From Rhodobacteraceae bacterium KLH11 (GTDB taxonomy: Bacteria; Pseudomonadota; Alphaproteobacteria; Rhodobacterales; Rhodobacteraceae): a DNA stretch of 64,000 nucleotides. The notes below the pieces were generated by a model, which worked only from the letters and a program-made list of their open reading frames with translations, did no database searches and was not told where the DNA came from. The DNA is taken from contig DS999532.1 of NCBI GenBank assembly GCA_000158135.1, positions 420,263-484,262 of the forward strand, given 5' to 3'. Position 1 is the first letter of the stretch. Every line of letters begins with the position of its first letter. This document shows, in pieces, positions 1-64,000 of the stretch. The position numbers and the translations under genes were made by a program.

Positions 1-1254
1 CTGGGTCTCTATGCGGATACGTCGCACGGGACCGAGGAAGAGCCGTATAATCAGCTGATCCAGAACTACGCCAAGAATGGTCTGTCAAAGGTCGGTCATC
101 ACGGTGTTGTTGAATCCATGGGCGTCCCCCGGACGCAACTGCCGGATTGGGATGACATTCAGATCCTTGCGGCACAACTTGCCAAGCAGCCGTTGCTGGA
201 CGAAGACGCGGTAGGGACCGAAGTTGTTATCGGGCCGAATGCCAAGAAACCGCTGACGCTGAAAATCCCTCTGTTTGTGTCAGACATGAGCTTTGGTGCG
301 CTCAGCGAACCGGCCAAGGTTGCGCTGGCGACCGGGGCGGAAATGGCGGGCACCGGTATCTGCTCGGGCGAAGGCGGAATGCTGCCCGATGAGCAAGAGG
401 CCAACAGCCGCTATTTCTACGAACTTGCCTCGGCCCGGTTCGGGTTCTCATGGGACAAGCTGGATCGCGTACAGGCCTTTCACTTCAAAGGCGGGCAGGG
501 AGCAAAGACCGGCACAGGCGGCCATTTGCCCGGGCCAAAAGTGAAAGGTAAAATCGCCAAAGTGCGCGAGCTTGAGCCCGGCACCCCGGCCGTGTCGCCG
601 CCGCGCTTTCCCGAATGGACCGAGGTCAGCCAGATCCGCGATTTCGCGGATGAGGTGCGCGAGCGGACCGGAGGTATTCCGATCGGCTACAAACTATCGG
701 CCCAGCACATTGAGAAAGATATTGATGCCGCGCTGGACGTGGGTGTCGACTATATCATTCTGGATGGCCGGGGCGGTGGCACCGGGGCGGCTCCGATCAT
801 CTTCCGCGACAATATCTCGGTTCCGACCATTCCGGCACTGGCGCGCGCGCGGATGCATCTGGACCGGATCGGCCGCAAGGATATCACGCTGGTCATCACC
901 GGCGGGTTGCGCAAGCCGGGTGACTTTGTGAAAGCCATGGCGCTTGGGGCTGATGCCATCGCAGTGTCAAACTCAGCCATGCAGGCGATTGGCTGTCTGG
1001 GCATGCGGGCCTGTCACACCAACAACTGCCCGGTTGGGATTGCGACGCAGAAACCGGGCCTGATGCGGCGTATTCAGGTTGAGAAATCGGCCAGGCAACT
1101 GGCGAATTTCTTTGAGACCAGCACCCATCTGATGCAGGTGATGGCGCGCGCCTGTGGCCATAATCACGTATCCAAGTTCAACCGTGATGACCTGACGACG
1201 TGGAAGCGTGAAATGGCAGACCTGACCGGCGTCGCTTACGGGGGCGTCCGGTGA
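1..1254 (+). CDS. FMN-binding glutamate synthase family protein (5' end outside window)
   Basis: The frame is open from base 1, so the gene begins upstream; the ATG at 118 is internal. The visible part matches the FMN/glutamate-synthase domain: KIPLFVSDMSFGALSE early, the glycine-rich DGRGGGTGAAP stretch, and the phosphate-binding region ITGGLRKPGDFVKAMALGAD. A CX5CX4C cluster (CLGMRACHTNNC) matches the 3Fe-4S ligands of glutamate synthases, followed by PVGIATQ. No glutaminase domain is visible. It overlaps the next gene by 4 bp (GTGA), so it heads or sits in a coupled redox operon with a Rieske/ferric-reductase-like membrane protein. I infer an FMN/Fe-S oxidoreductase rather than ordinary GltB. 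N-methylglutamate synthase subunit MgsC is a relative, but the Cys cluster fits the GltS-like branch better. Confidence 0.85.
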   Translation: MGLYADTSHGTEEEPYNQLIQNYAKNGLSKVGHHGVVESMGVPRTQLPDWDDIQILAAQLAKQPLLDEDAVGTEVVIGPNAKKPLTLKIPLFVSDMSFGALSEPAKVALATGAEMAGTGICSGEGGMLPDEQEANSRYFYELASARFGFSWDKLDRVQAFHFKGGQGAKTGTGGHLPGPKVKGKIAKVRELEPGTPAVSPPRFPEWTEVSQIRDFADEVRERTGGIPIGYKLSAQHIEKDIDAALDVGVDYIILDGRGGGTGAAPIIFRDNISVPTIPALARARMHLDRIGRKDITLVITGGLRKPGDFVKAMALGADAIAVSNSAMQAIGCLGMRACHTNNCPVGIATQKPGLMRRIQVEKSARQLANFFETSTHLMQVMARACGHNHVSKFNRDDLTTWKREMADLTGVAYGGVR

Positions 1255-1628
1255 GCACTGCCGAGCTTATCTTTGTCTTGGTCAAGGCATGGCTAGTGAC
1301 CGGCGCGTTTGTGTCGGTCATCTTCCTGACCATCGGAATCGACCAGATCGATGAAGATGCGCAGGACGCTTACGTGTTCCGCCCCCTGCTTGTTCCTGCA
1401 ATTCTTCTGATCTGGCCGCTGGTTCTGTGGCGTTGGTATGTGCTGAAAACCGGGCGCGACAATCCGATGTCCAGATTCCACCCGGTTCGCAAAGCGCATG
1501 ATGTTGTGGCGGTGATGCTGGCGGCAGCCATCATAGCGGCTTTGGTTGCGGGTTTCTCGGTCCGTCAGACATGGCCTGCAGATGCCGATCCCGTGCAGCT
1601 CAGCGAAAAATCGGAGAGCTCAAAATGA
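1251..1628 (+). CDS. Small integral membrane protein of the redox operon
   Basis: This 125-residue protein has three hydrophobic segments, at roughly residues 5-25, 40-62 and 82-102, separated by short charged loops (for example IDQIDEDAQDAYVF). I do not recognise a family. It starts with GTG overlapping the end of the glutamate-synthase-like gene and ends overlapping the next start by 4 bp, so translation is probably coupled. The position suggests a membrane subunit or assembly factor for the FMN/Rieske system; that is inference from context only. Confidence 0.7.
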   Translation: MSTAELIFVLVKAWLVTGAFVSVIFLTIGIDQIDEDAQDAYVFRPLLVPAILLIWPLVLWRWYVLKTGRDNPMSRFHPVRKAHDVVAVMLAAAIIAALVAGFSVRQTWPADADPVQLSEKSESSK

Positions 1629-2692
1629 GTGTGAAATATGTTCCGGTTCAATGGAACAGAAACAAATGGATGTATGACGGCTTCCTGCTAGTTGGCGTCG
1701 GGTTGTTCCTGGGATTCTTCCTGCACATCCGCCCGGATTTCCTGAGCGGGAATGACCCCAGAATAAACGCACAGATTCTGAACGCCCGCGCGTTCGGCGT
1801 CTGTGCCTTCCTGATGCTGAGCATCATTTTGTCCATCGGCCCGCTGGCCCGGCTGGACCCCCGGTTCTCGGCCCTGTTGTACAACCGGCGTCACTTCGGG
1901 GTGATGACGGCTGCGGTCGCGCTGACGCATTTCGGCTTCATCCTGAACTGGTATTTCGCGTTTTCGAAATCCAATAAATACGAGGCGCTGCTTTTCGCAA
2001 ATACCAACTACGGCCAGATCGCCGGTTTCCCGTTCGAGATGTTCGGGCTGTTCGCGCTGATCTGCCTGTTGATCCTGTCAACAACCAGCCACGATTTCTG
2101 GCTTAAATTTCTGACAGCCCCTGTATGGAAACGCCTGCATTATCTGATCTATCCGGCCTATGCGGCGGTTGTCGCGCATGTCGCCCTCGGGATGCTGCAG
2201 GATGCTTCGGGCAATGTGTTCCCCGCCCTGTTTGTTGTCGCAGCCCTGATTGTTGCGGGGCTTCACGTGGCAGCTTTTGTGCATGATCGCCGGCACGGAG
2301 ACCCGGTGGCCGAGCCCGTCGCAGAGGGGTGGTTCAGGATTTGCAAAGCATCAGATATTCGGGAAGGGCGGGCCCGGATTGGCCTGTTGCCCAATGGTGA
2401 ACGCGTGGCGGTGTTCCGGCAGGATGACAAATTGTCGGCCATCTCAAATGCCTGTGCGCATCAGAATGGCCCCTTGGGCGAAGGCAGGATCGTTGATTGT
2501 CTGGTGACCTGTCCCTGGCACGGGTTCAACTATGATGTGCGCAGTGGCCGTTCACCCGCGCCATTCACCGAGAAAATCCCAACCTACAACCTGAAGGTTC
2601 ACGACGCAGAGGTCTATGTTGACCCCAACGCCAATGAGCCCGGAACATATGTCGAACCTGTTGAGGTTCCCCCGTTGGAGGGCGAAGCATGA
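1625..2692 (+). CDS. Ferric-reductase-like transmembrane protein fused to a Rieske 2Fe-2S domain
   Basis: I choose the ATG at 1625 (overlap ATGA with the previous stop, GGAGAG upstream), giving 355 residues. The first ~220 residues hold about six membrane segments with histidines placed as in ferric-reductase/cytochrome b haem-binding domains (RRHFGVMTAAVALTHFGF; LHYLIYPAYAAVVAHVALG). The C-terminal ~100 residues form a Rieske domain with both ligand pairs visible, CAHQNGPL and CPWHGF. The fusion suggests electron transfer between membrane haem and a soluble 2Fe-2S centre, perhaps linked to the FMN protein encoded upstream. The physiological donor and acceptor are unknown. Confidence 0.8.
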   Translation: MSVKYVPVQWNRNKWMYDGFLLVGVGLFLGFFLHIRPDFLSGNDPRINAQILNARAFGVCAFLMLSIILSIGPLARLDPRFSALLYNRRHFGVMTAAVALTHFGFILNWYFAFSKSNKYEALLFANTNYGQIAGFPFEMFGLFALICLLILSTTSHDFWLKFLTAPVWKRLHYLIYPAYAAVVAHVALGMLQDASGNVFPALFVVAALIVAGLHVAAFVHDRRHGDPVAEPVAEGWFRICKASDIREGRARIGLLPNGERVAVFRQDDKLSAISNACAHQNGPLGEGRIVDCLVTCPWHGFNYDVRSGRSPAPFTEKIPTYNLKVHDAEVYVDPNANEPGTYVEPVEVPPLEGEA

Positions 2693-3462
2693 ACGATCGT
2701 GAGGATACCCCGTTCTTTATCGGCTATCTGCAGGTGCCGCAGAAATTGCGAAAACTGCTTTTGGTTACCGCGCTGGCTCTGGTCGGTTTCCTGCTTGGGG
2801 CCGGTTTGCTGATTGGCCGGACACAGGATACTGATCCGGGCGGCGGCGCGTTCCGTTTTGACTATGGTCAGCAAACCGTGTCGGGCGTGGTCGAGAATCT
2901 GGCCTACCCTCTGTTTCACGTAACCGAGGGCAATGACCGCCTGAAACCGGGCCAAACGCTGATGTTGACCGGGTCGGGCAAAGACGGGGTGAGCAACCGG
3001 ACATTACCCATGGTCGGAAAGCTTGCCACCGCCAAGGGTATTGTGCTTGAGCGGGGCAGCCTTGAAATGCTGCAGCTGGCAGGCGGCAAGCGTGGGCTCA
3101 GTGAAGCGGAAAAGCAAAGCTCTGTTTCCGTGCCCAAGCCCGAGGATCTGGGCCGCTGGAAGCTGACCGGCGAAATCTGTGATGGCAAATGCCTTTCGGG
3201 TGCGATGCGTCCGGGGCGGGGGTTGGCGCATAAAGCCTGCGCAAACCTCTGCCTGTTCGGAGATATCCCACCCGTCTTTGTATCGACCAAACCGGTCAAG
3301 GGGTCCGAGTTCCTGATGGTTCTGGGCCCCGATGGTGGTGCTTTGCCGAAAGAGGCCTATGACTTCATCGGTCAATACATCACTCTGGAAGGCGCGGTTG
3401 CCCGGCACGGAGACATGCTGGTCTTCAAGATGGATCCTGAAACGATCGAGCTGGCGTCATGA
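2689..3462 (+). CDS. Membrane-anchored protein of unknown function, 257 aa
   Basis: One N-terminal membrane anchor is visible at about residues 20-45 (KLLLVTALALVGFLLGAGLL), followed by a ~210-residue soluble part probably facing the periplasm. The soluble part contains a GEICDGKCLSGAMRPG segment and further cysteines in KACANLCLFGD. The four-cysteine spacing looks like a metal or disulfide site. I do not recognise a named family. Start and stop overlap both neighbours by 4 bp, tying it to the redox operon. Confidence 0.7.
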   Translation: MNDREDTPFFIGYLQVPQKLRKLLLVTALALVGFLLGAGLLIGRTQDTDPGGGAFRFDYGQQTVSGVVENLAYPLFHVTEGNDRLKPGQTLMLTGSGKDGVSNRTLPMVGKLATAKGIVLERGSLEMLQLAGGKRGLSEAEKQSSVSVPKPEDLGRWKLTGEICDGKCLSGAMRPGRGLAHKACANLCLFGDIPPVFVSTKPVKGSEFLMVLGPDGGALPKEAYDFIGQYITLEGAVARHGDMLVFKMDPETIELAS

Positions 3463-3725
3463 CCAAGCGGATCATCTGGCTTTTGATCACGGTCTGTGCA
3501 GCGATTGTATTGCTGTATCTGTCACGGTTCTGGATTTTCGATCTGTGGGGGCGTCCCGGGCTGTTTGGGCTGCGATCTTTACCGCCTGGCGGCAACCTTG
3601 TTGCCCGTTGGGTTCGGGGCACACCTTTGGCGCAGTTTGACCTGATCATCTGGGTCTGCGGTGTGTTCCTGGTGCTGACCTGGCTTGAGAAGCTTTATCA
3701 CCAATTGACCCACAAAGACGCCTGA
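3459..3725 (+). CDS. Small membrane protein, 88 aa, last gene of the redox operon
   Basis: The protein has an N-terminal membrane segment (residues ~5-25, IIWLLITVCAAIVLLYLS) and a second one near the C-terminus (LIIWVCGVFLVLTWLEKLY). A short proline/glycine-rich loop separates them. It overlaps the preceding gene by 4 bp (ATGA). No family recognised. A hairpin follows at 3756-3775. Confidence 0.65.
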   Translation: MTKRIIWLLITVCAAIVLLYLSRFWIFDLWGRPGLFGLRSLPPGGNLVARWVRGTPLAQFDLIIWVCGVFLVLTWLEKLYHQLTHKDA

Positions 3726-3755
3726 CCGCGTTTTTCAGTGAAAACAACCCTTGAT

Positions 3756-3775
3756 CCGGTGCGTGACTGCACCGG
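3756..3775 (+). terminator. Hairpin after the redox operon
   Basis: CCGGTGC, a 6-nt loop, then GCACCGG forms a perfect 7-bp stem between the stop at 3725 and the next start at 3808. The downstream tract GCGGGTTTCTTG is only weakly T-rich, so this may be a weak terminator or attenuator rather than a strong stop. Confidence 0.4.
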
Positions 3776-3807
3776 GCGGGTTTCTTGTATCCAGCAGGAG
3801 AGATGAG

Positions 3808-4668
3808 ATGCAAAGCGAAGCCGAAATCCCAAACATCGAACAGGTATATGAATCCGAAGCATCACAAGAGGTTGCCGAGATTTACACAGACATTCGCGAA
3901 ACCATGTCGATGTCGTTCGTAAACCTGATCTGGCGACGGCTTGCGGTATCGCCCGAGGGGCTGCGGTGGACATGGCAGAGCATGAAACCGCTTTATACAT
4001 CCGGCTATGCCTATGCCGAGGCTGCAGCGTTGAATGCGGGGCAGGAATTGCCGCCAGTTCCTCAGCTGCCAACAGCCGCGCTGCGCGCTGTTGGGGTCGA
4101 TGCCGACGCTGAAGCCAGCATTCGTGCAGCACTGGCGGGTTATGAACGGGGCAATCCTTTGAATACCGTTGCATTCTCGGCCATTCGGGCCCGGCTGGAT
4201 CCGGCAGCGTTTCCAACTGCGCAGGATGCGGAACGCCTGACCCCGACACATCCGCCACAGGTTGCAACGCCGCCTGCGCCCAAGTTGATGTCATTCGAGG
4301 ATATGGATGCGGATTTGACCCGGCTGGTGCACGCGGTGACGCGATTAGGCGCACGAGGAGATGGCCTGCGGGTTCAGGTCAGCCTGCCGCGCAATCTGGC
4401 GCATTGGCCCGGTTTCCTCAGCCTTTACCTGACAGCTCTGCAGCCGCTGCATGACGATGGCAGGCTGTTTGCCGCGGTAGACCGGGTTTGGGCCGAAGGG
4501 AACCACAGTGGTGCCCGTCTGGCCCAACATCTGGCGGATATCCCGGATCCTTCACCCGAAGCGGCCGGATTTGTGCGCGAAACGCTGGATATGCTGGTGC
4601 CGCATGCCATGGGGCGGATGATCCCTGTTGTCAGCCTGCTGACCCGCATGCTTCCGCCGGCTGAATAA
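3808..4668 (+). CDS. DehI-family (halocarboxylic acid dehalogenase-like) protein
   Basis: The start at 3808 follows AGGAG with 7-nt spacing and gives 286 residues. The sequence EIYTDIRETMSMSFVNLIWR near the N-terminus and the later repeat-like half (LPRNLAHWPGFLSLYLTALQ) match the layout of the DehI family, whose characterised members are group I 2-haloacid dehalogenases made of two pseudo-repeats. Many family members of this type are untested, and I see no direct proof of dehalogenase activity. It sits alone upstream of an RraA-like gene and ThDP enzymes, so a role in degrading a small organic acid is possible. Confidence 0.7.
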   Translation: MQSEAEIPNIEQVYESEASQEVAEIYTDIRETMSMSFVNLIWRRLAVSPEGLRWTWQSMKPLYTSGYAYAEAAALNAGQELPPVPQLPTAALRAVGVDADAEASIRAALAGYERGNPLNTVAFSAIRARLDPAAFPTAQDAERLTPTHPPQVATPPAPKLMSFEDMDADLTRLVHAVTRLGARGDGLRVQVSLPRNLAHWPGFLSLYLTALQPLHDDGRLFAAVDRVWAEGNHSGARLAQHLADIPDPSPEAAGFVRETLDMLVPHAMGRMIPVVSLLTRMLPPAE

Positions 4669-4783
4669 CAAGATCGTGAGCGGGGGTAACCCCGCCGCCG
4701 ATCTCTGCATCGAAAGAGAAACACAATCAAAGATCGCCGCGCGATTGCAGTGGCGGAATACACCAAATGTCTTGGAGGACCCT

Positions 4784-5443
4784 ATGCCTGCACTGTCCCT
4801 TATCGAAGGTCTCGGCGTCGCGGATGTTGTCGACGCAATGATGCTGACCCATCCTCACCGCGCCCATGTCATCAACCTGACAAGCCCCGATCCCGAGCGG
4901 GTGTTGCTGGGCCCCGCCGTGACCATTGGATATTTGCCCGTCCGCAAGGATTTCATGGATCCTGACAAGCACAGCCTTGTGCCCGCGATCTACCGTGCGG
5001 TGCAGCATCACGATCCCAAAGGCGCGGTGCTGGTGATGGCGTCAAACGGGCATCCCCAGACTTCGGTCGGGGGCGGCACCAAACTGAGCCGTGTGGAAAA
5101 TCTGGGGATGGCAGGGGTGATCTGCGACGGCTATCTGCGCGATTTTGAAGAGCTGGGCACCTATGACTTTGCCACCTACTGCTACGGCGAAGCCGTGCGT
5201 GCGGGGGGCAACGAAGTTCAGCCCTATCTGGCCGATGTACCGGTCAACCTGGGTGGCGTCACAGTGATACCCGGTGATGTGATCTTTGCGCGCGGGTCGG
5301 CTGCGGTGGTCATTCCCGGCGCTGAGGCCGAGGAAATCCTGAAAAAAGCACGGATGGTTATGGAGAAGATGGATCTTGCCAAAGAAGCTGGCAAGCAAGA
5401 GGACCCTGCCAAGATTCTGGCGCAGGGGGACAACGCGATATGA
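4784..5443 (+). CDS. RraA-like / HMG-aldolase superfamily protein
   Basis: I choose the ATG at 4784, preceded by GGAGGA, giving 219 residues; longer in-frame starts lack a ribosome site. The core matches RraA-type proteins: GPAVTIGY near residue 45, ASNGHPQTSVGGGTKLS, and GMAGVICDGYLRD, where the Asp of the CDGxxRD motif binds the divalent metal in class II pyruvate aldolases of this fold. Catabolic relatives are 4-hydroxy-4-methyl-2-oxoglutarate aldolases or decarboxylases. The 4-bp overlap with the following ThDP enzyme favours a metabolic role over RNase E inhibition. Confidence 0.75.
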   Translation: MPALSLIEGLGVADVVDAMMLTHPHRAHVINLTSPDPERVLLGPAVTIGYLPVRKDFMDPDKHSLVPAIYRAVQHHDPKGAVLVMASNGHPQTSVGGGTKLSRVENLGMAGVICDGYLRDFEELGTYDFATYCYGEAVRAGGNEVQPYLADVPVNLGGVTVIPGDVIFARGSAAVVIPGAEAEEILKKARMVMEKMDLAKEAGKQEDPAKILAQGDNAI

Positions 5444-7116
5444 GCGCCCCTGCCAATACCAGCGAACAGTTTGTTGCGGCTCTGGCGGCGGAAGGCGTCG
5501 AATATGTCTTTGGCATTCCGGGCGATGAAAACCTGCATTTCATGGAGGCGTTGCGCAAGGATGGCCGGATCAGGTTTGTTCTGTTTCGCCACGAACAGGC
5601 CGCAGGCTTTGCGGCGGCGGCTTATGGCCGCCTGACCGGGAAACCCGCGGTGGTGATGTCCACGTTGGGGGCAGGGGCGATGAACCTGACCACGGCTGTG
5701 GCGCATGCCCATCTGGCGGCGATGCCGATGCTGGTGATCACCGGCCAGAAAGCGGTGCGGGACAACCGGATGGGGCAATACCAACTGGTAGATGTGGTTG
5801 ATGTCATGCGGCCGATCACCAAGTTCTCGGCCAAGGTGCCCTCGGGCCCGATGGCAGCTGCGCTGCTGCGTCAGGCGATGATGGCGGCAATGGGTGGCCG
5901 GCAAGGCCCCGCGCATCTGGAATTGCCGGACGATGTGGCGCAGGATACCGAGCTGGGGCCTCTGGTTCCCTGCAATCACGGCGATTTGCCCATCGCGTCC
6001 GAGGCCAGCGTCCGGGCAGCAGCAGAGGCGTTGAAAAACGCCAAACGCCCGTTGATCATGATTGGTGGCGGCACACGCGCGAACCGGCCCGAGGTTGCAA
6101 AGGCCGTGCACGCTCTGCTGGCCAAAACCCGCATTCCGTTTGTCTCGACCATGATGGGCAAAGGCGTCGCGGATGAGGACAGCGAGCTGTATTTGGGCTG
6201 CTCGATCATGCCCGGCGACTACCCCAATTGCGCGGTGCAGAACGCGGATGTGATCCTGAATATCGGTCACGATACGATGGAAAAGCCGACCTTCTTCATG
6301 CGGCCCGATGACGGGCGGACGGTGATCCACCTGAACCCGTTTCCGGCGCTGGGAGACAATGTTTATTTCCCGCAGATTCAGGTGGTTGGGGATATGGCAG
6401 ATGCGGTGCATCATCTTGCCTCGCATCTGGCCCATAACCCGAATTGGGAACATGCGGGGTTCCGGCGTGTCGGGGCCGCCATGCAAAACAGCATCGCGCG
6501 CGCGGCAGAGGATACGTCTTTTCCTGCCAAACAGGGCCATCTGGTCGCGACGCTGCGTGATTTCTTGGGGGATGAGGATATCCTGTCGCTCGACAACGGG
6601 ATCCACATGATGTGGGCTGCGCGCAACTTCAACGCGCGCAAACCCAACACGTTCCTGACGGATCATGCGCTGGGGTCGATGGGGATCAGCCTGCCCGCCG
6701 CCATCGCTGCCAAAATGGTCAACCCTGACCGCAAGGTTGTGGTTCTGACCGGTGATGGCGGGTTTGCCATGAATTTTCAGGAGATTGAGACCGCCGTTCG
6801 GTTGGAGCTTGATCTGATTGTCGTGGTGTTCAACGACAACGGGCTGGGCATGATCGCCATGAAGCAGAAAGCGGATGGCTATGACCGCTTTGGCGTTGGC
6901 TTCAACAACCCCGATTTCGTGACATTTGCCCAGAGTTTCGGGGCGACCGGGCATCGGCTGAACGACCCGTCACAATTCCGCGCCGTGCTGGATCAGGCGG
7001 CGGCGCAGGGGGGTGTCCACATCATCGATGCGCCAGTCGATCCGATGCAAAACATGGCACTGATGAAAGAAATGAAGTCGGTGGACTGTCAGAGCATCCT
7101 TAACGCGCCAAACTAA
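5440..7116 (+). CDS. Acetolactate-synthase-type ThDP-dependent enzyme 1
   Basis: The 558-residue protein has the full three-domain fold. The N-terminal Pyr domain carries the catalytic Glu52 in RHEQAAGFAA. A central Rossmann-like domain contains KRPLIMIGGG. The C-terminal PP domain carries GDGGFAMNF and, about 27 residues later, FNDNGLG (ThDP-Mg binding). No FAD-specific feature could be confirmed. The 4-bp overlap with the RraA-like gene suggests both act on one pathway, for example decarboxylation or condensation of a 2-oxo acid. The substrate cannot be read from the sequence; it is not Xsc or a typical IlvB with an adjacent ilvH. Confidence 0.85.
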   Translation: MSAPANTSEQFVAALAAEGVEYVFGIPGDENLHFMEALRKDGRIRFVLFRHEQAAGFAAAAYGRLTGKPAVVMSTLGAGAMNLTTAVAHAHLAAMPMLVITGQKAVRDNRMGQYQLVDVVDVMRPITKFSAKVPSGPMAAALLRQAMMAAMGGRQGPAHLELPDDVAQDTELGPLVPCNHGDLPIASEASVRAAAEALKNAKRPLIMIGGGTRANRPEVAKAVHALLAKTRIPFVSTMMGKGVADEDSELYLGCSIMPGDYPNCAVQNADVILNIGHDTMEKPTFFMRPDDGRTVIHLNPFPALGDNVYFPQIQVVGDMADAVHHLASHLAHNPNWEHAGFRRVGAAMQNSIARAAEDTSFPAKQGHLVATLRDFLGDEDILSLDNGIHMMWAARNFNARKPNTFLTDHALGSMGISLPAAIAAKMVNPDRKVVVLTGDGGFAMNFQEIETAVRLELDLIVVVFNDNGLGMIAMKQKADGYDRFGVGFNNPDFVTFAQSFGATGHRLNDPSQFRAVLDQAAAQGGVHIIDAPVDPMQNMALMKEMKSVDCQSILNAPN

Positions 7117-7131
7117 TCAACCCGTTCCCCT

Positions 7132-7154
7132 CCCCGGCGCACCCTGCGCCGGGG
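7132..7154 (+). other. Strong intergenic hairpin without a U-tract
   Basis: CCCCGGCGCA, three bases, then TGCGCCGGGG makes a perfect 10-bp GC-rich stem between the ThDP gene and the YrhK gene. No T-run follows (CTCACCCC), so it looks like an mRNA-stabilising or processing hairpin rather than an intrinsic terminator. Confidence 0.5.
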
Positions 7155-7182
7155 CTCACCCCAAAAAACAGAGGTCAATGCC

Positions 7183-7485
7183 GTGTCCCAGACATCTTTT
7201 GATTGCTTTAACCCGGAAAACCCGCTGCGCAGCGAGCGGCAGGCAAAAATCTATGCGGCATACGAGATCGTCTACACGATTGTCGATTTCGCCGCTGCGA
7301 TGCTGTTCCTCGTGGGCAGCTACCTGTTTTTCTACAAATCGACGACGGACCCCGCAATCTGGATGTTCATCGTCGGATCGGCCTTTTTCGGGCTCAAACC
7401 CACTCTGCGCCTTATCCGCGAGGTTCATATGTGGCGCGCGGGCGAACACAGCTCGCTGGCTTCGCGCTTTCACGGCGAAACGTGA
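7183..7485 (+). CDS. YrhK-domain membrane protein
   Basis: GTG start at 7183 with GAGGT upstream; 100 residues. The sequence YEIVYTIVDFAAAMLFLVG, a second membrane segment (PAIWMFIVGSAFFGLKPTL) and the trailing RLIREVHMWR match the YrhK-like domain, a small two-helix membrane module of unknown biochemical role. It lies between a ThDP enzyme gene and a transporter gene in the same orientation. Confidence 0.7.
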   Translation: MSQTSFDCFNPENPLRSERQAKIYAAYEIVYTIVDFAAAMLFLVGSYLFFYKSTTDPAIWMFIVGSAFFGLKPTLRLIREVHMWRAGEHSSLASRFHGET

Positions 7486-7536
7486 CGCGCTCACGTTTGC
7501 TCTGTCCTGTCACCAGCCGAAAGTATTGGGAAGATC

Positions 7537-8673
7537 ATGAAACAGCTGATTAATGCAACCTCAACACCGCTCGCGTCAATTTTCGGGAGTGGTTTTCTGA
7601 TAATCGTCCCAATTCTTGCAGGCGTGGTGGGATCTTATGCAATCTTCGCTATTCTGGCCGTTACGATTCTGGCCTATGCTGTCGGCAGTGTTGTTCGCTA
7701 TAATATACGCGTCGCCGAGCCCGCGCTTGAGGCTGGCACAGCCTCGCACCATACCGAGGTTTTCGAGCGTGGCTCGGATGTTGCACTGGTGTTGGCCTAT
7801 GTGATTTCCGTTCTGCTTTATATCAAGATTCTGGCGTCGTTCTTTCTGGGCGGGGTCGAGAATGTGATCCCCGGAATCAACACACCCATGGTGTCGCATA
7901 TCCTTGTTTCGATGGTGATCGCATCGATCGCTTTCGTGGGGTATTTCCATGGTCTGAGCTTGCTTCAGCGTCTGGAAAACGTGGCGCTGTGGGTTACGCT
8001 GGTCATTATCGTGGCATTACTTGCAGGTTTTTCCTCTTACGGGCTGGCGGCATATCAGGGGCAGGGTATCGTCTGGCCCGAGACACCTGACAAATCCCTT
8101 TGGGAGATCACCACAGTGGTTGCAGGAACCCTGATCGTCGTTCAGGGGTTTGAGACATCACGCTATCTGGGGCGTGAGTTCGATACCGAAACACGGATAC
8201 GCTCCAGCAGGCTGTCGCAGATCATTTCGATGGTTGTCTACATTGCCTTCATCGCACTGGCGACGCCCTTGATGCATACGCTGGACGGCAAGGTCGAAAC
8301 GGATTCGCTGATCAAACTGGCAGGCGAGGCATCCGGATTGCTGATCGTCCCGCTTATTCTGGCCGCGGTCCTGAGCCAATTCAGCGCGGCCGTGGCCGAT
8401 ACGATGGGTGGCGGCGGCAACCTGACAGAAGTGTCTAAACAGCATGTCTCGACCAGATGCGCCTATGTGATCATCTGCGGTGGTGCGATTGCGCTGGCCC
8501 TGGCACCAACGCTGACGATTCTTGCCTTGGCCTCACGCGCCTTCGCGTTCTATTACATGATGCAGTGTTTCGTTGCCATGAGCGTCAACGACTCGAAAAA
8601 CCAACGCATTGCCATTGGTGCAGTCGCTGCAGTTCTGGCATTCATCATGATTTTCGCCGTGCCCGCCGGATGA
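7537..8673 (+). CDS. APC-superfamily-like membrane transporter
   Basis: This 378-residue protein is almost entirely hydrophobic, with about ten to eleven membrane segments. It starts with the glycine-rich segment IFGSGFLIIVPILAG, like the unwound first helix of APC/SLC5-6 carriers, and includes TTVVAGTLIVVQGFETSRYLG, typical of APC-like proteins. It is shorter than most amino acid permeases (~450-500 aa). It is likely a secondary transporter for the substrate of the surrounding enzymes; the substrate is unknown. Confidence 0.65.
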   Translation: MKQLINATSTPLASIFGSGFLIIVPILAGVVGSYAIFAILAVTILAYAVGSVVRYNIRVAEPALEAGTASHHTEVFERGSDVALVLAYVISVLLYIKILASFFLGGVENVIPGINTPMVSHILVSMVIASIAFVGYFHGLSLLQRLENVALWVTLVIIVALLAGFSSYGLAAYQGQGIVWPETPDKSLWEITTVVAGTLIVVQGFETSRYLGREFDTETRIRSSRLSQIISMVVYIAFIALATPLMHTLDGKVETDSLIKLAGEASGLLIVPLILAAVLSQFSAAVADTMGGGGNLTEVSKQHVSTRCAYVIICGGAIALALAPTLTILALASRAFAFYYMMQCFVAMSVNDSKNQRIAIGAVAAVLAFIMIFAVPAG

Positions 8674-8725
8674 CTGAAACCTAAGGTGTAAATTCTGCCC
8701 GGGACCAACAATTCAGGAGCAATAT

Positions 8726-9751
8726 ATGACTGACGCGGCATCAGCCCCCGATGCACGGGCCGTCGTGACCACGGACCGGTTGGAGCGGAACTATTACCGC
8801 TTTCTTCTGGGAACCCAGCCCCGGCTTCAGATGTTGGCAATTCTGCTGTCAGCTCTGACAATCCCGTTGACCTATGCAACCTTGCATATTCCCAAGATCA
8901 TCGTGGATGACGGGATACAGGGGAAGGGGTTCCCCAAGGCGGTTTGGGGTATTGACCTGCACCAGATCACTTTTCTTGTGGTCCTTTGCGTCGGCTTCCT
9001 GCTTTTGAACATCGCGTCAGGATTTCTGAAGCTGAAGCTCAATACCCTGGTCGGTTATATCTCGGAGATCGGTCTGCGGGACCTCAGGTTGACCGTTCTG
9101 AAGCATCTGCACGGAGAGGTAAGCAGCGATATCCCCGCCAGCCAGAAAACTCAGATCGTCATACCTGAGATGGAGGCATTTGGCGGTTTCATCGGTGATT
9201 TCTCGACAATCCCGGTGGTGCAGATTTCGACCATGGGCACAATCGTCTATTTCATGTTCGAACAAAGCCCCTTGCTGGGTGTTGCGGCGATTGCCATCAT
9301 ACCTGTGCAGGCCTTCGTGGTGCCTATTCTGCAGCGCCGCGTTGTGCGCGCCAAAAAGATGCGGATCCGGATGGTCCGTAAATTTGCATCGACGATTGAG
9401 AACTTTGACGGGGCATCTTTCTCTGGCAGACCAGATGGCGAAAGCGACGCGGAAACCCACTATAAAATCTACAGTAAAAACATCCTGAAAAACCGGATGC
9501 TGCTTTACCGCGCAAAGTATTTGCTGAAGTTTATCAATAACATGCTGGCGAAAGCTACGCCATTTCTGTTTTATCTTATCGGTGGTATACTGGTCATCGA
9601 AGGGGATATCACTCTGGGATCGCTGACCGCGGCACTTGTGGCCTATCAGCAGTTGGATGAACCCTGGCGCGTGCTGGTTCAGTTCTTCCAGCGTCTGAGC
9701 ACGACGAAGATGCAATACGAACAGATCGTGTCCCGCGTTGCTGTGGACTGA
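8726..9751 (+). CDS. ABC exporter-type transmembrane domain without an ATPase domain
   Basis: The 341-residue sequence looks like a type IV (exporter-fold) ABC membrane domain: six hydrophobic segments, IPKIIVDDGIQG near the first extracellular loop, LNTLVGYISEIGLRDLRLTVLKHL as coupling helix, and GDITLGSLTAALVAYQQLDEPW near the end. It stops at VSRVAVD, just where a fused nucleotide-binding domain normally begins, and no Walker A or ABC signature follows in any nearby frame. It is either a stand-alone half needing an ATPase encoded elsewhere, or a repurposed membrane module. The start is supported by AGGAG at about 8714. Confidence 0.75.
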   Translation: MTDAASAPDARAVVTTDRLERNYYRFLLGTQPRLQMLAILLSALTIPLTYATLHIPKIIVDDGIQGKGFPKAVWGIDLHQITFLVVLCVGFLLLNIASGFLKLKLNTLVGYISEIGLRDLRLTVLKHLHGEVSSDIPASQKTQIVIPEMEAFGGFIGDFSTIPVVQISTMGTIVYFMFEQSPLLGVAAIAIIPVQAFVVPILQRRVVRAKKMRIRMVRKFASTIENFDGASFSGRPDGESDAETHYKIYSKNILKNRMLLYRAKYLLKFINNMLAKATPFLFYLIGGILVIEGDITLGSLTAALVAYQQLDEPWRVLVQFFQRLSTTKMQYEQIVSRVAVD

Positions 9752-9793
9752 AGCCGGACCTGACCAAATGGGCACCAAAGCCGAGGAGGCATC

Positions 9794-11467
9794 ATGACAT
9801 CGCCGGATACCCCCGCACAACGCCTTTCCAAGGCCTCTGATTTGCTTGTTTCGTCGCTTGAGGCTGAGGGTGTTGAGCATATATTTGCGGTGCCTGGGGA
9901 AGAGAACCTGGATGTTGTTGAATCGCTTCGCACCTCTTCGATTGAGCTGGTTCTGACCCGTCATGAACAGGGTGCGGCGTTCATGGCTGCGACCTATGGC
10001 CGGCTGACCGGCAAAGCGGGCGTGTGCATGGCGACGCTTGGACCGGGGGCCACGAACTTTGCCACTCCGGCAGCGTATGCCAATCTGGGCGGCATGCCGC
10101 TGATCATGATTACCGGCCAGAAACCGATCAAGAAGTCCAAGCAGGGGCAGTTCCAGATCGTCGATATCGTCAACCTGTTTGAACCCATCTGCAAGATGTC
10201 CAAGCAGATCGTGCATGGCAACACGATCCCGGCGCTGGTGCGCGAAGCCTTCCGGGTGGCCGAAGAAGAGCGCCCCGGTGCGGTTCTGCTGGAGCTGCCC
10301 GAAGATATCGCCGCCGAAGAGGTAGACGCGCATGTGCTGCAGCCGCATCCGCGCCATTATGCCATCGCAGGTGATACGGTTCTGGCCGAGGCCGCCGAGA
10401 TGATCAAATCGGCCAAGATGCCTCTGCTGTTGCTGGGGGCGGGCGCAAATCGCCAGCATGCCCGCAGCGCGCTGAGCAAGTTCATCGAAGACACCCGGAT
10501 CCCGTTCTTCAACACGCAGATGGGCAAAGGCGTTGTGGATGAACGCTCTGAGCTGTTTCTGGGCACAGCGGCCCTGTCGGATGGCGATTACGTGCACTGC
10601 GCCATCGACCGCGCCGATCTGATCATCAATGTCGGCCATGACGTGGTGGAAAAACCGCCCTTCTTCATGGAGGAAAACGGCACCAAGGTCATCCATGTGA
10701 ACTATAAGGCGGCGCAGGTTGATCAGGTCTATTTCCCACAGATCGAAGTTGTCGGCGACATCGCGCAGTCGATTACCAGGCTGGGGGATATTCTGGGCGG
10801 CGCGCTGGAGTTTGACCGCAGCTATTACATGCGGATCAAGCAGGAAACGGATCTGCACACCTCTGAGGGTTCGGATGACGCGCGGTTCCCGATCGTGCCG
10901 CAGCGCTTTGTCGCGGATACGCGCAAGGTCATGGGGGATCAGGATATCATCGCGCTGGACAATGGGATCTACAAGATCTGGTACGCGCGGAATTACAAGG
11001 CGTATCAGCCCAACACGATCCTTCTGGACAATGCGCTTGCAACCATGGGCGCGGGCCTGCCTTCGGCGATGATGGCATCAATGCTGTATCCCGATCGCCG
11101 CGTCATGGCGATCTGCGGCGATGGCGGGTTCATGATGAACAGCCAAGAGGTTGAAACGGCTGTGCGTCTGGGCCTCAACCTGGTGATCACAGTGCTTGAT
11201 GACAGCTCTTACGGGATGATCCGCTGGAAACAGGCCCATGCGGGTTTTGCGGATTGGGGGCTGGAGTTCAACAACCCCGATTTCGTGCAGCACGCCAACA
11301 GCTACGGGGCCACCGGCCACCGGGTCGAACGCACCGAGGATCTGGTGCCCACCTTCGAAAAGGCCTTCGCCGCAGGCGGCGTCCACCTCGTCGATGTCCC
11401 CGTCGACTACAGCGAAAACCAAAGGGTCCTCATCGACGAACTCGCAGCTAAAACATGCCTGATATGA
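9794..11467 (+). CDS. Acetolactate-synthase-type ThDP-dependent enzyme 2
   Basis: 557 residues with the same domain order as the enzyme at 5440. Catalytic Glu58 lies in RHEQGAAFMA; GQKPIKKSKQGQFQ and GDGGFMMNS are conserved, and the second half of the ThDP motif reads LDDSSYGMI rather than NDN/NDS. GTRHEQ-type and KQG segments resemble catabolic acetolactate synthases (AlsS-like). It starts after GAGGAGG at 9783. Two such enzymes in one gene run suggests successive or alternative 2-oxo acid reactions. Confidence 0.85.
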   Translation: MTSPDTPAQRLSKASDLLVSSLEAEGVEHIFAVPGEENLDVVESLRTSSIELVLTRHEQGAAFMAATYGRLTGKAGVCMATLGPGATNFATPAAYANLGGMPLIMITGQKPIKKSKQGQFQIVDIVNLFEPICKMSKQIVHGNTIPALVREAFRVAEEERPGAVLLELPEDIAAEEVDAHVLQPHPRHYAIAGDTVLAEAAEMIKSAKMPLLLLGAGANRQHARSALSKFIEDTRIPFFNTQMGKGVVDERSELFLGTAALSDGDYVHCAIDRADLIINVGHDVVEKPPFFMEENGTKVIHVNYKAAQVDQVYFPQIEVVGDIAQSITRLGDILGGALEFDRSYYMRIKQETDLHTSEGSDDARFPIVPQRFVADTRKVMGDQDIIALDNGIYKIWYARNYKAYQPNTILLDNALATMGAGLPSAMMASMLYPDRRVMAICGDGGFMMNSQEVETAVRLGLNLVITVLDDSSYGMIRWKQAHAGFADWGLEFNNPDFVQHANSYGATGHRVERTEDLVPTFEKAFAAGGVHLVDVPVDYSENQRVLIDELAAKTCLI

Positions 11468-11564
11468 CGGGATGGGCGGCGAGCAAAAGCCGCTGACCCA
11501 AGGCGTGCCCCGGGTCTTTGCTGCAATATTCTTATGAGGTGTAAAGAAGGGTTTGCGGCCGATT

Positions 11565-12128
11565 TCAGCAGCGGGAAATCAAAATGCTCAAGGCGTTGTC
11601 GAATGTTGTTACATCTTCTTCGGCGCGGGCGGCGAGATGCGCACCCTCCAGCAGGGCAAGTGCGGCGCGGGCCTCAGAGGCCGGATTGGTAACGGCAAGA
11701 ATCGATTGGTCCCGAAGGCCCAGCTCAAAAACTGTTTCGAGCTTTTTGACCATCATGGCGCGGAAAGTTCTGATCTTTGCAACCACGTCATCTGACAGGC
11801 TTTCGCGGCTGCTGATCAGCGCCACGCAGAGGCACAGTGTTTTGCCATCATTCAGGGCATCGCGGTAAAGTGCGATTAGGGCCAGCAATTGCTCAGCCCC
11901 GGTGTGAAACTGATCTTCGATCCTGTCACAGGCGACCTCAAGCGTTTTGTGGTAACGGTCCATCAGGGCCGCAGACAGGGCGGCCTTGGTCGGGAAGTGA
12001 TAGTGAATCGATGCTTTGCGGATACCCACTGCCTCGGCCAGATCGGCATAGCTGAAGCCATCAAATCCGCGCGCACGGGCGGTGTGTTCAGCGACATCCA
12101 GCAGGGCGGTCTTGGTATCAGTCGTCAT
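11565..12128 (-). CDS. TetR/AcrR family transcriptional regulator
   Basis: 187 residues. The N-terminal helix-turn-helix is clear: ARGFDGFSYADLAEAVGI then KASIHYHFPTKAALSAAL, the canonical TetR pattern. The C-terminal ligand domain is divergent. It is the last gene of the cupin-SDR-amine oxidase operon (6 bp after the oxidase stop), so it probably controls that operon through the palindrome at 14626-14643 and thereby itself. Confidence 0.9.
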   Translation of the reverse strand: MTTDTKTALLDVAEHTARARGFDGFSYADLAEAVGIRKASIHYHFPTKAALSAALMDRYHKTLEVACDRIEDQFHTGAEQLLALIALYRDALNDGKTLCLCVALISSRESLSDDVVAKIRTFRAMMVKKLETVFELGLRDQSILAVTNPASEARAALALLEGAHLAARAEEDVTTFDNALSILISRC

Positions 12129-12134
12129 GTGAGT

Positions 12135-13196
12135 TCAAACCTTTTCTATCACGACCCGGATCAAGGCGTTTTCTGCTGCTTCCAGAGCACCTTCCAGATA
12201 ACCGCCGAATTGAGGGGCCACCTCGGTGCCACTGAAGATCAGCTGGTTCCCCCATATATTCGCCATCGCCTGCGGCAAGCCGTATTGGGGATGGGCGTAT
12301 ACTGGCTGTTGATCCGCCACGACAGAGGTGCAGGGATCAAAGGCCCAATCCTTGAGAAGCAGAGCCTTTGGCGCCTCAGCGTCCGGCCCGAACAATCGGA
12401 CCAGTTGTTCCTGCACTGCCTGACGCAGGCGCTGCTCGTCCTGCCGGGCTTGCGGGGGCAGTCCGATGAAGCCAAAGAGGGCATAGGGGCCACCATTGGC
12501 TGGGGACGCATCGTGAATCTCGACCATCGGACCCCGGCGGCTCATCGCGTCGCCTGACAGCCCGGCGGTGCGCCAGAAGGGGATATCATAGATGGCAAGC
12601 GCTTTGGCTTGTCCGGCCATCCATGTCGCGATGCCGGTCATGGCGGCCTGCGTTTCCCGTGGCAGATTGGGAGAGAACAAGATGCTGCTTGCGATCCGCG
12701 GGGGCAGGGCCAGCACAACCTTTCCCGCATGGATGGCCTGCCCGGATCGGGTGGTTGCGGTGACGCCTGTTGCAGATCTTGTCAACGCGGTCACCGGCGT
12801 AGAAAGCAGCAAGTTCTGCTGGGGTATTTGGGCGGCCAACGCGTCCGTCAGGGCCGCCAGGCCCCCCTGCATGCGATATGACCCCTGCATCGAGGAAAAT
12901 CCACGCCCTCGTTCAACGCGACCGCTCTCATCTTCAAAGCTAAGCGCGCCTGCCGAGTATTGTTCGAACCAGCCCAGGCCAAGCCGTTCGATCAATGCGG
13001 CGATCCGGGGTTGTCCGGGCCAGAACCAGGCCGGGCCCATATCGAAAGACGCGCCTTCAAATCTCTCTGACAGGATGCGGCCCCCCGGTCGATCCCGGGC
13101 TTCGACCAAAAGGTACTTTTGGTCTTGCTCTTCCAATTGTGCCGCAAGACTGAGGCCGGACAATCCGGCCCCAATGATCAGAGTCTGCGTCTGCAT
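12135..13196 (-). CDS. Flavin amine oxidase family protein
   Basis: 353 residues beginning with the dinucleotide motif LIIGAGLSGLSLAAQLE and the second half EARDRPGGRI, typical of FAD-dependent amine oxidases. The C-terminus has GTEVAPQFGGYLEGALEAAE, the usual FAD-contacting GGYxEGA motif. It is about 100 residues shorter than classical monoamine oxidases, so the substrate domain is compact. It lies 3 bp downstream of the SDR gene and is co-transcribed with it. Confidence 0.85.
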   Translation of the reverse strand: MQTQTLIIGAGLSGLSLAAQLEEQDQKYLLVEARDRPGGRILSERFEGASFDMGPAWFWPGQPRIAALIERLGLGWFEQYSAGALSFEDESGRVERGRGFSSMQGSYRMQGGLAALTDALAAQIPQQNLLLSTPVTALTRSATGVTATTRSGQAIHAGKVVLALPPRIASSILFSPNLPRETQAAMTGIATWMAGQAKALAIYDIPFWRTAGLSGDAMSRRGPMVEIHDASPANGGPYALFGFIGLPPQARQDEQRLRQAVQEQLVRLFGPDAEAPKALLLKDWAFDPCTSVVADQQPVYAHPQYGLPQAMANIWGNQLIFSGTEVAPQFGGYLEGALEAAENALIRVVIEKV

Positions 13197-13199
13197 TCC

Positions 13200-13883
13200 T
13201 CAGAACCCTTCGGACGCGGGGCGGAGGTCCAGCTCATGGGTCCAGGTTGACTGCGGCTGATGTGCCAATTGCCAGTACGCTTCGGCGATCTCGTCGGGTT
13301 TCATCATCTTCGCCGGGTCCAGGCTGTGCAGATCGCGTGACCGGGGCGTATCGATGATGCCATCCAGAATGACATGCGCCACATGCACACCTGCGGGCTG
13401 ATACTCGCGCGCCAGTGATTGGGTCAGCCCGCGCAGCGCAAATTTTGCGGAAGCGAAAGCCGAAAACCGCGCCCCTCCACGCAGCGATGCGGTGGCCCCT
13501 GATGCAATCAGTGTTCCGCCGCCGCCACGTACCATGGGTTGCAAAACGCTTTGCCCCAGAACGATCAGCGACTGCACCATCGATGCCCAGGTTCGCTGAT
13601 AGTCTTCCAGCGATGTCTCGGGAAAAGGCGCAATCACCAGTTCGGCGGTGTTGTGCACAACAATTTTTGGCGGCCCATGCCGGGCGATCAGATCCGCGAT
13701 TACCGGGGCGGCCTCACCCGGATCGGACAGATCGACCTGATGAAATGGCGCAACCGTTGCTGAGGGGCAGGTTCGGCCAAGGCCGATGGCCGTCATGCCA
13801 CCTGCTTGAAAACGTGCAAGCAGCGATTGGCCAAGGCCAGCGCCTGCACCGGCGACAAGGGCCAGAGGTTTTTCTGCAGACAT
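13200..13883 (-). CDS. SDR-family protein lacking the catalytic tyrosine
   Basis: 227 residues with a Rossmann start (VAGAGAGLGQSLLARF) and the conserved HNTAE and SGATASL segments. The active-site motif reads FSAFASAKFAL: Phe stands where the YxxxK tyrosine belongs, while Lys is kept. A recognised subgroup of SDRs carries this AFASAK form, so this is probably a subfamily trait and not damage, but classical dehydrogenase chemistry is in doubt. Gaps to both neighbours are 3 bp. Confidence 0.85.
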   Translation of the reverse strand: MSAEKPLALVAGAGAGLGQSLLARFQAGGMTAIGLGRTCPSATVAPFHQVDLSDPGEAAPVIADLIARHGPPKIVVHNTAELVIAPFPETSLEDYQRTWASMVQSLIVLGQSVLQPMVRGGGGTLIASGATASLRGGARFSAFASAKFALRGLTQSLAREYQPAGVHVAHVILDGIIDTPRSRDLHSLDPAKMMKPDEIAEAYWQLAHQPQSTWTHELDLRPASEGF

Positions 13884-13886
13884 GGA

Positions 13887-14555
13887 TCAGACCTTTGGTG
13901 GGTGAGCAAAAGGAAGATGCCCGGTTTTCATCCAGACCTTGGCACCGTTTGAGCCCGCGGTGGCCGATAGCGTTTCGCCTTCGGGCAGGCGCAGCCAGTC
14001 ATGCTTGTCCAGAACGTCACCATCCGCCGACAATGACCCATCAATGATCAGAACTTCGATCCCCCCGCGCGCCGTGGAGGTTAGGACAGAACCCGCATCA
14101 AGGTGGCTGTAAGTGACAGTTTCGCGCGCATCTTCATGCAGGGTTGCCGTTGCAACACCGTTCACGGGCGCGGCCAATTCAGCAGCCATGTTCTTGCGGA
14201 ACTGCGTGCGATCTTCCATGTCGAACTGCCAGAGCTTGACGAAGATGGTGCAGCCGGGTTCCGAGCCCGGAGTGTGTCGGGATGTCGGGGGGTTGCGCAC
14301 ATAAGTGCCGACAGGGAAATCCCCGTGCTCGTCCTGAAAGACACCATCCAGCACGATGAATTCTTCACCCCCGGTATGGGTGTGGGCGGAAAACTTGCTG
14401 CCCGGGGCAAACCGTACAATGGTGGTCGCACGGGCAACCTCGCCCCCGATGCGGTCCAGCATGCGCCGATCCACACCTTTCATCGGTGAGGCCTGCCACT
14501 CAAGCTGATCAGAGTGCACAAGGGCGCGGGCAGAGAAGTCTGAATTAAGCTCCAT
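13887..14555 (-). CDS. ChrR-like cupin domain protein
   Basis: 222 residues with two cupin-like halves. The first contains [21 protein letters not shown], matching the metal-binding HxH...E of cupin motif 1, and [15 protein letters not shown] as motif 2. Family members include the cupin part of ChrR anti-sigma factors, but no zinc anti-sigma domain is seen here. It is the first gene of the TetR-controlled operon, starting 9 nt after AAGGA; a small-molecule or reactive-species handling role is plausible but unproved. Confidence 0.75.
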
Positions 14556-14618
14556 GGGAAATGTCCTTTTCGACGGGGATGGCGGTCGTTAGATCAGGCG
14601 GCGATATACTGGGTGTGC

Positions 14619-14647
14619 TTTATCTCTACCTATTGATAGGTAGGCAA
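14619..14647 (-). promoter_or_regulatory. Promoter of the cupin-SDR-oxidase-tetR operon
   Basis: On the minus strand TTGCCT (14642-14647) is followed after exactly 17 bp by GATAAA (14619-14624), a good sigma-70-type promoter placed ~65 bp ahead of the cupin start. The spacer is almost filled by the operator palindrome at 14626-14643. Confidence 0.65.
14626..14643. promoter_or_regulatory. Palindromic operator, probable TetR site
   Basis: CTACCTAT, two bases, ATAGGTAG is a perfect 8-bp inverted repeat lying between the -35 and -10 boxes. Position and symmetry fit repression by the TetR protein encoded at the end of the same operon. Confidence 0.7.
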
Positions 14648-14854
14648 TTTTGCAATCGATAAAATCGACCCTGCACCGAACACTCACAGAAGTTTGAGCC
14701 GTGCAGCAGGGCGTGCGGTGCACTCATCCTGATGATGTGGTTATTGGCAAAACCGGACACCCTGTTCTGAACCATACAGGCCCTGTCAGTGCTGTTGCCC
14801 CCGCGCTGGGGACCAACTGAATGGAGGCGGTTGATTTCTATCGCGACGGTTGGC

Positions 14855-14974
14855 ATGAAGATGTCTCTCAAACGCATTCTCGACGGGGGTGGACAAACCA
14901 TCATCGTGATTGTCATGGAGACCTTGTTTATCGCAGTCTTCGTGCTGCTTGGCGTGCTTTGTTCGGGGCACTGA
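14855..14974 (+). CDS. Possible 39-aa small membrane protein upstream of pta
   Basis: The reading frame ends at 14974, 11 bp before pta, and encodes MKMSLKRILDGGG then a continuous hydrophobic helix (TIIVIVMETLFIAVFVLLGV) and a short tail. The composition is that of a single-span membrane peptide. No good ribosome site lies at proper distance from the ATG; GGAGG at 14823 is too far, or too near a TTG at 14831. The coding status is therefore uncertain. Apart from this, 14660-14854 shows nothing I can identify. Confidence 0.35.
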   Translation: MKMSLKRILDGGGQTIIVIVMETLFIAVFVLLGVLCSGH

Positions 14975-14985
14975 AAGGATACGGG

Positions 14986-15993
14986 ATGAAACCTCTGGAG
15001 ATGCTTCTGGGAAATATTGCAGGGTCGCAACAGAAGATCGTGCTGAGCGAAGGTGCCGATCCACGCGTCGTACAGGCAACTATTGCGGCGCGCCAACACG
15101 GCATCGCCCGTATTGCTCTGGTAGGTCCCGAGCAGGACATTCTGGAACAATTTGCCCGCGCCAATGCGACGCTGGATGACGGGGTCGAGATCCATGATCC
15201 TGCAACCTCACCTCTGATCGGAGAGCTGGCGCAGGCGTATCATGACCGACGCAAGCACAAGGGCGTATCGCTGGAGCAGGCAACTGCCGAAGCCAGAAAA
15301 CCCCATGTCTATGCTGCGTTGCTGGTCAAAACCGGGTATGCCGACGGCACGGTTGGCGGTGCCGTAGTTACCACCGCCGAGATTGTGCGCACAGCCATTC
15401 AGGTGATCGGGGCGAAACCGGAATCAAATCTGATCTCATCCTTCTTTCTGATGCTGTTCTGTCAGCCGCATCATGGCAAGAAGGGGGCTCATATCTTTGC
15501 GGACTGCGCGCTGGTGGTGGATCCTGACGCGGGGGAAATGGCGCAGATTGCACTGGATTCGGCGAACAGCTTTTCCGCCCTGACAGGCGAAACACCCCGT
15601 GTCGCGATGCTGTCATTTTCGACGCGGGGCAGCGCCACACATGAAAGAGTTTCAAAAGTGGCGGCGGCCACAGAAATCTCCAGAGAGGCCGCTCCGACAC
15701 TTCTGATTGATGGCGAGCTTCAGTTTGACGCCGCATATGTTCCCGAAGTGGCCGCCCGCAAAGCCGAAGACAGCCCGCTTCAGGGTGACGCAAATGTTTT
15801 TGTCTTTCCCAATCTGGAAAGCGGGAACATCGCGTACAAGATCGCGCAGAGGATCGGTGGCGCTTCGGCGATCGGCCCCATTCTTCAAGGCCTTGCAAAA
15901 CCCGCAAACGACTTGTCACGAGGGTGTTCGGCTGACGATATCCTGAACCTGATCGCAGTTACCGCAGCACAAGCGGGCGGTCTGGAAGGTTAG
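14986..15993 (+). CDS. pta: Phosphate acetyltransferase
   Basis: I choose the ATG at 14986 (AAAGGA 7 nt upstream), giving 335 residues, the length of stand-alone Pta domains. Conserved segments include IVLSEGADPRVVQA, KTGYADGTVGGAV, the SSFFLM and FADCALVVDP motifs, MLSFSTRGSA and GELQFDAA, and the FPNLESGNIAYKIAQR C-terminal motif. It converts acetyl phosphate and CoA to acetyl-CoA. In roseobacters pta often partners xsc, but no xsc and no acetate kinase are visible here. Confidence 0.95.
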   Translation: MKPLEMLLGNIAGSQQKIVLSEGADPRVVQATIAARQHGIARIALVGPEQDILEQFARANATLDDGVEIHDPATSPLIGELAQAYHDRRKHKGVSLEQATAEARKPHVYAALLVKTGYADGTVGGAVVTTAEIVRTAIQVIGAKPESNLISSFFLMLFCQPHHGKKGAHIFADCALVVDPDAGEMAQIALDSANSFSALTGETPRVAMLSFSTRGSATHERVSKVAAATEISREAAPTLLIDGELQFDAAYVPEVAARKAEDSPLQGDANVFVFPNLESGNIAYKIAQRIGGASAIGPILQGLAKPANDLSRGCSADDILNLIAVTAAQAGGLEG

Positions 15994-16028
15994 ATTGACA
16001 AAAAACCTTTGGTCGTCGGGATGAGAGG

Positions 16029-16934
16029 TCAGCCTTGCCCATGGGGGCTAGGCCCTGCTGCTTCACCCAGCCACTTGAAAACAAGTTTTGCGCGCTCCGA
16101 TGAGGTGTTGTGCAGTTTTACATAGAAATCCTGTTGCGACGAAATGGTCAGGGGCAAAAGCTTGACCAGCTTCCCCGATGTGATCAGGTCGGTGGTCAAC
16201 CCTTCCCACCCAAGCACAGCCCCCATATCGTCTTGTGCAGCCTGCAGCGCGATGGTGTAATTGTTGACCCGGTGCGCCGAGTTGAGCGGCCCGTCATAGC
16301 CCAGTTCCCGGGTCCATGTGCGCCAGTCCGCCCAACCTGTATCGGGCGCGTCGAGGTGGATAAGGGGCACGCGCGCGATGTCATCAACCTGCTTAATTGC
16401 GTTTTGCCTGGCAAATCGCGGGCTGCAAAGGGCCATGATGCTGTCGTGGAACAATGTCTTGAAAACTCCGGTTTCCCGGCTGGTATCACCATAGTGGATA
16501 CTCAGATCGCAATTTGAGGTGTCGAGGCCGTGATCCGTGACAACCTGCGTGACCGAAACATGCCCGTACCGTTTCCAGAACTGCGCAAGGCGCGGCGTCA
16601 GCCACAGCGAGCTGACCGCTGTTGTCGAACGGATTGTGACCCCCTTTTGATCATACTGGCGGCGCAGTTGACTCAAAGCTTCGCTGATACCTTCAAAACC
16701 GCGTTGCAAGGCAACAAGCAAGTAAGCGCCGCTTTCGGTCAGTTCCACGCCCCGGTGGTGGCGCAGAAACAGGGCACATTGCAATTCGCTCTCCAGTGCC
16801 TTGACCTGATGGCTGATTGCAGCCGGGGTAACATTAAGCTCTTCCGCCGCAGCCTTGAAGCTGACATGACGCGCTGCAGCCTCGAAGCTGATCAAAGAAC
16901 CTGCAGGCGGAAGATTATAGGGTCGATTGAGCAA
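16029..16934 (-). CDS. GcvA-like LysR family regulator
   Basis: 301 residues. The N-terminal LPPAGSLISFEAAARHVSFK and the helix-turn-helix AAEELNVTPAAISHQVKALE match the GcvA subgroup of LysR regulators. The remainder is a standard co-inducer domain ending FYVKLHNTSSERAKLVFKWL. It is divergent from the FAD/GcvT operon at 17166, with paired repeats in the intergenic region, so it probably controls that operon. Confidence 0.9.
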   Translation of the reverse strand: MLNRPYNLPPAGSLISFEAAARHVSFKAAAEELNVTPAAISHQVKALESELQCALFLRHHRGVELTESGAYLLVALQRGFEGISEALSQLRRQYDQKGVTIRSTTAVSSLWLTPRLAQFWKRYGHVSVTQVVTDHGLDTSNCDLSIHYGDTSRETGVFKTLFHDSIMALCSPRFARQNAIKQVDDIARVPLIHLDAPDTGWADWRTWTRELGYDGPLNSAHRVNNYTIALQAAQDDMGAVLGWEGLTTDLITSGKLVKLLPLTISSQQDFYVKLHNTSSERAKLVFKWLGEAAGPSPHGQG

Positions 16935-16981
16935 GATGGTTTGACCTGTAACAGTGCGCGTAGCCTACGCTGACAGCCTAA

Positions 16982-17008
16982 AGCATGGCTATTAGACTTA
17001 GCATAGCT
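16982..17008. promoter_or_regulatory. Paired repeats, likely LysR operator
   Basis: AGCATGGCT (16982-16990) and AGCATAGCT (17000-17008) are direct copies 18 bp apart, each internally symmetric (AGC-N3-GCT). The second is embedded in the longer imperfect palindrome GACTtAGCATAGCTtAGTC. The spacing of nearly two helical turns between the divergent genes fits a LysR-type binding region. Confidence 0.5.
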
Positions 17009-17050
17009 TAGTCAGAGTGAATCTTTTTGCAATTGCTCAGAAATCGCTGA

Positions 17051-17146
17051 GGGTGGAAAATTTCTGTAACCACCCAGGGAATGACCTTCGTGTTCTTGGG
17101 GGCCGGTCAACGGACGTCAGAAAGCGATCCCGAAAGGTCGCGGCCC
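17051..17146 (+). other. Structured 5' leader of the FAD/GcvT operon
   Basis: Several stems can be drawn upstream of the start at 17166. GGGTGG/CCACCC (17051-17056 with 17070-17075) is one. GGGCC/GGCCC (17100-17104 with 17142-17146) encloses GCGATC/GGTCGC (17124-17129 with 17136-17141). The ribosome site AAGGAG follows at 17153. I could not assign it to a known riboswitch class; it may be an unclassified regulatory leader or chance structure. Confidence 0.35.
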
Positions 17147-17165
17147 AGACATAAGGAGTTGCAGA

Positions 17166-19595
17166 ATGAAGTCTCATGCCAAAGTCGTGGTGGTCGGGGG
17201 TGGTTGCGTTGGTGCGTCGATCCTGTACGGGCTTACGCAGCATGGATGCTCTGACGCTGTCATGCTGGAGCGCACGACCCTGACATCCGGGTCCACATGG
17301 CATGCGGCCGGTTTGCTGGTGACCTTCGTGCGTTCGCACAATGTGTCCAAGATGACGATGGAGACCATCCGCATCTATTCCGAGGTCGAAGAAAAGATGG
17401 GCTCTTCGGTCGGACTGCGCAAAGTGGGTCAGCTTCGGGTGGCCAATACCGAAAAGCGTTGGGATGAATTCCAATCCTACATTTCGATCGCTGAGGCAGC
17501 GGGCGTGCCCTGCAAACTGCTGACCCCGGAAGAGATTGCCGAGGTTCACCCCCTGCTAAACCAGAGCCCGGATATTCGGGGTGGTATTCTGCATACCGAG
17601 GACGGGTATGTGAACCCGGCCGATATCACCATGGCGTTGGCCAAATTGGCACGCGATGCAGGGGCCATAGTTTACCAGAACACCGAAGCTCGGGCCTATG
17701 AAAAACTGGACAACGGTCATTGGAAGGTGACCACCAATCAAGGTGAGATTACCTGCGAGCATTTGATCTTTGCCACTGGAAACTATGCCCGCGAAAACGC
17801 GCGGCGCGTAGGGTTGGACCTTCCCTGTATCCCGATCGTTCACCAATATTGGACGACCGAGACCGTGCCGCTGCTGAAAGAGCGTCGGGCACAAGGATTG
17901 CCCGAGTTCCCGATTCTCCGGGATGAGGACTATGGCGCTTATCTGCGCGAAGATGTGGGCGGCATCCAGTTCGGACCCTATGAGTTTACCAAGGACCTGA
18001 AATTGTTCGCAGAAGACCGCGTGCCGCCGGAATTCGGTGCCGATCTGCTGCCCGAAGATTTCGACGCCGTGGAAACCCAGTGGGAACGTGCGATCGAACG
18101 GGTGCCAACGTTGGGCGAAGTTGGCATCAAGGCCAACACCCGTGGTCCGTTCCAGATGACCCCGGACGAATTGCCTCTGGCCGGGCCCGCACCGGGGCAC
18201 GACAACCTGTGGCTGGCCGAGGGCATGCCCGGGGGCATCCTGTGGGGCGGCACTGTCGGTAACCGTCTGGCCAAGTGGATCGTGGATGGCGATCCGGGTA
18301 TGGATATGTCGGAACTCGATCCGCGCCGGTTCTCGGACTACGCGTCCAAACGCTGGACCATGGACAAGGTGCGCGAGACATGGGGAACCCATATGAACGC
18401 GCATGTACCGGGCGAGGATTTTCCCGAGGCGCGCCCGATGAAGACCGTGGGTTCGTATGATCTGCTGACCGCTCAAGGCGCGGTCTGGACCAGCTTCAAT
18501 GGCTATGAATTCCCGCGCTGGTTCGCCAGATCGCCCGAAGAGGCGATCCCTGAACACAGTTTCCGCCGCACCAACCACATGGAGCGGGTGCAGGAAGAGG
18601 TGCGTACCACCCGGGAAGAGGCTGGTTTCATCGAAATGTCTCCGATGACCAAGTTTACCGTGCGCGGGCCGGGGGCGGCCCAGTGGTTGGATGGCCTCAT
18701 GGCCAACAAACTGCCGAAACTGGGCCGCATGACCCTGTCGCTGATGCTGAACGACAAGGGCGGCATGGATGCGGAATACACCATCGTGCGCAAGGCGCAG
18801 GACGATTTCTACCTGATCTCGACCCCCAACTGGCGAGCCTATAACTGGGATCAATTACAGCGCGTGTTGCCGCGCGACGGATCGGTGGTGATCGAGGATA
18901 TCTCGGAACAGCTGGGTGTGATCGCTCTGGCCGGGCCGAAGGCACGAGAGATATTGCAACCGCTGACGGATAACGACCTGTCGAACAGGGCTTTCCCGTG
19001 GCTCTCGGCGCAGATGGGTGAGGTGGGGTATGCCAAGGGTGTGCATCTGCTGCGTGTCTCTTACACCGGGGAACTGGGGTGGGAGCTGCATCACCCGGTC
19101 GGGTATAACCGCCATCTTGTCGACCTGCTGCTTAAAGCGGGTGTCAAACCCTTCGGCCTTGAGGCGCTGGAGTCGATGCGCCTTGAGAAATCCTATCGCG
19201 CAATCAACCGCGAGATCTGCAAGGACCTAACCCCCTACGAGGCCAGCCTAGATCGTTTCGTGGTTACCGAAGGGCGCGAGTTCATCGGCAAGGCGGCGCT
19301 TGGGAAGCAGAAAGAAGAAGGCACGCACAAACGGCTGGTCACTCTGAAGCTGCCATATTGCGACACCTCGGTGATGTTCGACGAAGGCGTCTACGCCGAC
19401 GGAAAGCTGATCGGACGGGTCACCTCGGGGGGGTTCTCTTACTACTGCAACCACGACATCGCGATGGCACTGGTGCCGCAAGATATGACCGCGCCCGGCA
19501 CCCGGATGCAGGTTCTGGTGCATAATGAAATGCGGCAGGCCGAAGTGATTGATGTCTGCGCGGTTGATCCCACCAGCGCCCGCGCGCGCGCCTGA
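17166..19595 (+). CDS. Dimethylglycine/sarcosine dehydrogenase-like FAD-GcvT protein
   Basis: 809 residues. N-terminal FAD domain: VVVVGGGCVGASILYGL, then LTSGSTWHAAGL, where the His attaches FAD covalently in dimethylglycine and sarcosine dehydrogenases. A middle FAO-type domain precedes a GcvT domain from about residue 430 (IEMSPMTKFTVRGPGAAQWL; LRVSYTGELGWELHHP) and a C-terminal GcvT_C barrel. Family members oxidise N-methyl groups and pass the C1 unit to tetrahydrofolate. It begins after AAGGAG and is followed after 15 bp by an MttB homologue, pointing to methylated amine use. Confidence 0.88.
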   Translation: MKSHAKVVVVGGGCVGASILYGLTQHGCSDAVMLERTTLTSGSTWHAAGLLVTFVRSHNVSKMTMETIRIYSEVEEKMGSSVGLRKVGQLRVANTEKRWDEFQSYISIAEAAGVPCKLLTPEEIAEVHPLLNQSPDIRGGILHTEDGYVNPADITMALAKLARDAGAIVYQNTEARAYEKLDNGHWKVTTNQGEITCEHLIFATGNYARENARRVGLDLPCIPIVHQYWTTETVPLLKERRAQGLPEFPILRDEDYGAYLREDVGGIQFGPYEFTKDLKLFAEDRVPPEFGADLLPEDFDAVETQWERAIERVPTLGEVGIKANTRGPFQMTPDELPLAGPAPGHDNLWLAEGMPGGILWGGTVGNRLAKWIVDGDPGMDMSELDPRRFSDYASKRWTMDKVRETWGTHMNAHVPGEDFPEARPMKTVGSYDLLTAQGAVWTSFNGYEFPRWFARSPEEAIPEHSFRRTNHMERVQEEVRTTREEAGFIEMSPMTKFTVRGPGAAQWLDGLMANKLPKLGRMTLSLMLNDKGGMDAEYTIVRKAQDDFYLISTPNWRAYNWDQLQRVLPRDGSVVIEDISEQLGVIALAGPKAREILQPLTDNDLSNRAFPWLSAQMGEVGYAKGVHLLRVSYTGELGWELHHPVGYNRHLVDLLLKAGVKPFGLEALESMRLEKSYRAINREICKDLTPYEASLDRFVVTEGREFIGKAALGKQKEEGTHKRLVTLKLPYCDTSVMFDEGVYADGKLIGRVTSGGFSYYCNHDIAMALVPQDMTAPGTRMQVLVHNEMRQAEVIDVCAVDPTSARARA

Positions 19596-19610
19596 TCCGG
19601 AGGTATCTTG

Positions 19611-21131
19611 ATGACCCAGACAAAAGCACGTTCAGGCCGCGGCGGGGGCCGCGCCGCGCGGGTACAGGCCCGCACCAACCCGCCTCCGGTCTATTTGCCA
19701 ACGTTGAACCGCCAGATCGGCCCGATTGATCTGCTTGGTCCCGAAGGGGTCGAGAAAATCCATAATGCGGCAATGACGATATTGGAAACCACCGGGATCG
19801 AATTCCGTGATCCGGTGGCCTTGGCCGACTGGAAGGCATATGGCGCGGATGTGCAGGGCGACCGGGTGCGTATCGGACGTGACATGTTGATGGATCTGAT
19901 TTCATCTGTCCCGGCAGAATGGGGGTATGCCGCCCGCAATCCCGAACGCTCTTTGCGGGTGGGCAACCGGCATTCGGTTTTTGCCAACGCTTATGGCGCG
20001 CCGTTTGTCTATGGGCTGGACGGCGTGCGCCGCCCTTCGGTTCTGGAGGATGCGCATAACTTTTTCAAACTCAGCCAGATGAGCCAGTCGATGATGGTGC
20101 CGGGAATTCTGCCCGTTGAACCACAGGACATTCCCGTGCCACAACGCCATCTTGAACTGGTACACGCGGCCCTGACCCTGACGGACAAACCCATTATGGG
20201 CTCGGTCCTTTCTGAACAGGCGGCCCGGGATTCGGTTGAGATGGCGCGGATTGTTTTTGGTGAGGCATTTGTTGACACCAACGTCGTGATGGCTGCGCTT
20301 TTGAACTGCAACACGCCGCTAGTCTGGGATGAGACCATGCTGCAAAGCCTGCGGGTTTACGCTGCGGCCAATCAACCCTGCCTGCTTTCGCCCTTCGTTC
20401 TTGCCGGGGCCAGCACACCCGCCAGCCCACAGGCCGGCGTTGCCCTGTTGATCGCCGAGAGCCTTGCGGGAATGGCCTATAGTCAGATCATCCGACGGGG
20501 CTCTCCGATGGTTCTGGGGGTCGCGATCATGGGTGTGTCGATGAAAACGGGTGCGCCGATGATGGGATCGCCGGAACCGGGTCTGATGAACCTGCTGGTT
20601 GGCCAGATGGCGCGATTCTACGGCGTGCCATGGCGCACATGCACGATGTGGACCGGCTCAAAATCACCCGATATGCAGGCTGCGTTCGACACCGCAAACA
20701 CCATGTGGCCGGTGCTTTTGGCGGGGGCCAACTATATCGTCCATTGCGCAGGTTTTCTTGAAGGCGCGCTTGGGGTGAGCTATTCGAAATGGGTGCAGGA
20801 TACGCTTCAGCTTGAGAATTTCTATAGGTTTTTCAATGGCCTGCAGGATGAGGATCTGGGTGCCCTGCTGGGCGATATTGATGCGATCGGCCCCGGCGGG
20901 CATTTTCTGGGGACGGATCACACAAGAGAAAACCCGATGCACATAAACCCCTTGCAAAACAACGATAGTTTTGAACAGTGGGAGGCTGAAGGCTCAAAGA
21001 CCGCCGAAACCGTTGGCACGCAAGAGGCGCAACGCATGTTGAACACCTATGTGCAACCGCCCATGCCCGACGATCAGCGCGGTGCCTTGGATGAATTCGT
21101 CGCCACGAAACGCGCGCAGTACAGCGGCTGA
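19611..21131 (+). CDS. MttB-superfamily (trimethylamine methyltransferase-like) protein, non-pyrrolysine
   Basis: 506 residues from the ATG at 19611 (GGAGG upstream). The family pattern is visible: GVEKIHNAAMTILETTGI near residue 45, ANAYGAPFVYGLDGVRRP, and the C-terminal barrel region MQAAFDTANTMWPVLLAGAN and HCAGFLEGALGVSYSKWV. The frame has no in-frame amber codon, so it is the non-pyrrolysine branch that includes glycine betaine methyltransferase MtgB. No corrinoid protein gene is nearby, although the known enzymes methylate one. Its role next to an FAD-GcvT dehydrogenase is therefore open. Confidence 0.88.
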   Translation: MTQTKARSGRGGGRAARVQARTNPPPVYLPTLNRQIGPIDLLGPEGVEKIHNAAMTILETTGIEFRDPVALADWKAYGADVQGDRVRIGRDMLMDLISSVPAEWGYAARNPERSLRVGNRHSVFANAYGAPFVYGLDGVRRPSVLEDAHNFFKLSQMSQSMMVPGILPVEPQDIPVPQRHLELVHAALTLTDKPIMGSVLSEQAARDSVEMARIVFGEAFVDTNVVMAALLNCNTPLVWDETMLQSLRVYAAANQPCLLSPFVLAGASTPASPQAGVALLIAESLAGMAYSQIIRRGSPMVLGVAIMGVSMKTGAPMMGSPEPGLMNLLVGQMARFYGVPWRTCTMWTGSKSPDMQAAFDTANTMWPVLLAGANYIVHCAGFLEGALGVSYSKWVQDTLQLENFYRFFNGLQDEDLGALLGDIDAIGPGGHFLGTDHTRENPMHINPLQNNDSFEQWEAEGSKTAETVGTQEAQRMLNTYVQPPMPDDQRGALDEFVATKRAQYSG

Positions 21132-21191
21132 CATCAGGGATAAGGGAATGCTGGGGTGCCCCTGTAACCTCACCAAGATGGGACAAAGCGG

Positions 21192-22205
21192 ATGACCGAC
21201 ACCTCAACAACAACGCTCTCACTTGATGAGGTCCGAGAGTTGGCCAACTCGGTGCTTGTAAAGGCGGGTTTGGATGCACACAGCAGTGCGATTATAGCTG
21301 ACCTTGTGTGGATGTCCGAACGCGATGGCCCGCGTAGCCATGGCCTTCGTTTGCTGCCGGTTTATGCGCAATACCTGTCATCAGGCTATGCCAACCCTGC
21401 GGCTTCTCCGGTGATCGGGCGCGCGGCACCGGGCGTGTTGCGCGGCGATGGCGACAATGGGTTTTATCAGGTTGCCGCGCTGGCTGCACGGGATGATCTG
21501 ATCGCTATGGCCCGCGAAAACGGGATCGCCGCATTTACCTGTGCCAATTGCCATCATTTGGGGGCTTTACGATTTGATACCGGCCCGCTGGCTGAGGCCG
21601 GGCTGGTGGCGATGGGAGTTGTGAATTCACTGTCCATGGTGGTGCCGCAGGGCGGGGTGCGTCCGACCTTTGGTACCAATCCGATGTCGTTCGCCTGTCC
21701 GCGACCGGGGGCCGAACCGGTGGTCTGGGATCAGGCCTCATCCATGGTGGCGCTGATGGATATCAAGATGGCCGCCGCCGAAGGGCATGATCTGCCTCGC
21801 CCGGCGGGGCTTGACCCGGAAGGGCAGCCGACGACCGACCCCAACGCCATATTGGAAACGCGCGGTTTGCTGCCTTTTGGCGAACACAAGGGCGCAGCCA
21901 TTGCCTTTTTGGTTGAAGTACTTGGTGCCGCGCTGGCAGGCGGGACCCTGTCGGTAGATAACGCCAGCCGCGAAGCGCACGGGGCTTTGAATATCAAGGG
22001 CGGGGCGACCTTGATCGCCATTGATCCGGCGCGGTTCGGTAACGCCGCCTTCGACCAGTATGTACAACGCATTTGCGCCGAGATCGAAGGCAATGGCACG
22101 GCCCGCGTGCCCGGTGACGGACGGCTGAAAAACCGCGCGCTTGCCGAGGCCAGGGGCGTTCTGGTCAGCGCCGAATTACTGACGCAGCTGCGTGAGCTGC
22201 TGTAA
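21192..22205 (+). CDS. Malate/L-lactate dehydrogenase (Ldh2/DpkA) family oxidoreductase
   Basis: 337 residues. DGPRSHGLRLLPVYAQYL, GDGDNGFYQV, and TCANCHHLGALRF with the family's active-site histidine region are all typical, as are GTNPMSFACP and PFGEHKGAAIAFLVEVL. This NAD(P)-dependent family reduces 2-oxo acids or cyclic and N-methyl imines; DpkA homologues are N-methyl-L-amino acid dehydrogenases. In this methylated-amine operon an imine reductase role is reasonable but inferred. Confidence 0.85.
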   Translation: MTDTSTTTLSLDEVRELANSVLVKAGLDAHSSAIIADLVWMSERDGPRSHGLRLLPVYAQYLSSGYANPAASPVIGRAAPGVLRGDGDNGFYQVAALAARDDLIAMARENGIAAFTCANCHHLGALRFDTGPLAEAGLVAMGVVNSLSMVVPQGGVRPTFGTNPMSFACPRPGAEPVVWDQASSMVALMDIKMAAAEGHDLPRPAGLDPEGQPTTDPNAILETRGLLPFGEHKGAAIAFLVEVLGAALAGGTLSVDNASREAHGALNIKGGATLIAIDPARFGNAAFDQYVQRICAEIEGNGTARVPGDGRLKNRALAEARGVLVSAELLTQLRELL

Positions 22206-22241
22206 GGTCCGGGCCCCGCGCTTGCCTGAGTGCATTCACTG

Positions 22242-23615
22242 CTAAAGCACCCGCGCTTGCGCACCAAATTCCTTGCGGACAACATGTGCCGTCATCAACA
22301 GGGCAATGACCCAGCCGGTGACAACAGCACTCGCGGTTCCAAACCAGACCCCGATTTCGTTGAAGCCCAGCAGCCCGACGAAAATCCAGACAAAGAAAGC
22401 AACGCCAAATCCTTGCCGATACAGGCTGATCCATACGGTCCAGATGGGGCGTTTGAGTGCTTGCAGCAGCGAATTGATGGAAAAGAGCATCATGTAAAAA
22501 GGCAGTATCAGGCTATCGACACGCAGATAGCTGACCCCAACGCGGAGAACCTCGGGATCGTCGGAAAAGAGACCCAGCAAAGGACGCCCGAAAATCCACA
22601 GGATCGGGGCCGCGATGGCAGTCATGACAAAACCGACTTTCCAGCAATAGAACAGGGCCTCGCGCACCCTGTCATAGTCGCGGGCTCCGAAGTTCTGAGA
22701 GGCAATCGGCAGCAGGGCACCGGTGACGCCAAGAACCGGAAGCAGCAATATCTGCTCTAGCCGGATCGCCACGCCGAAACCGGCGATGGCATGTTCGCCG
22801 AATATCTTGAGCGCGAACTGCATGACGAAACCCGACAGCAACATCACAATGAACGAGGTTGCCGTGGGCAGCACCTGAACCGAGATTTCAGCACATGCCT
22901 GCAGCCGGAGGATGAAGTTTCGCGCCCGCATACGTCTCATCCGGCGTCGCCTCAGGACCTGTCGGATCATGAACAGCATCACGCCGGTCTGGCTGATGAC
23001 GGTAGATACAGCCAGGCCATCAAACCCGATGCCGGGGATCAGGCCGGGAATCCCGTAGATCAGCAGCGGGTTCAAAACGATATTGGCAAAAAACGCCACC
23101 ATAAGCGCGCGCTGCATCGACACCGCATCGCCATGGGCCTGCAGGATGCCGTTACAGCCAAAGGCCAGCAGAAACCCGGGCAAGGCAAACAGCAGCAAAT
23201 GGAAATAGCGTATACCCGCATCGCGATAGGGCCCGGGCTCTGACACCAGCTGAATAAGCGCCGGGCCATACCAGAGCCCGGCCAGAGCCAGCACACAAGC
23301 CGCGATGAACCCATAGCTCATGCCCTGAGCAGCCAGCCGTCGCGCTTTGCGGCGATCACCCGCGCCCAGAGCGTTGCCGACAAGCGCGCTCATCGCGGCA
23401 CCCAATCCTACTCCGACCGCGATAGCCAGAAAAAAGGCCTGAAACCCCAGCGCCAGACCCGCTTGTGCACTGGTGGACAGCAGCCCGGCAAAAAACATGT
23501 CAACGACGTTGTAAAGCGTGTTGAACAACATCCCGATCGCAGCAGGGATCGCTAGGGTGCGAAAATGGGTTGAGATCGGTCCGCGTGTCAGATCAATTTC
23601 GCTGGGGACGGCCAT
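22242..23615 (-). CDS. MATE family efflux transporter
   Basis: 457 residues with about twelve membrane segments. Two MatE halves start with the typical LAIPAAIGMLFNTLYNVVDM and later TATSFIVMLLSGFVMQFALK. FAIAVGVG/ALVGNALGAGDRRKARR is the conserved loop of the family. It exports cationic or drug-like compounds using Na+ or H+ gradients. It lies 12 bp after the XRE-cupin regulator gene, so it is the last gene of that operon. Confidence 0.9.
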   Translation of the reverse strand: MAVPSEIDLTRGPISTHFRTLAIPAAIGMLFNTLYNVVDMFFAGLLSTSAQAGLALGFQAFFLAIAVGVGLGAAMSALVGNALGAGDRRKARRLAAQGMSYGFIAACVLALAGLWYGPALIQLVSEPGPYRDAGIRYFHLLLFALPGFLLAFGCNGILQAHGDAVSMQRALMVAFFANIVLNPLLIYGIPGLIPGIGFDGLAVSTVISQTGVMLFMIRQVLRRRRMRRMRARNFILRLQACAEISVQVLPTATSFIVMLLSGFVMQFALKIFGEHAIAGFGVAIRLEQILLLPVLGVTGALLPIASQNFGARDYDRVREALFYCWKVGFVMTAIAAPILWIFGRPLLGLFSDDPEVLRVGVSYLRVDSLILPFYMMLFSINSLLQALKRPIWTVWISLYRQGFGVAFFVWIFVGLLGFNEIGVWFGTASAVVTGWVIALLMTAHVVRKEFGAQARVL

Positions 23616-23627
23616 GTCAGAACAGAG

Positions 23628-24215
23628 CTATGGGCGCTCGGCCTGAACCGTCAGAAAGACAAATTCAGGGGTCAGAACCTCTTCGAAGCCATGGTTGAGC
23701 TCAGCATCGACGCTGATGCTGTCTCCGGCCGCGAGGGTATAGCGGGTTTCGCCGTATCGATATATTGCTTCGCCTTCCAGTGCCTGAACAAAGACAACCC
23801 CGTGGCCAATATAGGTTGGCGGGCGCCCTTCATCCCTGAGCAGGGTAACGCGACGCGCCTGAAAACGCAGGTCTTTTCGTGAATGGAGGGCGAGGTTTAC
23901 ATATTCATGGCAGTGCCCGCCCGCCAGCCGGGTCGATTTCAAGCCCTGCCCGTGGCGTACAAGGGTATAGTCGGTATGTTCGGTTCGTGCCTCCCGAAAG
24001 AGGGAAACGATGGGAACCTCCAGCGCGTCGGCCAGCGCGGCCAGCGTGTCAATGGATGGTGAGACAAGCCCGTTTTCGATACGACTGATCATCGCAGCCG
24101 AGATGCCGGATTGTTCGGCCAGCCAGCGCGCAGATTGCTTTCTGCTCTGGCGCAGCTCTTTCAACGAGGCACCGATTGCGCGATCTATGCGTTTTCCCGG
24201 AGTGTCACCCTGCAT
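23628..24215 (-). CDS. XRE-family regulator with C-terminal cupin
   Basis: 195 residues from the ATG at 24215 (a GTG at 24230 is possible). N-terminal HTH: LKELRQSRKQSARWLAEQSG then ISAAMISRIENGLVSPSIDT. The C-terminal half is a cupin (YIGHGVVFVQALEGEAIYRYG, LAAGDSISVDAELNHGFEE) that senses a small ligand. It overlaps or nearly abuts the AhpD-like gene upstream and precedes MATE, so it probably regulates this three-gene operon via the site at 24883-24897. Confidence 0.9.
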   Translation of the reverse strand: MQGDTPGKRIDRAIGASLKELRQSRKQSARWLAEQSGISAAMISRIENGLVSPSIDTLAALADALEVPIVSLFREARTEHTDYTLVRHGQGLKSTRLAGGHCHEYVNLALHSRKDLRFQARRVTLLRDEGRPPTYIGHGVVFVQALEGEAIYRYGETRYTLAAGDSISVDAELNHGFEEVLTPEFVFLTVQAERP

Positions 24216-24226
24216 GATACATCCCG

Positions 24227-24814
24227 TCACTCGTCGGCGTAATAACCCACGACATCTCCTTCAGTTGTGACGCCCAGACCGTTCAGCAAGCGGTTGGCGT
24301 AGTTGAAATACCCCACGATCTGATTGATTTCGAGGATCTCGCCGTCTTCCCATCCCGCCTCTTTCAGGGCGGCTACGTCGGATTTGATCATCGCGCCGGG
24401 CGAACGGGTCAGTTTTTCCGTGTAGATCAACGCCGCCAGTTGGGGGCCGTCAAAGGCATCCTGCGGGCGGTGGGCTTGCAACGCGGCCTCGATGCTGTCA
24501 GCGCGCGCCTCATCGGCGATCAGGTGCCGGGCATTGGCCCAATGATTGGCGTAGGAATACGGGCAGTCATTCAGGGTGGAGACATAAGCGCTTATGACCT
24601 CCTGAAACCACATGGGCACCGTGTTTGACGGATCGTGCAGGCAGGCGCGATACAGAACCACATGCCCTTTCATCGTATTGGGTCGTAAAGAGTGCACGCG
24701 CATGACATTGTCTACGGTCCCGTGCGGCGTGCGCGCCAGATTCAGTACAGCCTTCAGATGATCGTCTGCGTCTTCATCGGGTATCATCCGAATCCAGGCT
24801 GTCATCTTCGGCAT
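24227..24814 (-). CDS. Carboxymuconolactone decarboxylase / peroxidase-related (AhpD-like) protein
   Basis: 195 residues of the peroxidase-related AhpD-like fold, with WFQEVISAYVSTLNDCPYSY followed by ANHW. The usual CxxCxxxH centre is reduced to CxxSxxxH: the first Cys and His remain, but the second Cys is Ser. That argues against a normal disulfide peroxidase mechanism. It is the first gene of the operon with the XRE-cupin regulator and MATE pump. Confidence 0.8.
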   Translation of the reverse strand: MPKMTAWIRMIPDEDADDHLKAVLNLARTPHGTVDNVMRVHSLRPNTMKGHVVLYRACLHDPSNTVPMWFQEVISAYVSTLNDCPYSYANHWANARHLIADEARADSIEAALQAHRPQDAFDGPQLAALIYTEKLTRSPGAMIKSDVAALKEAGWEDGEILEINQIVGYFNYANRLLNGLGVTTEGDVVGYYADE

Positions 24815-24834
24815 CCTTTCTTGATCGGTTCATG

Positions 24835-24868
24835 AATCTCAGTCAGTGTGAAGTCGCGAACTGAGATT
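24835..24868 (-). other. Inverted repeat in the 5' leader of the AhpD-like operon
   Basis: AATCTCAGT (24835-24843) and ACTGAGATT (24860-24868) form a perfect 9-bp inverted repeat with a 16-nt loop, just downstream of the predicted -10 box. It could be a second operator or a transcript hairpin. The rest of 24898-25112 shows no identifiable feature. Confidence 0.45.
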
Positions 24869-24897
24869 TTTATTGACGAATATTGCATATTAAGCAA
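24869..24897 (-). promoter_or_regulatory. Promoter plus palindromic operator of the AhpD-XRE-MATE operon
   Basis: Minus-strand TTGCTT (24892-24897) and AATAAA (24869-24874) are separated by 17 bp. Overlapping the -35 is TTGCATATTAAGCAA (24883-24897), a near-perfect palindrome (TTGC...GCAA) as expected for an XRE-cupin dimer. Binding there would block the promoter, giving autorepression. Confidence 0.55.
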
Positions 24898-25112
24898 CCA
24901 TATTAATCATAGCGCAACACCATTGAGGAGTCCTTCGCCTTGAACGATTGCTCTGCTCTTCCGTGTCGCAAGGCGGGCGATGGTTTCGGGCGATGGCTGA
25001 ATGCTTTACCCGCCCGGGGTTGCCCGAGTTTGGCGCGACAGCAGAATGCCCGTTCATTCACCAGGACCCTGGCCTGCTTGAATGTTTGGCCCGATGACAG
25101 AACAGGCCAGGC

Positions 25113-25859
25113 ATGACCAACCCCGCCCCGATGATCGAAGTGACCCAGCTGGACAAGTTCTATGGAACATTCCATGCGCTGAAAAACATCAATCTACACG
25201 TCGATCAGGGCGAGAAAGTGGTGATTTGCGGCCCGTCTGGTTCTGGAAAATCCACCCTGATCCGGTGTTTCAACGGGTTGGAGTGGCATAATTCAGGCCG
25301 TCTGGTGATCGACGGGATCGAAGTCTACGAAGGCGCCAAGGACATCCGTGAGTTGCGGCAGGAAGTCGGCATGGTGTTCCAGCAGTTCAATCTGTTTCCA
25401 CATCTGACCGTGCTGGAGAACCTGATGATCGGTCCGATGAAAGTGCGCAAGATTTCGAAGGCACAAGCCGAAGAAACAGCGCGCAAATATCTGGACCGGG
25501 TTCATATTCCCGAACAGGCCGACAAATATCCAGCGCAATTGTCAGGCGGGCAGCAGCAGCGGGTCGCAATTGCGCGGTCGCTGTGCATGGAAACCCGGAT
25601 CATGCTGTTTGACGAGCCGACATCCGCCCTTGATCCGGAAATGATCAATGAGGTTCTGGATGTGATGGTTGAGCTGGCAGGCACCGGCATGACCATGGTG
25701 GTGGTGACCCATGAAATGGGCTTTGCCCGCAAGGTCGCTGACACGATGGTCTTTATGGAGGCCGGCCAGATCGTCGAAATCTCGCCTCCGGAACAGTTCT
25801 TTACCAATCCGTCCAGCGAACGCTGCCGTTTGTTCCTCGACCAGATTCTGGAGCACTGA
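25113..25859 (+). CDS. Polar amino acid ABC transporter, ATP-binding protein
   Basis: 248 residues. Walker A GPSGSGKS, Q-loop VFQQFNLFPHLTVLEN, signature LSGGQQQRVAIARSL, Walker B MLFDEPTSALDPEM and H-loop VVVTHEMGFA are all intact. The sequence type is the GlnQ/HisP polar amino acid uptake subfamily. It is the first gene of a four-gene transporter set, one base before the first permease. Confidence 0.95.
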   Translation: MTNPAPMIEVTQLDKFYGTFHALKNINLHVDQGEKVVICGPSGSGKSTLIRCFNGLEWHNSGRLVIDGIEVYEGAKDIRELRQEVGMVFQQFNLFPHLTVLENLMIGPMKVRKISKAQAEETARKYLDRVHIPEQADKYPAQLSGGQQQRVAIARSLCMETRIMLFDEPTSALDPEMINEVLDVMVELAGTGMTMVVVTHEMGFARKVADTMVFMEAGQIVEISPPEQFFTNPSSERCRLFLDQILEH

Positions 25860-25860
25860 C

Positions 25861-26703
25861 GTGAGCGATCTGGGCATATCATCTCTGAAAGGTCAGGCCC
25901 TGCCGAAGCCGCCTTTGCACAAGCGGTTTTTCGATTCCGTCATCATCTCGATCACGATCTATATCATAATTGTTGGTCTGATAGCGTATGGCGCATACAC
26001 CGGCGCGCAGGGCATGGGGTATAACTGGCAATGGTACCGGGTGCCGCAATTCCTGTACCGCAATACCGAGGTTGGTTTTGAATGGGGTGAGATACCAATT
26101 GGCCTTGTGGCCACGATCAAGCTGTCCGTCATCTCATTTCTTCTGGCAACGGCCATCGGATTGCTGGTCGCGTTGCTGCGCCTGTCGGGGTTGGTCATCG
26201 GAACGGCGGTGGCGGTTGGATATCTGGAGCTGATCCGGAACATACCATTGCTGGTGCTGCTGTATCTGTTCTACTACGTGCTTGGCCCGATCTTTGGCCT
26301 TGATCGCTATACGGCCAGTATTCTGACCCTTGCCGTTTTCCATTCTGCCTTGATTTCCGAGATTTTCAGGGCAGGCATCAACGCCATCCCTTCGGGGCAA
26401 TGGGAGGCAGCCAAGTCCATCGGGATGAGCACCCCTCAGGCCTATCGCTATATCATCCTGCCACAATCGGTGCGCTTCATGCTGCCCCCCATGACTGGCG
26501 AAGTCGTGCATCTGATCAAGTCTTCGGCGATCGTCAGCGTGATCGCGGTGGCAGAGCTGACCACATTTGGCCGCAACATCATATCCGACACCTACATGAG
26601 TTTCGAAATCTGGTTCACCATTGCACTGGTCTATCTGGTGGTGACCCTGATCCTGTCGATCGGCGTAAGTCATCTGGAGAAGAAATATGCCGTCGACCAA
26701 TAA
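25861..26703 (+). CDS. Amino acid ABC transporter permease
   Basis: GTG start at 25861, one base after the ATPase stop; 280 residues. The N-terminal anchor is followed by a HisM/GlnP-type domain: GLVATIKLSVISFLLATAIG, ELIRNIPLLVLLYLFYY, and the cytoplasmic EAA loop IPSGQWEAAKSIGMSTPQAY. It should pair with the permease at 27629 as a heterodimer. Confidence 0.9.
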   Translation: MSDLGISSLKGQALPKPPLHKRFFDSVIISITIYIIIVGLIAYGAYTGAQGMGYNWQWYRVPQFLYRNTEVGFEWGEIPIGLVATIKLSVISFLLATAIGLLVALLRLSGLVIGTAVAVGYLELIRNIPLLVLLYLFYYVLGPIFGLDRYTASILTLAVFHSALISEIFRAGINAIPSGQWEAAKSIGMSTPQAYRYIILPQSVRFMLPPMTGEVVHLIKSSAIVSVIAVAELTTFGRNIISDTYMSFEIWFTIALVYLVVTLILSIGVSHLEKKYAVDQ

Positions 26704-26739
26704 ACCTGAACAAATAACCGGACAACAAGGAGAACCAAG

Positions 26740-27573
26740 ATGAAGCTTTCTCGCAGAATGCTCGGGGTAGCCCTGGGCGCGGTCGTGGCGACAGGTATGG
26801 CAACCTCAAGCTGGGCACAAAGCGCGACCCAGGAACTGTCCAGCGAAAGTGTGATTGAAACCATCAAACAGGACGGGGTGATCCGGATTGGGCTGTCGCT
26901 GTTTGTGCCATGGTCCATGCGCGACAAAAATGGTGATCTGATCGGGTTCGAACTGGATGTTGGCCGCCAGTTGGCTAAGGATATGGGGGTTGAGGTCGAA
27001 TTCGTACCCACCGCATGGGACGGAATTATACCTGCGCTTGTGTCGGGCAATTTCGATGTGATTATCTCGGGCATGTCTGTGACAGCACAGCGAAATCTGA
27101 CCATCAACTTTACCGATCCTTATGCCTTTTCCGGCCTTGCGATTCTGGCCAACAAAGAATTGACGACGGGTATGTCGCGTGAAGATCTGAATTCACCTGA
27201 CGTGACTTTCACGGCACGCCGGGGCGCGACACCGGCAACCGTGATTGCAAAGGCCTTTCCCGAAGCCAATTTGCTGTTGTTTGACGAAGACGGGGCGTCC
27301 ACTCAAGAAGTTCTGAACGGCAACGCCCACGCAACAATGGCGTCTCAGCCGACTCCGAACCGAGAGGCGGGACGTCATCCCGAAACATTGGTCGTGTTGG
27401 AAGGTCAGCTTTTTGACCCGCGGGGCGAGGCGTTTGGGATGCGCAAAGGTGACCCGGACGCAATGAACTTTTTCAACAACTGGATCGCGCAGCAATGGCG
27501 GTCTGGTTGGCTGGAAGAGCGTCACGACTATTGGTTCGCCACCGAAGACTGGGCGGATCAGGTCGCACAATAA
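26740..27573 (+). CDS. Amino acid ABC transporter periplasmic substrate-binding protein
   Basis: 277 residues after AAGGAG. The N-terminal signal peptide (LGVALGAVVATGMATSSWAQ) ends near AQS. The family 3 solute-binding core follows: IKQDGVIRIGLSLFVPWSMR, DLIGFELDVGRQLAKDMGVE and ISGMSVTAQRNLTINFTDPY. The ligand cannot be told from sequence; neighbouring genes suggest a methylated or cyclic amino compound. Confidence 0.93.
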   Translation: MKLSRRMLGVALGAVVATGMATSSWAQSATQELSSESVIETIKQDGVIRIGLSLFVPWSMRDKNGDLIGFELDVGRQLAKDMGVEVEFVPTAWDGIIPALVSGNFDVIISGMSVTAQRNLTINFTDPYAFSGLAILANKELTTGMSREDLNSPDVTFTARRGATPATVIAKAFPEANLLLFDEDGASTQEVLNGNAHATMASQPTPNREAGRHPETLVVLEGQLFDPRGEAFGMRKGDPDAMNFFNNWIAQQWRSGWLEERHDYWFATEDWADQVAQ

Positions 27574-27580
27574 TACGATT

Positions 27581-27609
27581 GTTCGGGGACGGCAGCGTCG
27601 TCCCCGAAC
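27581..27609 (+). other. Intercistronic hairpin after the binding-protein gene
   Basis: GTTCGGGGACG and CGTCCCCGAAC form a perfect 11-bp stem with a 7-nt loop. No U-tract follows, so it probably protects the upstream mRNA or partly stops transcription, a usual device for raising binding-protein levels over permease levels. Confidence 0.6.
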
Positions 27610-27628
27610 GTAACGCGGAGCGCGCCCG

Positions 27629-28510
27629 GTGCAGGATTTCCTCAAGAAACTCAAATGGCCCGATTATGTGATCGTGGCGGTGCTGATCGCCTTCTTCGGG
27701 TATATCTGGTTCGCGATCGAGGGGACGCTTAACTATAAATGGCGGTGGGAGCTGATCCCGGGTTACATCATCGGCTGGCATTCGGGGCGCGAGGAATACT
27801 TCGCCAATCTGCTACTGCAAGGTCTTGTGGCAACGGTACGTATCAGCATTTATTCGGGCATTCTGGCCTTGTTGCTGGGTACCATCCTCGGGGTTGCGCG
27901 CTGTTCAGCCAACCTGACGATCCGGATGCTGGCCCGTACCTATCTTGAGTTTCTGCGCAACGTTCCGCCGGTTGTGGTTGTCTTTATCTTTTTCTTTTTC
28001 CTGTCCCAGCAACTCATTGATGCGTTGAATCTGGAACGCTGGGCGCGTGGCATTGCGCGTCAGGAAGACAATCAGATCTGGACCTTCTTTTTCGGCGAAA
28101 TGCGGCGCTTTCCTTCATTGATTTCAGGTGTCATCGTTCTGGCCTTGTTCGAAAGCGCATTTGTTGGCGAAATCGTCCGTGCGGGTATCCAGTCGATCCC
28201 GAAAGGGCAGCGTGAAGCAGCGCGTTCCATCGGTATGAGCCGCCTGCAGGAGTTGCGGTATGTGGTCCTGCCGCAGGCGATGAAAAAGGTGGTGCCGCCG
28301 CTGGCCAACCAGTTCATCTCGTTGATCAAGGACAGCTCAATCCTGTCGCTGATCTCGGTGCAGGAACTGACGTATAAGACCGTCGAGCTGGTTGCCTCGT
28401 CACGGATGATTTTTGAGGCGTGGATCACCACGGCGGCCTTTTATTTTGTCGTGTGTTTCGGTCTCAGCCGTATCTTCGCACGTCTTGAGAAGCGATCTGA
28501 CAAACGATAG
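27629..28510 (+). CDS. Amino acid ABC transporter permease
   Basis: GTG start with GGAG 8 nt upstream; 293 residues. Family features: LLLQGLVATVRISIYSGILA, YLEFLRNVPPVVVVFIFFFF and the EAA loop IPKGQREAARSIGMSRLQEL. It completes the importer; the next gene is convergent 6 bp away. Confidence 0.9.
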   Translation: MQDFLKKLKWPDYVIVAVLIAFFGYIWFAIEGTLNYKWRWELIPGYIIGWHSGREEYFANLLLQGLVATVRISIYSGILALLLGTILGVARCSANLTIRMLARTYLEFLRNVPPVVVVFIFFFFLSQQLIDALNLERWARGIARQEDNQIWTFFFGEMRRFPSLISGVIVLALFESAFVGEIVRAGIQSIPKGQREAARSIGMSRLQELRYVVLPQAMKKVVPPLANQFISLIKDSSILSLISVQELTYKTVELVASSRMIFEAWITTAAFYFVVCFGLSRIFARLEKRSDKR

Positions 28511-28516
28511 GGCCGC

Positions 28517-28834
28517 TCATAACCTGATCTGCACCATCCCGCCCTGAACCCGTGTTTCGAACACCCGCATCGGTCGGGTGGCTGGTGCCGACACGGGTTT
28601 GCCGTCGCGGACATCAAACGCACCCTGATGCAGCGGGCACTCGATAACATGACCGTCAAAATAACCATCGCACAGATCAGCGCCGCCGTGATTGCACAGC
28701 GCCAGCGAAGCATAGAGCCCGCTGGGCGTATCATAGATGGCGATCAGCCGTGTCCCGATCTCGACCCGCGTGACCCAGTTCTGTTCAAGCTCTGATACCC
28801 TGATCGCGTCACGCCATTGTTTGCCTGTTGCCAT
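28517..28834 (-). CDS. Rieske-type 2Fe-2S ferredoxin
   Basis: 105 residues with both Rieske ligand pairs, CNHGGADL and CPLHQGAF, in a small soluble ferredoxin-like protein. It starts 3 bp after the stop of the desaturase-like gene on the same strand. It most likely delivers electrons to that membrane di-iron enzyme or to another oxygenase in the cluster. Confidence 0.88.
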   Translation of the reverse strand: MATGKQWRDAIRVSELEQNWVTRVEIGTRLIAIYDTPSGLYASLALCNHGGADLCDGYFDGHVIECPLHQGAFDVRDGKPVSAPATRPMRVFETRVQGGMVQIRL

Positions 28835-28837
28835 GGC

Positions 28838-29782
28838 TCAGGTCCCGGATTTGCGCTGCATGATCTGGCGCAGAATGTCGCGATGCGCAGCCAGATAGCC
28901 GCCGGTTTCGACAAAGATGTGGTCTTTCAGTTTCTCATGCAGTCGCGGCAGGGCATGAAACGGCACCGAGGACACATAGTGATGCTCGGCATGGTAATTC
29001 ATGTTCCAGCACAGAAATCGCATCGGGGCCGAGACAATATTGGTGCGTGTGTTTTCTGACATCTGCGCGACGGTGGGGCGCCCGACATGTTCCGTCATGC
29101 GAACAAAGCGCATCACTGGCTCGCCCAGAAACAGCGGGATCAGCCAATACCAGATCAGCCCCCACCAGCCGGTCGCGGCCATTGCCACAACGGCGGCCCC
29201 ATAGACAATCAGCATCCGCCGCGCATCCCAGAAGACGGCCTGTTGTTCTACTTTCGGGATAAAGCGCAACTCGGCGTCGCTCAAACGGCCGCAGGCATGC
29301 CGGAACACCTCGGTGAACTTCGCTTTCCAATAGGGCAGGGCCGAGAGATACAGCAGATATTGCCCAAACGTTTCGGGCAAAGGTATCAGTTCAGGATCTT
29401 CCCCGGTCAGTTGGGTATAGGTGTGGTGGTCGCAATGTTCGTAGCGAAAAAACCGGTGGGGCAGGATTATGATCAGCCCGCAAATCTGACCCACAAGATC
29501 GTTCAGCCAGCGGGTCCGAAACACCGTATAATGCACGCATTCGTGCTGTAGCGAGAAGTGATGGACCAGTACGATGCCCTGCAAAAACATTGCTGGCCAG
29601 ATCAGCCAGCTATTCCAGGCCAGCGTAATCAGGGTTGTCGTACAGGCCAGCAACACAACCCACAGCGCCAGATGGCGCAGCCCGGGTCCGTTCGAGCGTT
29701 GCATAAACGCCCTGAGTTCTTCACGAGTCAGTTTTCCTTCGGCCAGTGCCTGAGTCAACGGCGTGACAATCGCTTTTGACAT
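28838..29782 (-). CDS. Fatty acid desaturase-family membrane di-iron oxygenase
   Basis: 314 residues from the ATG at 29782. The three histidine boxes are present: HECVH, HCDHH (in RYEHCDHHTYTQ) and HAEHH (in NYHAEHHYVSS). Membrane segments lie between them (VVLLACTTTLITLAWNSWLIW and later). The family includes desaturases and hydroxylases of non-lipid substrates. Pairing with a Rieske ferredoxin and sitting amid catabolic genes favours a hydroxylase or desaturase acting on a small organic compound; the substrate is not determinable. Confidence 0.85.
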   Translation of the reverse strand: MSKAIVTPLTQALAEGKLTREELRAFMQRSNGPGLRHLALWVVLLACTTTLITLAWNSWLIWPAMFLQGIVLVHHFSLQHECVHYTVFRTRWLNDLVGQICGLIIILPHRFFRYEHCDHHTYTQLTGEDPELIPLPETFGQYLLYLSALPYWKAKFTEVFRHACGRLSDAELRFIPKVEQQAVFWDARRMLIVYGAAVVAMAATGWWGLIWYWLIPLFLGEPVMRFVRMTEHVGRPTVAQMSENTRTNIVSAPMRFLCWNMNYHAEHHYVSSVPFHALPRLHEKLKDHIFVETGGYLAAHRDILRQIMQRKSGT

Positions 29783-29862
29783 GAGAGTTCCATGATTTTG
29801 CCGGAGCGGGGGCGTCGCCCTCTGCGCGTGATCCGGCACCGGAGACGGGAGTGCTCCGCACC

Positions 29863-29888
29863 ATAAGGCCAACTCGGACTGGCCTTAT
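29863..29888. other. Hairpin between the NicX/M29-like and desaturase-like genes
   Basis: ATAAGGCCA and TGGCCTTAT form a perfect 9-bp inverted repeat with an 8-nt loop inside the 140-bp gap. No T-run follows on the minus strand, so it is more likely a processing or attenuation hairpin or a binding site than a terminator. Confidence 0.4.
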
Positions 29889-29922
29889 TAATTCAAGAGT
29901 ATTCCAACAGGATTTGATTCGA

Positions 29923-31008
29923 TCAACCCGCCGCGCGCAACCCGATGTCGGGATCGGGATTGGCAAACAGATCTGCAGCACATGGATGCCGATCCAGAAT
30001 GGAGGGGCCATTGGGCAGCCGTTCGGCGTGAAACACACCATTGTCCCAATAAGCCATGCCATCAACAACGATGGTCGGGTCGATGACATTCCAGCTGATC
30101 TCGCCCGGTGCATAGGCGCCGCAGGTGTGGAAATGCAACAGGCGCGGATTGCCAAAGGCCGAGCCGCCCCAGCGCTCGTAATTCTCGCGCATATCCCAGG
30201 GATAACCGCATCCCGGATGAATGCCCGCATGCCAGGAGTGGACAAAGTCTCGGTCAATACCCAGCTGCGCGGCAACCCTGTCATAATGTGCCTCGGCCCG
30301 GGCCGCATTGGCGGGATCGCCCTCAAACCGGGTCAATCGTCCGTTTTCCATCATCGCAAAGATGGGCCGGTCGAATTCGATCGTGTAGTCATCGTAATAT
30401 TTCGACCCCGTCCCCGTCAGAAAGCTGATCGCGACGCGGCCAGAGAAGCTGTGCGCCGGAACCGGGGTGAAGACCGACATGGGAAACCGCAGGATCGACG
30501 TGTCGCCCGAAGGCCGAAGATTCATCACCGGCCGTCCGCGCACATCCGTACCCAGCGGACAGGTGAGCCGCACATCGCGGGCAGTGTTCAGAACCGCGTT
30601 GATATCAGCCTTGAGCTCCATGAACGCATCATGGTGGCCATTGGAGAACCCTGATCCCAGCATCTCTTTGGTCAAGGCGAAGCTGACGATAATCTTCTTG
30701 CCCTGAGGCATATCGGAAAACCGCAATTGATCACCAAGACGGGCCAGAAACAGGATGATATCAGCAGCCTGAAACCGCGCCAGCAGATCGGGCGACAGAT
30801 GCGGATTGTCAGGGGCAAAGCCGACATCGACCGTATCCACCTCAAGCCCAAGGCTATGGGCGGCCCGGCTGACGATGCCAACACTATCGGCGTCGAAATA
30901 GCCGAATTCCGGCGGCTCATAGGCAACCAGCAACTTGTCACCCGCAGCAGCGCGGGCGCAATTCACCAGCAAATTCCGAGCGCCCCGCTCTGGCGTCATC
31001 TCGGACAT
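29923..31008 (-). CDS. M29-peptidase-fold metalloenzyme, NicX-like
   Basis: I choose the ATG at 31008 (GGAG with 6-nt spacing); 361 residues. The general plan resembles the M29 aminopeptidase fold that also includes 2,5-dihydroxypyridine 5,6-dioxygenase NicX. It has an N-terminal Rossmann-like half (AADIILFLARLGDQLRFSDM) and a C-terminal half rich in possible metal ligands (FVHSWHAGIHPGCGY; LLHFHTCG). The similarity is at pattern level only. With an oxygenase, a Rieske ferredoxin and a divergent LysR around it, ring cleavage or amide hydrolysis in a catabolic route is plausible. Confidence 0.5.
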   Translation of the reverse strand: MSEMTPERGARNLLVNCARAAAGDKLLVAYEPPEFGYFDADSVGIVSRAAHSLGLEVDTVDVGFAPDNPHLSPDLLARFQAADIILFLARLGDQLRFSDMPQGKKIIVSFALTKEMLGSGFSNGHHDAFMELKADINAVLNTARDVRLTCPLGTDVRGRPVMNLRPSGDTSILRFPMSVFTPVPAHSFSGRVAISFLTGTGSKYYDDYTIEFDRPIFAMMENGRLTRFEGDPANAARAEAHYDRVAAQLGIDRDFVHSWHAGIHPGCGYPWDMRENYERWGGSAFGNPRLLHFHTCGAYAPGEISWNVIDPTIVVDGMAYWDNGVFHAERLPNGPSILDRHPCAADLFANPDPDIGLRAAG

Positions 31009-31103
31009 CGTCATCTCCGTATAGCTTGAGGCGTCCAGATTACGGGTCCGGCCTGTTCGCAATCCATTTGAAAGTGATAATGGCAAGCATTAGGATGACT
31101 AAT

Positions 31104-32027
31104 ATGATCTTAAATCTGCCATATTCGGCATTACGCGCCTTTGAGGCTGTGGTGCGCCATTCTGGCTTTTCACCTGCCGCAGATGAGCTTGGGGTCAGTC
31201 AAAGCGCAGTCAGCCAGCATGTCAGAACGCTGGAAGAATGGCTGGGGCGTGCGCTTTTAGTACGTGGCGCGCGCCAGTCACGCCCAACCCGCGAGGGCGA
31301 ACAACTGGCGCGCGCCATTTCTGAGGGGCTGGGGCGCATCTCAGAGGTTTGTACGCACCTGCGTGACAAAAGCCGAAGCGACCGGACCATTGTGATCTCT
31401 TGCCTGCCGGGTTTTGCATTCAACTGGCTGTTCCCAAGACTTATTCACTTTGACCTCGCCCATCCGGACCTTTCGATTTCGATTGCCACCGATACGGGCC
31501 TGCTTCCGTTCTCGGGTGTCGATGCGGATATCGGCATACGCTATGGGAAAGAGCAGTCTTCGGGGCTTCAGGTCGACCTTTTGATGAGCGAACGGCTGTT
31601 TCCTGTCTGTGCGCCTGCGCTCTTGCCCAGGCTGACTACGATCGAGGACTTGTCGCGGCATACATTGTTGGTGGATGAGAACCTTCATCACGGGGCGGCC
31701 AGCCCGACGTGGGAGTTCTGGGCGCGGCAATGTCAGCTGACCCTGCCCGGCTCCTTGCGGACACGCCGTCTGGGGCAAGCGAATATGGTGGTACACGCCG
31801 CTGTCGAAGGGCTGGGCGTGGCGCTGGGGCGTGAACCTTTGGTCATCGACCCTCTGGCACAGGGCAAGCTGGTGCGGCCGTTTCCGCAAATCACCCGGTC
31901 TTTGTTGTCATACTGGCTGGTTCGGCGACCCGAAGCCAAAGACAGCCCCAAGATCAACGAGTTTCTGGGCTGGATTCAGGGCGAAGTAAAAGCGCAGCCC
32001 GCGCTTCCGCCTGCGATTCACGAATGA
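31104..32027 (+). CDS. LysR family transcriptional regulator
   Basis: 307 residues from the ATG at 31104 (AGGA about 8 nt upstream), giving the standard GcvA-like opening LPYSALRAFEAVVRHSGFS. The HTH is AADELGVSQSAVSQHVRTLE. The C-terminal domain is a normal co-inducer module. It is divergent from the NicX-like/desaturase/Rieske genes across 95 bp, so it is the probable regulator of that set. Confidence 0.88.
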   Translation: MILNLPYSALRAFEAVVRHSGFSPAADELGVSQSAVSQHVRTLEEWLGRALLVRGARQSRPTREGEQLARAISEGLGRISEVCTHLRDKSRSDRTIVISCLPGFAFNWLFPRLIHFDLAHPDLSISIATDTGLLPFSGVDADIGIRYGKEQSSGLQVDLLMSERLFPVCAPALLPRLTTIEDLSRHTLLVDENLHHGAASPTWEFWARQCQLTLPGSLRTRRLGQANMVVHAAVEGLGVALGREPLVIDPLAQGKLVRPFPQITRSLLSYWLVRRPEAKDSPKINEFLGWIQGEVKAQPALPPAIHE

Positions 32028-32129
32028 ATTAGCTTGCCTTATACGATGCATTACCATTCCGGCATGGTGAGGCACTGGGCTGATGTCTCATATTGGCGTA
32101 AGCTAACTGACGAAACGGAGAGCTGAAAC

Positions 32130-33179
32130 ATGTACCTGAGGAACTGCTGGTATGTCGCCGCGTGGAGCAAGGATATCGGGCGCGCGTTAAAGGCCGAGAC
32201 CTTTCTGGATGAGAATATCGTTCTGTATCGGCAGGAAGACGGCACACCTGTTGCGTTGGAAGATGCCTGCCCGCACCGCAAGCTGCCCTTGTCCAAAGGC
32301 AATCTGAAGGGTGATCTGGTCGAGTGCGGCTATCACGGGCTGACCTTCGACTGTTCGGGCAAATGCATCGACAGCCCCACGCAGCGCGGCATGACGCCCC
32401 GGCGGGCGGTGGTGCGGTCTTATCCGGTGGTTGACCGCTACAGGCTGCTGTGGATCTGGATGGGCGACCCCGAACTGGCAGACCCGGACAAGATTTTCCC
32501 GATCGAGAACTTTGACAATCCCGGCTGGGGCCTGACCGATGGCGGGGCTATGGATATTGACTGCCATTACCTCTGGGTCTGCGATAACCTGCTGGATCCC
32601 AGCCATGTGGCTTGGGTGCATGTCTCGTCCTTCGCCGGGGCCGGAACCGATGAGGAGCCGCTGAATGTCGAAAAAACCGATCGCGGGGCGGTTGTCTCGC
32701 GCTGGATCGAGAACAAGCCCCCGTCGCCTTACTATGCCAAGCTGGTGGCATTCGACGGCGATTGTGACCGCCTGCAACACTATGAGATGTGCATGCCCGC
32801 GATTGGGGTGAACAAGTCCATCTATACACCTGTCGGGACCGGTGGCTACGACAAGCCCCATGTGGATGAAACCTTCATCAATATCTCATACAACTTTATG
32901 ACCCCGATTGATGAGGACCGCACGCGGTATTTCTGGTTCCAACATCGCAATTCTGACCCGGATAACGCTGAAGTGTCGAAGTTCATGAATGACGGTGCCC
33001 GAATGGCCTTTCTTGAGGATAAAGACGTGCTGGAAGAGGTGCATCGCGGCATGAAACATGCGCGCACGCCGCATATTGATCTGGGTCTCGATGCCGGGGC
33101 CAAGCTGTTTCGCCGGGTTCTTCAGAAAACAATTGACGACGAAACGGTTGCTGCGCCCGCTGATGTCGAACATGCCTGA
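32130..33179 (+). CDS. Rieske aromatic-ring-hydroxylating oxygenase (VanA-like)
   Basis: 349 residues. N-terminal Rieske domain with CPHRKLPL and CGYHGL; catalytic domain with the mononuclear iron ligands in DNLLDPSHVAWVH. The layout and length match the vanillate O-demethylase/phthalate oxygenase type, which often removes methyl groups from O or N. No dedicated reductase lies next to it; the small Rieske protein at 28517 is not a reductase. Confidence 0.88.
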   Translation: MYLRNCWYVAAWSKDIGRALKAETFLDENIVLYRQEDGTPVALEDACPHRKLPLSKGNLKGDLVECGYHGLTFDCSGKCIDSPTQRGMTPRRAVVRSYPVVDRYRLLWIWMGDPELADPDKIFPIENFDNPGWGLTDGGAMDIDCHYLWVCDNLLDPSHVAWVHVSSFAGAGTDEEPLNVEKTDRGAVVSRWIENKPPSPYYAKLVAFDGDCDRLQHYEMCMPAIGVNKSIYTPVGTGGYDKPHVDETFINISYNFMTPIDEDRTRYFWFQHRNSDPDNAEVSKFMNDGARMAFLEDKDVLEEVHRGMKHARTPHIDLGLDAGAKLFRRVLQKTIDDETVAAPADVEHA

Positions 33180-33203
33180 GGACCGCTCAGGCCCCCGCTT
33201 TTC

Positions 33204-33992
33204 TTACGTTGCCTGATAGATCACAGGAAACCGGCCCCCGGCAAAGGGCGCGCCGGGTTTGATCGTGTCATCATGCAGCCACTCGGTCACGCTGTCGCGC
33301 GGCTCATAGGTTGCACCATCAACGGCGAAACGAATGGCATACCCGCGCCTGCGACGGGTCGATGTTCTGTTCCCCATCGCCGAATGCACGGTCATCCCGT
33401 CAAAGGCCAGTGCATCGCCGGGCTCCATTTGTTCGTAGTGGAAGATGTCATAATCGGCCCGGTTGGCTTCGAAATCGGGCATGTCGATGTAGTCGGGGTT
33501 ATCCTGTTCCAGATAGTGCAGGAAGCCCCCCAACTGATCGGTTTTGAACGGGCGGTACTTCGCACCCCACGCGTGCGAGCCACGGACAAACTCCAGTGCG
33601 CCATTGTCAGGGTCAACCGGGTCCAGCGCGATCCAGATTGTCATGATCGGGCCAGCAACCGGCCAGTATGGCTGATCGGTATGCCAGCCCGTCTGGGTTT
33701 GGGTTCCCGGTTCCTTCACAAATATCTGGTCATAGATCAGCGAGGTCCACGGGCTGCCAGCAACCTCGGCGACGCGTTGTCCGATATCCGAAGACAGGCA
33801 GAAATCCTGAAACGCGCCCGGATGTTCGCGCATGTTCTTGTAAGCGAAATAGCGGTTGCCCTTTTTGACTTCAGTGTCGATGGCGCTTTGCAGCCTGTTC
33901 AACCAGTCATTTGACAAGATGTTCTTCAACAGCACCACGCCATCGCGGGCATAGGTGTTTTGAACAGTGCTCAGATCAGTGGTAATTGTCAT
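33204..33992 (-). CDS. Phytanoyl-CoA dioxygenase (PhyH) family Fe(II)/2-oxoglutarate oxygenase
   Basis: 262 residues from the ATG at 33992. The facial triad is visible: HTDQPYW supplies HxD and the distal His lies in GMTVHSAMGN, with a following R-rich segment (RRRRGYAIRF) for 2-oxoglutarate. KEPGTQTQTGWHTD is typical of PhyH-like bacterial hydroxylases, including those acting on N-methylated or amino acid substrates. It is convergent with the Rieske oxygenase gene. Confidence 0.85.
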   Translation of the reverse strand: MTITTDLSTVQNTYARDGVVLLKNILSNDWLNRLQSAIDTEVKKGNRYFAYKNMREHPGAFQDFCLSSDIGQRVAEVAGSPWTSLIYDQIFVKEPGTQTQTGWHTDQPYWPVAGPIMTIWIALDPVDPDNGALEFVRGSHAWGAKYRPFKTDQLGGFLHYLEQDNPDYIDMPDFEANRADYDIFHYEQMEPGDALAFDGMTVHSAMGNRTSTRRRRGYAIRFAVDGATYEPRDSVTEWLHDDTIKPGAPFAGGRFPVIYQAT

Positions 33993-34315
33993 TTTCACGC
34001 ATCCCAAAATGCCGCCTGAGGGTACAGGCGGGTGAAGATACAGGCGCAGCGCGCCCGGGCTTATCCGGCTTCAGGATGTTGGTGAGCTACGGCAGTTCAC
34101 GATGAAGCAGGGCCATTTCGACCGGGCCGACCACTTACCGGCAAGACCCATATAATACTGTGCGGCCCGAAGATGCATGGCCCCAGCCTAGCCATATCCG
34201 GTGGTTTGGGCCAACAAATTTTATTCGCCGCGCCCGGAAACAGGTTAGCGGAGCTTGCATAGTAGTAAATGATTTTATTGAAAATACTTGCCTGGTGGGA
34301 AATAGTATAATCACC
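33993..34315. promoter_or_regulatory. Divergent intergenic region upstream of soxB
   Basis: This AT-richer gap separates the divergent PhyH-like and soxB genes. A perfect TATAAT lies at 34306-34311, only 4 nt before the soxB ATG at 34316, and no Shine-Dalgarno is at proper distance. Either the transcript is almost leaderless or this is not the -10 in use. No coding signal was seen. Confidence 0.4.
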
Positions 34316-35566
34316 ATGCAAAAATACTCGATATTCTCGCTTGCCCGAAACGCGCTGTCGGGGCACCGAAACTGGCCTCTGGCCTGGCGCAGCCCGGCTT
34401 TGAAAGATCGATACGAGGTCATCGTCATCGGGGCAGGGGGGCATGGTCTGGCGACGGCCTATTACCTGGCGAAAGAGTTCGGCATCAGCGATGTGGCCGT
34501 GCTGGAGCGTGGCTGGTTGGGTGGCGGCAATATCGCCCGCAACACGGTGACCATCCGATCGAACTATATGCGGGACGAGTCGATCCCCTTCTATGTCAAA
34601 TCCGTCGCCATGTATGAGGGGCTGACGCAGGAACTGAACTTCAACATGATGCATTCCAAACGCACCATGGTTGATATCGTTCAGACTTGGCCCAAGCTGC
34701 GAGAGCTTCGCCGGCGGCAGTTGGTGATGGACATCTATGGATCAACCTATGAACAGATCACAACGGATGAGGTGCGTCGCCGCATCCCCGCGCTGACGGG
34801 CGGCGGGCCGGATGCCAGGCTTCCGATTATTTGCGGCATGGTCCACACGGATGCGGGCGTCAATCGACATGACGCAGTGGCCTGGGGCTATGCCCGTGCG
34901 GCAGATGCGTTGGGGGTTGAGATTCATCAGCAGACGGCGGTGCAATCCCTGATCCGGGGCGTGGATGGGGCGATTGCGGGTGTTGAAACCAATCGGGGTA
35001 CAGTTCGTGCCGCAAAAGTGGTTGTCGCGGTATCGGGCCATACGACAACGCTGACGGATACGGTCGGGCTGAAACTGCCGTTGCGGACAATGAACCTGAC
35101 CGCATTTGTATCCGAACCGGTGCAGCCTTTGGTCGACGTAATCGTGAACTGCCCGGACAGTGGATTTTACTTCAGCCAGTCCGACAAGGGCGAAATGGTC
35201 ATCGGCGGGGCGCCCGACATGGGGCAAAGCTTTCGGCGCGACATCAAGCAACATGTGTTCGAAGACACGGTAACCGCGATGTTGTCGCTGTTTCCGAGCT
35301 TCAAAAAGCTCAAGCTGATGCGCCAGTGGGGCGGGCATCTGGACATTGCGCATGACGCCTCGCCCATTATGGATCAGACGGATGTGCCCGGCCTGTTTAT
35401 CACCGCCGGTTGGTGGGGCGGATACAAGGCGATCCCTGCGGGCGGCCTGACGCTTGCGCATCTCGTGGCGAAGGGCGCGCCGCATCCCCTGATGTCATCA
35501 TTTACGCTCGATCGCTTCCGGCATCTGGATTTTATCCTCGAAGCCGGAACCACCACAGCGCGATAG
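34316..35566 (+). CDS. soxB: Sarcosine oxidase subunit beta
   Basis: 416 residues, the family length, from the ATG at 34316; the opening YSIFSLARNALSGHRNWPLA fits SoxB N-termini. FAD-binding motif VIVIGAGGHGLATAYYLAKE, then GNIARNTVTIRSNY, typical of heterotetrameric sarcosine oxidase. The C-terminal TAGWWGGYKAIPAGGLTLAH is also conserved. This subunit carries the substrate-oxidising flavins for sarcosine demethylation to glycine, 5,10-methylene-THF and H2O2. First gene of soxBDAG. Confidence 0.96.
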   Translation: MQKYSIFSLARNALSGHRNWPLAWRSPALKDRYEVIVIGAGGHGLATAYYLAKEFGISDVAVLERGWLGGGNIARNTVTIRSNYMRDESIPFYVKSVAMYEGLTQELNFNMMHSKRTMVDIVQTWPKLRELRRRQLVMDIYGSTYEQITTDEVRRRIPALTGGGPDARLPIICGMVHTDAGVNRHDAVAWGYARAADALGVEIHQQTAVQSLIRGVDGAIAGVETNRGTVRAAKVVVAVSGHTTTLTDTVGLKLPLRTMNLTAFVSEPVQPLVDVIVNCPDSGFYFSQSDKGEMVIGGAPDMGQSFRRDIKQHVFEDTVTAMLSLFPSFKKLKLMRQWGGHLDIAHDASPIMDQTDVPGLFITAGWWGGYKAIPAGGLTLAHLVAKGAPHPLMSSFTLDRFRHLDFILEAGTTTAR

Positions 35567-35581
35567 GGAAAGGACAGAACC

Positions 35582-35839
35582 ATGATGCTGATCCCCTGCC
35601 CATTCTGCGGCAAACGGAATGAAAGTGAGTTTATCTTTGGTGGTCCTGTCGGGGCCGACCGCCCTGACCCGAACGCGGCGAGTGATGCGGAATGGGTCGA
35701 ATATCTGACAGTGGTGCCAAACCCGTTGGGGCCGGTGCAGGAAAGGTGGTGGCATGCACGCGGGTGCGGCGAATGGGTGACGATCTGGCGGGATACACGA
35801 ACCCATGACATTGTGAGGGCACCTGATGGCCCAAAGTAA
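35582..35839 (+). CDS. soxD: Sarcosine oxidase subunit delta
   Basis: 85 residues, starting MMLIPCPFCGKRNESEF. The CPFCG knuckle and later HARGCGEWV provide the zinc ligands of the delta subunit, which binds SoxA. It lies 15 bp after soxB and overlaps soxA by 14 bp. Confidence 0.95.
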   Translation: MMLIPCPFCGKRNESEFIFGGPVGADRPDPNAASDAEWVEYLTVVPNPLGPVQERWWHARGCGEWVTIWRDTRTHDIVRAPDGPK

Positions 35840-38696
35840 CCGCCTTGCTGCGGGCGGGCGCATTGACCGTTCGCGCCCGCTGACCTTTCGGTTCAACGGC
35901 AAACCCTATCAGGGGTATGATGGGGACACGCTGGCATCGGCCCTGCTGGCCAACGGGGTGCGCGTAACCGCCCGCAGTTTCAAGTATCACCGTCCGCGCG
36001 GTATTGTCGGGCACGGCCCGGAAGAACCCGCCACGCTGGTTGAGCTGGATGGCGAGGATGCCTCGGGCAACCGACCAGCCACCACGGTACCTTTGCGAGA
36101 GGGCTTAAGCGCGCGTTCGGTCAATTGCTGGCCCTCGCCCGAATTCGATCTGGGTGGCATCAACCAGCTGTTTTCACGCTTCATTCCGGCCGGGTTCTAC
36201 TACAAAACATTCAAATGGCCGAACTGGCATCTGTTCGAACCTTCCATTCGCAAGGCTGCCGGTCTGGCGGCCGCTCCGAAATATGCCCCGTCTTGCGGGT
36301 ATTTCGAAGCCCGCCACGCCCATACGGATGTGCTGATCGCCGGTGCAGGGCCTGCCGGATTGCTGGCCGCGCTTGAGGCGGGTCGGGCGGGGAAACGGGT
36401 GTTTCTGGCCGATGAGGGGCCCGAGGCTGGCGGCGGCCTGCTGAACCGCAACCTGACCATCAAAGGCCAACCCGCGATGAACTGGGTGGCAGACGCGGTT
36501 GCAGAACTGCAAGGCATGGCCAATGTCACACATCTGCAAAACGCAACGGTCTGGGCCTATCGCGAACATAACATGTTGATCGTGAACCAGCGCATGCCGG
36601 AACAGAACAGCCTCCTGGAACGCAGCTGGCGCATACGCGCGGCTGAGGTGGTGCTGGCCACGGGCGCGACCGAGCGTGCCATGGTCTTTGCCGACAACGA
36701 CCGCCCCGGGATCATGCTGGCCACATCCCTGCAGGCTTATGTCAATCATTGGGGCGTCTTGCCCGGTCAGCAGGTGGTTCTGTTCACCAACAACAACAGT
36801 GCCTATCCGGTGGCCGCTGATCTGGCGGGCGCGGGCGCTTTGGTTGTGGCGATCCTTGACAGTCGGGTACATGTGCCCGACGCGGCGATGAAGTTGGTCC
36901 CGGACATCCCCGTTCACGCGGGTACGGTTGTGGCCGGGGTCAAAGGCCACAAGCAAGTTCGCGCGGTGCGGGCGGTGCCGCTCGGCGGTGGGGCGGGGGC
37001 ATGGATTACCTGTGATCTGCTTGGCCATTCCGGGGGGTGGAACCCCACCGTGCATCTGTGGTCGCAATCGCGGAGCAGCCTGAAATTTGATGAAACCCTG
37101 GCCGCCTTCGTGCCAGACAGCGCCGCGCAACGTTGCCGGGCTGTTGGGGCGGCTGCCGGAAATCTGACGCTCGACCAGATCATCGAAGGGGGTGAGGATC
37201 TGCCTTATGCCATTGATCCGCTCTGGCGTGTGGAAATTGCGGATCAGAAGGGGAAGGCCTTTCTGGACATCCAGAATGACGTAACGGTCAGTGACGTATA
37301 TCTGGCCCTGCGCGAGGGCTATGACAATGTGGAGCATGTCAAACGTTACACCACTGGTGGTATGGGCCTCGATCAGGGGAAAACGGGTAATATCAATATC
37401 ATCGGCACTGTCGCGATGCAGAAGGGCATTTCTTTGCAGGACGTTGGAACGACCACATTCCGCTCTCCCTACACGCCGGTTTCTTTTGGCGCGATCGGAG
37501 GGTTGCGCGAAGAGACTGTGCTGTTCCCCTATCGGCATACCCCGGTGACGCAATGGAACAAGGACAATGGGGCGGTCATGTACGAAGCCGGCGCGCGCTG
37601 GCGGCGGCCCGGGTATTTCCCGAAACCCGGCGAAGGTCTGCAAGAGGCGGTGAACCGCGAATGCCGCGCTGTGCGTGAAGGCGTGGGCGTTTATGATGGC
37701 TCTCCGCTGGGGACATTCGAATTGAAAGGGCGTGACGTTCCGAAATTCCTCGATTTCCTCTATTCCAATGTCATGTCCAGCTTGAAGCCCGGGGATGGGC
37801 GATATGGGCTGATGTTGTCGGATGACGGGCTGATCCTGGATGACGGGGTGGCGTTCCGGCTGGACGAACATCGCTGGCTGATCTCGACCTCAACGGGTCA
37901 TGCGGATGCGGTGAACCAGCATATGAAAAAGCTGCTGCAAACCGAGTTTCCCGGCTGGCAGGTGATGATCACCACCGTCACCAGCCAATGGAACAACGCA
38001 ACCATCTGTGGCCCGCGTGCACGAGACGTGATGCAGGCGCTTGGCACGGATATCAACCTCTCGCCAAAGGCCTTCCCCTTCATGTCCTTCCGCGATGGAA
38101 CGGTCGCGGGCCTGCCTGCACGTGTCGTGCGTGTCAGCTTTACCGGCGAACTGTCCTTCGAGGTCAATGTCGCACCGCGCCACATGGCGACCTTATGGGA
38201 TAAGGTGATGGAGGCCGGAGAACCTTTTGGAATCCTGCCTGTCGGCTCGGAAGCCAGCCATGTTCTGCGGGTTGAAAAAGGTTTCTTGTCGCTGGGGCAC
38301 GAGGTCGACGGCACCGTCGATGCCTATGATCTTGGCATGGGCTGGGCCATGTCGCAGAAAAAGCCTGACTATCTTGGCAAACGCTCGGTCCAGCTGCGGC
38401 GCCAAAGCGGCCACCCCCGGCGCGCGCTTGTCGGGGTGCTGCCGGAAGACCCGAACCGCCAGATCCCCGAAGGCGCGCCGCTGACGCCCGGCGGTCGTAG
38501 GGAAGCCACCGAGGGCCTGATCACCGCCTGCGTCTGGAGCGTGATGAACGACCGCTGGGTCGGGCTGGCGCTGCTGGAAAATGGGCATGCCCGACAGGGG
38601 GAAACCGCCCATGTGCGCCTGAAGGACGGGGTGATCCCGGTCAGGGTGACCAAGCCGGTGTTTCACGACCCGGACGGAAAGCTGCTGAGGTCCTGA
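35826..38696 (+). CDS. soxA: Sarcosine oxidase subunit alpha
   Basis: 956 residues. An N-terminal 2Fe-2S-ferredoxin-like fold (RPLTFRFNGKPYQGYDGDTL) is followed by an NAD-binding Rossmann domain at about residue 170 (VLIAGAGPAGLLAALEA). A central oxidoreductase part contains TTGMGLDQGKTGN-like sequence, and GcvT plus GcvT_C domains occupy the last ~370 residues (VRVSFTGELSFEVNV). The GcvT part binds tetrahydrofolate and accepts the sarcosine methyl group. Confidence 0.96.
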   Translation: MAQSNRLAAGGRIDRSRPLTFRFNGKPYQGYDGDTLASALLANGVRVTARSFKYHRPRGIVGHGPEEPATLVELDGEDASGNRPATTVPLREGLSARSVNCWPSPEFDLGGINQLFSRFIPAGFYYKTFKWPNWHLFEPSIRKAAGLAAAPKYAPSCGYFEARHAHTDVLIAGAGPAGLLAALEAGRAGKRVFLADEGPEAGGGLLNRNLTIKGQPAMNWVADAVAELQGMANVTHLQNATVWAYREHNMLIVNQRMPEQNSLLERSWRIRAAEVVLATGATERAMVFADNDRPGIMLATSLQAYVNHWGVLPGQQVVLFTNNNSAYPVAADLAGAGALVVAILDSRVHVPDAAMKLVPDIPVHAGTVVAGVKGHKQVRAVRAVPLGGGAGAWITCDLLGHSGGWNPTVHLWSQSRSSLKFDETLAAFVPDSAAQRCRAVGAAAGNLTLDQIIEGGEDLPYAIDPLWRVEIADQKGKAFLDIQNDVTVSDVYLALREGYDNVEHVKRYTTGGMGLDQGKTGNINIIGTVAMQKGISLQDVGTTTFRSPYTPVSFGAIGGLREETVLFPYRHTPVTQWNKDNGAVMYEAGARWRRPGYFPKPGEGLQEAVNRECRAVREGVGVYDGSPLGTFELKGRDVPKFLDFLYSNVMSSLKPGDGRYGLMLSDDGLILDDGVAFRLDEHRWLISTSTGHADAVNQHMKKLLQTEFPGWQVMITTVTSQWNNATICGPRARDVMQALGTDINLSPKAFPFMSFRDGTVAGLPARVVRVSFTGELSFEVNVAPRHMATLWDKVMEAGEPFGILPVGSEASHVLRVEKGFLSLGHEVDGTVDAYDLGMGWAMSQKKPDYLGKRSVQLRRQSGHPRRALVGVLPEDPNRQIPEGAPLTPGGRREATEGLITACVWSVMNDRWVGLALLENGHARQGETAHVRLKDGVIPVRVTKPVFHDPDGKLLRS

Positions 38697-38697
38697 G

Positions 38698-39195
38698 ATG
38701 AGTTATGACGTACAGATCGACCGGTTGGGCCGCGTCGCTGTGTTCGACCTGAAAGGCACAGCCGATGCGGTGGGCGCGTGGGTAAAGGATATACTGCCTG
38801 CCTTTCCTGTGCGGCCAAATACACGCACCGAAAAGAACGGGGTAGCGCTCTGCTATATCGGTCGCAATCACTGGCTCTTACGCGCTGCGCGGGATGCAGA
38901 AGAGCGGTTGGAGCAACGCCTGAAGCCCACGAATTGCCCGGCGGATATCAGCATCGTGCGGGTTTCAGATACGCTGACATTCTTTCACGTTACCGGCCCG
39001 GACGCGGCCGACGTCATGGCCATCGCCTGCCCACTTGATTTGCACGAAACTGTTTTCCCCCCGGATGCGGTTACCTATTCCGAGTTCTTTGGCCTGAAAG
39101 CGCTGGTAACGCGGTGCGAAGGTGGGTTCGAATGTGCTGTTGAACAGAGCTTTGGTGATATGGTCGCGGATTATCTCGCCCGCGCCACAGCCTGA
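38698..39195 (+). CDS. soxG: Sarcosine oxidase subunit gamma
   Basis: 165 residues, starting one base after the soxA stop. Segments such as ALCYIGRNHWLLRAARDAEE and SDTLTFFHVTGPDAADVMAI agree with SoxG, which structurally resembles part of GcvT and completes the heterotetramer. It ends the sox operon; no glyA, folD or purU follows. Confidence 0.92.
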   Translation: MSYDVQIDRLGRVAVFDLKGTADAVGAWVKDILPAFPVRPNTRTEKNGVALCYIGRNHWLLRAARDAEERLEQRLKPTNCPADISIVRVSDTLTFFHVTGPDAADVMAIACPLDLHETVFPPDAVTYSEFFGLKALVTRCEGGFECAVEQSFGDMVADYLARATA

Positions 39196-39523
39196 GCGAA
39201 AGGGGGCCCAATGACCCGTCAGCGCATGCACAAGTACCAGACCCGCTGTCACACGAAGGCTGCCTGTTCCAAAACGACCCGCATGCGAGGAGATTTCGGT
39301 TCATGCCAGGGATGGCCGCCTCGTCGCTTTTGGCTGAAATCGGCGCGATGGCGGTAGCTGACGATACCGAAACACGGGAACGACCGAGCGCCTCGATAAC
39401 CGCTGCAGGGCAGGCAGGATGCCCAAAGGGTGTGAATGTCATCAACGCTGGTCTGCCGGGCCAGAATTTCCTGCGCTGCCAGTTTTCTCTTGCGTTGATG
39501 GCATCCGCGTCCGATAGGGCGAT
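39196..39523. other. Non-assigned stretch between soxG and the MFS gene
   Basis: No clear gene. A plus frame 39303-39545 (80 codons) has GAGGAG 10 nt ahead of its ATG but resembles nothing known and overlaps the MFS start. An antisense frame from 39445 is also open. Both may be chance in GC-rich DNA or remains of a decayed gene. No terminator was recognised after soxG. Confidence 0.4.
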
Positions 39524-40729
39524 ATGTTCCGGAACCGTGCCATAGTTTTCATTCTGATCACCCTGATGATCGACGCAATCGGCATCGGGATCGTGTTCCC
39601 GATTATGCCGGACCTGATGGATCGCGTGGGTGCAGGTGATACGGGGCAGGGCGCGCTTTGGGGCGGCGTTCTGATGGCAGCCTATGCCGCAGCGCTGTTT
39701 CTGTGCGGCCCTGTCGTCGGCAGTGTGTCGGATGCGGTGGGGCGCAGGCCGATATTGATCGCAGCGCTTGTGATGTTGGCGCTGGACTATGTGATCATGG
39801 CGTTGGCAGGAAGTTTCTGGCTGCTTCTGATTGGCCGAACACTCGCGGGGCTTGCTGGCGCGACTTATATCACAGCGACCGCATATATGGCCGACATTTC
39901 CGCGCCCGAGGAAAAGGCCGCCAACTTTGGGCTGATCGGTGCGGCGTTTGGAATAGGGTTTGTGCTGGGTCCGGCGATCGGAGGTCTCGCGGCCGAGATC
40001 AGTATCTCGGCACCGTTCTGGATTGCAGCAATCCTATCGGCCTGCAATGCCCTGTTTGGGGTGTTTGTACTGCCCGAAAGCCTGCCGCCAGAGAAACGAC
40101 GCCCTTTCGGCAGGCGTGACCTGAATCCGTTCAAATCAATCTTTGATGCCTTTCGTTTACCGGGCCTTGCCATACCCCTGCTCTGCATTCTCATTTTCGA
40201 GTTCGCCAACATGGTCTACCCGACACTCTGGGCCTTCTGGATACGAGAGGTTTTTGACTGGCCGACACTCTATATCGGATTGTCTCTTGCGGCTTATGGC
40301 ATTTTGCTTGCGTTTGTTCAGGGTGTGCTGATGCCGATTTTCATCAGGTGGATCGGGGATTTTCGTACATTGATGCTGGGCATGACATCTGCGTTGATCG
40401 GAATGGTGGGTTTTGCTTTTACCGGCTCGCTTGTCCCGTTGATCATCTTTCTTTTGCTTGCGGCCCTCTCGGACCTTGTGCCGGCTTTGATGACCGCGAT
40501 GGCGTCCAATCAGGTGGATGAAGATCGGCAGGGTGTTGTGCAGGGCGTGATCGCCTCGCTGTCCTCTGTGGCTGCTGTCCTGTCACCCCTTGCGATGACG
40601 GGTATATTCCGGGCCTCGGTCGATACCGATGGCATCTATTTCCCGGGCGCGCCGTTTTTGTTTTCGGCCCTTCTGGTGGTGATCATGATGCCTCTGGTCA
40701 TCCGGTTGCGCGGGCATGCCTCGGTCTGA
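39524..40729 (+). CDS. TCR/Tet-type MFS transporter
   Basis: 401 residues with twelve membrane segments. The MFS signature GSVSDAVGRRPILIAAL lies after helix 2, and LMIDAIGIGIVFPIMPDLM opens the protein as in TetA-type antiporters. GAAFGIGFVLGPAIGG is the helix 5 motif C of drug:H+ antiporters. Substrate unknown; despite the family name this is not evidence for tetracycline resistance. AGGG lies 5 nt before the ATG. Confidence 0.9.
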   Translation: MFRNRAIVFILITLMIDAIGIGIVFPIMPDLMDRVGAGDTGQGALWGGVLMAAYAAALFLCGPVVGSVSDAVGRRPILIAALVMLALDYVIMALAGSFWLLLIGRTLAGLAGATYITATAYMADISAPEEKAANFGLIGAAFGIGFVLGPAIGGLAAEISISAPFWIAAILSACNALFGVFVLPESLPPEKRRPFGRRDLNPFKSIFDAFRLPGLAIPLLCILIFEFANMVYPTLWAFWIREVFDWPTLYIGLSLAAYGILLAFVQGVLMPIFIRWIGDFRTLMLGMTSALIGMVGFAFTGSLVPLIIFLLLAALSDLVPALMTAMASNQVDEDRQGVVQGVIASLSSVAAVLSPLAMTGIFRASVDTDGIYFPGAPFLFSALLVVIMMPLVIRLRGHASV

Positions 40730-40767
40730 GGCGGTTATGCCCGGGTGCGTCATCCTTTGGTGTAATA

Positions 40768-42390
40768 TTACATGCGCATCCGGGGAACATCATGCGGGTC
40801 CAGATGAAGCTCGATCAGGAACGGCCCTGTGCGGTTTTTAACGGTGGCGAGGGCAGTTTCCAGATCTTCTCTGGTATGTACTTCGGCCCCGTCTGCGCCC
40901 AGAGATTTTGCGATTCCGGCAAAAGAGGGCCAGTTGAATTCTGACAGGCCCGGGTCCATTTTCCGGTCGATGAACTGGATATGCTCGGCCCCATAAGCCG
41001 AGTCATTTGCGATGACGACAATCAGGTTGAGCCCCAGACGCACCGCCGTATTGAACTCGTTTATCCCGCCCATCATAAAGCCACCATCGCCACAGAACAA
41101 AACAATTGGGCGATCCGGCTCAGCCAGAGCAGCGCCAATCGCCTCTTGCATGCCCAGCCCGATAGATCCGAAGTTGGTTGTGGGAACAAAGCTTTGCGGG
41201 TTTGGCACCGACAGGCGGCACCAAACTTCGGTCATGAAACGCCCCCCATCCGTGACCAATATACGGTCTTTGGGCAGGTCTTCCTCCAGCCGGGTCAGTG
41301 CATGGATATAGTTGATACACCCCGCAGCGGTTTTATCCGCAGGAACGGGATGGGCTGTCAGCGCCGGTACGTCCAGCGCCCGAGTGAAGCCGCTGGCGGG
41401 GATGTCCGCCTCGTTCAGCCAATAGAGGATGGTCTCGGCGGCAAGGCCAGCATCGGCGATAAGGGCGGCGTCGGGATGCAGCCCTCCGCCAATGGCCGCA
41501 GGCTGAACGTCAATCTGCACCACCCGCTTGTTTTTCATCAGTTTGCCCCGGTCCGTGGTCAAATCATGCAGCTGAGCCCCAAAACAGACAATGCAATCAG
41601 CTTGCGCGATCAGCTCATAGGCCGCAGGGGTCGACAAGGTGCCAAAGATATCGATGTTATAGGGATGGTCATTGAACAGCCCCTTGGCCTTGAGCGTTGT
41701 TGCAAGCGGTGCCTCCAGACGATCCGCGAGCTGAATGATCTGATCCCGTGCCGCGATAGCCCCGGCTCCGGCCAGTATCAGCGGTCGGCGGGCTGAGGCG
41801 ATCATGCCGATGGCATTATCCAGTACATCACTCTGCGCCACACCTCTGGGGGAATTGTAGACGTTCAGAACGCGGGTTTCGTGGGTAACCTCTTGCCACA
41901 TGAAATCTGCGGGCATGTTCAAAACGATGGGGCGGCTTTCAATCTGGGCCCGATAGAATGCGCGGGCAACGTCTCGGCCGACCGTCTCAGGCGAACGCAA
42001 TTGTTCAAACCCTGCGCCTGTGACCTTGACGACCGCGCGTTGATCAATCGACTGAAGGTGGCGCGGGTAACTGATCGGCGTATCCCCGGCCAGCACGACC
42101 ATCGGCACATTGCCCCGCGCCGCTTCGGTCAGCGCTGTCGTGCAGTTGGTCAGGGCCGGACCATGGGTTACTGTTGCAACCCCGACCTTGCCCGATACAT
42201 AGGAATAAGCCAGCGCCATCAGGATCGAGCTGGCTTCATGAGCGGAACCGACGAACCGCCCTCCGCAGTCGCGCACATAACTGTCGACCATGAACAGGTT
42301 CGCATCCCCCATCAGGCCAAACATCGTCTCAACCCCATGCTCATGAATGGCTCGGGCTATGGATTGGTATGCGTAAGCCGTTTTGGTCAT
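40768..42390 (-). CDS. Acetolactate-synthase-type ThDP-dependent enzyme 3
   Basis: 540 residues with Pyr, central and PP domains. Catalytic Glu52 is in SAHEASSILMA; the ThDP motif is CGDGGFMMGG...ANDSAYG. It is clearly more distant from the two enzymes at 5440 and 9794 than they are from each other (HEAS instead of HEQ). Start supported by GAGGAC. It is monocistronic by position, with no small regulatory subunit gene. Function within the 2-oxo acid decarboxylase/synthase family is undetermined. Confidence 0.85.
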   Translation of the reverse strand: MTKTAYAYQSIARAIHEHGVETMFGLMGDANLFMVDSYVRDCGGRFVGSAHEASSILMALAYSYVSGKVGVATVTHGPALTNCTTALTEAARGNVPMVVLAGDTPISYPRHLQSIDQRAVVKVTGAGFEQLRSPETVGRDVARAFYRAQIESRPIVLNMPADFMWQEVTHETRVLNVYNSPRGVAQSDVLDNAIGMIASARRPLILAGAGAIAARDQIIQLADRLEAPLATTLKAKGLFNDHPYNIDIFGTLSTPAAYELIAQADCIVCFGAQLHDLTTDRGKLMKNKRVVQIDVQPAAIGGGLHPDAALIADAGLAAETILYWLNEADIPASGFTRALDVPALTAHPVPADKTAAGCINYIHALTRLEEDLPKDRILVTDGGRFMTEVWCRLSVPNPQSFVPTTNFGSIGLGMQEAIGAALAEPDRPIVLFCGDGGFMMGGINEFNTAVRLGLNLIVVIANDSAYGAEHIQFIDRKMDPGLSEFNWPSFAGIAKSLGADGAEVHTREDLETALATVKNRTGPFLIELHLDPHDVPRMRM

Positions 42391-42604
42391 CTGCAGTCCT
42401 CATTCACGCCTGGTGATGAGAATCATATCGGGGCGCAAGTGCGGAGAGTCCGCATTCTTTGCACTTTTTCACGAAACTTTGCGGAGTTTTGTCTCAGCAG
42501 CGGAATACCGTGCGTAAACACAGCATCTGGTCGATCAGAGCGATTGCCGAACTGCCCGGATGATCAGAGTTTACACCGAAGCGCCGTTTACACCGAAGCG
42601 CCGC
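42391..42604. other. Intergenic region upstream of ThDP enzyme 3
   Basis: This 214-bp gap carries the 17-bp tandem repeat at 42569-42602 and presumably the promoter of the minus-strand ThDP gene, but no convincing -35/-10 pair or terminator was found. Confidence 0.4.
42569..42602. repeat. Exact 17-bp tandem duplication
   Basis: GTTTACACCGAAGCGCC occurs twice head to tail, ending 2 bp from the stop codon of the epimerase gene (42605). It looks like a recent slippage duplication. Confidence 0.9.
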
Positions 42605-43618
42605 CTATCGATTGTAGTATGCCCGGTACCAATCGACAAAGGCTTGGATACCATCTTTGATATCGGTTTGCGGGCGATAGCCGGTCAGACGGTGGAGCAG
42701 ATCGGCATTGGCCCAGGTGGCGGGCACATCGCCTTTTTGCATATCCATATAATTCCGGATGGCAGGTTTGCCGAGGCTCTTTTCAATCGCATCAATAAAG
42801 TCCAGCAGCCGAACCTTGTCTGAATTTCCCACATTTACAATGCGGTAGGGCGCAACCGGACTCAGGCTGTCGCCTTCGGTGATATCTTCCGGCTTTGCAG
42901 GGCGAACCGGGATAACGTCGATCAAAAGAGAAATCGCGCGCACCAGATCCTCGACATAGGTGAAATCGCGATACATGTTGCCGTGATTGTAGATGTCAAT
43001 CGGGCGGTCCTCAAGGATCGCATCAGTGAACTTGAAAAAGGCCAGATCCGGGCGACCCCAGGGGCCGTAGACCGTGAAAAAGCGGAACATGGTTGTGGGC
43101 AGGTTCCAAAGATGCGCGTAGGAATGCCCCATCGCTTCATTCGCTTTTTTGGTGGCTGCATACATGGTCAGTTGATGATCTGCCTTTTCACATTCATCAA
43201 AAGGCATATCTGGATTCGCGCCATAGATTGATGAGGTCGACGCCATCAGCAGATGCCGGACTTCATGGCGCCGCGCTGCCTCCATCACGTTGAACGTGCC
43301 AACAACATTGCTTTCGACATAGGCGCGCGGGTTCTCCAGACTGTATCGAACCCCCGCCTGCGCCGCGAGGTGGATGATCACATCCGGTTCGAACGCGTCC
43401 GCCATATGATCGAAACTGCTGGTGTCTTCGAGCATACCAACATCACAAGAGAAGTTTGGAGTCTCCAGCAAATGCGCATGTCGGCTCTGTTTCAGGCTGA
43501 CATCATAATAGTCCGTCATCCCGTCATAGCCGTGCACCCGGTTGCCGTTGGCAAGCAAAAGGTTGGCAAGATGAAACCCGATAAAACCGGCGGTGCCTGT
43601 GATCAGAACCTTTTGCAT
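42605..43618 (-). CDS. UDP-glucuronate 4-epimerase-like NAD-dependent epimerase
   Basis: 337 residues from the ATG at 43618 (AAGGA upstream). NAD motif VLITGTAGFIGFHLA, the extended SDR active site MASTSSIYG with YAATKKANE, and RFFTVYGPWGRPDLAFFKFT, characteristic of the UDP-glucuronate epimerase group. It would make UDP-galacturonate for surface polysaccharide. No other polysaccharide genes lie nearby, so it is an isolated gene. Confidence 0.9.
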   Translation of the reverse strand: MQKVLITGTAGFIGFHLANLLLANGNRVHGYDGMTDYYDVSLKQSRHAHLLETPNFSCDVGMLEDTSSFDHMADAFEPDVIIHLAAQAGVRYSLENPRAYVESNVVGTFNVMEAARRHEVRHLLMASTSSIYGANPDMPFDECEKADHQLTMYAATKKANEAMGHSYAHLWNLPTTMFRFFTVYGPWGRPDLAFFKFTDAILEDRPIDIYNHGNMYRDFTYVEDLVRAISLLIDVIPVRPAKPEDITEGDSLSPVAPYRIVNVGNSDKVRLLDFIDAIEKSLGKPAIRNYMDMQKGDVPATWANADLLHRLTGYRPQTDIKDGIQAFVDWYRAYYNR

Positions 43619-43897
43619 CGGAAGCATCCTTATATCTACGAGGCTTTGCACACGCGTTGTAAGGGACGTATGACGCCAACTGACACACGGCTCAAGCGGT
43701 CTTTTATCCTAAATCGAGACCTTCGGGCGATAGAACGGGCCTTTGATCGATCCCGTTGGCGAGGGGAACAGGCTTGTAAATTGTTCAAAGCGATTGCCAC
43801 TTGAGAAAACATCGTCAAAACGTCACTTTGAGAAGAATTGTTTGTTGGTGTGGCGCGCCTATTCCAACAATGCATCCCGAACCTAGTCACCTGAATC

Positions 43898-43925
43898 TAA
43901 AGTTCGCCGCATAAAGTTCGCCGCA
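43898..43925. repeat. Exact 14-bp tandem duplication
   Basis: TAAAGTTCGCCGCA occurs twice in direct succession, with a partial third match (TAAGGTTTGC) after it. It lies in the non-coding gap between the epimerase and icd. Confidence 0.85.
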
Positions 43926-44074
43926 TAAGGTTTGCTGAGTTCGCTGGCAGAACCGTTTGACGGATGCGAGGATTACATAGAACGCGTTCAGGCAGAAGCG
44001 GGGCTGAGCCGTTATCTGTTCCCAGAGAAAAGTTGATACACAACGGCCCCGTGTCAATTTGCGCGCCCATATAT

Positions 44075-44093
44075 GATTGATCCCGGATCAATC
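44075..44093. promoter_or_regulatory. Perfect 19-bp palindrome upstream of icd
   Basis: GATTGATCC, central C, GGATCAATC: nine base pairs of perfect symmetry on each side of one base. It overlaps the possible -10 element TATGAT (44072-44077). The size suits a dimeric regulator site controlling icd. The half-sites resemble FNR/CRP boxes, but the spacing is one base too long. Confidence 0.6.
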
Positions 44094-44229
44094 CTCATTT
44101 AAGGGAAGCCCTGTCAAATCAGAGTCACCCGTGAGGCGTCATCGCCTCGTTACGGCTCGGTGCCAGTTTAAGCGATGGCACGCACTCTTGGATCGCACGC
44201 CCCGAAAGGCTTAAAAAAGGTAAGGGAAT

Positions 44230-46443
<2,214 letters not shown>

Positions 46444-46470
46444 ACCCAGCCGATATCGGGATTAAAACGA

Positions 46471-46496
46471 AACCGGCCCCATCGGGCCGGTTTTTT
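46471..46496 (+). terminator. Rho-independent terminator of icd
   Basis: AACCGGCCC, loop CATC, GGGCCGGTT followed by TTTT: a 9-bp GC-rich stem with a U-tract, 28 bp after the icd stop. Confidence 0.9.
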
Positions 46497-46504
46497 CAAC
46501 TTGG

Positions 46505-46638
46505 AAATAAGAAAAGGGCCGACCCCCATAGTCAGCCCTTTTCTGAGTGAGTGGTGGGGCTGACGCCTCACCGGTGCAGTTGAGTTCATACTACGCCTAT
46601 TACTCGCGTTGAATATTGGGGGATTCCCGTAGAGTCGG
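46505..46638 (-). ncRNA. Candidate small RNA between icd and the LysM-binding-protein gene
   Basis: On the minus strand TTGCAA (46668-46673), 17 bp, then ATTAAA (46645-46650) can act as promoter. The transcript would then contain a CCCG/CGGG hairpin (46626-46639, at the very start), a GGTGAGGC/GCCCCACC hairpin (46553-46572), and a terminator: AGAAAAGGGCUGAC pairs with GUCGGCCCUUUUCU (46510-46544). In the terminator a U-G pair is possible only in minus-strand RNA; on the plus strand it is a C-A mismatch. No reading frame of interest lies inside. About 130 nt. Prediction only. Confidence 0.4.
46510..46544 (-). terminator. Intrinsic terminator of the candidate small RNA
   Basis: A 13- to 14-bp stem (with one G-U pair in the minus-strand RNA) encloses a 7-nt loop and ends in UUUUCU. 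It resembles the terminator at 46750-46780 in sequence (GGGCUGAC/GUCGGCCC against GGGGCUGAUC/GAUCGGCCCC). Confidence 0.65.
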
Positions 46639-46749
46639 GCAATTTTTAATCTATGGGCGAATTTAATTTGCAATATGTCTAGTGTTTAATGCGGATACAC
46701 CGCTTTCTACACCTCCAAGTACGGTCGATTGGCACTCACATTGCATAAC

Positions 46750-46780
46750 AAAAAAAGGGGCCGATCCTGCGATCAGCCCC
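46750..46780 (-). terminator. Intrinsic terminator of the kinase/LysM operon
   Basis: Minus-strand GGGGCTGATC, loop GCAG, GATCGGCCCC, followed by seven T. It lies 26 bp after the stop of the last LysM-binding-protein gene. Confidence 0.9.
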
Positions 46781-46805
46781 AAATTTGGTCATTACGACCG
46801 AGGGA

Positions 46806-47912
46806 TCAGTTTGATGCTGCTGTCATTCGTTCGTTTTGCTCGCGCAACGTGTCCGAGACGATCGCGTACCATTCACCGCTTTCACGCATTTCGATCAAAC
46901 CACGGTTCAGCAGCGCAACATACTTGCGTGCATGCGGGTTTGATTTGTGTGCGTAGAAATGCAGGCTCAGAATGTTGTTGAGGTAATTGTTTTCAACCAC
47001 CTCATTTGGTGCCACTCCCATTTCCGCAAGGATGTCAGCGGCAAGTTCTACTTCGAAGCTGACAACATCTGTCGTGCCGTTCAGCAACGCTTCCATGCAT
47101 TCAACCGACGTTCTGGGCTGCATCATAGTAATGTTCGGGGCGACAAGGCCGACCTCTTCCAGATCGAAGGTGAACCAGCCGCCAGTCCGACAAACGGATG
47201 CGCCGTAGAAATCTTCGAAACTCTGCGCGCTGGCATATTCGCTTTCTGCAAGGGTGAAGAAGCTGATGACCGAATCATATACCGGAACGGTGATTTCGAA
47301 TTCGGTGCACCGCATCGTGGTGTTTTCACCCCATTCATAGGATTTGTTGCTGCAATCGGGCATGTACCATCCGAGGGATACGTCAAACGCGCCCAAAGGA
47401 AGCAGGGTGCTGAGGTGCGATGCCCAATCATCCACAAAGCTGATCGAGTAATCGCGGTTGTTGCCACCCCGGCGCATCGCGGTTGATGCAAGACGTGACA
47501 GCATGCCACCATCGGCCATCTCCTGTTCGGCGAAGGGGGCCCAGTTATCGCCAACCACCATGCGGATCGGAGGCTCATAGATATTTGTGGTGGTGCTATC
47601 CGCGTATCTTGCCTCTTGGTTGGCGATCAATTCCCGGGCGGATTGACCATTAGGCAAGCTGCCATCTTCACAGGGCAACGCCAGAACCAGACCCGGATTC
47701 AGATCATTCGGGTTCGTGATGTTGTCGCGGTTGGCGTTGAAAATCGGCTGATAGTTGGATGTACCATAAGCCGCGATCGAGATTGTTGCCAGGGTGTCGC
47801 CATCAGAAACCGAATAGTTGGAACAGGCTTCTTGTGCGGCGGCGGCCCCGGCGCTGAGTGAAATGATGGCTGTGGCCGACATCGCCACTTTCTTCAGATT
47901 GAAATTGTGCAT
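46806..47912 (-). CDS. Exported LysM plus solute-binding-domain protein (shorter form)
   Basis: 368 residues from the ATG at 47912 (GGAGG upstream). The signal peptide ends near AAAAQEA. A LysM module follows: YSVSDGDTLATISIAAYG, then NYQPIFNANRDNI and LNPGLVLALPC, closed by two cysteines as in disulfide-bearing LysM proteins. The remaining ~240 residues are a family 3-type periplasmic binding domain (RMVVGDNWAPFAEQEMADGG; FDVSLGWYMPDC). LysM would anchor it to peptidoglycan. It is paralogous to the next gene and is the last of its operon. Confidence 0.8.
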   Translation of the reverse strand: MHNFNLKKVAMSATAIISLSAGAAAAQEACSNYSVSDGDTLATISIAAYGTSNYQPIFNANRDNITNPNDLNPGLVLALPCEDGSLPNGQSARELIANQEARYADSTTTNIYEPPIRMVVGDNWAPFAEQEMADGGMLSRLASTAMRRGGNNRDYSISFVDDWASHLSTLLPLGAFDVSLGWYMPDCSNKSYEWGENTTMRCTEFEITVPVYDSVISFFTLAESEYASAQSFEDFYGASVCRTGGWFTFDLEEVGLVAPNITMMQPRTSVECMEALLNGTTDVVSFEVELAADILAEMGVAPNEVVENNYLNNILSLHFYAHKSNPHARKYVALLNRGLIEMRESGEWYAIVSDTLREQNERMTAASN

Positions 47913-47955
47913 GTGTATTTCCTCCAGACTTGTCATTGTCAGGCCTGCTCGGGCC

Positions 47956-49218
47956 TTACCCATTTTCCATTTGATGACGCAGAGCCGTCGACACGATGTC
48001 GCGCCACTCGCCAGATTGCTGCATGATCGCCAACCCCTGATTGAGCGTTTCAAGAACCGCTTCGCCATCGGGGCTGTCTTTGTGCGTCATGACGTTAAGC
48101 GCCTTGATTGCCGCCAGATTTGGGTTCTCGATAACCTGATGTTCGTATCCCAGACGGTTGATCGCCTCGCCCGCCAGATGCGCCTCGATGGCGACGATGT
48201 CTGCAGAGCCATCCATGACCGCGTGAAAACAATCATCCGGAGAGACCGGGCGCATCAGGGTTATGGCGGGTTCATAAAGGCCAACAGCGTCCATATGTGA
48301 CAATGACCAGCCTTCGGGGCGGCAAATCGTGGCGCCCGCGAAATCGGAATAGCTCAGCGTGGTTTCGTAGCCCGTGCCTTCGCGGGCAAAGAATGTGTCC
48401 ACGACCTCATAGAACGGGTTTGAGAAGTTATATGTTTCGCACCGGCTCCGGTCGGCCTCGGACAGCACATCGCCCTGCTCGCAATTGGGGCGAGACCAGG
48501 GGAAGGTTGCATCAAAGGCCAGGGTCGGCATCAGCAGGTCCAGATGTGATGACCAGTCATTTACGAACTGGATTTTGTACCCCTGTTCCGGTGCCGCGCG
48601 CAGCATCGCGGTTTCAACCAGATGTGTGTATAGCCCGCGATTGGGCAGCGCTTCGTCAGTGAACGGGGCATAGTTGCCGCCTGTGATCAGCAGCAGTTGA
48701 CGGTCACGAATGTCCGGGCGCTCACTGCTTGCGGCGTTGCGGATCAGGGCGGCCCCTTCGGCACGGGCGGCCTCAATCTCTTTCTTTGCATCGGCCTTGG
48801 CCGCGATCACCGCGTCTGCGTTGGCCTTCTTGGCCTCGGCTTCTGCGGCGGCAACGCGGGCCTCGGCCGCTGCGATGGCTTTCTCGGCGCGTTCTTCTGC
48901 AGCTTTAACCAGTTCGGAGGCCATTTCAGCAGCGATCCGGCCTGCTTCGGTGTCCGGCAAGGCTGGTGCGCGACCGATCTCTTCCAGACAGGGGAAGGTC
49001 AGAACATCGCCGACGCGGATAATGTTGGGGTTGGAGCCGATCGTGTCGCGGTTCACGTCATAAAGAAACCGATAATCCTCGGTCGCATAGACCGCAATCG
49101 CCAGTTCCCGCAGGCTGTCCCCGCGCTGGATTTCATAGGTCGAGCAGGCCTCTTGTGCCGAGGCCATCCCGGTTGTGGCCGCAAGGGCCAGACTGGATAT
49201 GATCAGATGGTTTCTCAT
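47956..49218 (-). CDS. Exported LysM plus coiled-coil plus solute-binding-domain protein
   Basis: 420 residues from the ATG at 49218. Signal peptide (LIISSLALAATTGMASAQ), LysM (YEIQRGDSLRELAIAVYATE; RVGDVLTFPC), then an Ala/Glu/Lys-rich helical stretch of ~65 residues (ERAEKAIAAAEARVAAAEAE...) that should form a coiled coil. A binding domain homologous to the neighbour's follows (LLLITGGNYAPFTDEALPNR; MRPVSPDDCFHAVMDGSADI). The coiled coil is absent from the neighbour. Placed after kinase, FHA and PP2C genes, it may sense wall fragments or solutes; that is inference. Confidence 0.8.
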   Translation of the reverse strand: MRNHLIISSLALAATTGMASAQEACSTYEIQRGDSLRELAIAVYATEDYRFLYDVNRDTIGSNPNIIRVGDVLTFPCLEEIGRAPALPDTEAGRIAAEMASELVKAAEERAEKAIAAAEARVAAAEAEAKKANADAVIAAKADAKKEIEAARAEGAALIRNAASSERPDIRDRQLLLITGGNYAPFTDEALPNRGLYTHLVETAMLRAAPEQGYKIQFVNDWSSHLDLLMPTLAFDATFPWSRPNCEQGDVLSEADRSRCETYNFSNPFYEVVDTFFAREGTGYETTLSYSDFAGATICRPEGWSLSHMDAVGLYEPAITLMRPVSPDDCFHAVMDGSADIVAIEAHLAGEAINRLGYEHQVIENPNLAAIKALNVMTHKDSPDGEAVLETLNQGLAIMQQSGEWRDIVSTALRHQMENG

Positions 49219-49240
49219 TTGTCCTGTTTCACTGCCTTCT

Positions 49241-50020
49241 TTATGTTTGGGTCGGTTTGACCACGGCGATTGAGATATTGTCCTGATCCGGATCAGCCTT
49301 GGCATGCAGCGCCTGAAGCAGCGCATCAGCGATATCGCGGGCAGGTGATTGAATATGGCTGCGCACCAGCACCTCGATCTCGGGATGGCTGAGATATTGC
49401 AGGCCATCACTGCCAAGGATCAGAACATCCGCCGGGCTCAGCAACAGGGGTTGTTCCGGACAATCCACCTTGGGGATTGCCGCCCCCATGATGACCGAGG
49501 TCAACTGGTTGCGATCAGGATGGGCCTGCGCCTCGTCCGGGCTTAGCAGCCCCTGCGCCAGTTGCGCATCAATCTCGGGGGCCATCGAGTGATCTTCGTT
49601 GATCTGCAACAGGTTGTTGTCACGGAACAGATAAAGCGGACTGTCGCCGATCGAAATCCAGAACACCTGTTGATCCAGCATCAGCATGCCCAACAGGGTA
49701 GAGCCCAGATTGATCTTGTTTTCCGCGCTATGGCTGGCCATCGCGGCATTGGCCTGCATTGCGGCCACTGGCAGAGCGTCGAGCAGGGCGCTCTGCGCAA
49801 GATCAGGCTCATCCAGTTGGGCATCCACGGCGTCGCGCCAGGCGGAAATGACCAGTTCCGATGCGACTTCGCCCGCATCATGGCCACCCATACCATCCGC
49901 AACGACAACATATCCCGCATCGGCCGCATCAGAGACCCGCGCGGCAATGGCGTCTTCCTGCGTCTCGCGCTGACCCTGATCCAGGATCAGGGCAATGTCA
50001 TATGCAGGGGTCGCCAGCAT
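49241..50020 (-). CDS. PP2C-type protein serine/threonine phosphatase
   Basis: 259 residues with all PP2C motifs: QRETQEDA, VADGMGGHDAGEVASE, GSTLLG, GDSPLYLFRD, ILGSDGL and DQDNISIAVV; the metal-binding aspartates are in place. Soluble and cytoplasmic. Its start overlaps the FHA gene stop by one base (TAATG), so the two are coupled. It should reverse phosphorylation by the kinase encoded at 51263. Confidence 0.93.
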   Translation of the reverse strand: MLATPAYDIALILDQGQRETQEDAIAARVSDAADAGYVVVADGMGGHDAGEVASELVISAWRDAVDAQLDEPDLAQSALLDALPVAAMQANAAMASHSAENKINLGSTLLGMLMLDQQVFWISIGDSPLYLFRDNNLLQINEDHSMAPEIDAQLAQGLLSPDEAQAHPDRNQLTSVIMGAAIPKVDCPEQPLLLSPADVLILGSDGLQYLSHPEIEVLVRSHIQSPARDIADALLQALHAKADPDQDNISIAVVKPTQT

Positions 50021-51060
50021 TAATCAGCATCCCGCCAGTCAAAACCATCGTCGCAGAAGGTTGCAAAGCGGATCGAGGTTTCGCTGATCCGGATCAGGTC
50101 ACCACTGGACAGGGCAACGGTGCTGAGCACCGGCTTGCCGTTCAAGCGCACGATATTGGCCTTGCCGCCATGACCCAGATAACATTTCCGGTCTTCGGGA
50201 TCATAGGCGATCACGGCATGGTTGCTGCGCGAGATTCCGGTGTCCCCGAAATCCAGCTGAATGGCCTGATCGTCGTTGCGCCCGATCTGCATCAGGCCTT
50301 CTGTCAGCGTGATGCATGCACCCCGGCCCGGACCGGCAGTGATAACCAGCCAGCCAACGGGATAGGTCTGTTGTGCGGCTTCGGTTTTGGCAATCGGTTC
50401 CGAGGTCTCCATCATATCCTGCACATGCGTGTCAGCCCGTTCAAAGCCCAGAAATGTGGTCTTCACGCGCGCTCGGCGATCTTCGGCAGGGGCCGGGGCG
50501 GGCGTTGCGACGGGTGTGGGCATTTCGGCAACCGGTGTGGGTTCCGGCGCAGGATCAGCAATGACTTCCGGCTCGGCCACCAGTTCCGGTTCTGGCGCAG
50601 GCTCGGAGGTCATCTCGGGCGCAGCCGGAACCTCAGGAGTTGCGTCGGGTTCAATCGGGGTTTCAGCCTCTGCTTCGGGCTCGGACGCGACCGTTGCCGC
50701 AACAAAAACCGAGATATCATCTTCCTGAACCTTATCTTCCGGTGCCAGATGAAGCGTGACGATCTGGTCGTCATCGGCGGTGGCCGTTTCCTCTGCGGTA
50801 CTTTGTGCTTCGGCAGGGTCTTCCGCTGCGGTCTGAGTTTCATCAAACTCGGGCATGGGGTCTTCCGGGATCAGCTCATCCGTATCCTCGTAGCTGTCCG
50901 AACTCATATTGCCGCCAGCCAGAGCGGTACGCAGCGCGTTGAAATCGGCGATTGGCTCGGGCTTTTCTTCCTGTACCGCTTCGGCCTCGACCGCGTCTTC
51001 TTCTTTTGGTTTGCCAGCACCTTCGAGAAGCCGGCTAAGAGGGCTTTTATATTTGAACAT
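50020..51060 (-). CDS. FHA-domain phosphothreonine-binding protein
   Basis: 346 residues from the ATG at 51060 (a GTG at 51090 is possible). The N-terminal ~220 residues are Glu/Pro/Ala-rich and low in complexity, likely disordered. The C-terminal ~105 residues are an FHA domain with MQIGRNDD, ISRSNHAVIAY and NIVRLNGKPVL, which contain the conserved G-R, S-x-x-H and N-G residues. It likely docks onto Thr-phosphorylated partners made by the kinase upstream, and has Thr-Glu-rich tracts that could themselves be substrates. Confidence 0.9.
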   Translation of the reverse strand: MFKYKSPLSRLLEGAGKPKEEDAVEAEAVQEEKPEPIADFNALRTALAGGNMSSDSYEDTDELIPEDPMPEFDETQTAAEDPAEAQSTAEETATADDDQIVTLHLAPEDKVQEDDISVFVAATVASEPEAEAETPIEPDATPEVPAAPEMTSEPAPEPELVAEPEVIADPAPEPTPVAEMPTPVATPAPAPAEDRRARVKTTFLGFERADTHVQDMMETSEPIAKTEAAQQTYPVGWLVITAGPGRGACITLTEGLMQIGRNDDQAIQLDFGDTGISRSNHAVIAYDPEDRKCYLGHGGKANIVRLNGKPVLSTVALSSGDLIRISETSIRFATFCDDGFDWRDAD

Positions 51061-51262
51061 GGTGTCGACACCTTCTGTGATTTCTGACACGGGGATTTCC
51101 CCGCGGGACTGCTACAAACCGCTGCCCGTAACGCGCAGGGCACTTATGAAGAGGAAAACAGGGAAACTTTTACATCGCGACGGGCCGGTTCCCGACGGGG
51201 TGGCTGAACATGGGCCACCCCCAACACACATACGTTGGCGATTGTCACATGAACCGGTGCAA
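51061..51262. other. Gap between kinase and FHA genes with a hairpin
   Basis: The 202-bp gap contains GGGGTGGC/GCCACCCC (51197-51204 with 51214-51221), a perfect 8-bp stem without a U-tract. It could attenuate read-through from the kinase gene. No convincing separate promoter for the FHA-PP2C-LysM genes was identified. Confidence 0.4.
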
Positions 51263-53410
51263 TTACTCCTGCGTTAGCTGCATAACCGCAGTGCTTTCAG
51301 TGCCGCCACGCAACACACGCAGGCGCGCTTGGGGCTGATTTTCGGATACGAGTTGGCTGAGAATGCCATCCAGACTATCGGGTTTATCCAGTGCAATCCG
51401 GGTTTGTGCCTCGCTCAGCAGAACATCCCCACGCTGCAGGCCGCCCGCTGTGTTCCCGGGGACGGATGCGACCACCGTTTGCCAGCCGCCTTCACCTGTG
51501 TGGCGGGCATCGAATGTATAGCCATTTTGCAGGCCGAACATGCGATGGGCTGGCAAGGCAAGCAATCCGTTCTGAGCGCGTGTTTCGCCCAGGGCCCGAT
51601 AGCGCGCCGCGACGCGGACATATCCATCGGGGTCAACCGAGAAATCGTCAAGAACCTGTGAGACCAGCGATGCGTCTGCACGGACGGGCTTGCTGTTGAG
51701 CGTATAGATGGTTGCCCCGCGCTGAACCCAGTCACCAATCACTGACATGTCGCGATCAGCATCGACGCGGCTGATGGCAAAGATATTGCCCGTCGAAGTA
51801 CGACGTTTGGACGTTGTGAAGGGCAGATCGATGTCCCAATGACCAAACGCAATCTGGTCTTCAGCCAGCGTTACCGGCGTGATTTCTGCGACCACTTCGC
51901 TTGCCACTGCTTCGGGTGTTGCAACGGGTTCTGGCTGCGCCTCGGCGACTGTGGGTTCTTCCGGCGCTGTTTGTGTCTGCTCGACAGGTTGTTCTTGCGC
52001 CGTTTCCGGTTCTGGTGCCAAAGCAGGTTCGGCCTGTTGCGGCTCTGTCGTGGCTTCGGCTGTTTGCTCGACCTGTTCCGGTGCAACTTCCGTGGAAGAC
52101 GGAGTTGCTGGTGCCTGTGTGGTCGCCGTTGATGTTTCGGGCGTTGACGGATCGCCCGACATTAGGAAAAACCCTCCGGCGGCGACGGCAGCCAATACAA
52201 CTGCAGCGCCTGCGATCATCTTGCCACTGCCGCCAGAGCCGCTTTTGACCACAGTGTCGACCGCGACTGTGGTCTCTTCCTGAGGGGCGAATTTCGCCAG
52301 ATCCTCTTCAGGCTTGTCCTCGTTGCCAAGCACCAGATCCGAGTTTCCGGCCAGCAGGGCGGTAACGACAGCCTCGGCATTTTCGCTTTCTGCCTTGATC
52401 CGCTCTTTTTCGGCCTTCTCGTCCTTGCGATCCATGCCGACAATGACCGAAACCGGGCGATAGGCGAATGTATCGAACATCACATCGGGGCCCCGGAACA
52501 TACGCAACCAGTCCAGCGCAGTCTGCAGCCGGTCGGTTGCATGAACCTCCATCGCCTTGTCGATGGCTTCAAGGAAATCCTTCGGATAGCCGTCGAACCG
52601 CCCGGCCAATGGCACGTAGGGATCGGGCTGGCTGTTGTTGAACGCGTTCAGGCGGGTCTGGCCGTCAATCGGGCGCTCGCCGCTGATCGCATGATAGAGC
52701 GTGGCGGCAAGTACATAGAGGTCACTGCTGGGCCCCTGATCCGCGCCGCGCACATAGAATTCATGTGGCGAATACCCGTCTTTGATCACGCGCAACGTCA
52801 GCAGGGCCGCCGATTTGTTTGCCGCCTGTTCACGCGCTGCGCCAAAATCAATCAGGACAGGTTCGCCGTTTTCGTCGATCAGGATGTTGTCGGGTGAGAT
52901 GTCGCGATGCAACATACCGCTTTGGTGGATGAACGAGACCGCCGAAAGCATCTTCTCAGTGACCTGAACAATGAAATCGGGCCCGCTGTCCTTGTCGGGG
53001 TTCTCGACATAATCCAGCAGGTCGCAACCGCGGATCAGATCCATCGCGATATAGGCGGTGTTGTTGTCTTCGAACACCTGATGCACATCGACGATATTGG
53101 GATGAACCAGACGTGCGTGGTTGCGCGCTTCCTGAATGAACAGGTCAATGATCGCCCGCAGATCGTCCTTATGATCGGGGTCGGCCGGTTCGACCAGATC
53201 GCCACTCCGCTGACACAGCGCGCCCGGATAGCATTCCTTGATAACCACGTCCCGATCCAGGCTGTCGCGTGCAAGGTAAGTAATTCCAAACCCGCCATTG
53301 CTGAGAAAGCGGAGTATCTCATACTGACCGCGCAGCAGCTTTGCGCCTGGCTGCAATCCTTCGATCTGAGGTTCGTCGTGCGTCGCACCGACCGCCTGAT
53401 TGTGGCTCAT
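51263..53410 (-). CDS. Transmembrane Ser/Thr protein kinase with PDZ-like C-terminus
   Basis: 715 residues. Kinase domain at ~25-310: glycine loop FLSNGGFGITYLA, Lys58 in VVIKEC, catalytic loop HRDISPDN (Asp170, Asn175), DFG at 188-190, and SPHEFY as activation/P+1 segment. A single membrane helix at ~398-417 (IAGAAVVLAAVAAGGFFLM) is followed by a long Thr/Glu/Pro-rich linker. The last ~185 residues are a predicted periplasmic domain whose end (GLQRGDVLLSEAQTRIALDK) looks PDZ-like. So it can relay an envelope signal inward. It has its own promoter at 53574-53603. Confidence 0.92.
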   Translation of the reverse strand: MSHNQAVGATHDEPQIEGLQPGAKLLRGQYEILRFLSNGGFGITYLARDSLDRDVVIKECYPGALCQRSGDLVEPADPDHKDDLRAIIDLFIQEARNHARLVHPNIVDVHQVFEDNNTAYIAMDLIRGCDLLDYVENPDKDSGPDFIVQVTEKMLSAVSFIHQSGMLHRDISPDNILIDENGEPVLIDFGAAREQAANKSAALLTLRVIKDGYSPHEFYVRGADQGPSSDLYVLAATLYHAISGERPIDGQTRLNAFNNSQPDPYVPLAGRFDGYPKDFLEAIDKAMEVHATDRLQTALDWLRMFRGPDVMFDTFAYRPVSVIVGMDRKDEKAEKERIKAESENAEAVVTALLAGNSDLVLGNEDKPEEDLAKFAPQEETTVAVDTVVKSGSGGSGKMIAGAAVVLAAVAAGGFFLMSGDPSTPETSTATTQAPATPSSTEVAPEQVEQTAEATTEPQQAEPALAPEPETAQEQPVEQTQTAPEEPTVAEAQPEPVATPEAVASEVVAEITPVTLAEDQIAFGHWDIDLPFTTSKRRTSTGNIFAISRVDADRDMSVIGDWVQRGATIYTLNSKPVRADASLVSQVLDDFSVDPDGYVRVAARYRALGETRAQNGLLALPAHRMFGLQNGYTFDARHTGEGGWQTVVASVPGNTAGGLQRGDVLLSEAQTRIALDKPDSLDGILSQLVSENQPQARLRVLRGGTESTAVMQLTQE

Positions 53411-53573
53411 TTCTTCCCGCCCATTCTACTCGTTTTGCGGCATGGATAACTGGGCTTTCAGCCCGCGAACTCACAACCAAACACAACCGCAGGACACTTG
53501 AGACGGTTAGACGTTTCAAATTTGACTTTATTGGGGCCGCCTGATGGCTTCACTATGGATCACAAAACCGACA

Positions 53574-53603
53574 ATCATACATATTGTTCTTGCATCCATT
53601 CAA
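53574..53603 (-). promoter_or_regulatory. Predicted promoter of the kinase operon
   Basis: Minus-strand TTGAAT (53598-53603), 18 bp, TATGAT (53574-53579). It lies ~165 bp ahead of the kinase start, inside the non-coding gap 53411-53748, which otherwise contains only the terminator below. Confidence 0.55.
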
Positions 53604-53690
53604 ACCACCATATGTGGTAAATCGTGGTTGGAAAAAATGGAGTCTATCTTACTGATATGGCCTATTGGTCCACGGAATCGAAACAATAAA

Positions 53691-53720
53691 GCAGCGATTC
53701 TGGCCCAATCGAATCGCTGC
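53691..53720 (-). terminator. Hairpin ending the GTPase operon
   Basis: GCAGCGATTC and GAATCGCTGC form a perfect 10-bp stem with a 10-nt loop. On the minus strand TTTATTGTTT follows, a fair though imperfect U-tract. It lies 28 bp after the stop of the last GTPase and so separates the GTPase and kinase transcripts. Confidence 0.65.
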
Positions 53721-53748
53721 GTTGCGGCTCAATTTTTGCGGGAAAACG

Positions 53749-55038
53749 TCAGGTGCCGGTTCTGGATGGCGCCGAAGCGACGGTGCTGCCAGCCCATGCG
53801 AGGTTATCGCTGAGCTGGGCAAGGATGCTGATCGCGTCCTTCAACGGTGCATCGCCACTTTCAAATTGCAGCAGCAGCAACAGATCGGTCGCCTTTTCAA
53901 ACTCTGCAGGAATCCAGTCAGCTTCCGGGGCGATTTCATCACCGGATTCCAGCCGCTCTGCGAAATCCTCGACGATTTCCTGACAGCTTTGCAGGAAAGC
54001 CGCCGGTTCAATCCCCGAGCTTTCGCGCAGATCATTATAGATGCTGGCAATCGCCGCCAGCCAATCTTCAAGGATCGGATTGTCCAGCGGGGGCAGGGCG
54101 GTTTCAAGGCTGGCCTGCACGGCTTGACCATCTGCCCCGGCCTCCGCCGCAGGCGTATCATCTGTGTGCTCGGCAAGATAGCGCAGGAAGACATCTGTCA
54201 GATCTTTTCGGGCAGATTCTAGATCATTTCGGCGATGCTCTGAGGCAACCTGCAGCACCTGCTCTGCCAGGTTTTGACCGCCACAACTCTCCCACAGATC
54301 GAAATCCGGTTCGGGCTCCTGTTCCATGGCGCGCACGGCCACCGGTGTGCCAATCGGCACGACAGCGCGGAACATGTCACCCTTTTCCTTGTTCAGACGA
54401 GCCGTGACCCGATCCAGCGCATCACGCACGGGGGGCAGGTCGGCATGGGTCACAGCAAGCAGACTGTTATCCCGCAACTGTTGCGGCACTTGCGACCACA
54501 AATGGCGCTCGGTCTCGCGCCAGGCATTGGTGCCGTTAGTGCACCAGATCGCGCAGTCCACATATTTCAGAAGTTCCAGCGTCTGTTTGTATGTGTCGTC
54601 CAGCGCCCCTGCGCCGGGCAGGTCGAACAACGAGATTTCCTGAAGGGCAGGGGTGTTCAACCCGACCGAGATGAAATCCGGATTGTCCGCCGCCGCTTTT
54701 TCCAGCGTGATGCCGGAATAAACCTTGGGTTCCTTGTTCCACCATCCAACCGTGGTTTCCGGCGTCTCGGCATAGGCGACAATGACCAGTGGCAGCTTCA
54801 GATGCTGTGGCCCGGTTGGCAGAATGTCCGCCCCGGCCAGCATATTCGCAAGGCTGGATTTGCCTGCACCAAACTCTCCGGCAAAACCGATTGAAACCGC
54901 GTTCGAAAGCCGTTCGGCATGAGCCAGCGCGCGGGTGCGCAGATCGTCCAGTTCGGACGACGAGGGTAGGTTTTCGGTGGCGGTCAGGAAACGCTCTAAC
55001 TGGCGCACTTCCTTCTCGGTTCCGGGGAAGTCAATCAT
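53749..55038 (-). CDS. Dynamin-like GTPase, type B (pair 2)
   Basis: 429 residues. P-loop GEFGAGKSS at 54-62, G3 DLPG at 139-142, G4 THAD at 197-200. The segment WCTNGTNAWRETERHLWSQV aligns with WCTHSTQAWRETERATWVSL of the type-B protein at 58443, proving common origin. The C-terminal half is helical and acidic with no membrane segment. Its start overlaps the preceding type-A gene by 4 bp (ATGA), so A and B are probably made in fixed ratio and may act as a heteromer. DLPG instead of DTPG is a small deviation. Confidence 0.85.
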   Translation of the reverse strand: MIDFPGTEKEVRQLERFLTATENLPSSSELDDLRTRALAHAERLSNAVSIGFAGEFGAGKSSLANMLAGADILPTGPQHLKLPLVIVAYAETPETTVGWWNKEPKVYSGITLEKAAADNPDFISVGLNTPALQEISLFDLPGAGALDDTYKQTLELLKYVDCAIWCTNGTNAWRETERHLWSQVPQQLRDNSLLAVTHADLPPVRDALDRVTARLNKEKGDMFRAVVPIGTPVAVRAMEQEPEPDFDLWESCGGQNLAEQVLQVASEHRRNDLESARKDLTDVFLRYLAEHTDDTPAAEAGADGQAVQASLETALPPLDNPILEDWLAAIASIYNDLRESSGIEPAAFLQSCQEIVEDFAERLESGDEIAPEADWIPAEFEKATDLLLLLQFESGDAPLKDAISILAQLSDNLAWAGSTVASAPSRTGT

Positions 55039-57074
55039 TCTGCGGCCTCTGCCTGTCGGGTCACTACGGGGGACGAGCCAAGGACCGATCCCAGCTCATC
55101 CGTGATGCGGCGCGCCTGATCAACAGCGCGCTGCGCTTCGGCCCGCGCGTTCGTACCTTCGCCACCACGATGTTCCAGATGCCCGGCCAATAGCGCCAGA
55201 TAGTGATCCAGAACGGTTTGCAGCCTTTCTGCCAGATCGCTGCGGGCGGTGTCTACCAGATCATCGCCGATCATCTCGAATTCCTGCACGATCATGCGTT
55301 CGGCCCGGTTCAGAACGCTGCGGCGCGAGATCAAACGCGACAGCCATGTCACGCGAAGCTCGACCGTGATGCCACGGGTCAGCGCGCTGGTGTCCGGGCG
55401 GAACCAACGCACAGCGCTGGTATTCATCCGATTATCCACCGGCTCCTGCCAGCCGGGCAGGGCACGCAGTGCAGCGTTGCTTTGCATGTCAATCGCATAA
55501 AGCTCGCTCAGCATGCGTTGGCGCACGACCTGCGTGGCGCCTTGTACCAACTCACGCATGCGTTCGCGCAGAGGGGTAAAATTCAGCTCGGTTTCACCAT
55601 CCTTGGCCAACAAAGGAGATTGCCCGTCAGGCCCGCGAACGACGATCGAGACCGCCTCGGCCACCGTATCGTCCATCACCCCGCGCAGATTGGCCAGCAC
55701 ATCATCCATATCGTTGGTGATTGCTGCGGTTTTCTCGGCAACCATGGCCCGGAGTTCCGTGAGGGTTTGATTGTTTTCATCCAGATTGGTGGGGCTGGGC
55801 TGATCCTGCACCTCAATTGCGCGCAGATGGGCAGTGCTGCGTTCCAGCTCGCCCTGCGCAAAGCTGTTGAGGTGCTGCCACGCCATGTTCAGCTGTTCCT
55901 GACGGGCCCCTTCGGTCAGCGCCTTGGTGACATGACGTCGCAAATCCGGCAGCCCCGAGGCGATCATGGCCGCAAAGCGCAGCACGCCTTCGCGGCTGAT
56001 CGGGCCGGGGCCTTGCTTGATCTCTTCGACGCCCGAAAGATATTGTTTCATCTGCTCCGGATGCGCGCGCAGCCAGGCCAGAATCTCATCATGATCGATA
56101 CCGGTTTCATCCCCGGTCAGCGCATAATGTGCCCATTGCGCGCTGCCCATCAGCACGTCAATGTCCGAATTGCCAAGCGCCTGCTCCAGCCCATCCATCA
56201 CATCAGCGCGAACCTTCGAGGCATCATTGGCACCGCCCCCCAATTCGTCGACACGATTGATGAACACCACGATCTGACCAAGTTCCAGGGCCTGCATCAG
56301 GCGGAACAGCTTCAGATCAGCTCGTGACAGGGCCTGATGCGCGGACAGGACCACCACAAAGAAATCGGATTCCTTGAGATACTGGCGCGAGATTTCTTCG
56401 CGGATCAGCAACGGGTCATTGACGCCGGGCGTATCGGTTACGGTCACCGGATAGGGGAAATGGCCGATGTCGAAATAGACCTCGGCCTTGCGGGTGATAT
56501 CGCTGTAAAGGCCCCGGTCAGAGCCCGGATCATGGGTACCTTCATCCGTCGGATCGTCGCCGGCGCAGACATAGCGGGCCAGATCGTCAGAGGTCAGTTC
56601 ATCCAGATCATGATGCTGGCCAAGCAGGTGTTTGTAGCTTTCGCCCAGGCGCAGCTTGGCGCGGGTTTTCATCGCCTCGACCTGCTCTTCGATCATTTCG
56701 CGCTTATAGCTGTCCTCCTCATCGGGGAACATGTTGCGCAGCTCTTCACCTTCGGCAATCAGCGCCTGCCATTGCGGGTTGTCGAAAAAATGGAACTCGG
56801 CCCCGGATGTGCGACCCGAAGGGTGGCCGAAATGCATATCGGTGATGACGGTGGTCCAGGGGTTTACATCCGAAGGTAAATATTCAGCCTGACCCGTGAA
56901 CCCGTTGATCAGCCGGGACTTTCCGGCCTTGATCTGCCCGACAAAGGCTATCGATGGCTTGAGGTTGGTCAGATCGTCAACAATACGCGAGATGAAATGA
57001 CGGGTTTCGTCATTGCTCAACCCGTTCAAATCTTCTGCTATACGAATAAGTTCGCGGCGATTCAGTTCACTCAT
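55035..57074 (-). CDS. Dynamin-like large GTPase, type A (pair 2)
   Basis: 679 residues. P-loop GQIKAGKSR at 46-54, LPSDVNPWTTVIT as switch I/G2, DTPGVND at 214-220, and NRVD at 273-276 in place of NKxD. About 300 residues of helical stalk follow. TWLSRLISRR at ~576-585 aligns with the Trp/Arg-rich motif of the other type-A protein, a possible membrane-contact segment. It shares SDVNPWT and the ALTG element with the protein at 60107. The dynamin superfamily reshapes membranes; the target here is unknown. Confidence 0.88.
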   Translation of the reverse strand: MSELNRRELIRIAEDLNGLSNDETRHFISRIVDDLTNLKPSIAFVGQIKAGKSRLINGFTGQAEYLPSDVNPWTTVITDMHFGHPSGRTSGAEFHFFDNPQWQALIAEGEELRNMFPDEEDSYKREMIEEQVEAMKTRAKLRLGESYKHLLGQHHDLDELTSDDLARYVCAGDDPTDEGTHDPGSDRGLYSDITRKAEVYFDIGHFPYPVTVTDTPGVNDPLLIREEISRQYLKESDFFVVVLSAHQALSRADLKLFRLMQALELGQIVVFINRVDELGGGANDASKVRADVMDGLEQALGNSDIDVLMGSAQWAHYALTGDETGIDHDEILAWLRAHPEQMKQYLSGVEEIKQGPGPISREGVLRFAAMIASGLPDLRRHVTKALTEGARQEQLNMAWQHLNSFAQGELERSTAHLRAIEVQDQPSPTNLDENNQTLTELRAMVAEKTAAITNDMDDVLANLRGVMDDTVAEAVSIVVRGPDGQSPLLAKDGETELNFTPLRERMRELVQGATQVVRQRMLSELYAIDMQSNAALRALPGWQEPVDNRMNTSAVRWFRPDTSALTRGITVELRVTWLSRLISRRSVLNRAERMIVQEFEMIGDDLVDTARSDLAERLQTVLDHYLALLAGHLEHRGGEGTNARAEAQRAVDQARRITDELGSVLGSSPVVTRQAEAAE

Positions 57075-57144
57075 TAGATTTACCCTGGTAACTCGTATTT
57101 TAGGTTTAACTTAGCAAAATGGACACTATTGGGCAGGATCGCGG

Positions 57145-57990
57145 TCATTCAACGGCGGTTTTCAAGGACTTCCACAGGTTAACAACAGCACCCAACTTGC
57201 GGGCATCATGCACTGCGGCGGCGGTTTCCCGGCCATCGCGCAGGATGGCAAGCCCGGCCCCCTGACCCCCGGACGGGCGCATGACGATCAATTGTGGCTC
57301 TGACAATGCACCAGATCCATCAGCCTGCCAACCGGCCAGATCCTTGGCGAAACGGTTCAGCAGGTCTGCATCGGGCTGCGCAGGCTGACCCGGTGCACAT
57401 ATCCCGTCAAGTTGGATATCGTCTTCCGCAGCCCCCATCAGAATGCGACCCAAGGCAAAACGGTCGGTGTCGTCATAGAACGTGCCGGCAATGCTGGCGT
57501 GGGGGGCCGGATGCGCCTCGGGCGGGTGGTTCTCGACGATGGATATCCGCGGTTCCTCGGGCAGTTCGATCCGGTCGCAAGCGGCTTGAACCTCTGAGAA
57601 GGTAATCCCCACATCATCAGCTTCCAGCGCCATGTCGGGGCGGCGTGAAACCAGCTCTAGCGGGCTGGGCGCGGTGGCGATATCCGACACCAGCTGAGCC
57701 AGACGCTCGGTCAGATTTTCGCGGGCATCGGTTTCGAAATCCGGCACCGGGCCTGTGACACATCGAAAGACATCGGTGATCCGCGAGCTGTTGACCTCGA
57801 TCGCAAGCACAGCCCCGTCAGAGGCGGTGAATTCCAGCCGCCGGGGCAGGATCGTACCCCGGATCACGCCCAGAACCTCGTCACGACGTGCCTGCGCCGT
57901 GTCGCCCGGCAGATAGAATGCCGGAGACAAGCGTGCGACCGACGTTCGCCCGATCCCTTCGAGCATATCCAGAATTTCGCCATCCATCAT
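57145..57990 (-). CDS. Uncharacterised protein of the GTPase locus, 281 aa
   Basis: No family recognised and no signal peptide or membrane helix. The N-terminal ~110 residues (LSPAFYLPGDTAQARRDEVL; RRLEFTASDGAVLAIEVNSS) look like a folded domain. The middle has an acidic/proline linker, and the C-terminal part contains QLIVMRPSGGQGAGLAILRD followed by a helix. It starts 24 bp after the Roadblock gene and precedes type-A GTPase 2 by 70 bp. I infer a scaffold or regulator of the GTPases. Confidence 0.7.
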   Translation of the reverse strand: MMDGEILDMLEGIGRTSVARLSPAFYLPGDTAQARRDEVLGVIRGTILPRRLEFTASDGAVLAIEVNSSRITDVFRCVTGPVPDFETDARENLTERLAQLVSDIATAPSPLELVSRRPDMALEADDVGITFSEVQAACDRIELPEEPRISIVENHPPEAHPAPHASIAGTFYDDTDRFALGRILMGAAEDDIQLDGICAPGQPAQPDADLLNRFAKDLAGWQADGSGALSEPQLIVMRPSGGQGAGLAILRDGRETAAAVHDARKLGAVVNLWKSLKTAVE

Positions 57991-58014
57991 GCCGTGACCC
58001 CCCTATGGTCCCGT

Positions 58015-58416
58015 CTATACCGCCGCGGCCACCGGCCTGAGGCTGAGATGTGATTTCGTAAGCGCCAGGCCTATATTGGCGCTGTCGCGGCAGATATAGC
58101 AGACCACATGATCAGGATATTCAGGTGTCCTGAGAAAGATATGCAAACGGTCACTGGCAAACACCGCGATTTCCCCAAACCCCGGATGTTCCACCTCATC
58201 TATCCCTGCGCTGCGCAGCAGGTCTTCAAAGCCCTTCGTGCCGCGCCCCTGAAACAGGTTCGCGACAGCCAGCGCCAGATTTTCCAAGGCTTCCGCGTTT
58301 TCACGATCAGAGGCCTCAATGCCCAGTAACATCCCGGTTTCCATATCAACATACCCGGCTGCAATGCAGTCGGGTATGGTCTCGATGGCCGAGGCTAATG
58401 CGGCGTCAATCGACAT
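58015..58416 (-). CDS. Roadblock/LC7-like domain protein
   Basis: 133 residues. IPDCIAAGYVDMETGMLLGI is the first strand-turn-strand of a Roadblock/LC7 fold; VCYICRDSANIGLALTKSHL is the closing strand and helix. In MglB and similar proteins this fold binds and controls small GTPases. Here no MglA-like GTPase is present, but four large GTPases surround it, so it may be their regulator. Gaps to neighbours are about 25 bp. Confidence 0.7.
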   Translation of the reverse strand: MSIDAALASAIETIPDCIAAGYVDMETGMLLGIEASDRENAEALENLALAVANLFQGRGTKGFEDLLRSAGIDEVEHPGFGEIAVFASDRLHIFLRTPEYPDHVVCYICRDSANIGLALTKSHLSLRPVAAAV

Positions 58417-58442
58417 TTATTCGCCTGCCTTGCTGAGTTGGA

Positions 58443-60098
58443 TCAAACCGCATGCCACTCTGCCCGGCTGTTTTTGCTGGCCTCACGCACCGCCTGCAAC
58501 GTGTCTTTGGTGGGGTGCGTGTTGTGCTCTTTCGCGATCTCGTCGAATTCGGACAAGAACGCCGCAAACGCGCTTTTCAACCCGTTTGCATCATCAGGCA
58601 GGGTTTCACGCGCCACGATCTCGCTCCACATGGCTGAGGCGCTGAGCGGGGCGCCTTCGGTCAGGTGCGCGGGGCTATCCGCCACGTCTTCGGACGCGTC
58701 GCTTTGATCTTCGTCTACAACCGAAATGCCCTTCATTTCGACCACGCGGCCCGGGGTCAGAGAGTTCGATTCAGGCTCGGGTTCGTATTCGTCCTCGGCG
58801 CTTTCGGATTGTTCCGCCAACAGGGCCGTGATGGAAGAGACCGATTGTTCGATGTCTGTATTTTCGGGAACATCGTCCGCAGGGCTTACGGCAATTGTGA
58901 CGGCTTCCTCGGCTTCCTCTTCTTCTTTTTCAGAACCCAGAACAATCAGTTCTGCTTCGTCCTGATCTTCTTCCTCATCACCCATGAAAGCGAACTCATC
59001 CACCTCGGTGGCCGGGTTTGCCAACATGCCCAGATCAAGCGGCTCGTTGGGCTGGTCAGAGAACAGGGCGCGCAGATCCTCGTCAGCCGGTTCGGCCTCA
59101 GTCGTCATTTCGACGCGCATCCGCTCTGCCTCGTCCGCACCGATACGGGCACGTTCAGCATCGTCTGTGCGACGCTCAACGCGGGCAGGGCGCACGGGAA
59201 AGCTGGTGATGACATCGCTCTCGGCATCAGCGCTCTGGTCAGCCGTCGTTTCAACCAGCTTGAGCGGGGTTTCCTCGGGCCGCTTTTCCGGACGCAAGGG
59301 TTGTACTCTGGCCTCATCAGGCAGAGCTTTGTCGATCTGGTACCGGGCCAATTGGTTCGCACGGTCATCCATGATCTGCTCAGTTATCTGAAGGAAACTG
59401 TCGACCATTTTGCCGCCGCCGCTCCGGGCCCAAAGCTCGGCATCGCCGGTTTTGTCGCGCGCCATGATGGCGTCGCGGGCAGAAAACAGAATGGTGCGAT
59501 TGAACAGATGCCCGGCTTCACGGTTGACGCGGCGCAAAACCTTTTGCCGATCTTTCTGGCCCAGAGCATCTGCCCGCGTAATCAGCAAAAGAGACTTGTG
59601 TTGCAAACGTTCGGGCAAAGACACCCATGTTGCCCGCTCGGTCTCGCGCCAGGCCTGAGTTGAATGCGTACACCACAAGACGCCATTTGCCTGACCGACC
59701 GCACGCTGCCAGACATCGGTGGAAATCTTCGGGTCCGAAATACCGGGCGTGTCGATCAGATCAACGGCTTCCAGAATATCGGCCTCAAGAAAGATGCGGA
59801 CGAACTGCGCATCATTCACGCCAACCTGTTCAAGCTGATCCAGCTCGATATTCCGCATGCTGCCGTCGTGGGATTTCACATACGCAGGTCGATTGCCCCA
59901 GCTGAACCAGATCGGCGGCAGCTGAGTGGCTGTAACCTGCGTCGGCAACGCCTGCTTGCGCAGCAGGAAGTTCATCAACGTCGATTTGCCTGCACTGAAT
60001 TCTCCCATAAGCGCAAATACAGGCTTGCGGCGCGACCACTGCTCGATGCGGTTCCAGCTCTTGGGAGAGACGAAGCGGGTTTCAGATGTATTTACCAT
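58443..60098 (-). CDS. Dynamin-like GTPase, type B with acidic linker (pair 1)
   Basis: 551 residues. P-loop GEFSAGKST at 32-40, DTPG at 116-119, TRAD at 174-177. After ~260 residues a long, strongly acidic, low-complexity region (for example LGSEKEEEEAEEAVTIAV) replaces the compact C-terminus of the 429-aa paralogue. A final ~70-residue helical domain (LKSAFAAFLSEFDEIAKEHN) follows. The linker suggests a flexible tether or a phosphorylation/FHA docking region; the latter is speculation. Follows type-A GTPase 1 by 8 bp. Confidence 0.85.
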   Translation of the reverse strand: MVNTSETRFVSPKSWNRIEQWSRRKPVFALMGEFSAGKSTLMNFLLRKQALPTQVTATQLPPIWFSWGNRPAYVKSHDGSMRNIELDQLEQVGVNDAQFVRIFLEADILEAVDLIDTPGISDPKISTDVWQRAVGQANGVLWCTHSTQAWRETERATWVSLPERLQHKSLLLITRADALGQKDRQKVLRRVNREAGHLFNRTILFSARDAIMARDKTGDAELWARSGGGKMVDSFLQITEQIMDDRANQLARYQIDKALPDEARVQPLRPEKRPEETPLKLVETTADQSADAESDVITSFPVRPARVERRTDDAERARIGADEAERMRVEMTTEAEPADEDLRALFSDQPNEPLDLGMLANPATEVDEFAFMGDEEEDQDEAELIVLGSEKEEEEAEEAVTIAVSPADDVPENTDIEQSVSSITALLAEQSESAEDEYEPEPESNSLTPGRVVEMKGISVVDEDQSDASEDVADSPAHLTEGAPLSASAMWSEIVARETLPDDANGLKSAFAAFLSEFDEIAKEHNTHPTKDTLQAVREASKNSRAEWHAV

Positions 60099-60106
60099 AA
60101 CTCTTC

Positions 60107-62107
60107 TTATGCTGCTTCGTTGTTGAGATCTTTGAGGATGTCGCCCAATATGTCATCACGCGACTTTTTCGGCTGTGCACCGGATATTTGCGCCGTGGCT
60201 CGTTCTGGCGATTGTGAGATGCCAAGCAGCGTATCTTTCTGCTCTTTCATGAAATCAGCAAGCGTGGCGCGGACATTTTCCAGAACGGCTGCGATCTGGT
60301 TCTCCTCGATATCTTTAGTGATCGAGTTCGCCTCGGATGCAATCAGACGTGTGTAGTCTGCGGCATAAGCCTCGAACCCTTTGCGGCGCTGCCACCATCG
60401 ACGCCACCAGGTGCTTTGCAGATCAAGCGCGATTGTGCGCCCGATACCCAGCGGAGGTGGCACACGTGGTACAATCGGTGCTTCGATGTTGAACTCGCCC
60501 AAATGATTGCCCAGCAGCTTCTGATAAAGGGCTTCGACATCAGCCGCAGCGGCCCCGTAAAGCGCACCAACCTCTTTGCGCATCGAGCGTGCAAAACTGA
60601 AATACGCAGCTTTCTGCAGTGTCCGCAGCCCAGCCGGGTCGTATTGCCAGGTCCCCTGCTCTCCGTTCTGTTCCAGATGAGAGATCAGTGAATCCGTGGC
60701 CCGTTTGACAAAGTTTGTTTCGGCTGACGCCAGCCGTTCCAGAACCTTGTCGCGCAGCTTTGCGGTCAGCTCGGACGTTCTCTTTTCATATTCCGATGAC
60801 ACTGTTGCTATTGCATCTTCAGGCGACGCGCCATCGAGATCGCGAACGATGCCATCGCTGTTCGACAATGTCTTGGCGACGGCAGTTGCTCTGATCTGGC
60901 TGGCAATGTTGCGCGCCCGGTGGCGCACGCGATCCAGCAGCCGGGTTCCCGTTCCTTCGGCAATCCGTTCGTTCATGGCCAGCAACAAATCAGGCAGACC
61001 TGACAACGCCCAGATCTTGTCCAGCGATGCCGCCTGATCGCCAAATCCGGCGGCCAGATAGAACGTGTTCAGCGTCTCGCGCGATTCCTCTGTCAGAATA
61101 TCCGGGTTTCCGGTCAGCGCGGCCTCGGCCCACAAGGCGCTACCAAAGACGATGCTGGTGTTGGTATCGATATTATTCTGCTTCAGCGTATCCTGAATGC
61201 GATCCCGAATTTCGGGCACCTGACTGATCGGGTCCGACAATTCGTCAATGCGGTTTACGAACAGGATAATCTGGCGATTTTCAAACTGGGCGATGATCCG
61301 CATCAGGGCCATATCCATCGTCGTCAGCGCCTGACTGGCCGCAAGAACGACAACACAGACCTCTGATCCACGCAGGCTGCGCAAGGTTATCTGTTCGCGC
61401 ACCATGAAAGTATCGTTCACACCGGGCGTATCGCAAAGTTTGAGCGCGATCGGATATTGCGGGATATCCATAAAAAGCTCGGCTGATTTTGTTACATCGG
61501 CGAAGCGACCCGTCTTGGGGTCGATATCCGGATCATCTTCATCCCCAAGGCAGACATATCGCTGAACCAGTTCGTCATCGAAATAGTCATACTGATGGCT
61601 CTGCCCGAGGATCAGATCGAAATGCTTGCCCAGCCGCTCTTCGGATTTGGCCTTCATATCTTCAATCTGACGACGGATGTCATCCATCTCGTCATCGGCT
61701 CCGGCGCGATTTGCCAGCTCACCCAGCCGACCGCCGCCCACCATCAGATTGTCCCATTCTTCCTGCTCGAAAAAGGTGAACTTTGACTTGGTATCACCTT
61801 CGGTCCGGGTGTTGATGTTGAGTGTGGTGACCACCGAAGTCCACGGGTTCACATCCGAGGGCAACAGGTTGGGCCGCCCGGCCAGAATATTCACAATCGA
61901 AGATTTCCCGGCCTTCACCTGCCCCACCATGGTGACGCTGGCCGAAAAGTTTTCCATTTTCGTCTTCAGTGCAGCCAGCCGCGCGGACGAACGCGCATCC
62001 GCCACCTCTGTCAGTTGGTCGATCTGCGTCGTCAGCGAGGTCATTGCCTCTGTCATCTCGGACAGAGCCTCGTTTCCTACAGACAGAAGGTGGTCGTTGC
62101 GCGCCAT
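60107..62107 (-). CDS. Dynamin-like large GTPase, type A (pair 1)
   Basis: 666 residues. P-loop GQVKAGKSS at 62-70, LPSDVNPWTSVVT (G2), DTPGVND at 226-232, NRID at 285-288. The stalk region is mainly helical. TWWRRWWQRR at 566-575 is a striking Trp/Arg cluster that could insert in or bind a membrane. Clearly paralogous to 55035-57074. The gene starts 2 bp after the 137-aa ORF stop. Confidence 0.88.
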   Translation of the reverse strand: MARNDHLLSVGNEALSEMTEAMTSLTTQIDQLTEVADARSSARLAALKTKMENFSASVTMVGQVKAGKSSIVNILAGRPNLLPSDVNPWTSVVTTLNINTRTEGDTKSKFTFFEQEEWDNLMVGGGRLGELANRAGADDEMDDIRRQIEDMKAKSEERLGKHFDLILGQSHQYDYFDDELVQRYVCLGDEDDPDIDPKTGRFADVTKSAELFMDIPQYPIALKLCDTPGVNDTFMVREQITLRSLRGSEVCVVVLAASQALTTMDMALMRIIAQFENRQIILFVNRIDELSDPISQVPEIRDRIQDTLKQNNIDTNTSIVFGSALWAEAALTGNPDILTEESRETLNTFYLAAGFGDQAASLDKIWALSGLPDLLLAMNERIAEGTGTRLLDRVRHRARNIASQIRATAVAKTLSNSDGIVRDLDGASPEDAIATVSSEYEKRTSELTAKLRDKVLERLASAETNFVKRATDSLISHLEQNGEQGTWQYDPAGLRTLQKAAYFSFARSMRKEVGALYGAAAADVEALYQKLLGNHLGEFNIEAPIVPRVPPPLGIGRTIALDLQSTWWRRWWQRRKGFEAYAADYTRLIASEANSITKDIEENQIAAVLENVRATLADFMKEQKDTLLGISQSPERATAQISGAQPKKSRDDILGDILKDLNNEAA

Positions 62108-62109
62108 AG

Positions 62110-62523
62110 TCAGCCTCCGGTACCCGTTGCGGCGATGTGGTCCCCTGCCCCGTCAGGCAGGCTCGCAAGCGTGTCAATGCGTGCGATAAGATCCAGTGCG
62201 TTCCCAAGGATCACAGCCTCGGTTCGCGGTGAAATTGATTCATAGGCAAGGGAATCAGCCAAAACCTCAATCGAGCTGAATCCTTCCCCATTTTCCAGAC
62301 TGGCCACGCGGCGCCCGGTCGGAAAGTCTTGCGATTTATGTGCAGGCAACGGCATGCGGGCATTAGCCAGCAGGTAACGGTTACCCGAATGAGTTCTGAG
62401 AGCGACACCGAAACCCGTGCCAGGATGCTGGCGGTTCAGGGTTTTCAGCTCGCCGATAAAGCTTTCGCGGGCAAGGCTTACGACGTCTTGCTCGGAAGCG
62501 ACAGTTTTGATCTGGTTGGTCAC
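62110..62523 (-). CDS. Uncharacterised protein heading the GTPase operon, 137 aa
   Basis: I choose the GTG at 62523, because AAGGG lies 8 nt upstream and longer starts have no ribosome site. No family recognised. FGVALRTHSGNRYLLANARM and an amphipathic helical C-terminus (LGNALDLIARIDTLASL) are visible; there is no signal peptide. The start overlaps the stop of a 22-codon leader ORF (GTGA). First recognised gene of the 62.5-53.7 kb operon. Confidence 0.65.
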   Translation of the reverse strand: MTNQIKTVASEQDVVSLARESFIGELKTLNRQHPGTGFGVALRTHSGNRYLLANARMPLPAHKSQDFPTGRRVASLENGEGFSSIEVLADSLAYESISPRTEAVILGNALDLIARIDTLASLPDGAGDHIAATGTGG

Positions 62524-62588
62524 GACAGAGACCCTTGTGTTGGAGTTGAGCAGAAACTCGCACAATGCCGGATGGCAAAAAGACTCAT
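62520..62588 (-). CDS. Possible 22-codon leader ORF coupled to the GTPase operon
   Basis: ATG at 62588 follows AGGAG (spacing only 3 nt) and runs 22 codons to a TGA that overlaps the GTG of the 137-aa gene. The peptide begins MSLFAIRHC and has Cys and Ser/Thr but no obvious attenuation codon run. It may serve only translational coupling, or be chance. Confidence 0.35.
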   Translation of the reverse strand: MSLFAIRHCASFCSTPTQGSLS

Positions 62589-63282
62589 TAACTCCTGCGC
62601 CCATCAATTACGATTTCCGCGGTGTTATTTTGACGCGAATAAGATATTTTGGCGTTTGAAATGTGGCGTAATTATGGACACGCCCCACGAAAACGCCTCA
62701 ACCTATAGGGGTGATCTAAAGAAGTTTAGATGGACTGCTTCTTTCAGCGCAGCGCGGTATTTGAGTTGGAATTGTATGTTCTGGAAGTACTAATCGCTTG
62801 ATCTATGCGTAATAAGATGTTGAATTACCAAATATAATTATTCACACAGAGGAAAACTTGCGACGCTAGAAGCTGGAACGTGACTTGTTCTGGTATAGGC
62901 GCTGATCGCGACGCATCTCGCTGCTGATGTACATGATTTTTCGCGGTCACAACGTAAGCGGGTTTAAATTTTCTGAGTGTTTCAAGATCAAATGTCGTCA
63001 AAATGGAAACAAACGGGACAGGCAAGCTGGCCTCAGAAAAGGTATGTAAATGATATTGGGTCGCACTGATATATGACTTGTATTCCCTATTCCATAGACC
63101 CACTCCCGTCGGAGTTCTGATCTCCCAATACGTGCGAACAAGCGCAACGCGAGAAGCACCCAACCACATAACCGTTTCGATAATGGCGACAATAATTCTT
63201 GATCGAAGGCTAATTTTACCCCTCGCGCTCACCTGAAAGCTTTGCTATTGAGCCCGTCGTTGCGATGCGATGGCGTCGAGAT
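62589..63282. other. AT-richer region upstream of the GTPase operon
   Basis: About 690 bp with lower GC than its surroundings, especially 62600-62870. It must contain the promoter of the GTPase operon, but I found no strong -35/-10 pair. The only sizeable frame is the doubtful ORF at 62825-63232. Confidence 0.5.
62825..63232 (-). CDS. Doubtful hypothetical ORF, 135 aa
   Basis: The frame opens MSARGKISLRSRIIVAIIET and has a short hydrophobic N-terminal stretch; the rest shows no known motif. It lies in AT-richer DNA between the GTPase operon and the tRNA, near recombinase remains, so it could be foreign cargo or non-coding. No clear ribosome site was seen. Confidence 0.25.
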   Translation of the reverse strand: MSARGKISLRSRIIVAIIETVMWLGASRVALVRTYWEIRTPTGVGLWNREYKSYISATQYHLHTFSEASLPVPFVSILTTFDLETLRKFKPAYVVTAKNHVHQQRDASRSAPIPEQVTFQLLASQVFLCVNNYIW

Positions 63283-63367
63283 GCGGGTGTGGCGAAATTG
63301 GTAGACGCACCAGATTTAGGTTCTGGCGCCGCAAGGCGTGGGGGTTCAAGTCCCTCCACCCGCACCA
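63283..63367 (+). tRNA. tRNA-Leu (anticodon UAG)
   Basis: An 85-nt sequence folds as a class II tRNA. The acceptor stem is GCGGGTG/CACCCGC with an encoded CCA end. The D-arm contains AAATTGGTAGAC, the anticodon stem is CCAGA/TCTGG with loop TTTAGGT (UAG), and the long variable arm is GGCGCCGCAAGGCGT. The T-arm is GGGGGTTCAAGTCCCTC. Confidence 0.95.
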
Positions 63368-64000
63368 AAACAGACTTTAGGGTCTGTAATCCCCCCTAAC
63401 ATTTTGAATGGTAACGCTATTTCCGGGGTTCTAGCTCCCTGATTTCGGCAGTATTTGATGCGGGTCTTAAAGGCCAGTTTCAGGATCAATCTGCGCATAT
63501 GGACCTGCATACCTCCGGGTGTTTCCCAGAGTTTCCAAGGGTTTGTGAGGAAGGTGATTGCAGGTTCTAGTTTTTCCTTGAAGGTGCCTTTGGGCTCAGC
63601 CTGGTTGGCGAGTTTTTCGGTCAAACGCGCCTTGTCATGCTCGTGCTGTTCGATTTTTTCCTCGTATTTCCGGATCACGGTCGTGTTGTTGGAGGCCATG
63701 ATCAGGTCGAGAAGCTTCTCGATCTCTTTGTCCACGCTGGCGAGCTGGCGTTTGGGCGGCAAAGATGGTCTCCATGAACTCGCCTTCCGGGGAATCGTCA
63801 AAGCGATAGTTCAGACATTCCAGAGTGGCGTTGCGGGCACGGAAAGCCTCGCGCAAACGGAAGTGGAAGTCACGGTCGCGGGCAAAGCGTTTCAGGTCGT
63901 CGAAGACAACGATGAAGGTCTCATCCGGCTGCGCGTCCATGAAGGACAACAGAGCAACGAGACCGGGGCGCTTCATAAAGTCGCCGCCTCCCGTCATCGT
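63346..64000 (-). pseudogene. Serine recombinase remnant with internal deletion and frameshift
   Basis: The upstream frame (to the window edge) encodes the end of a resolvase catalytic domain: FIVVFDDLKRFARD and YRFDDSPEGEFMETIFAAQ. At about 63760 the coding continues in another frame with KRQLASVDKEIEKLLDLIM and the C-terminal part (ITFLTNPWKLWE). The large central recombinase/zinc-ribbon portion expected between them is missing. The frame runs antisense into the last 22 bp of tRNA-Leu. The N-terminus with the catalytic Ser lies outside the window. Confidence 0.75.

Follow-up and report, generated by a model that had tools for sequence, protein, structure and literature searches.

The locus described here encodes four dynamin-family GTPases arranged as two A–B pairs, and we read it as a signal-controlled membrane-remodelling machine of two heterotypic dynamin pairs, a reading to which we give a probability of roughly 0.5. 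It lies on the reverse strand of the window, the whole 64,000-nucleotide stretch of Rhodobacteraceae bacterium KLH11 that was analysed. The control of bacterial dynamins is, to our knowledge, largely open. In this conserved cluster, kinase and phosphatase genes, a phospho-reader and a switch-type regulator accompany the dynamin pairs, which would make such regulation directly testable in a culturable marine genus. No publication on this dynamin-pair arrangement was found among the papers listed in a search whose coverage stopped short of preprints and most subscription journals; in it, dynamin combined with Ruegeria gave no paper and dynamin combined with Rhodobacteraceae gave one genome paper, on another genus.

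Gene content of the cluster

Seven genes, among them the six named in the earlier note, are found between 62523 and 53749 (137-aa, A1, B1, 133-aa, 281-aa, A2 and B2; Table 1), with a 4 bp overlap between A2 and B2. The motifs LPSDVNPWT, DTPGVND and NR(I/V)D are present in both A proteins and WCT..T.AWRETER in both B proteins, as had been reported. The description of the unit as two pairs with shared accessory genes holds for these seven, but the unit is larger: the kinase, FHA, PP2C and substrate-binding-like genes downstream (53410–46806) had been omitted. The gap between B2 and the kinase is 338 bp and contains a promoter-like site that is within chance expectation (4 such sites in the region, 7.6 expected). 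Terminator-like sites number 23, compared with 15.1 expected by chance. The profile of the 281-aa protein gave no significant match in the PDB; the gene was found in 51 of the 54 named loci and was labelled, with low scores, in six of 16 single-A loci. Gene calls in the loci come from an in-house ORF picker, which places some starts too far upstream.

Table 1. Features of the dynamin locus, in order along the reverse strand (window coordinates)
Feature	Position	Strand	Evidence
137-aa first gene	62110..62523	-	without Pfam, PADLOC or NCBIfam match; present in 51/54 named loci
A1, 666-aa dynamin-like GTPase, helical stalk (model), Trp/Arg-rich segment	60107..62107	-	Dynamin_N E 1e-11
B1, 551-aa dynamin-family GTPase, long acidic stretch (by eye)	58443..60098	-	Dynamin_N E 7e-10; G1, DxPG intact
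133-aa Roadblock/MglB-fold protein	58015..58416	-	predicted structure
281-aa protein adjoining Roadblock gene	57145..57990	-	without Pfam, PADLOC or NCBIfam match
A2, 679-aa dynamin-like GTPase, A2b clade	55035..57074	-	Dynamin_N E 6e-14
B2, 429-aa dynamin-family GTPase	53749..55038	-	Dynamin_N E 1.6e-10; GEFGAGKS, DLPG, THAD intact
Ser/Thr protein kinase	51263..53410	-	Pkinase E 8e-28; HRD, DFG; hydrophobic segment near residue 399
FHA-domain protein, long low-complexity N-terminal part (by eye)	50020..51090	-	FHA E 1.4e-7
PP2C-type Ser/Thr phosphatase	49241..50020	-	PP2C_2 E 1.6e-13
420-aa substrate-binding-like protein	47956..49218	-	SBP_bac_3 E 4e-4, below cut-off
368-aa paralogue of the 420-aa protein	46806..47912	-	LysM E 0.006, below cut-off
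Terminator-like hairpin and T run, directly after last stop	46757..46780	-	10-pair stem, then TTTTTTTGTT

Structure of the A proteins

Dynamin_N scores above the Pfam cut-off in all four GTPases, and of the eight proteins that match this family in the 4.49 Mb genome these four score best. A2 is homologous to A1 along its length (E 6e-64, 28.5% over 659 columns), and the G1 motif, the G2 threonine, DTPG and NRxD are kept in all 67 A rows. The predicted structure of A1 has four long helices, with 530 residues aligned to BDLP, and resembles BDLP (2j69), IniA and Cj-DLP, with whole-chain Foldseek TM-scores against BDLP of only 0.43–0.50. The A-type profile, when compared with the PDB, matches 5owv (E 8e-13). 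A1 models as a BDLP/IniA-type dynamin with a dynamin-type stalk, in which the membrane-tip region has low confidence (block means 49–63). The absence of a stalk had been named as evidence against a dynamin assignment, and the stalk is present in the A1 model. The claim of four dynamin-like GTPases is supported in part, by the G domain in all four and by the stalk in the A1 model, with the B proteins being dynamin-like by their G domain.

Probable co-duplication of the pairs and the short B proteins

The A and B trees agree clade for clade and adjacent A–B pairs have correlated distances, a correlation that a common species history, not removed by the permutations, would also produce. Co-duplication of the A–B module had been predicted; the mismatching trees that would speak against it were not seen, and the sequence comparisons support duplication of the pairs as units (A1/B1, A2b/B2 and A2a/Balpha). 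Since cognate pairs are common to many genera, the duplication is old and not particular to this locus. The AU test did not reject a single clade made up of the 12 B2 rows that follow A2 and the B2 of locus L117 (p-AU 0.246), so both loss and gain of A2 in the single-A loci are tenable; the outgroup root is weak, with one very long branch. The first A and B trees were built without the same-genus loci L133, L134, L136, L137 and L139 and without B rows of 50 bits or less. The AU test and the outgroup B tree were also built without five B rows that were unusually long or odd (L132, L109, L102, L120 and L105), and the outgroup-rooted A tree without the A2 of L092.

B1 and B2 match over the G domain only (E 6e-26, 28% over 218 columns). 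Across 16 single-A loci B1 is just 287–364 aa long, which would be too short for a neck and a trunk; with their small size the B proteins may have no full stalk. In B1, both G1 and DxPG are conserved in all 49 rows. In many relatives a single A lies between two B genes and the B2 motif is degenerate: DxPG of B2 is kept in 13 of 13 rows with a preceding A2 (12 rows and L140) and in one of 24 rows elsewhere (19 rows, L117 and four added rows), a link for which one or two loss events may suffice. The exception is L117, with no A2 before B2 and one A match in its genome, where B2 yet retains DAPG. Balpha is without DxPG in all 11 rows despite the presence of its A2a partner, and the B motif of the outgroup A–B pair reads DTPA. 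The profile labelling overlooked some of the B genes in L127 and L130.

These data bear on a different reading, in which the B proteins are regulatory GTPases or pseudo-GTPases, A forms a homo-oligomer and A–B pairing is mere gene neighbourhood. We consider it unlikely: the short B1 and the degenerate B2 and Balpha point towards it, whereas the invariant B1 motifs and the correlated A and B distances speak against it. The natural variants (one, two or three A–B pairs; B2 intact or degenerate) would provide a series with which to test the need for heterotypic G-domain pairing.

Roadblock-fold protein and signalling neighbours

The 133-aa protein had been named a Roadblock protein, and its predicted structure, a Roadblock/MglB fold, bears this out where searches by sequence had not detected the fold. 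Pfam Robl_LC7 matches none of the 21 members of its family and nothing in its own genome, two 118-aa counterparts in relatives reach E 0.03, below the cut-off, and a PDB profile search with the family gave nothing useful. The Roadblock profile scores low in single-A loci (17–45 bits, 13 of 16 loci), and the gene was not detected in locus L092. In one relative, a B G domain is naturally fused to a phosphatase and the Roadblock domain.

The neighbourhood of the dynamins includes FHA and PP2C phosphatase genes in this genome and in 15 others, nearly always with a Ser/Thr kinase gene as well; in the A–B arrays of L093, L094, L128, L150 and L151 none of these three was labelled. Behind the kinase–FHA–PP2C genes, Ruegeria has two substrate-binding-like proteins, and an identical gene order is annotated on the R. 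conchae plasmid. One profile matches both of these proteins. The C-terminal part of the kinase has no Pfam match, and the PP2C protein scores 131 bits with NCBIfam Stp1_PP2C_phos, under its cut-off of 230. Read by eye, the 420-aa protein begins with a signal peptide and a LysM-like start and its 368-aa paralogue with a signal peptide; neither protein has a segment picked out by the hydropathy scan.

In the signal-controlled machine that we favour, A1 with B1 and A2 with B2 would form two heterotypic pairs, each acting through A–B G-domain contact. The A protein would act on the membrane with its stalk and Trp/Arg-rich tip, and B would serve chiefly as the G domain that pairs with it. The Roadblock protein may bind the G domains of B or A and set the nucleotide cycle, like MglB for MglA. 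The substrate-binding-like proteins, if exported, could detect a small ligand or the cell wall on the outer side of the inner membrane and signal via the membrane kinase, which PP2C would oppose; the FHA protein would recognise the phosphorylation, recruiting the dynamins or releasing them. We infer heteromeric assembly and split duties, as the earlier note had suggested. A fuller version, which joins co-duplicated pairs, phospho-signalling and Roadblock gating with a detached trans-acting G domain in B, its catalytic motif kept mainly with its own A, and with a route from outside through kinase and FHA to dynamin, is tentative and more doubtful than not as a whole. The B2 of L117, which keeps DAPG without A2, lowers the probability of this fuller version.

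Another possible role for these genes, in outer-membrane vesicle release or in trafficking at the envelope, has been proposed for LeoABC and appears improbable here. The modelled dynamin fold of A1 agrees with it, an envelope connection is suggested by the substrate-binding-like match and the weak LysM match, and E. coli deletions of LeoA, LeoB and LeoAB have about half the normal vesicle cargo, according to PMC4159319. However, no vesicle link was seen in this analysis, and the hydropathy scan gave nothing for B1, A2 and B2, while in A1 it marked only a stretch at 250, inside the G domain.

Distribution in relatives

Of the 54 named loci, 50 retain all seven genes in the same order, followed by the kinase on the 3′ side; the loci were found with A1 as the query and are mostly from close relatives. 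The exceptions are L080 and L081 (both 3.4 kb contigs), L091 and L092. Per-gene counts for A2 and B2 in this survey include cross-matches from A1 and B1, and the locus profiles were built from these loci themselves, whereby Ruegeria scores high by construction. A genome from another family has one overlapping A–B pair. RepC is present on C2, C3 and C4 and absent from C5.

The distribution also bears on anti-phage or anti-plasmid defence, like that of LeoA/LeoBC (Eleos) or B. subtilis DynA. The A profile is patchy in the family (60 of 248 genomes), the A–B locus is on a plasmid in Leisingera, each of the four GTPases gives weak matches to the PADLOC models LeoBC and LeoA (E 2e-9 to 0.0015) and the kinase matches the PD-T4-6 and MAD6 models, although in our reading any dynamin G domain and any Ser/Thr kinase would yield such matches. 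The 133-aa gene is present in 36 of 36 other same-genus genomes searched, whereas most defence systems are not so uniformly present within a genus, and a search of 50,697 phage records with A1 gave no match at E 1e-5; we regard a defence role as distinctly improbable. A phage origin was rejected on the same search. Kinase–FHA–PP2C trios regulate type VI secretion in other bacteria, but the chance placement of such a control set here is hardly credible and was rejected on one core family, since the genome is without a TssK-family (PF05936) match, in a search that matched E. coli among 14 controls, and the trio recurs beside dynamins.

Comparison with known systems

The A1 model aligns over most of its length with Nostoc BDLP, mycobacterial IniA and SynDLP, for which we know of no Roadblock, FHA or PP2C partners. 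In MglA/MglB and the Streptomyces conservons a Roadblock protein likewise lies beside a GTPase; in those systems it is a small Ras-like GTPase, in this locus a dynamin-like one. The E. coli LeoA/LeoB/LeoC (Eleos) system has several dynamin genes per operon, as here, and a split dynamin, to which the present locus shows weak PADLOC profile matches only; its architecture differs, and the available part of PMC4159319 describes no Roadblock, kinase, FHA or PP2C proteins. Streptomyces DynA/DynB, which have a role in sporulation division, are one pair, compared with two here. These two dynamins interact in vivo, as stated in PMC6104087. The same paper describes Campylobacter jejuni Cj-DLP1/Cj-DLP2 as adjacent dynamin genes whose products both have GTPase, neck and trunk. 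The gene adjacency is shared, and the A-type profile and the A1 model both match the Cj-DLP structure; Cj-DLP1/Cj-DLP2 as described there form one pair, whereas the present locus has two, with shorter B proteins and with Roadblock and kinase genes.

Organization of the dynamin gene cluster

The locus encodes putative heterotypic dynamins of the bacterial kind, present as two pairs and accompanied by a Roadblock protein and by phospho-signalling genes. Seven genes with intergenic gaps of 2 to 70 bp encode, in order, a 137-aa protein, the long dynamin-like GTPase A1 (666 aa), the shorter dynamin-family GTPase B1 (551 aa), a 133-aa Roadblock protein, a 281-aa protein, A2 (679 aa) and B2 (429 aa), with a 4-bp overlap between the last two genes. 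Each of the four large proteins scores above the Pfam Dynamin_N cut-off, and together they are the top four among the eight Dynamin_N matches of their genome. Downstream of B2, beyond a gap of 338 bp, lie five more genes. They encode a Ser/Thr kinase in which HRD and DFG are present, together with a single hydrophobic segment near residue 399; a protein with an FHA domain; a PP2C-type phosphatase; and two proteins that match substrate-binding or LysM families weakly. Directly behind the last stop of the cluster the sequence can form a hairpin of 10 pairs, accompanied by a run of T, as noted in a scan in which terminator sites were little above chance and promoter sites below chance. On a Ruegeria conchae plasmid the annotation lists these twelve genes in unchanged order: four encode dynamin family proteins, three encode hypothetical proteins, and the others are the kinase, FHA and PP2C genes and a pair labelled as substrate-binding. 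The operon with four dynamin-like GTPases proposed in the earlier note is real and conserved, and larger than described there.

Features with coordinates
Feature	Location	Coordinates	Strand
Seven-gene run	window	62523 to 53749	-
ORFs just upstream of the operon (recombinase-, transposase- and phage-like)	window	63346-63997	
ORFs just upstream of the operon (recombinase-, transposase- and phage-like)	L153	1898-7737	
Thiamine-diphosphate enzyme-like ORF, first	window	5440-7116	
Thiamine-diphosphate enzyme-like ORF, second	window	9794-11467	
Thiamine-diphosphate enzyme-like ORF, third	window	40768-42390	
B2 with DAPG behind ATPase gene	L117	13181-17136	
B-phosphatase-Roadblock fusion	L127	6247-8094	
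Ferredoxin-reductase-globin fusion	L124	14227-16381	
About 118-aa Roadblock-like protein	L093	10816-11169	
About 118-aa Roadblock-like protein	L118	7006-7356	

The A1 model (mean pLDDT 77) shows a G domain and four long helices, the last two of which are separated by a Trp/Arg-rich segment modelled with low confidence; its best structural matches are BDLP, SynDLP, IniA, Cj-DLP and mitofusins. The model of the 133-aa protein, with a mean pLDDT of 86, most resembles Roadblock/LC7 and MglB.

By eye, ORFs just upstream of the operon resemble serine recombinase pieces and are followed by transposase-like and phage-like ORFs. The R. conchae plasmid instead carries a TetR regulator and a transporter at this position; the isocitrate dehydrogenase downstream is common to both. 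Three long ORFs elsewhere in the window appear to encode thiamine-diphosphate enzymes; the Pfam scan covered the third.

Co-duplication of the A and B proteins

The A tree resolves into clades A1 (46 rows), A2a (9) and A2b (12), and the B tree into B1 (42), Balpha (8) and B2 (32), with SH-aLRT support of 87 to 100. Trees with more rows and an outgroup recover the same clades (support 89 to 100). Among 62 adjacent pairs, A1 precedes B1 in 42, A2b precedes B2 in 12 and A2a precedes Balpha in 8. Over these pairs the patristic distances of A and B correlate with r of 0.91, part of which is shared species history; inside each A clade r is 0.81 to 0.89, values reached by 0 of 5000 permutations. Since clades, adjacency and distances all match, A and B were duplicated together as a pair, which upholds the module duplication claimed from the sequence alone. 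The duplication is old and common to many genera.

Retention of the DxPG motif

G1 and DTPG are kept in 67/67 A rows, and DxPG in all B1 proteins (42/42 rows and 7/7 added rows). B2 proteins directly behind A2 also keep DxPG (12/12 rows and the one added row, L140 of Ruegeria). Where no A2 precedes B2, the motif is in register in 0/19 rows and 0/4 added rows, or 1/24 overall with L117, where it is kept; L113 has DVSG at this position. Some genomes lacking A2 in the locus carry it elsewhere (e.g. G123, G176, G197 and G211). Balpha has no DxPG (0/8 rows and 0/3 added rows) despite the presence of its A2a partner, and the outgroup B has DTPA. As the tree test could not tell the histories apart, the B2 losses may amount to no more than one or two events. 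By motif retention, Ruegeria is among the lineages whose four G domains all look able to work.

The L117 exception to the B2 pattern has an intact DAPG and lies directly behind an ATPase gene in a locus without A2.

Architectures in relatives

We assigned architectures from fetched loci with profiles built in this analysis. One A flanked by two B, in the layout PP2C-B2-A1-B1, is found at 16 loci in 15 genomes (L096, L098, L100 to L107, L110, L120 to L123 and L126). An FHA gene is labelled in 16/16 of these, a kinase in 15/16 (the exception is L103) and a Roadblock gene, with low scores, in 13/16; a 281-type gene is labelled in six of the 16, and clustering finds a similar gene in five more. 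L095, L119 and L124 have a second module, with A2-B2 downstream of a Roadblock and a 281-type gene. In L124, Pfam also identifies a phosphatase of the DSP type and an ATPase of the ABC/AAA type with this module, and clustering finds relatives of these in L095, L117, L119 or L127. A-B-A-B arrays without a labelled kinase set occur in L093, L094, L128, L150 and L151, and Rhodobacter sp. CZR27 has four consecutive annotated dynamin genes. In L127, a single 615-aa open frame fuses the G domain of a B protein to a DSP-type phosphatase and to the Roadblock domain.

L124 also holds a ferredoxin-reductase-globin fusion by Pfam, whose family recurs no more than 1.2 kb from labelled genes at six loci (L124, L095, L117, L119, L128 and L130), accompanied in four by a GFA-family relative. 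By clustering, a second Roadblock-like type of about 118 aa is near A-B genes in seven loci; two such proteins were scanned and gave Robl_LC7 E of 0.03, below the cut-off.

Proposed mechanism

A signal would be sensed outside the inner membrane and carried by the kinase opposed to PP2C, with the FHA protein as a putative phosphorylation reader, the Roadblock protein as a possible switch and the two A-B dynamin pairs as the presumed output. Published reports offer precedents. For the A-B pairing proposed here it is the paired DLPs of C. jejuni, which turn over GTP in a manner that depends on heterotypic G-dimers (PMC6104087); for a split dynamin and for a role in vesicles it is LeoA/B/C (PMC4159319). 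A further report links B. subtilis DynA to phage resistance (PMC8844932).

Distribution across genomes and plasmids

All seven genes, in order and with the kinase 3', are found at 50/54 named loci. The 133-aa protein is present in 36/36 other genomes of the same genus (Ruegeria) and in 0/24 genomes of other families; it matches few genomes across the family (18/248, own genome counted) because it diverges fast. At E <= 1e-20, and with the window's own genome included, the A profile matches 60/248 family genomes, 2/385 genomes of the class sample (both from this family) and 9/398 of the phylum sample, eight of them likewise from this family and the ninth, G988, from another family of the same class. 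G988 has a single A-B pair, whose two genes share 4 bp. With at most four candidates scored per genome, 42 of the 60 positive family genomes have a single A match.

In PLSDB, 18 plasmid records contain a match to A1, of which 12 are from Leisingera, 5 from Ruegeria and 1 from Rhodobacter; the contig carrying the window has 708,450 bases. The kinase-FHA-PP2C-B2-A1-B1 set is borne by a 32.8-kb Leisingera plasmid record, NZ_CP041163.1 (L141).
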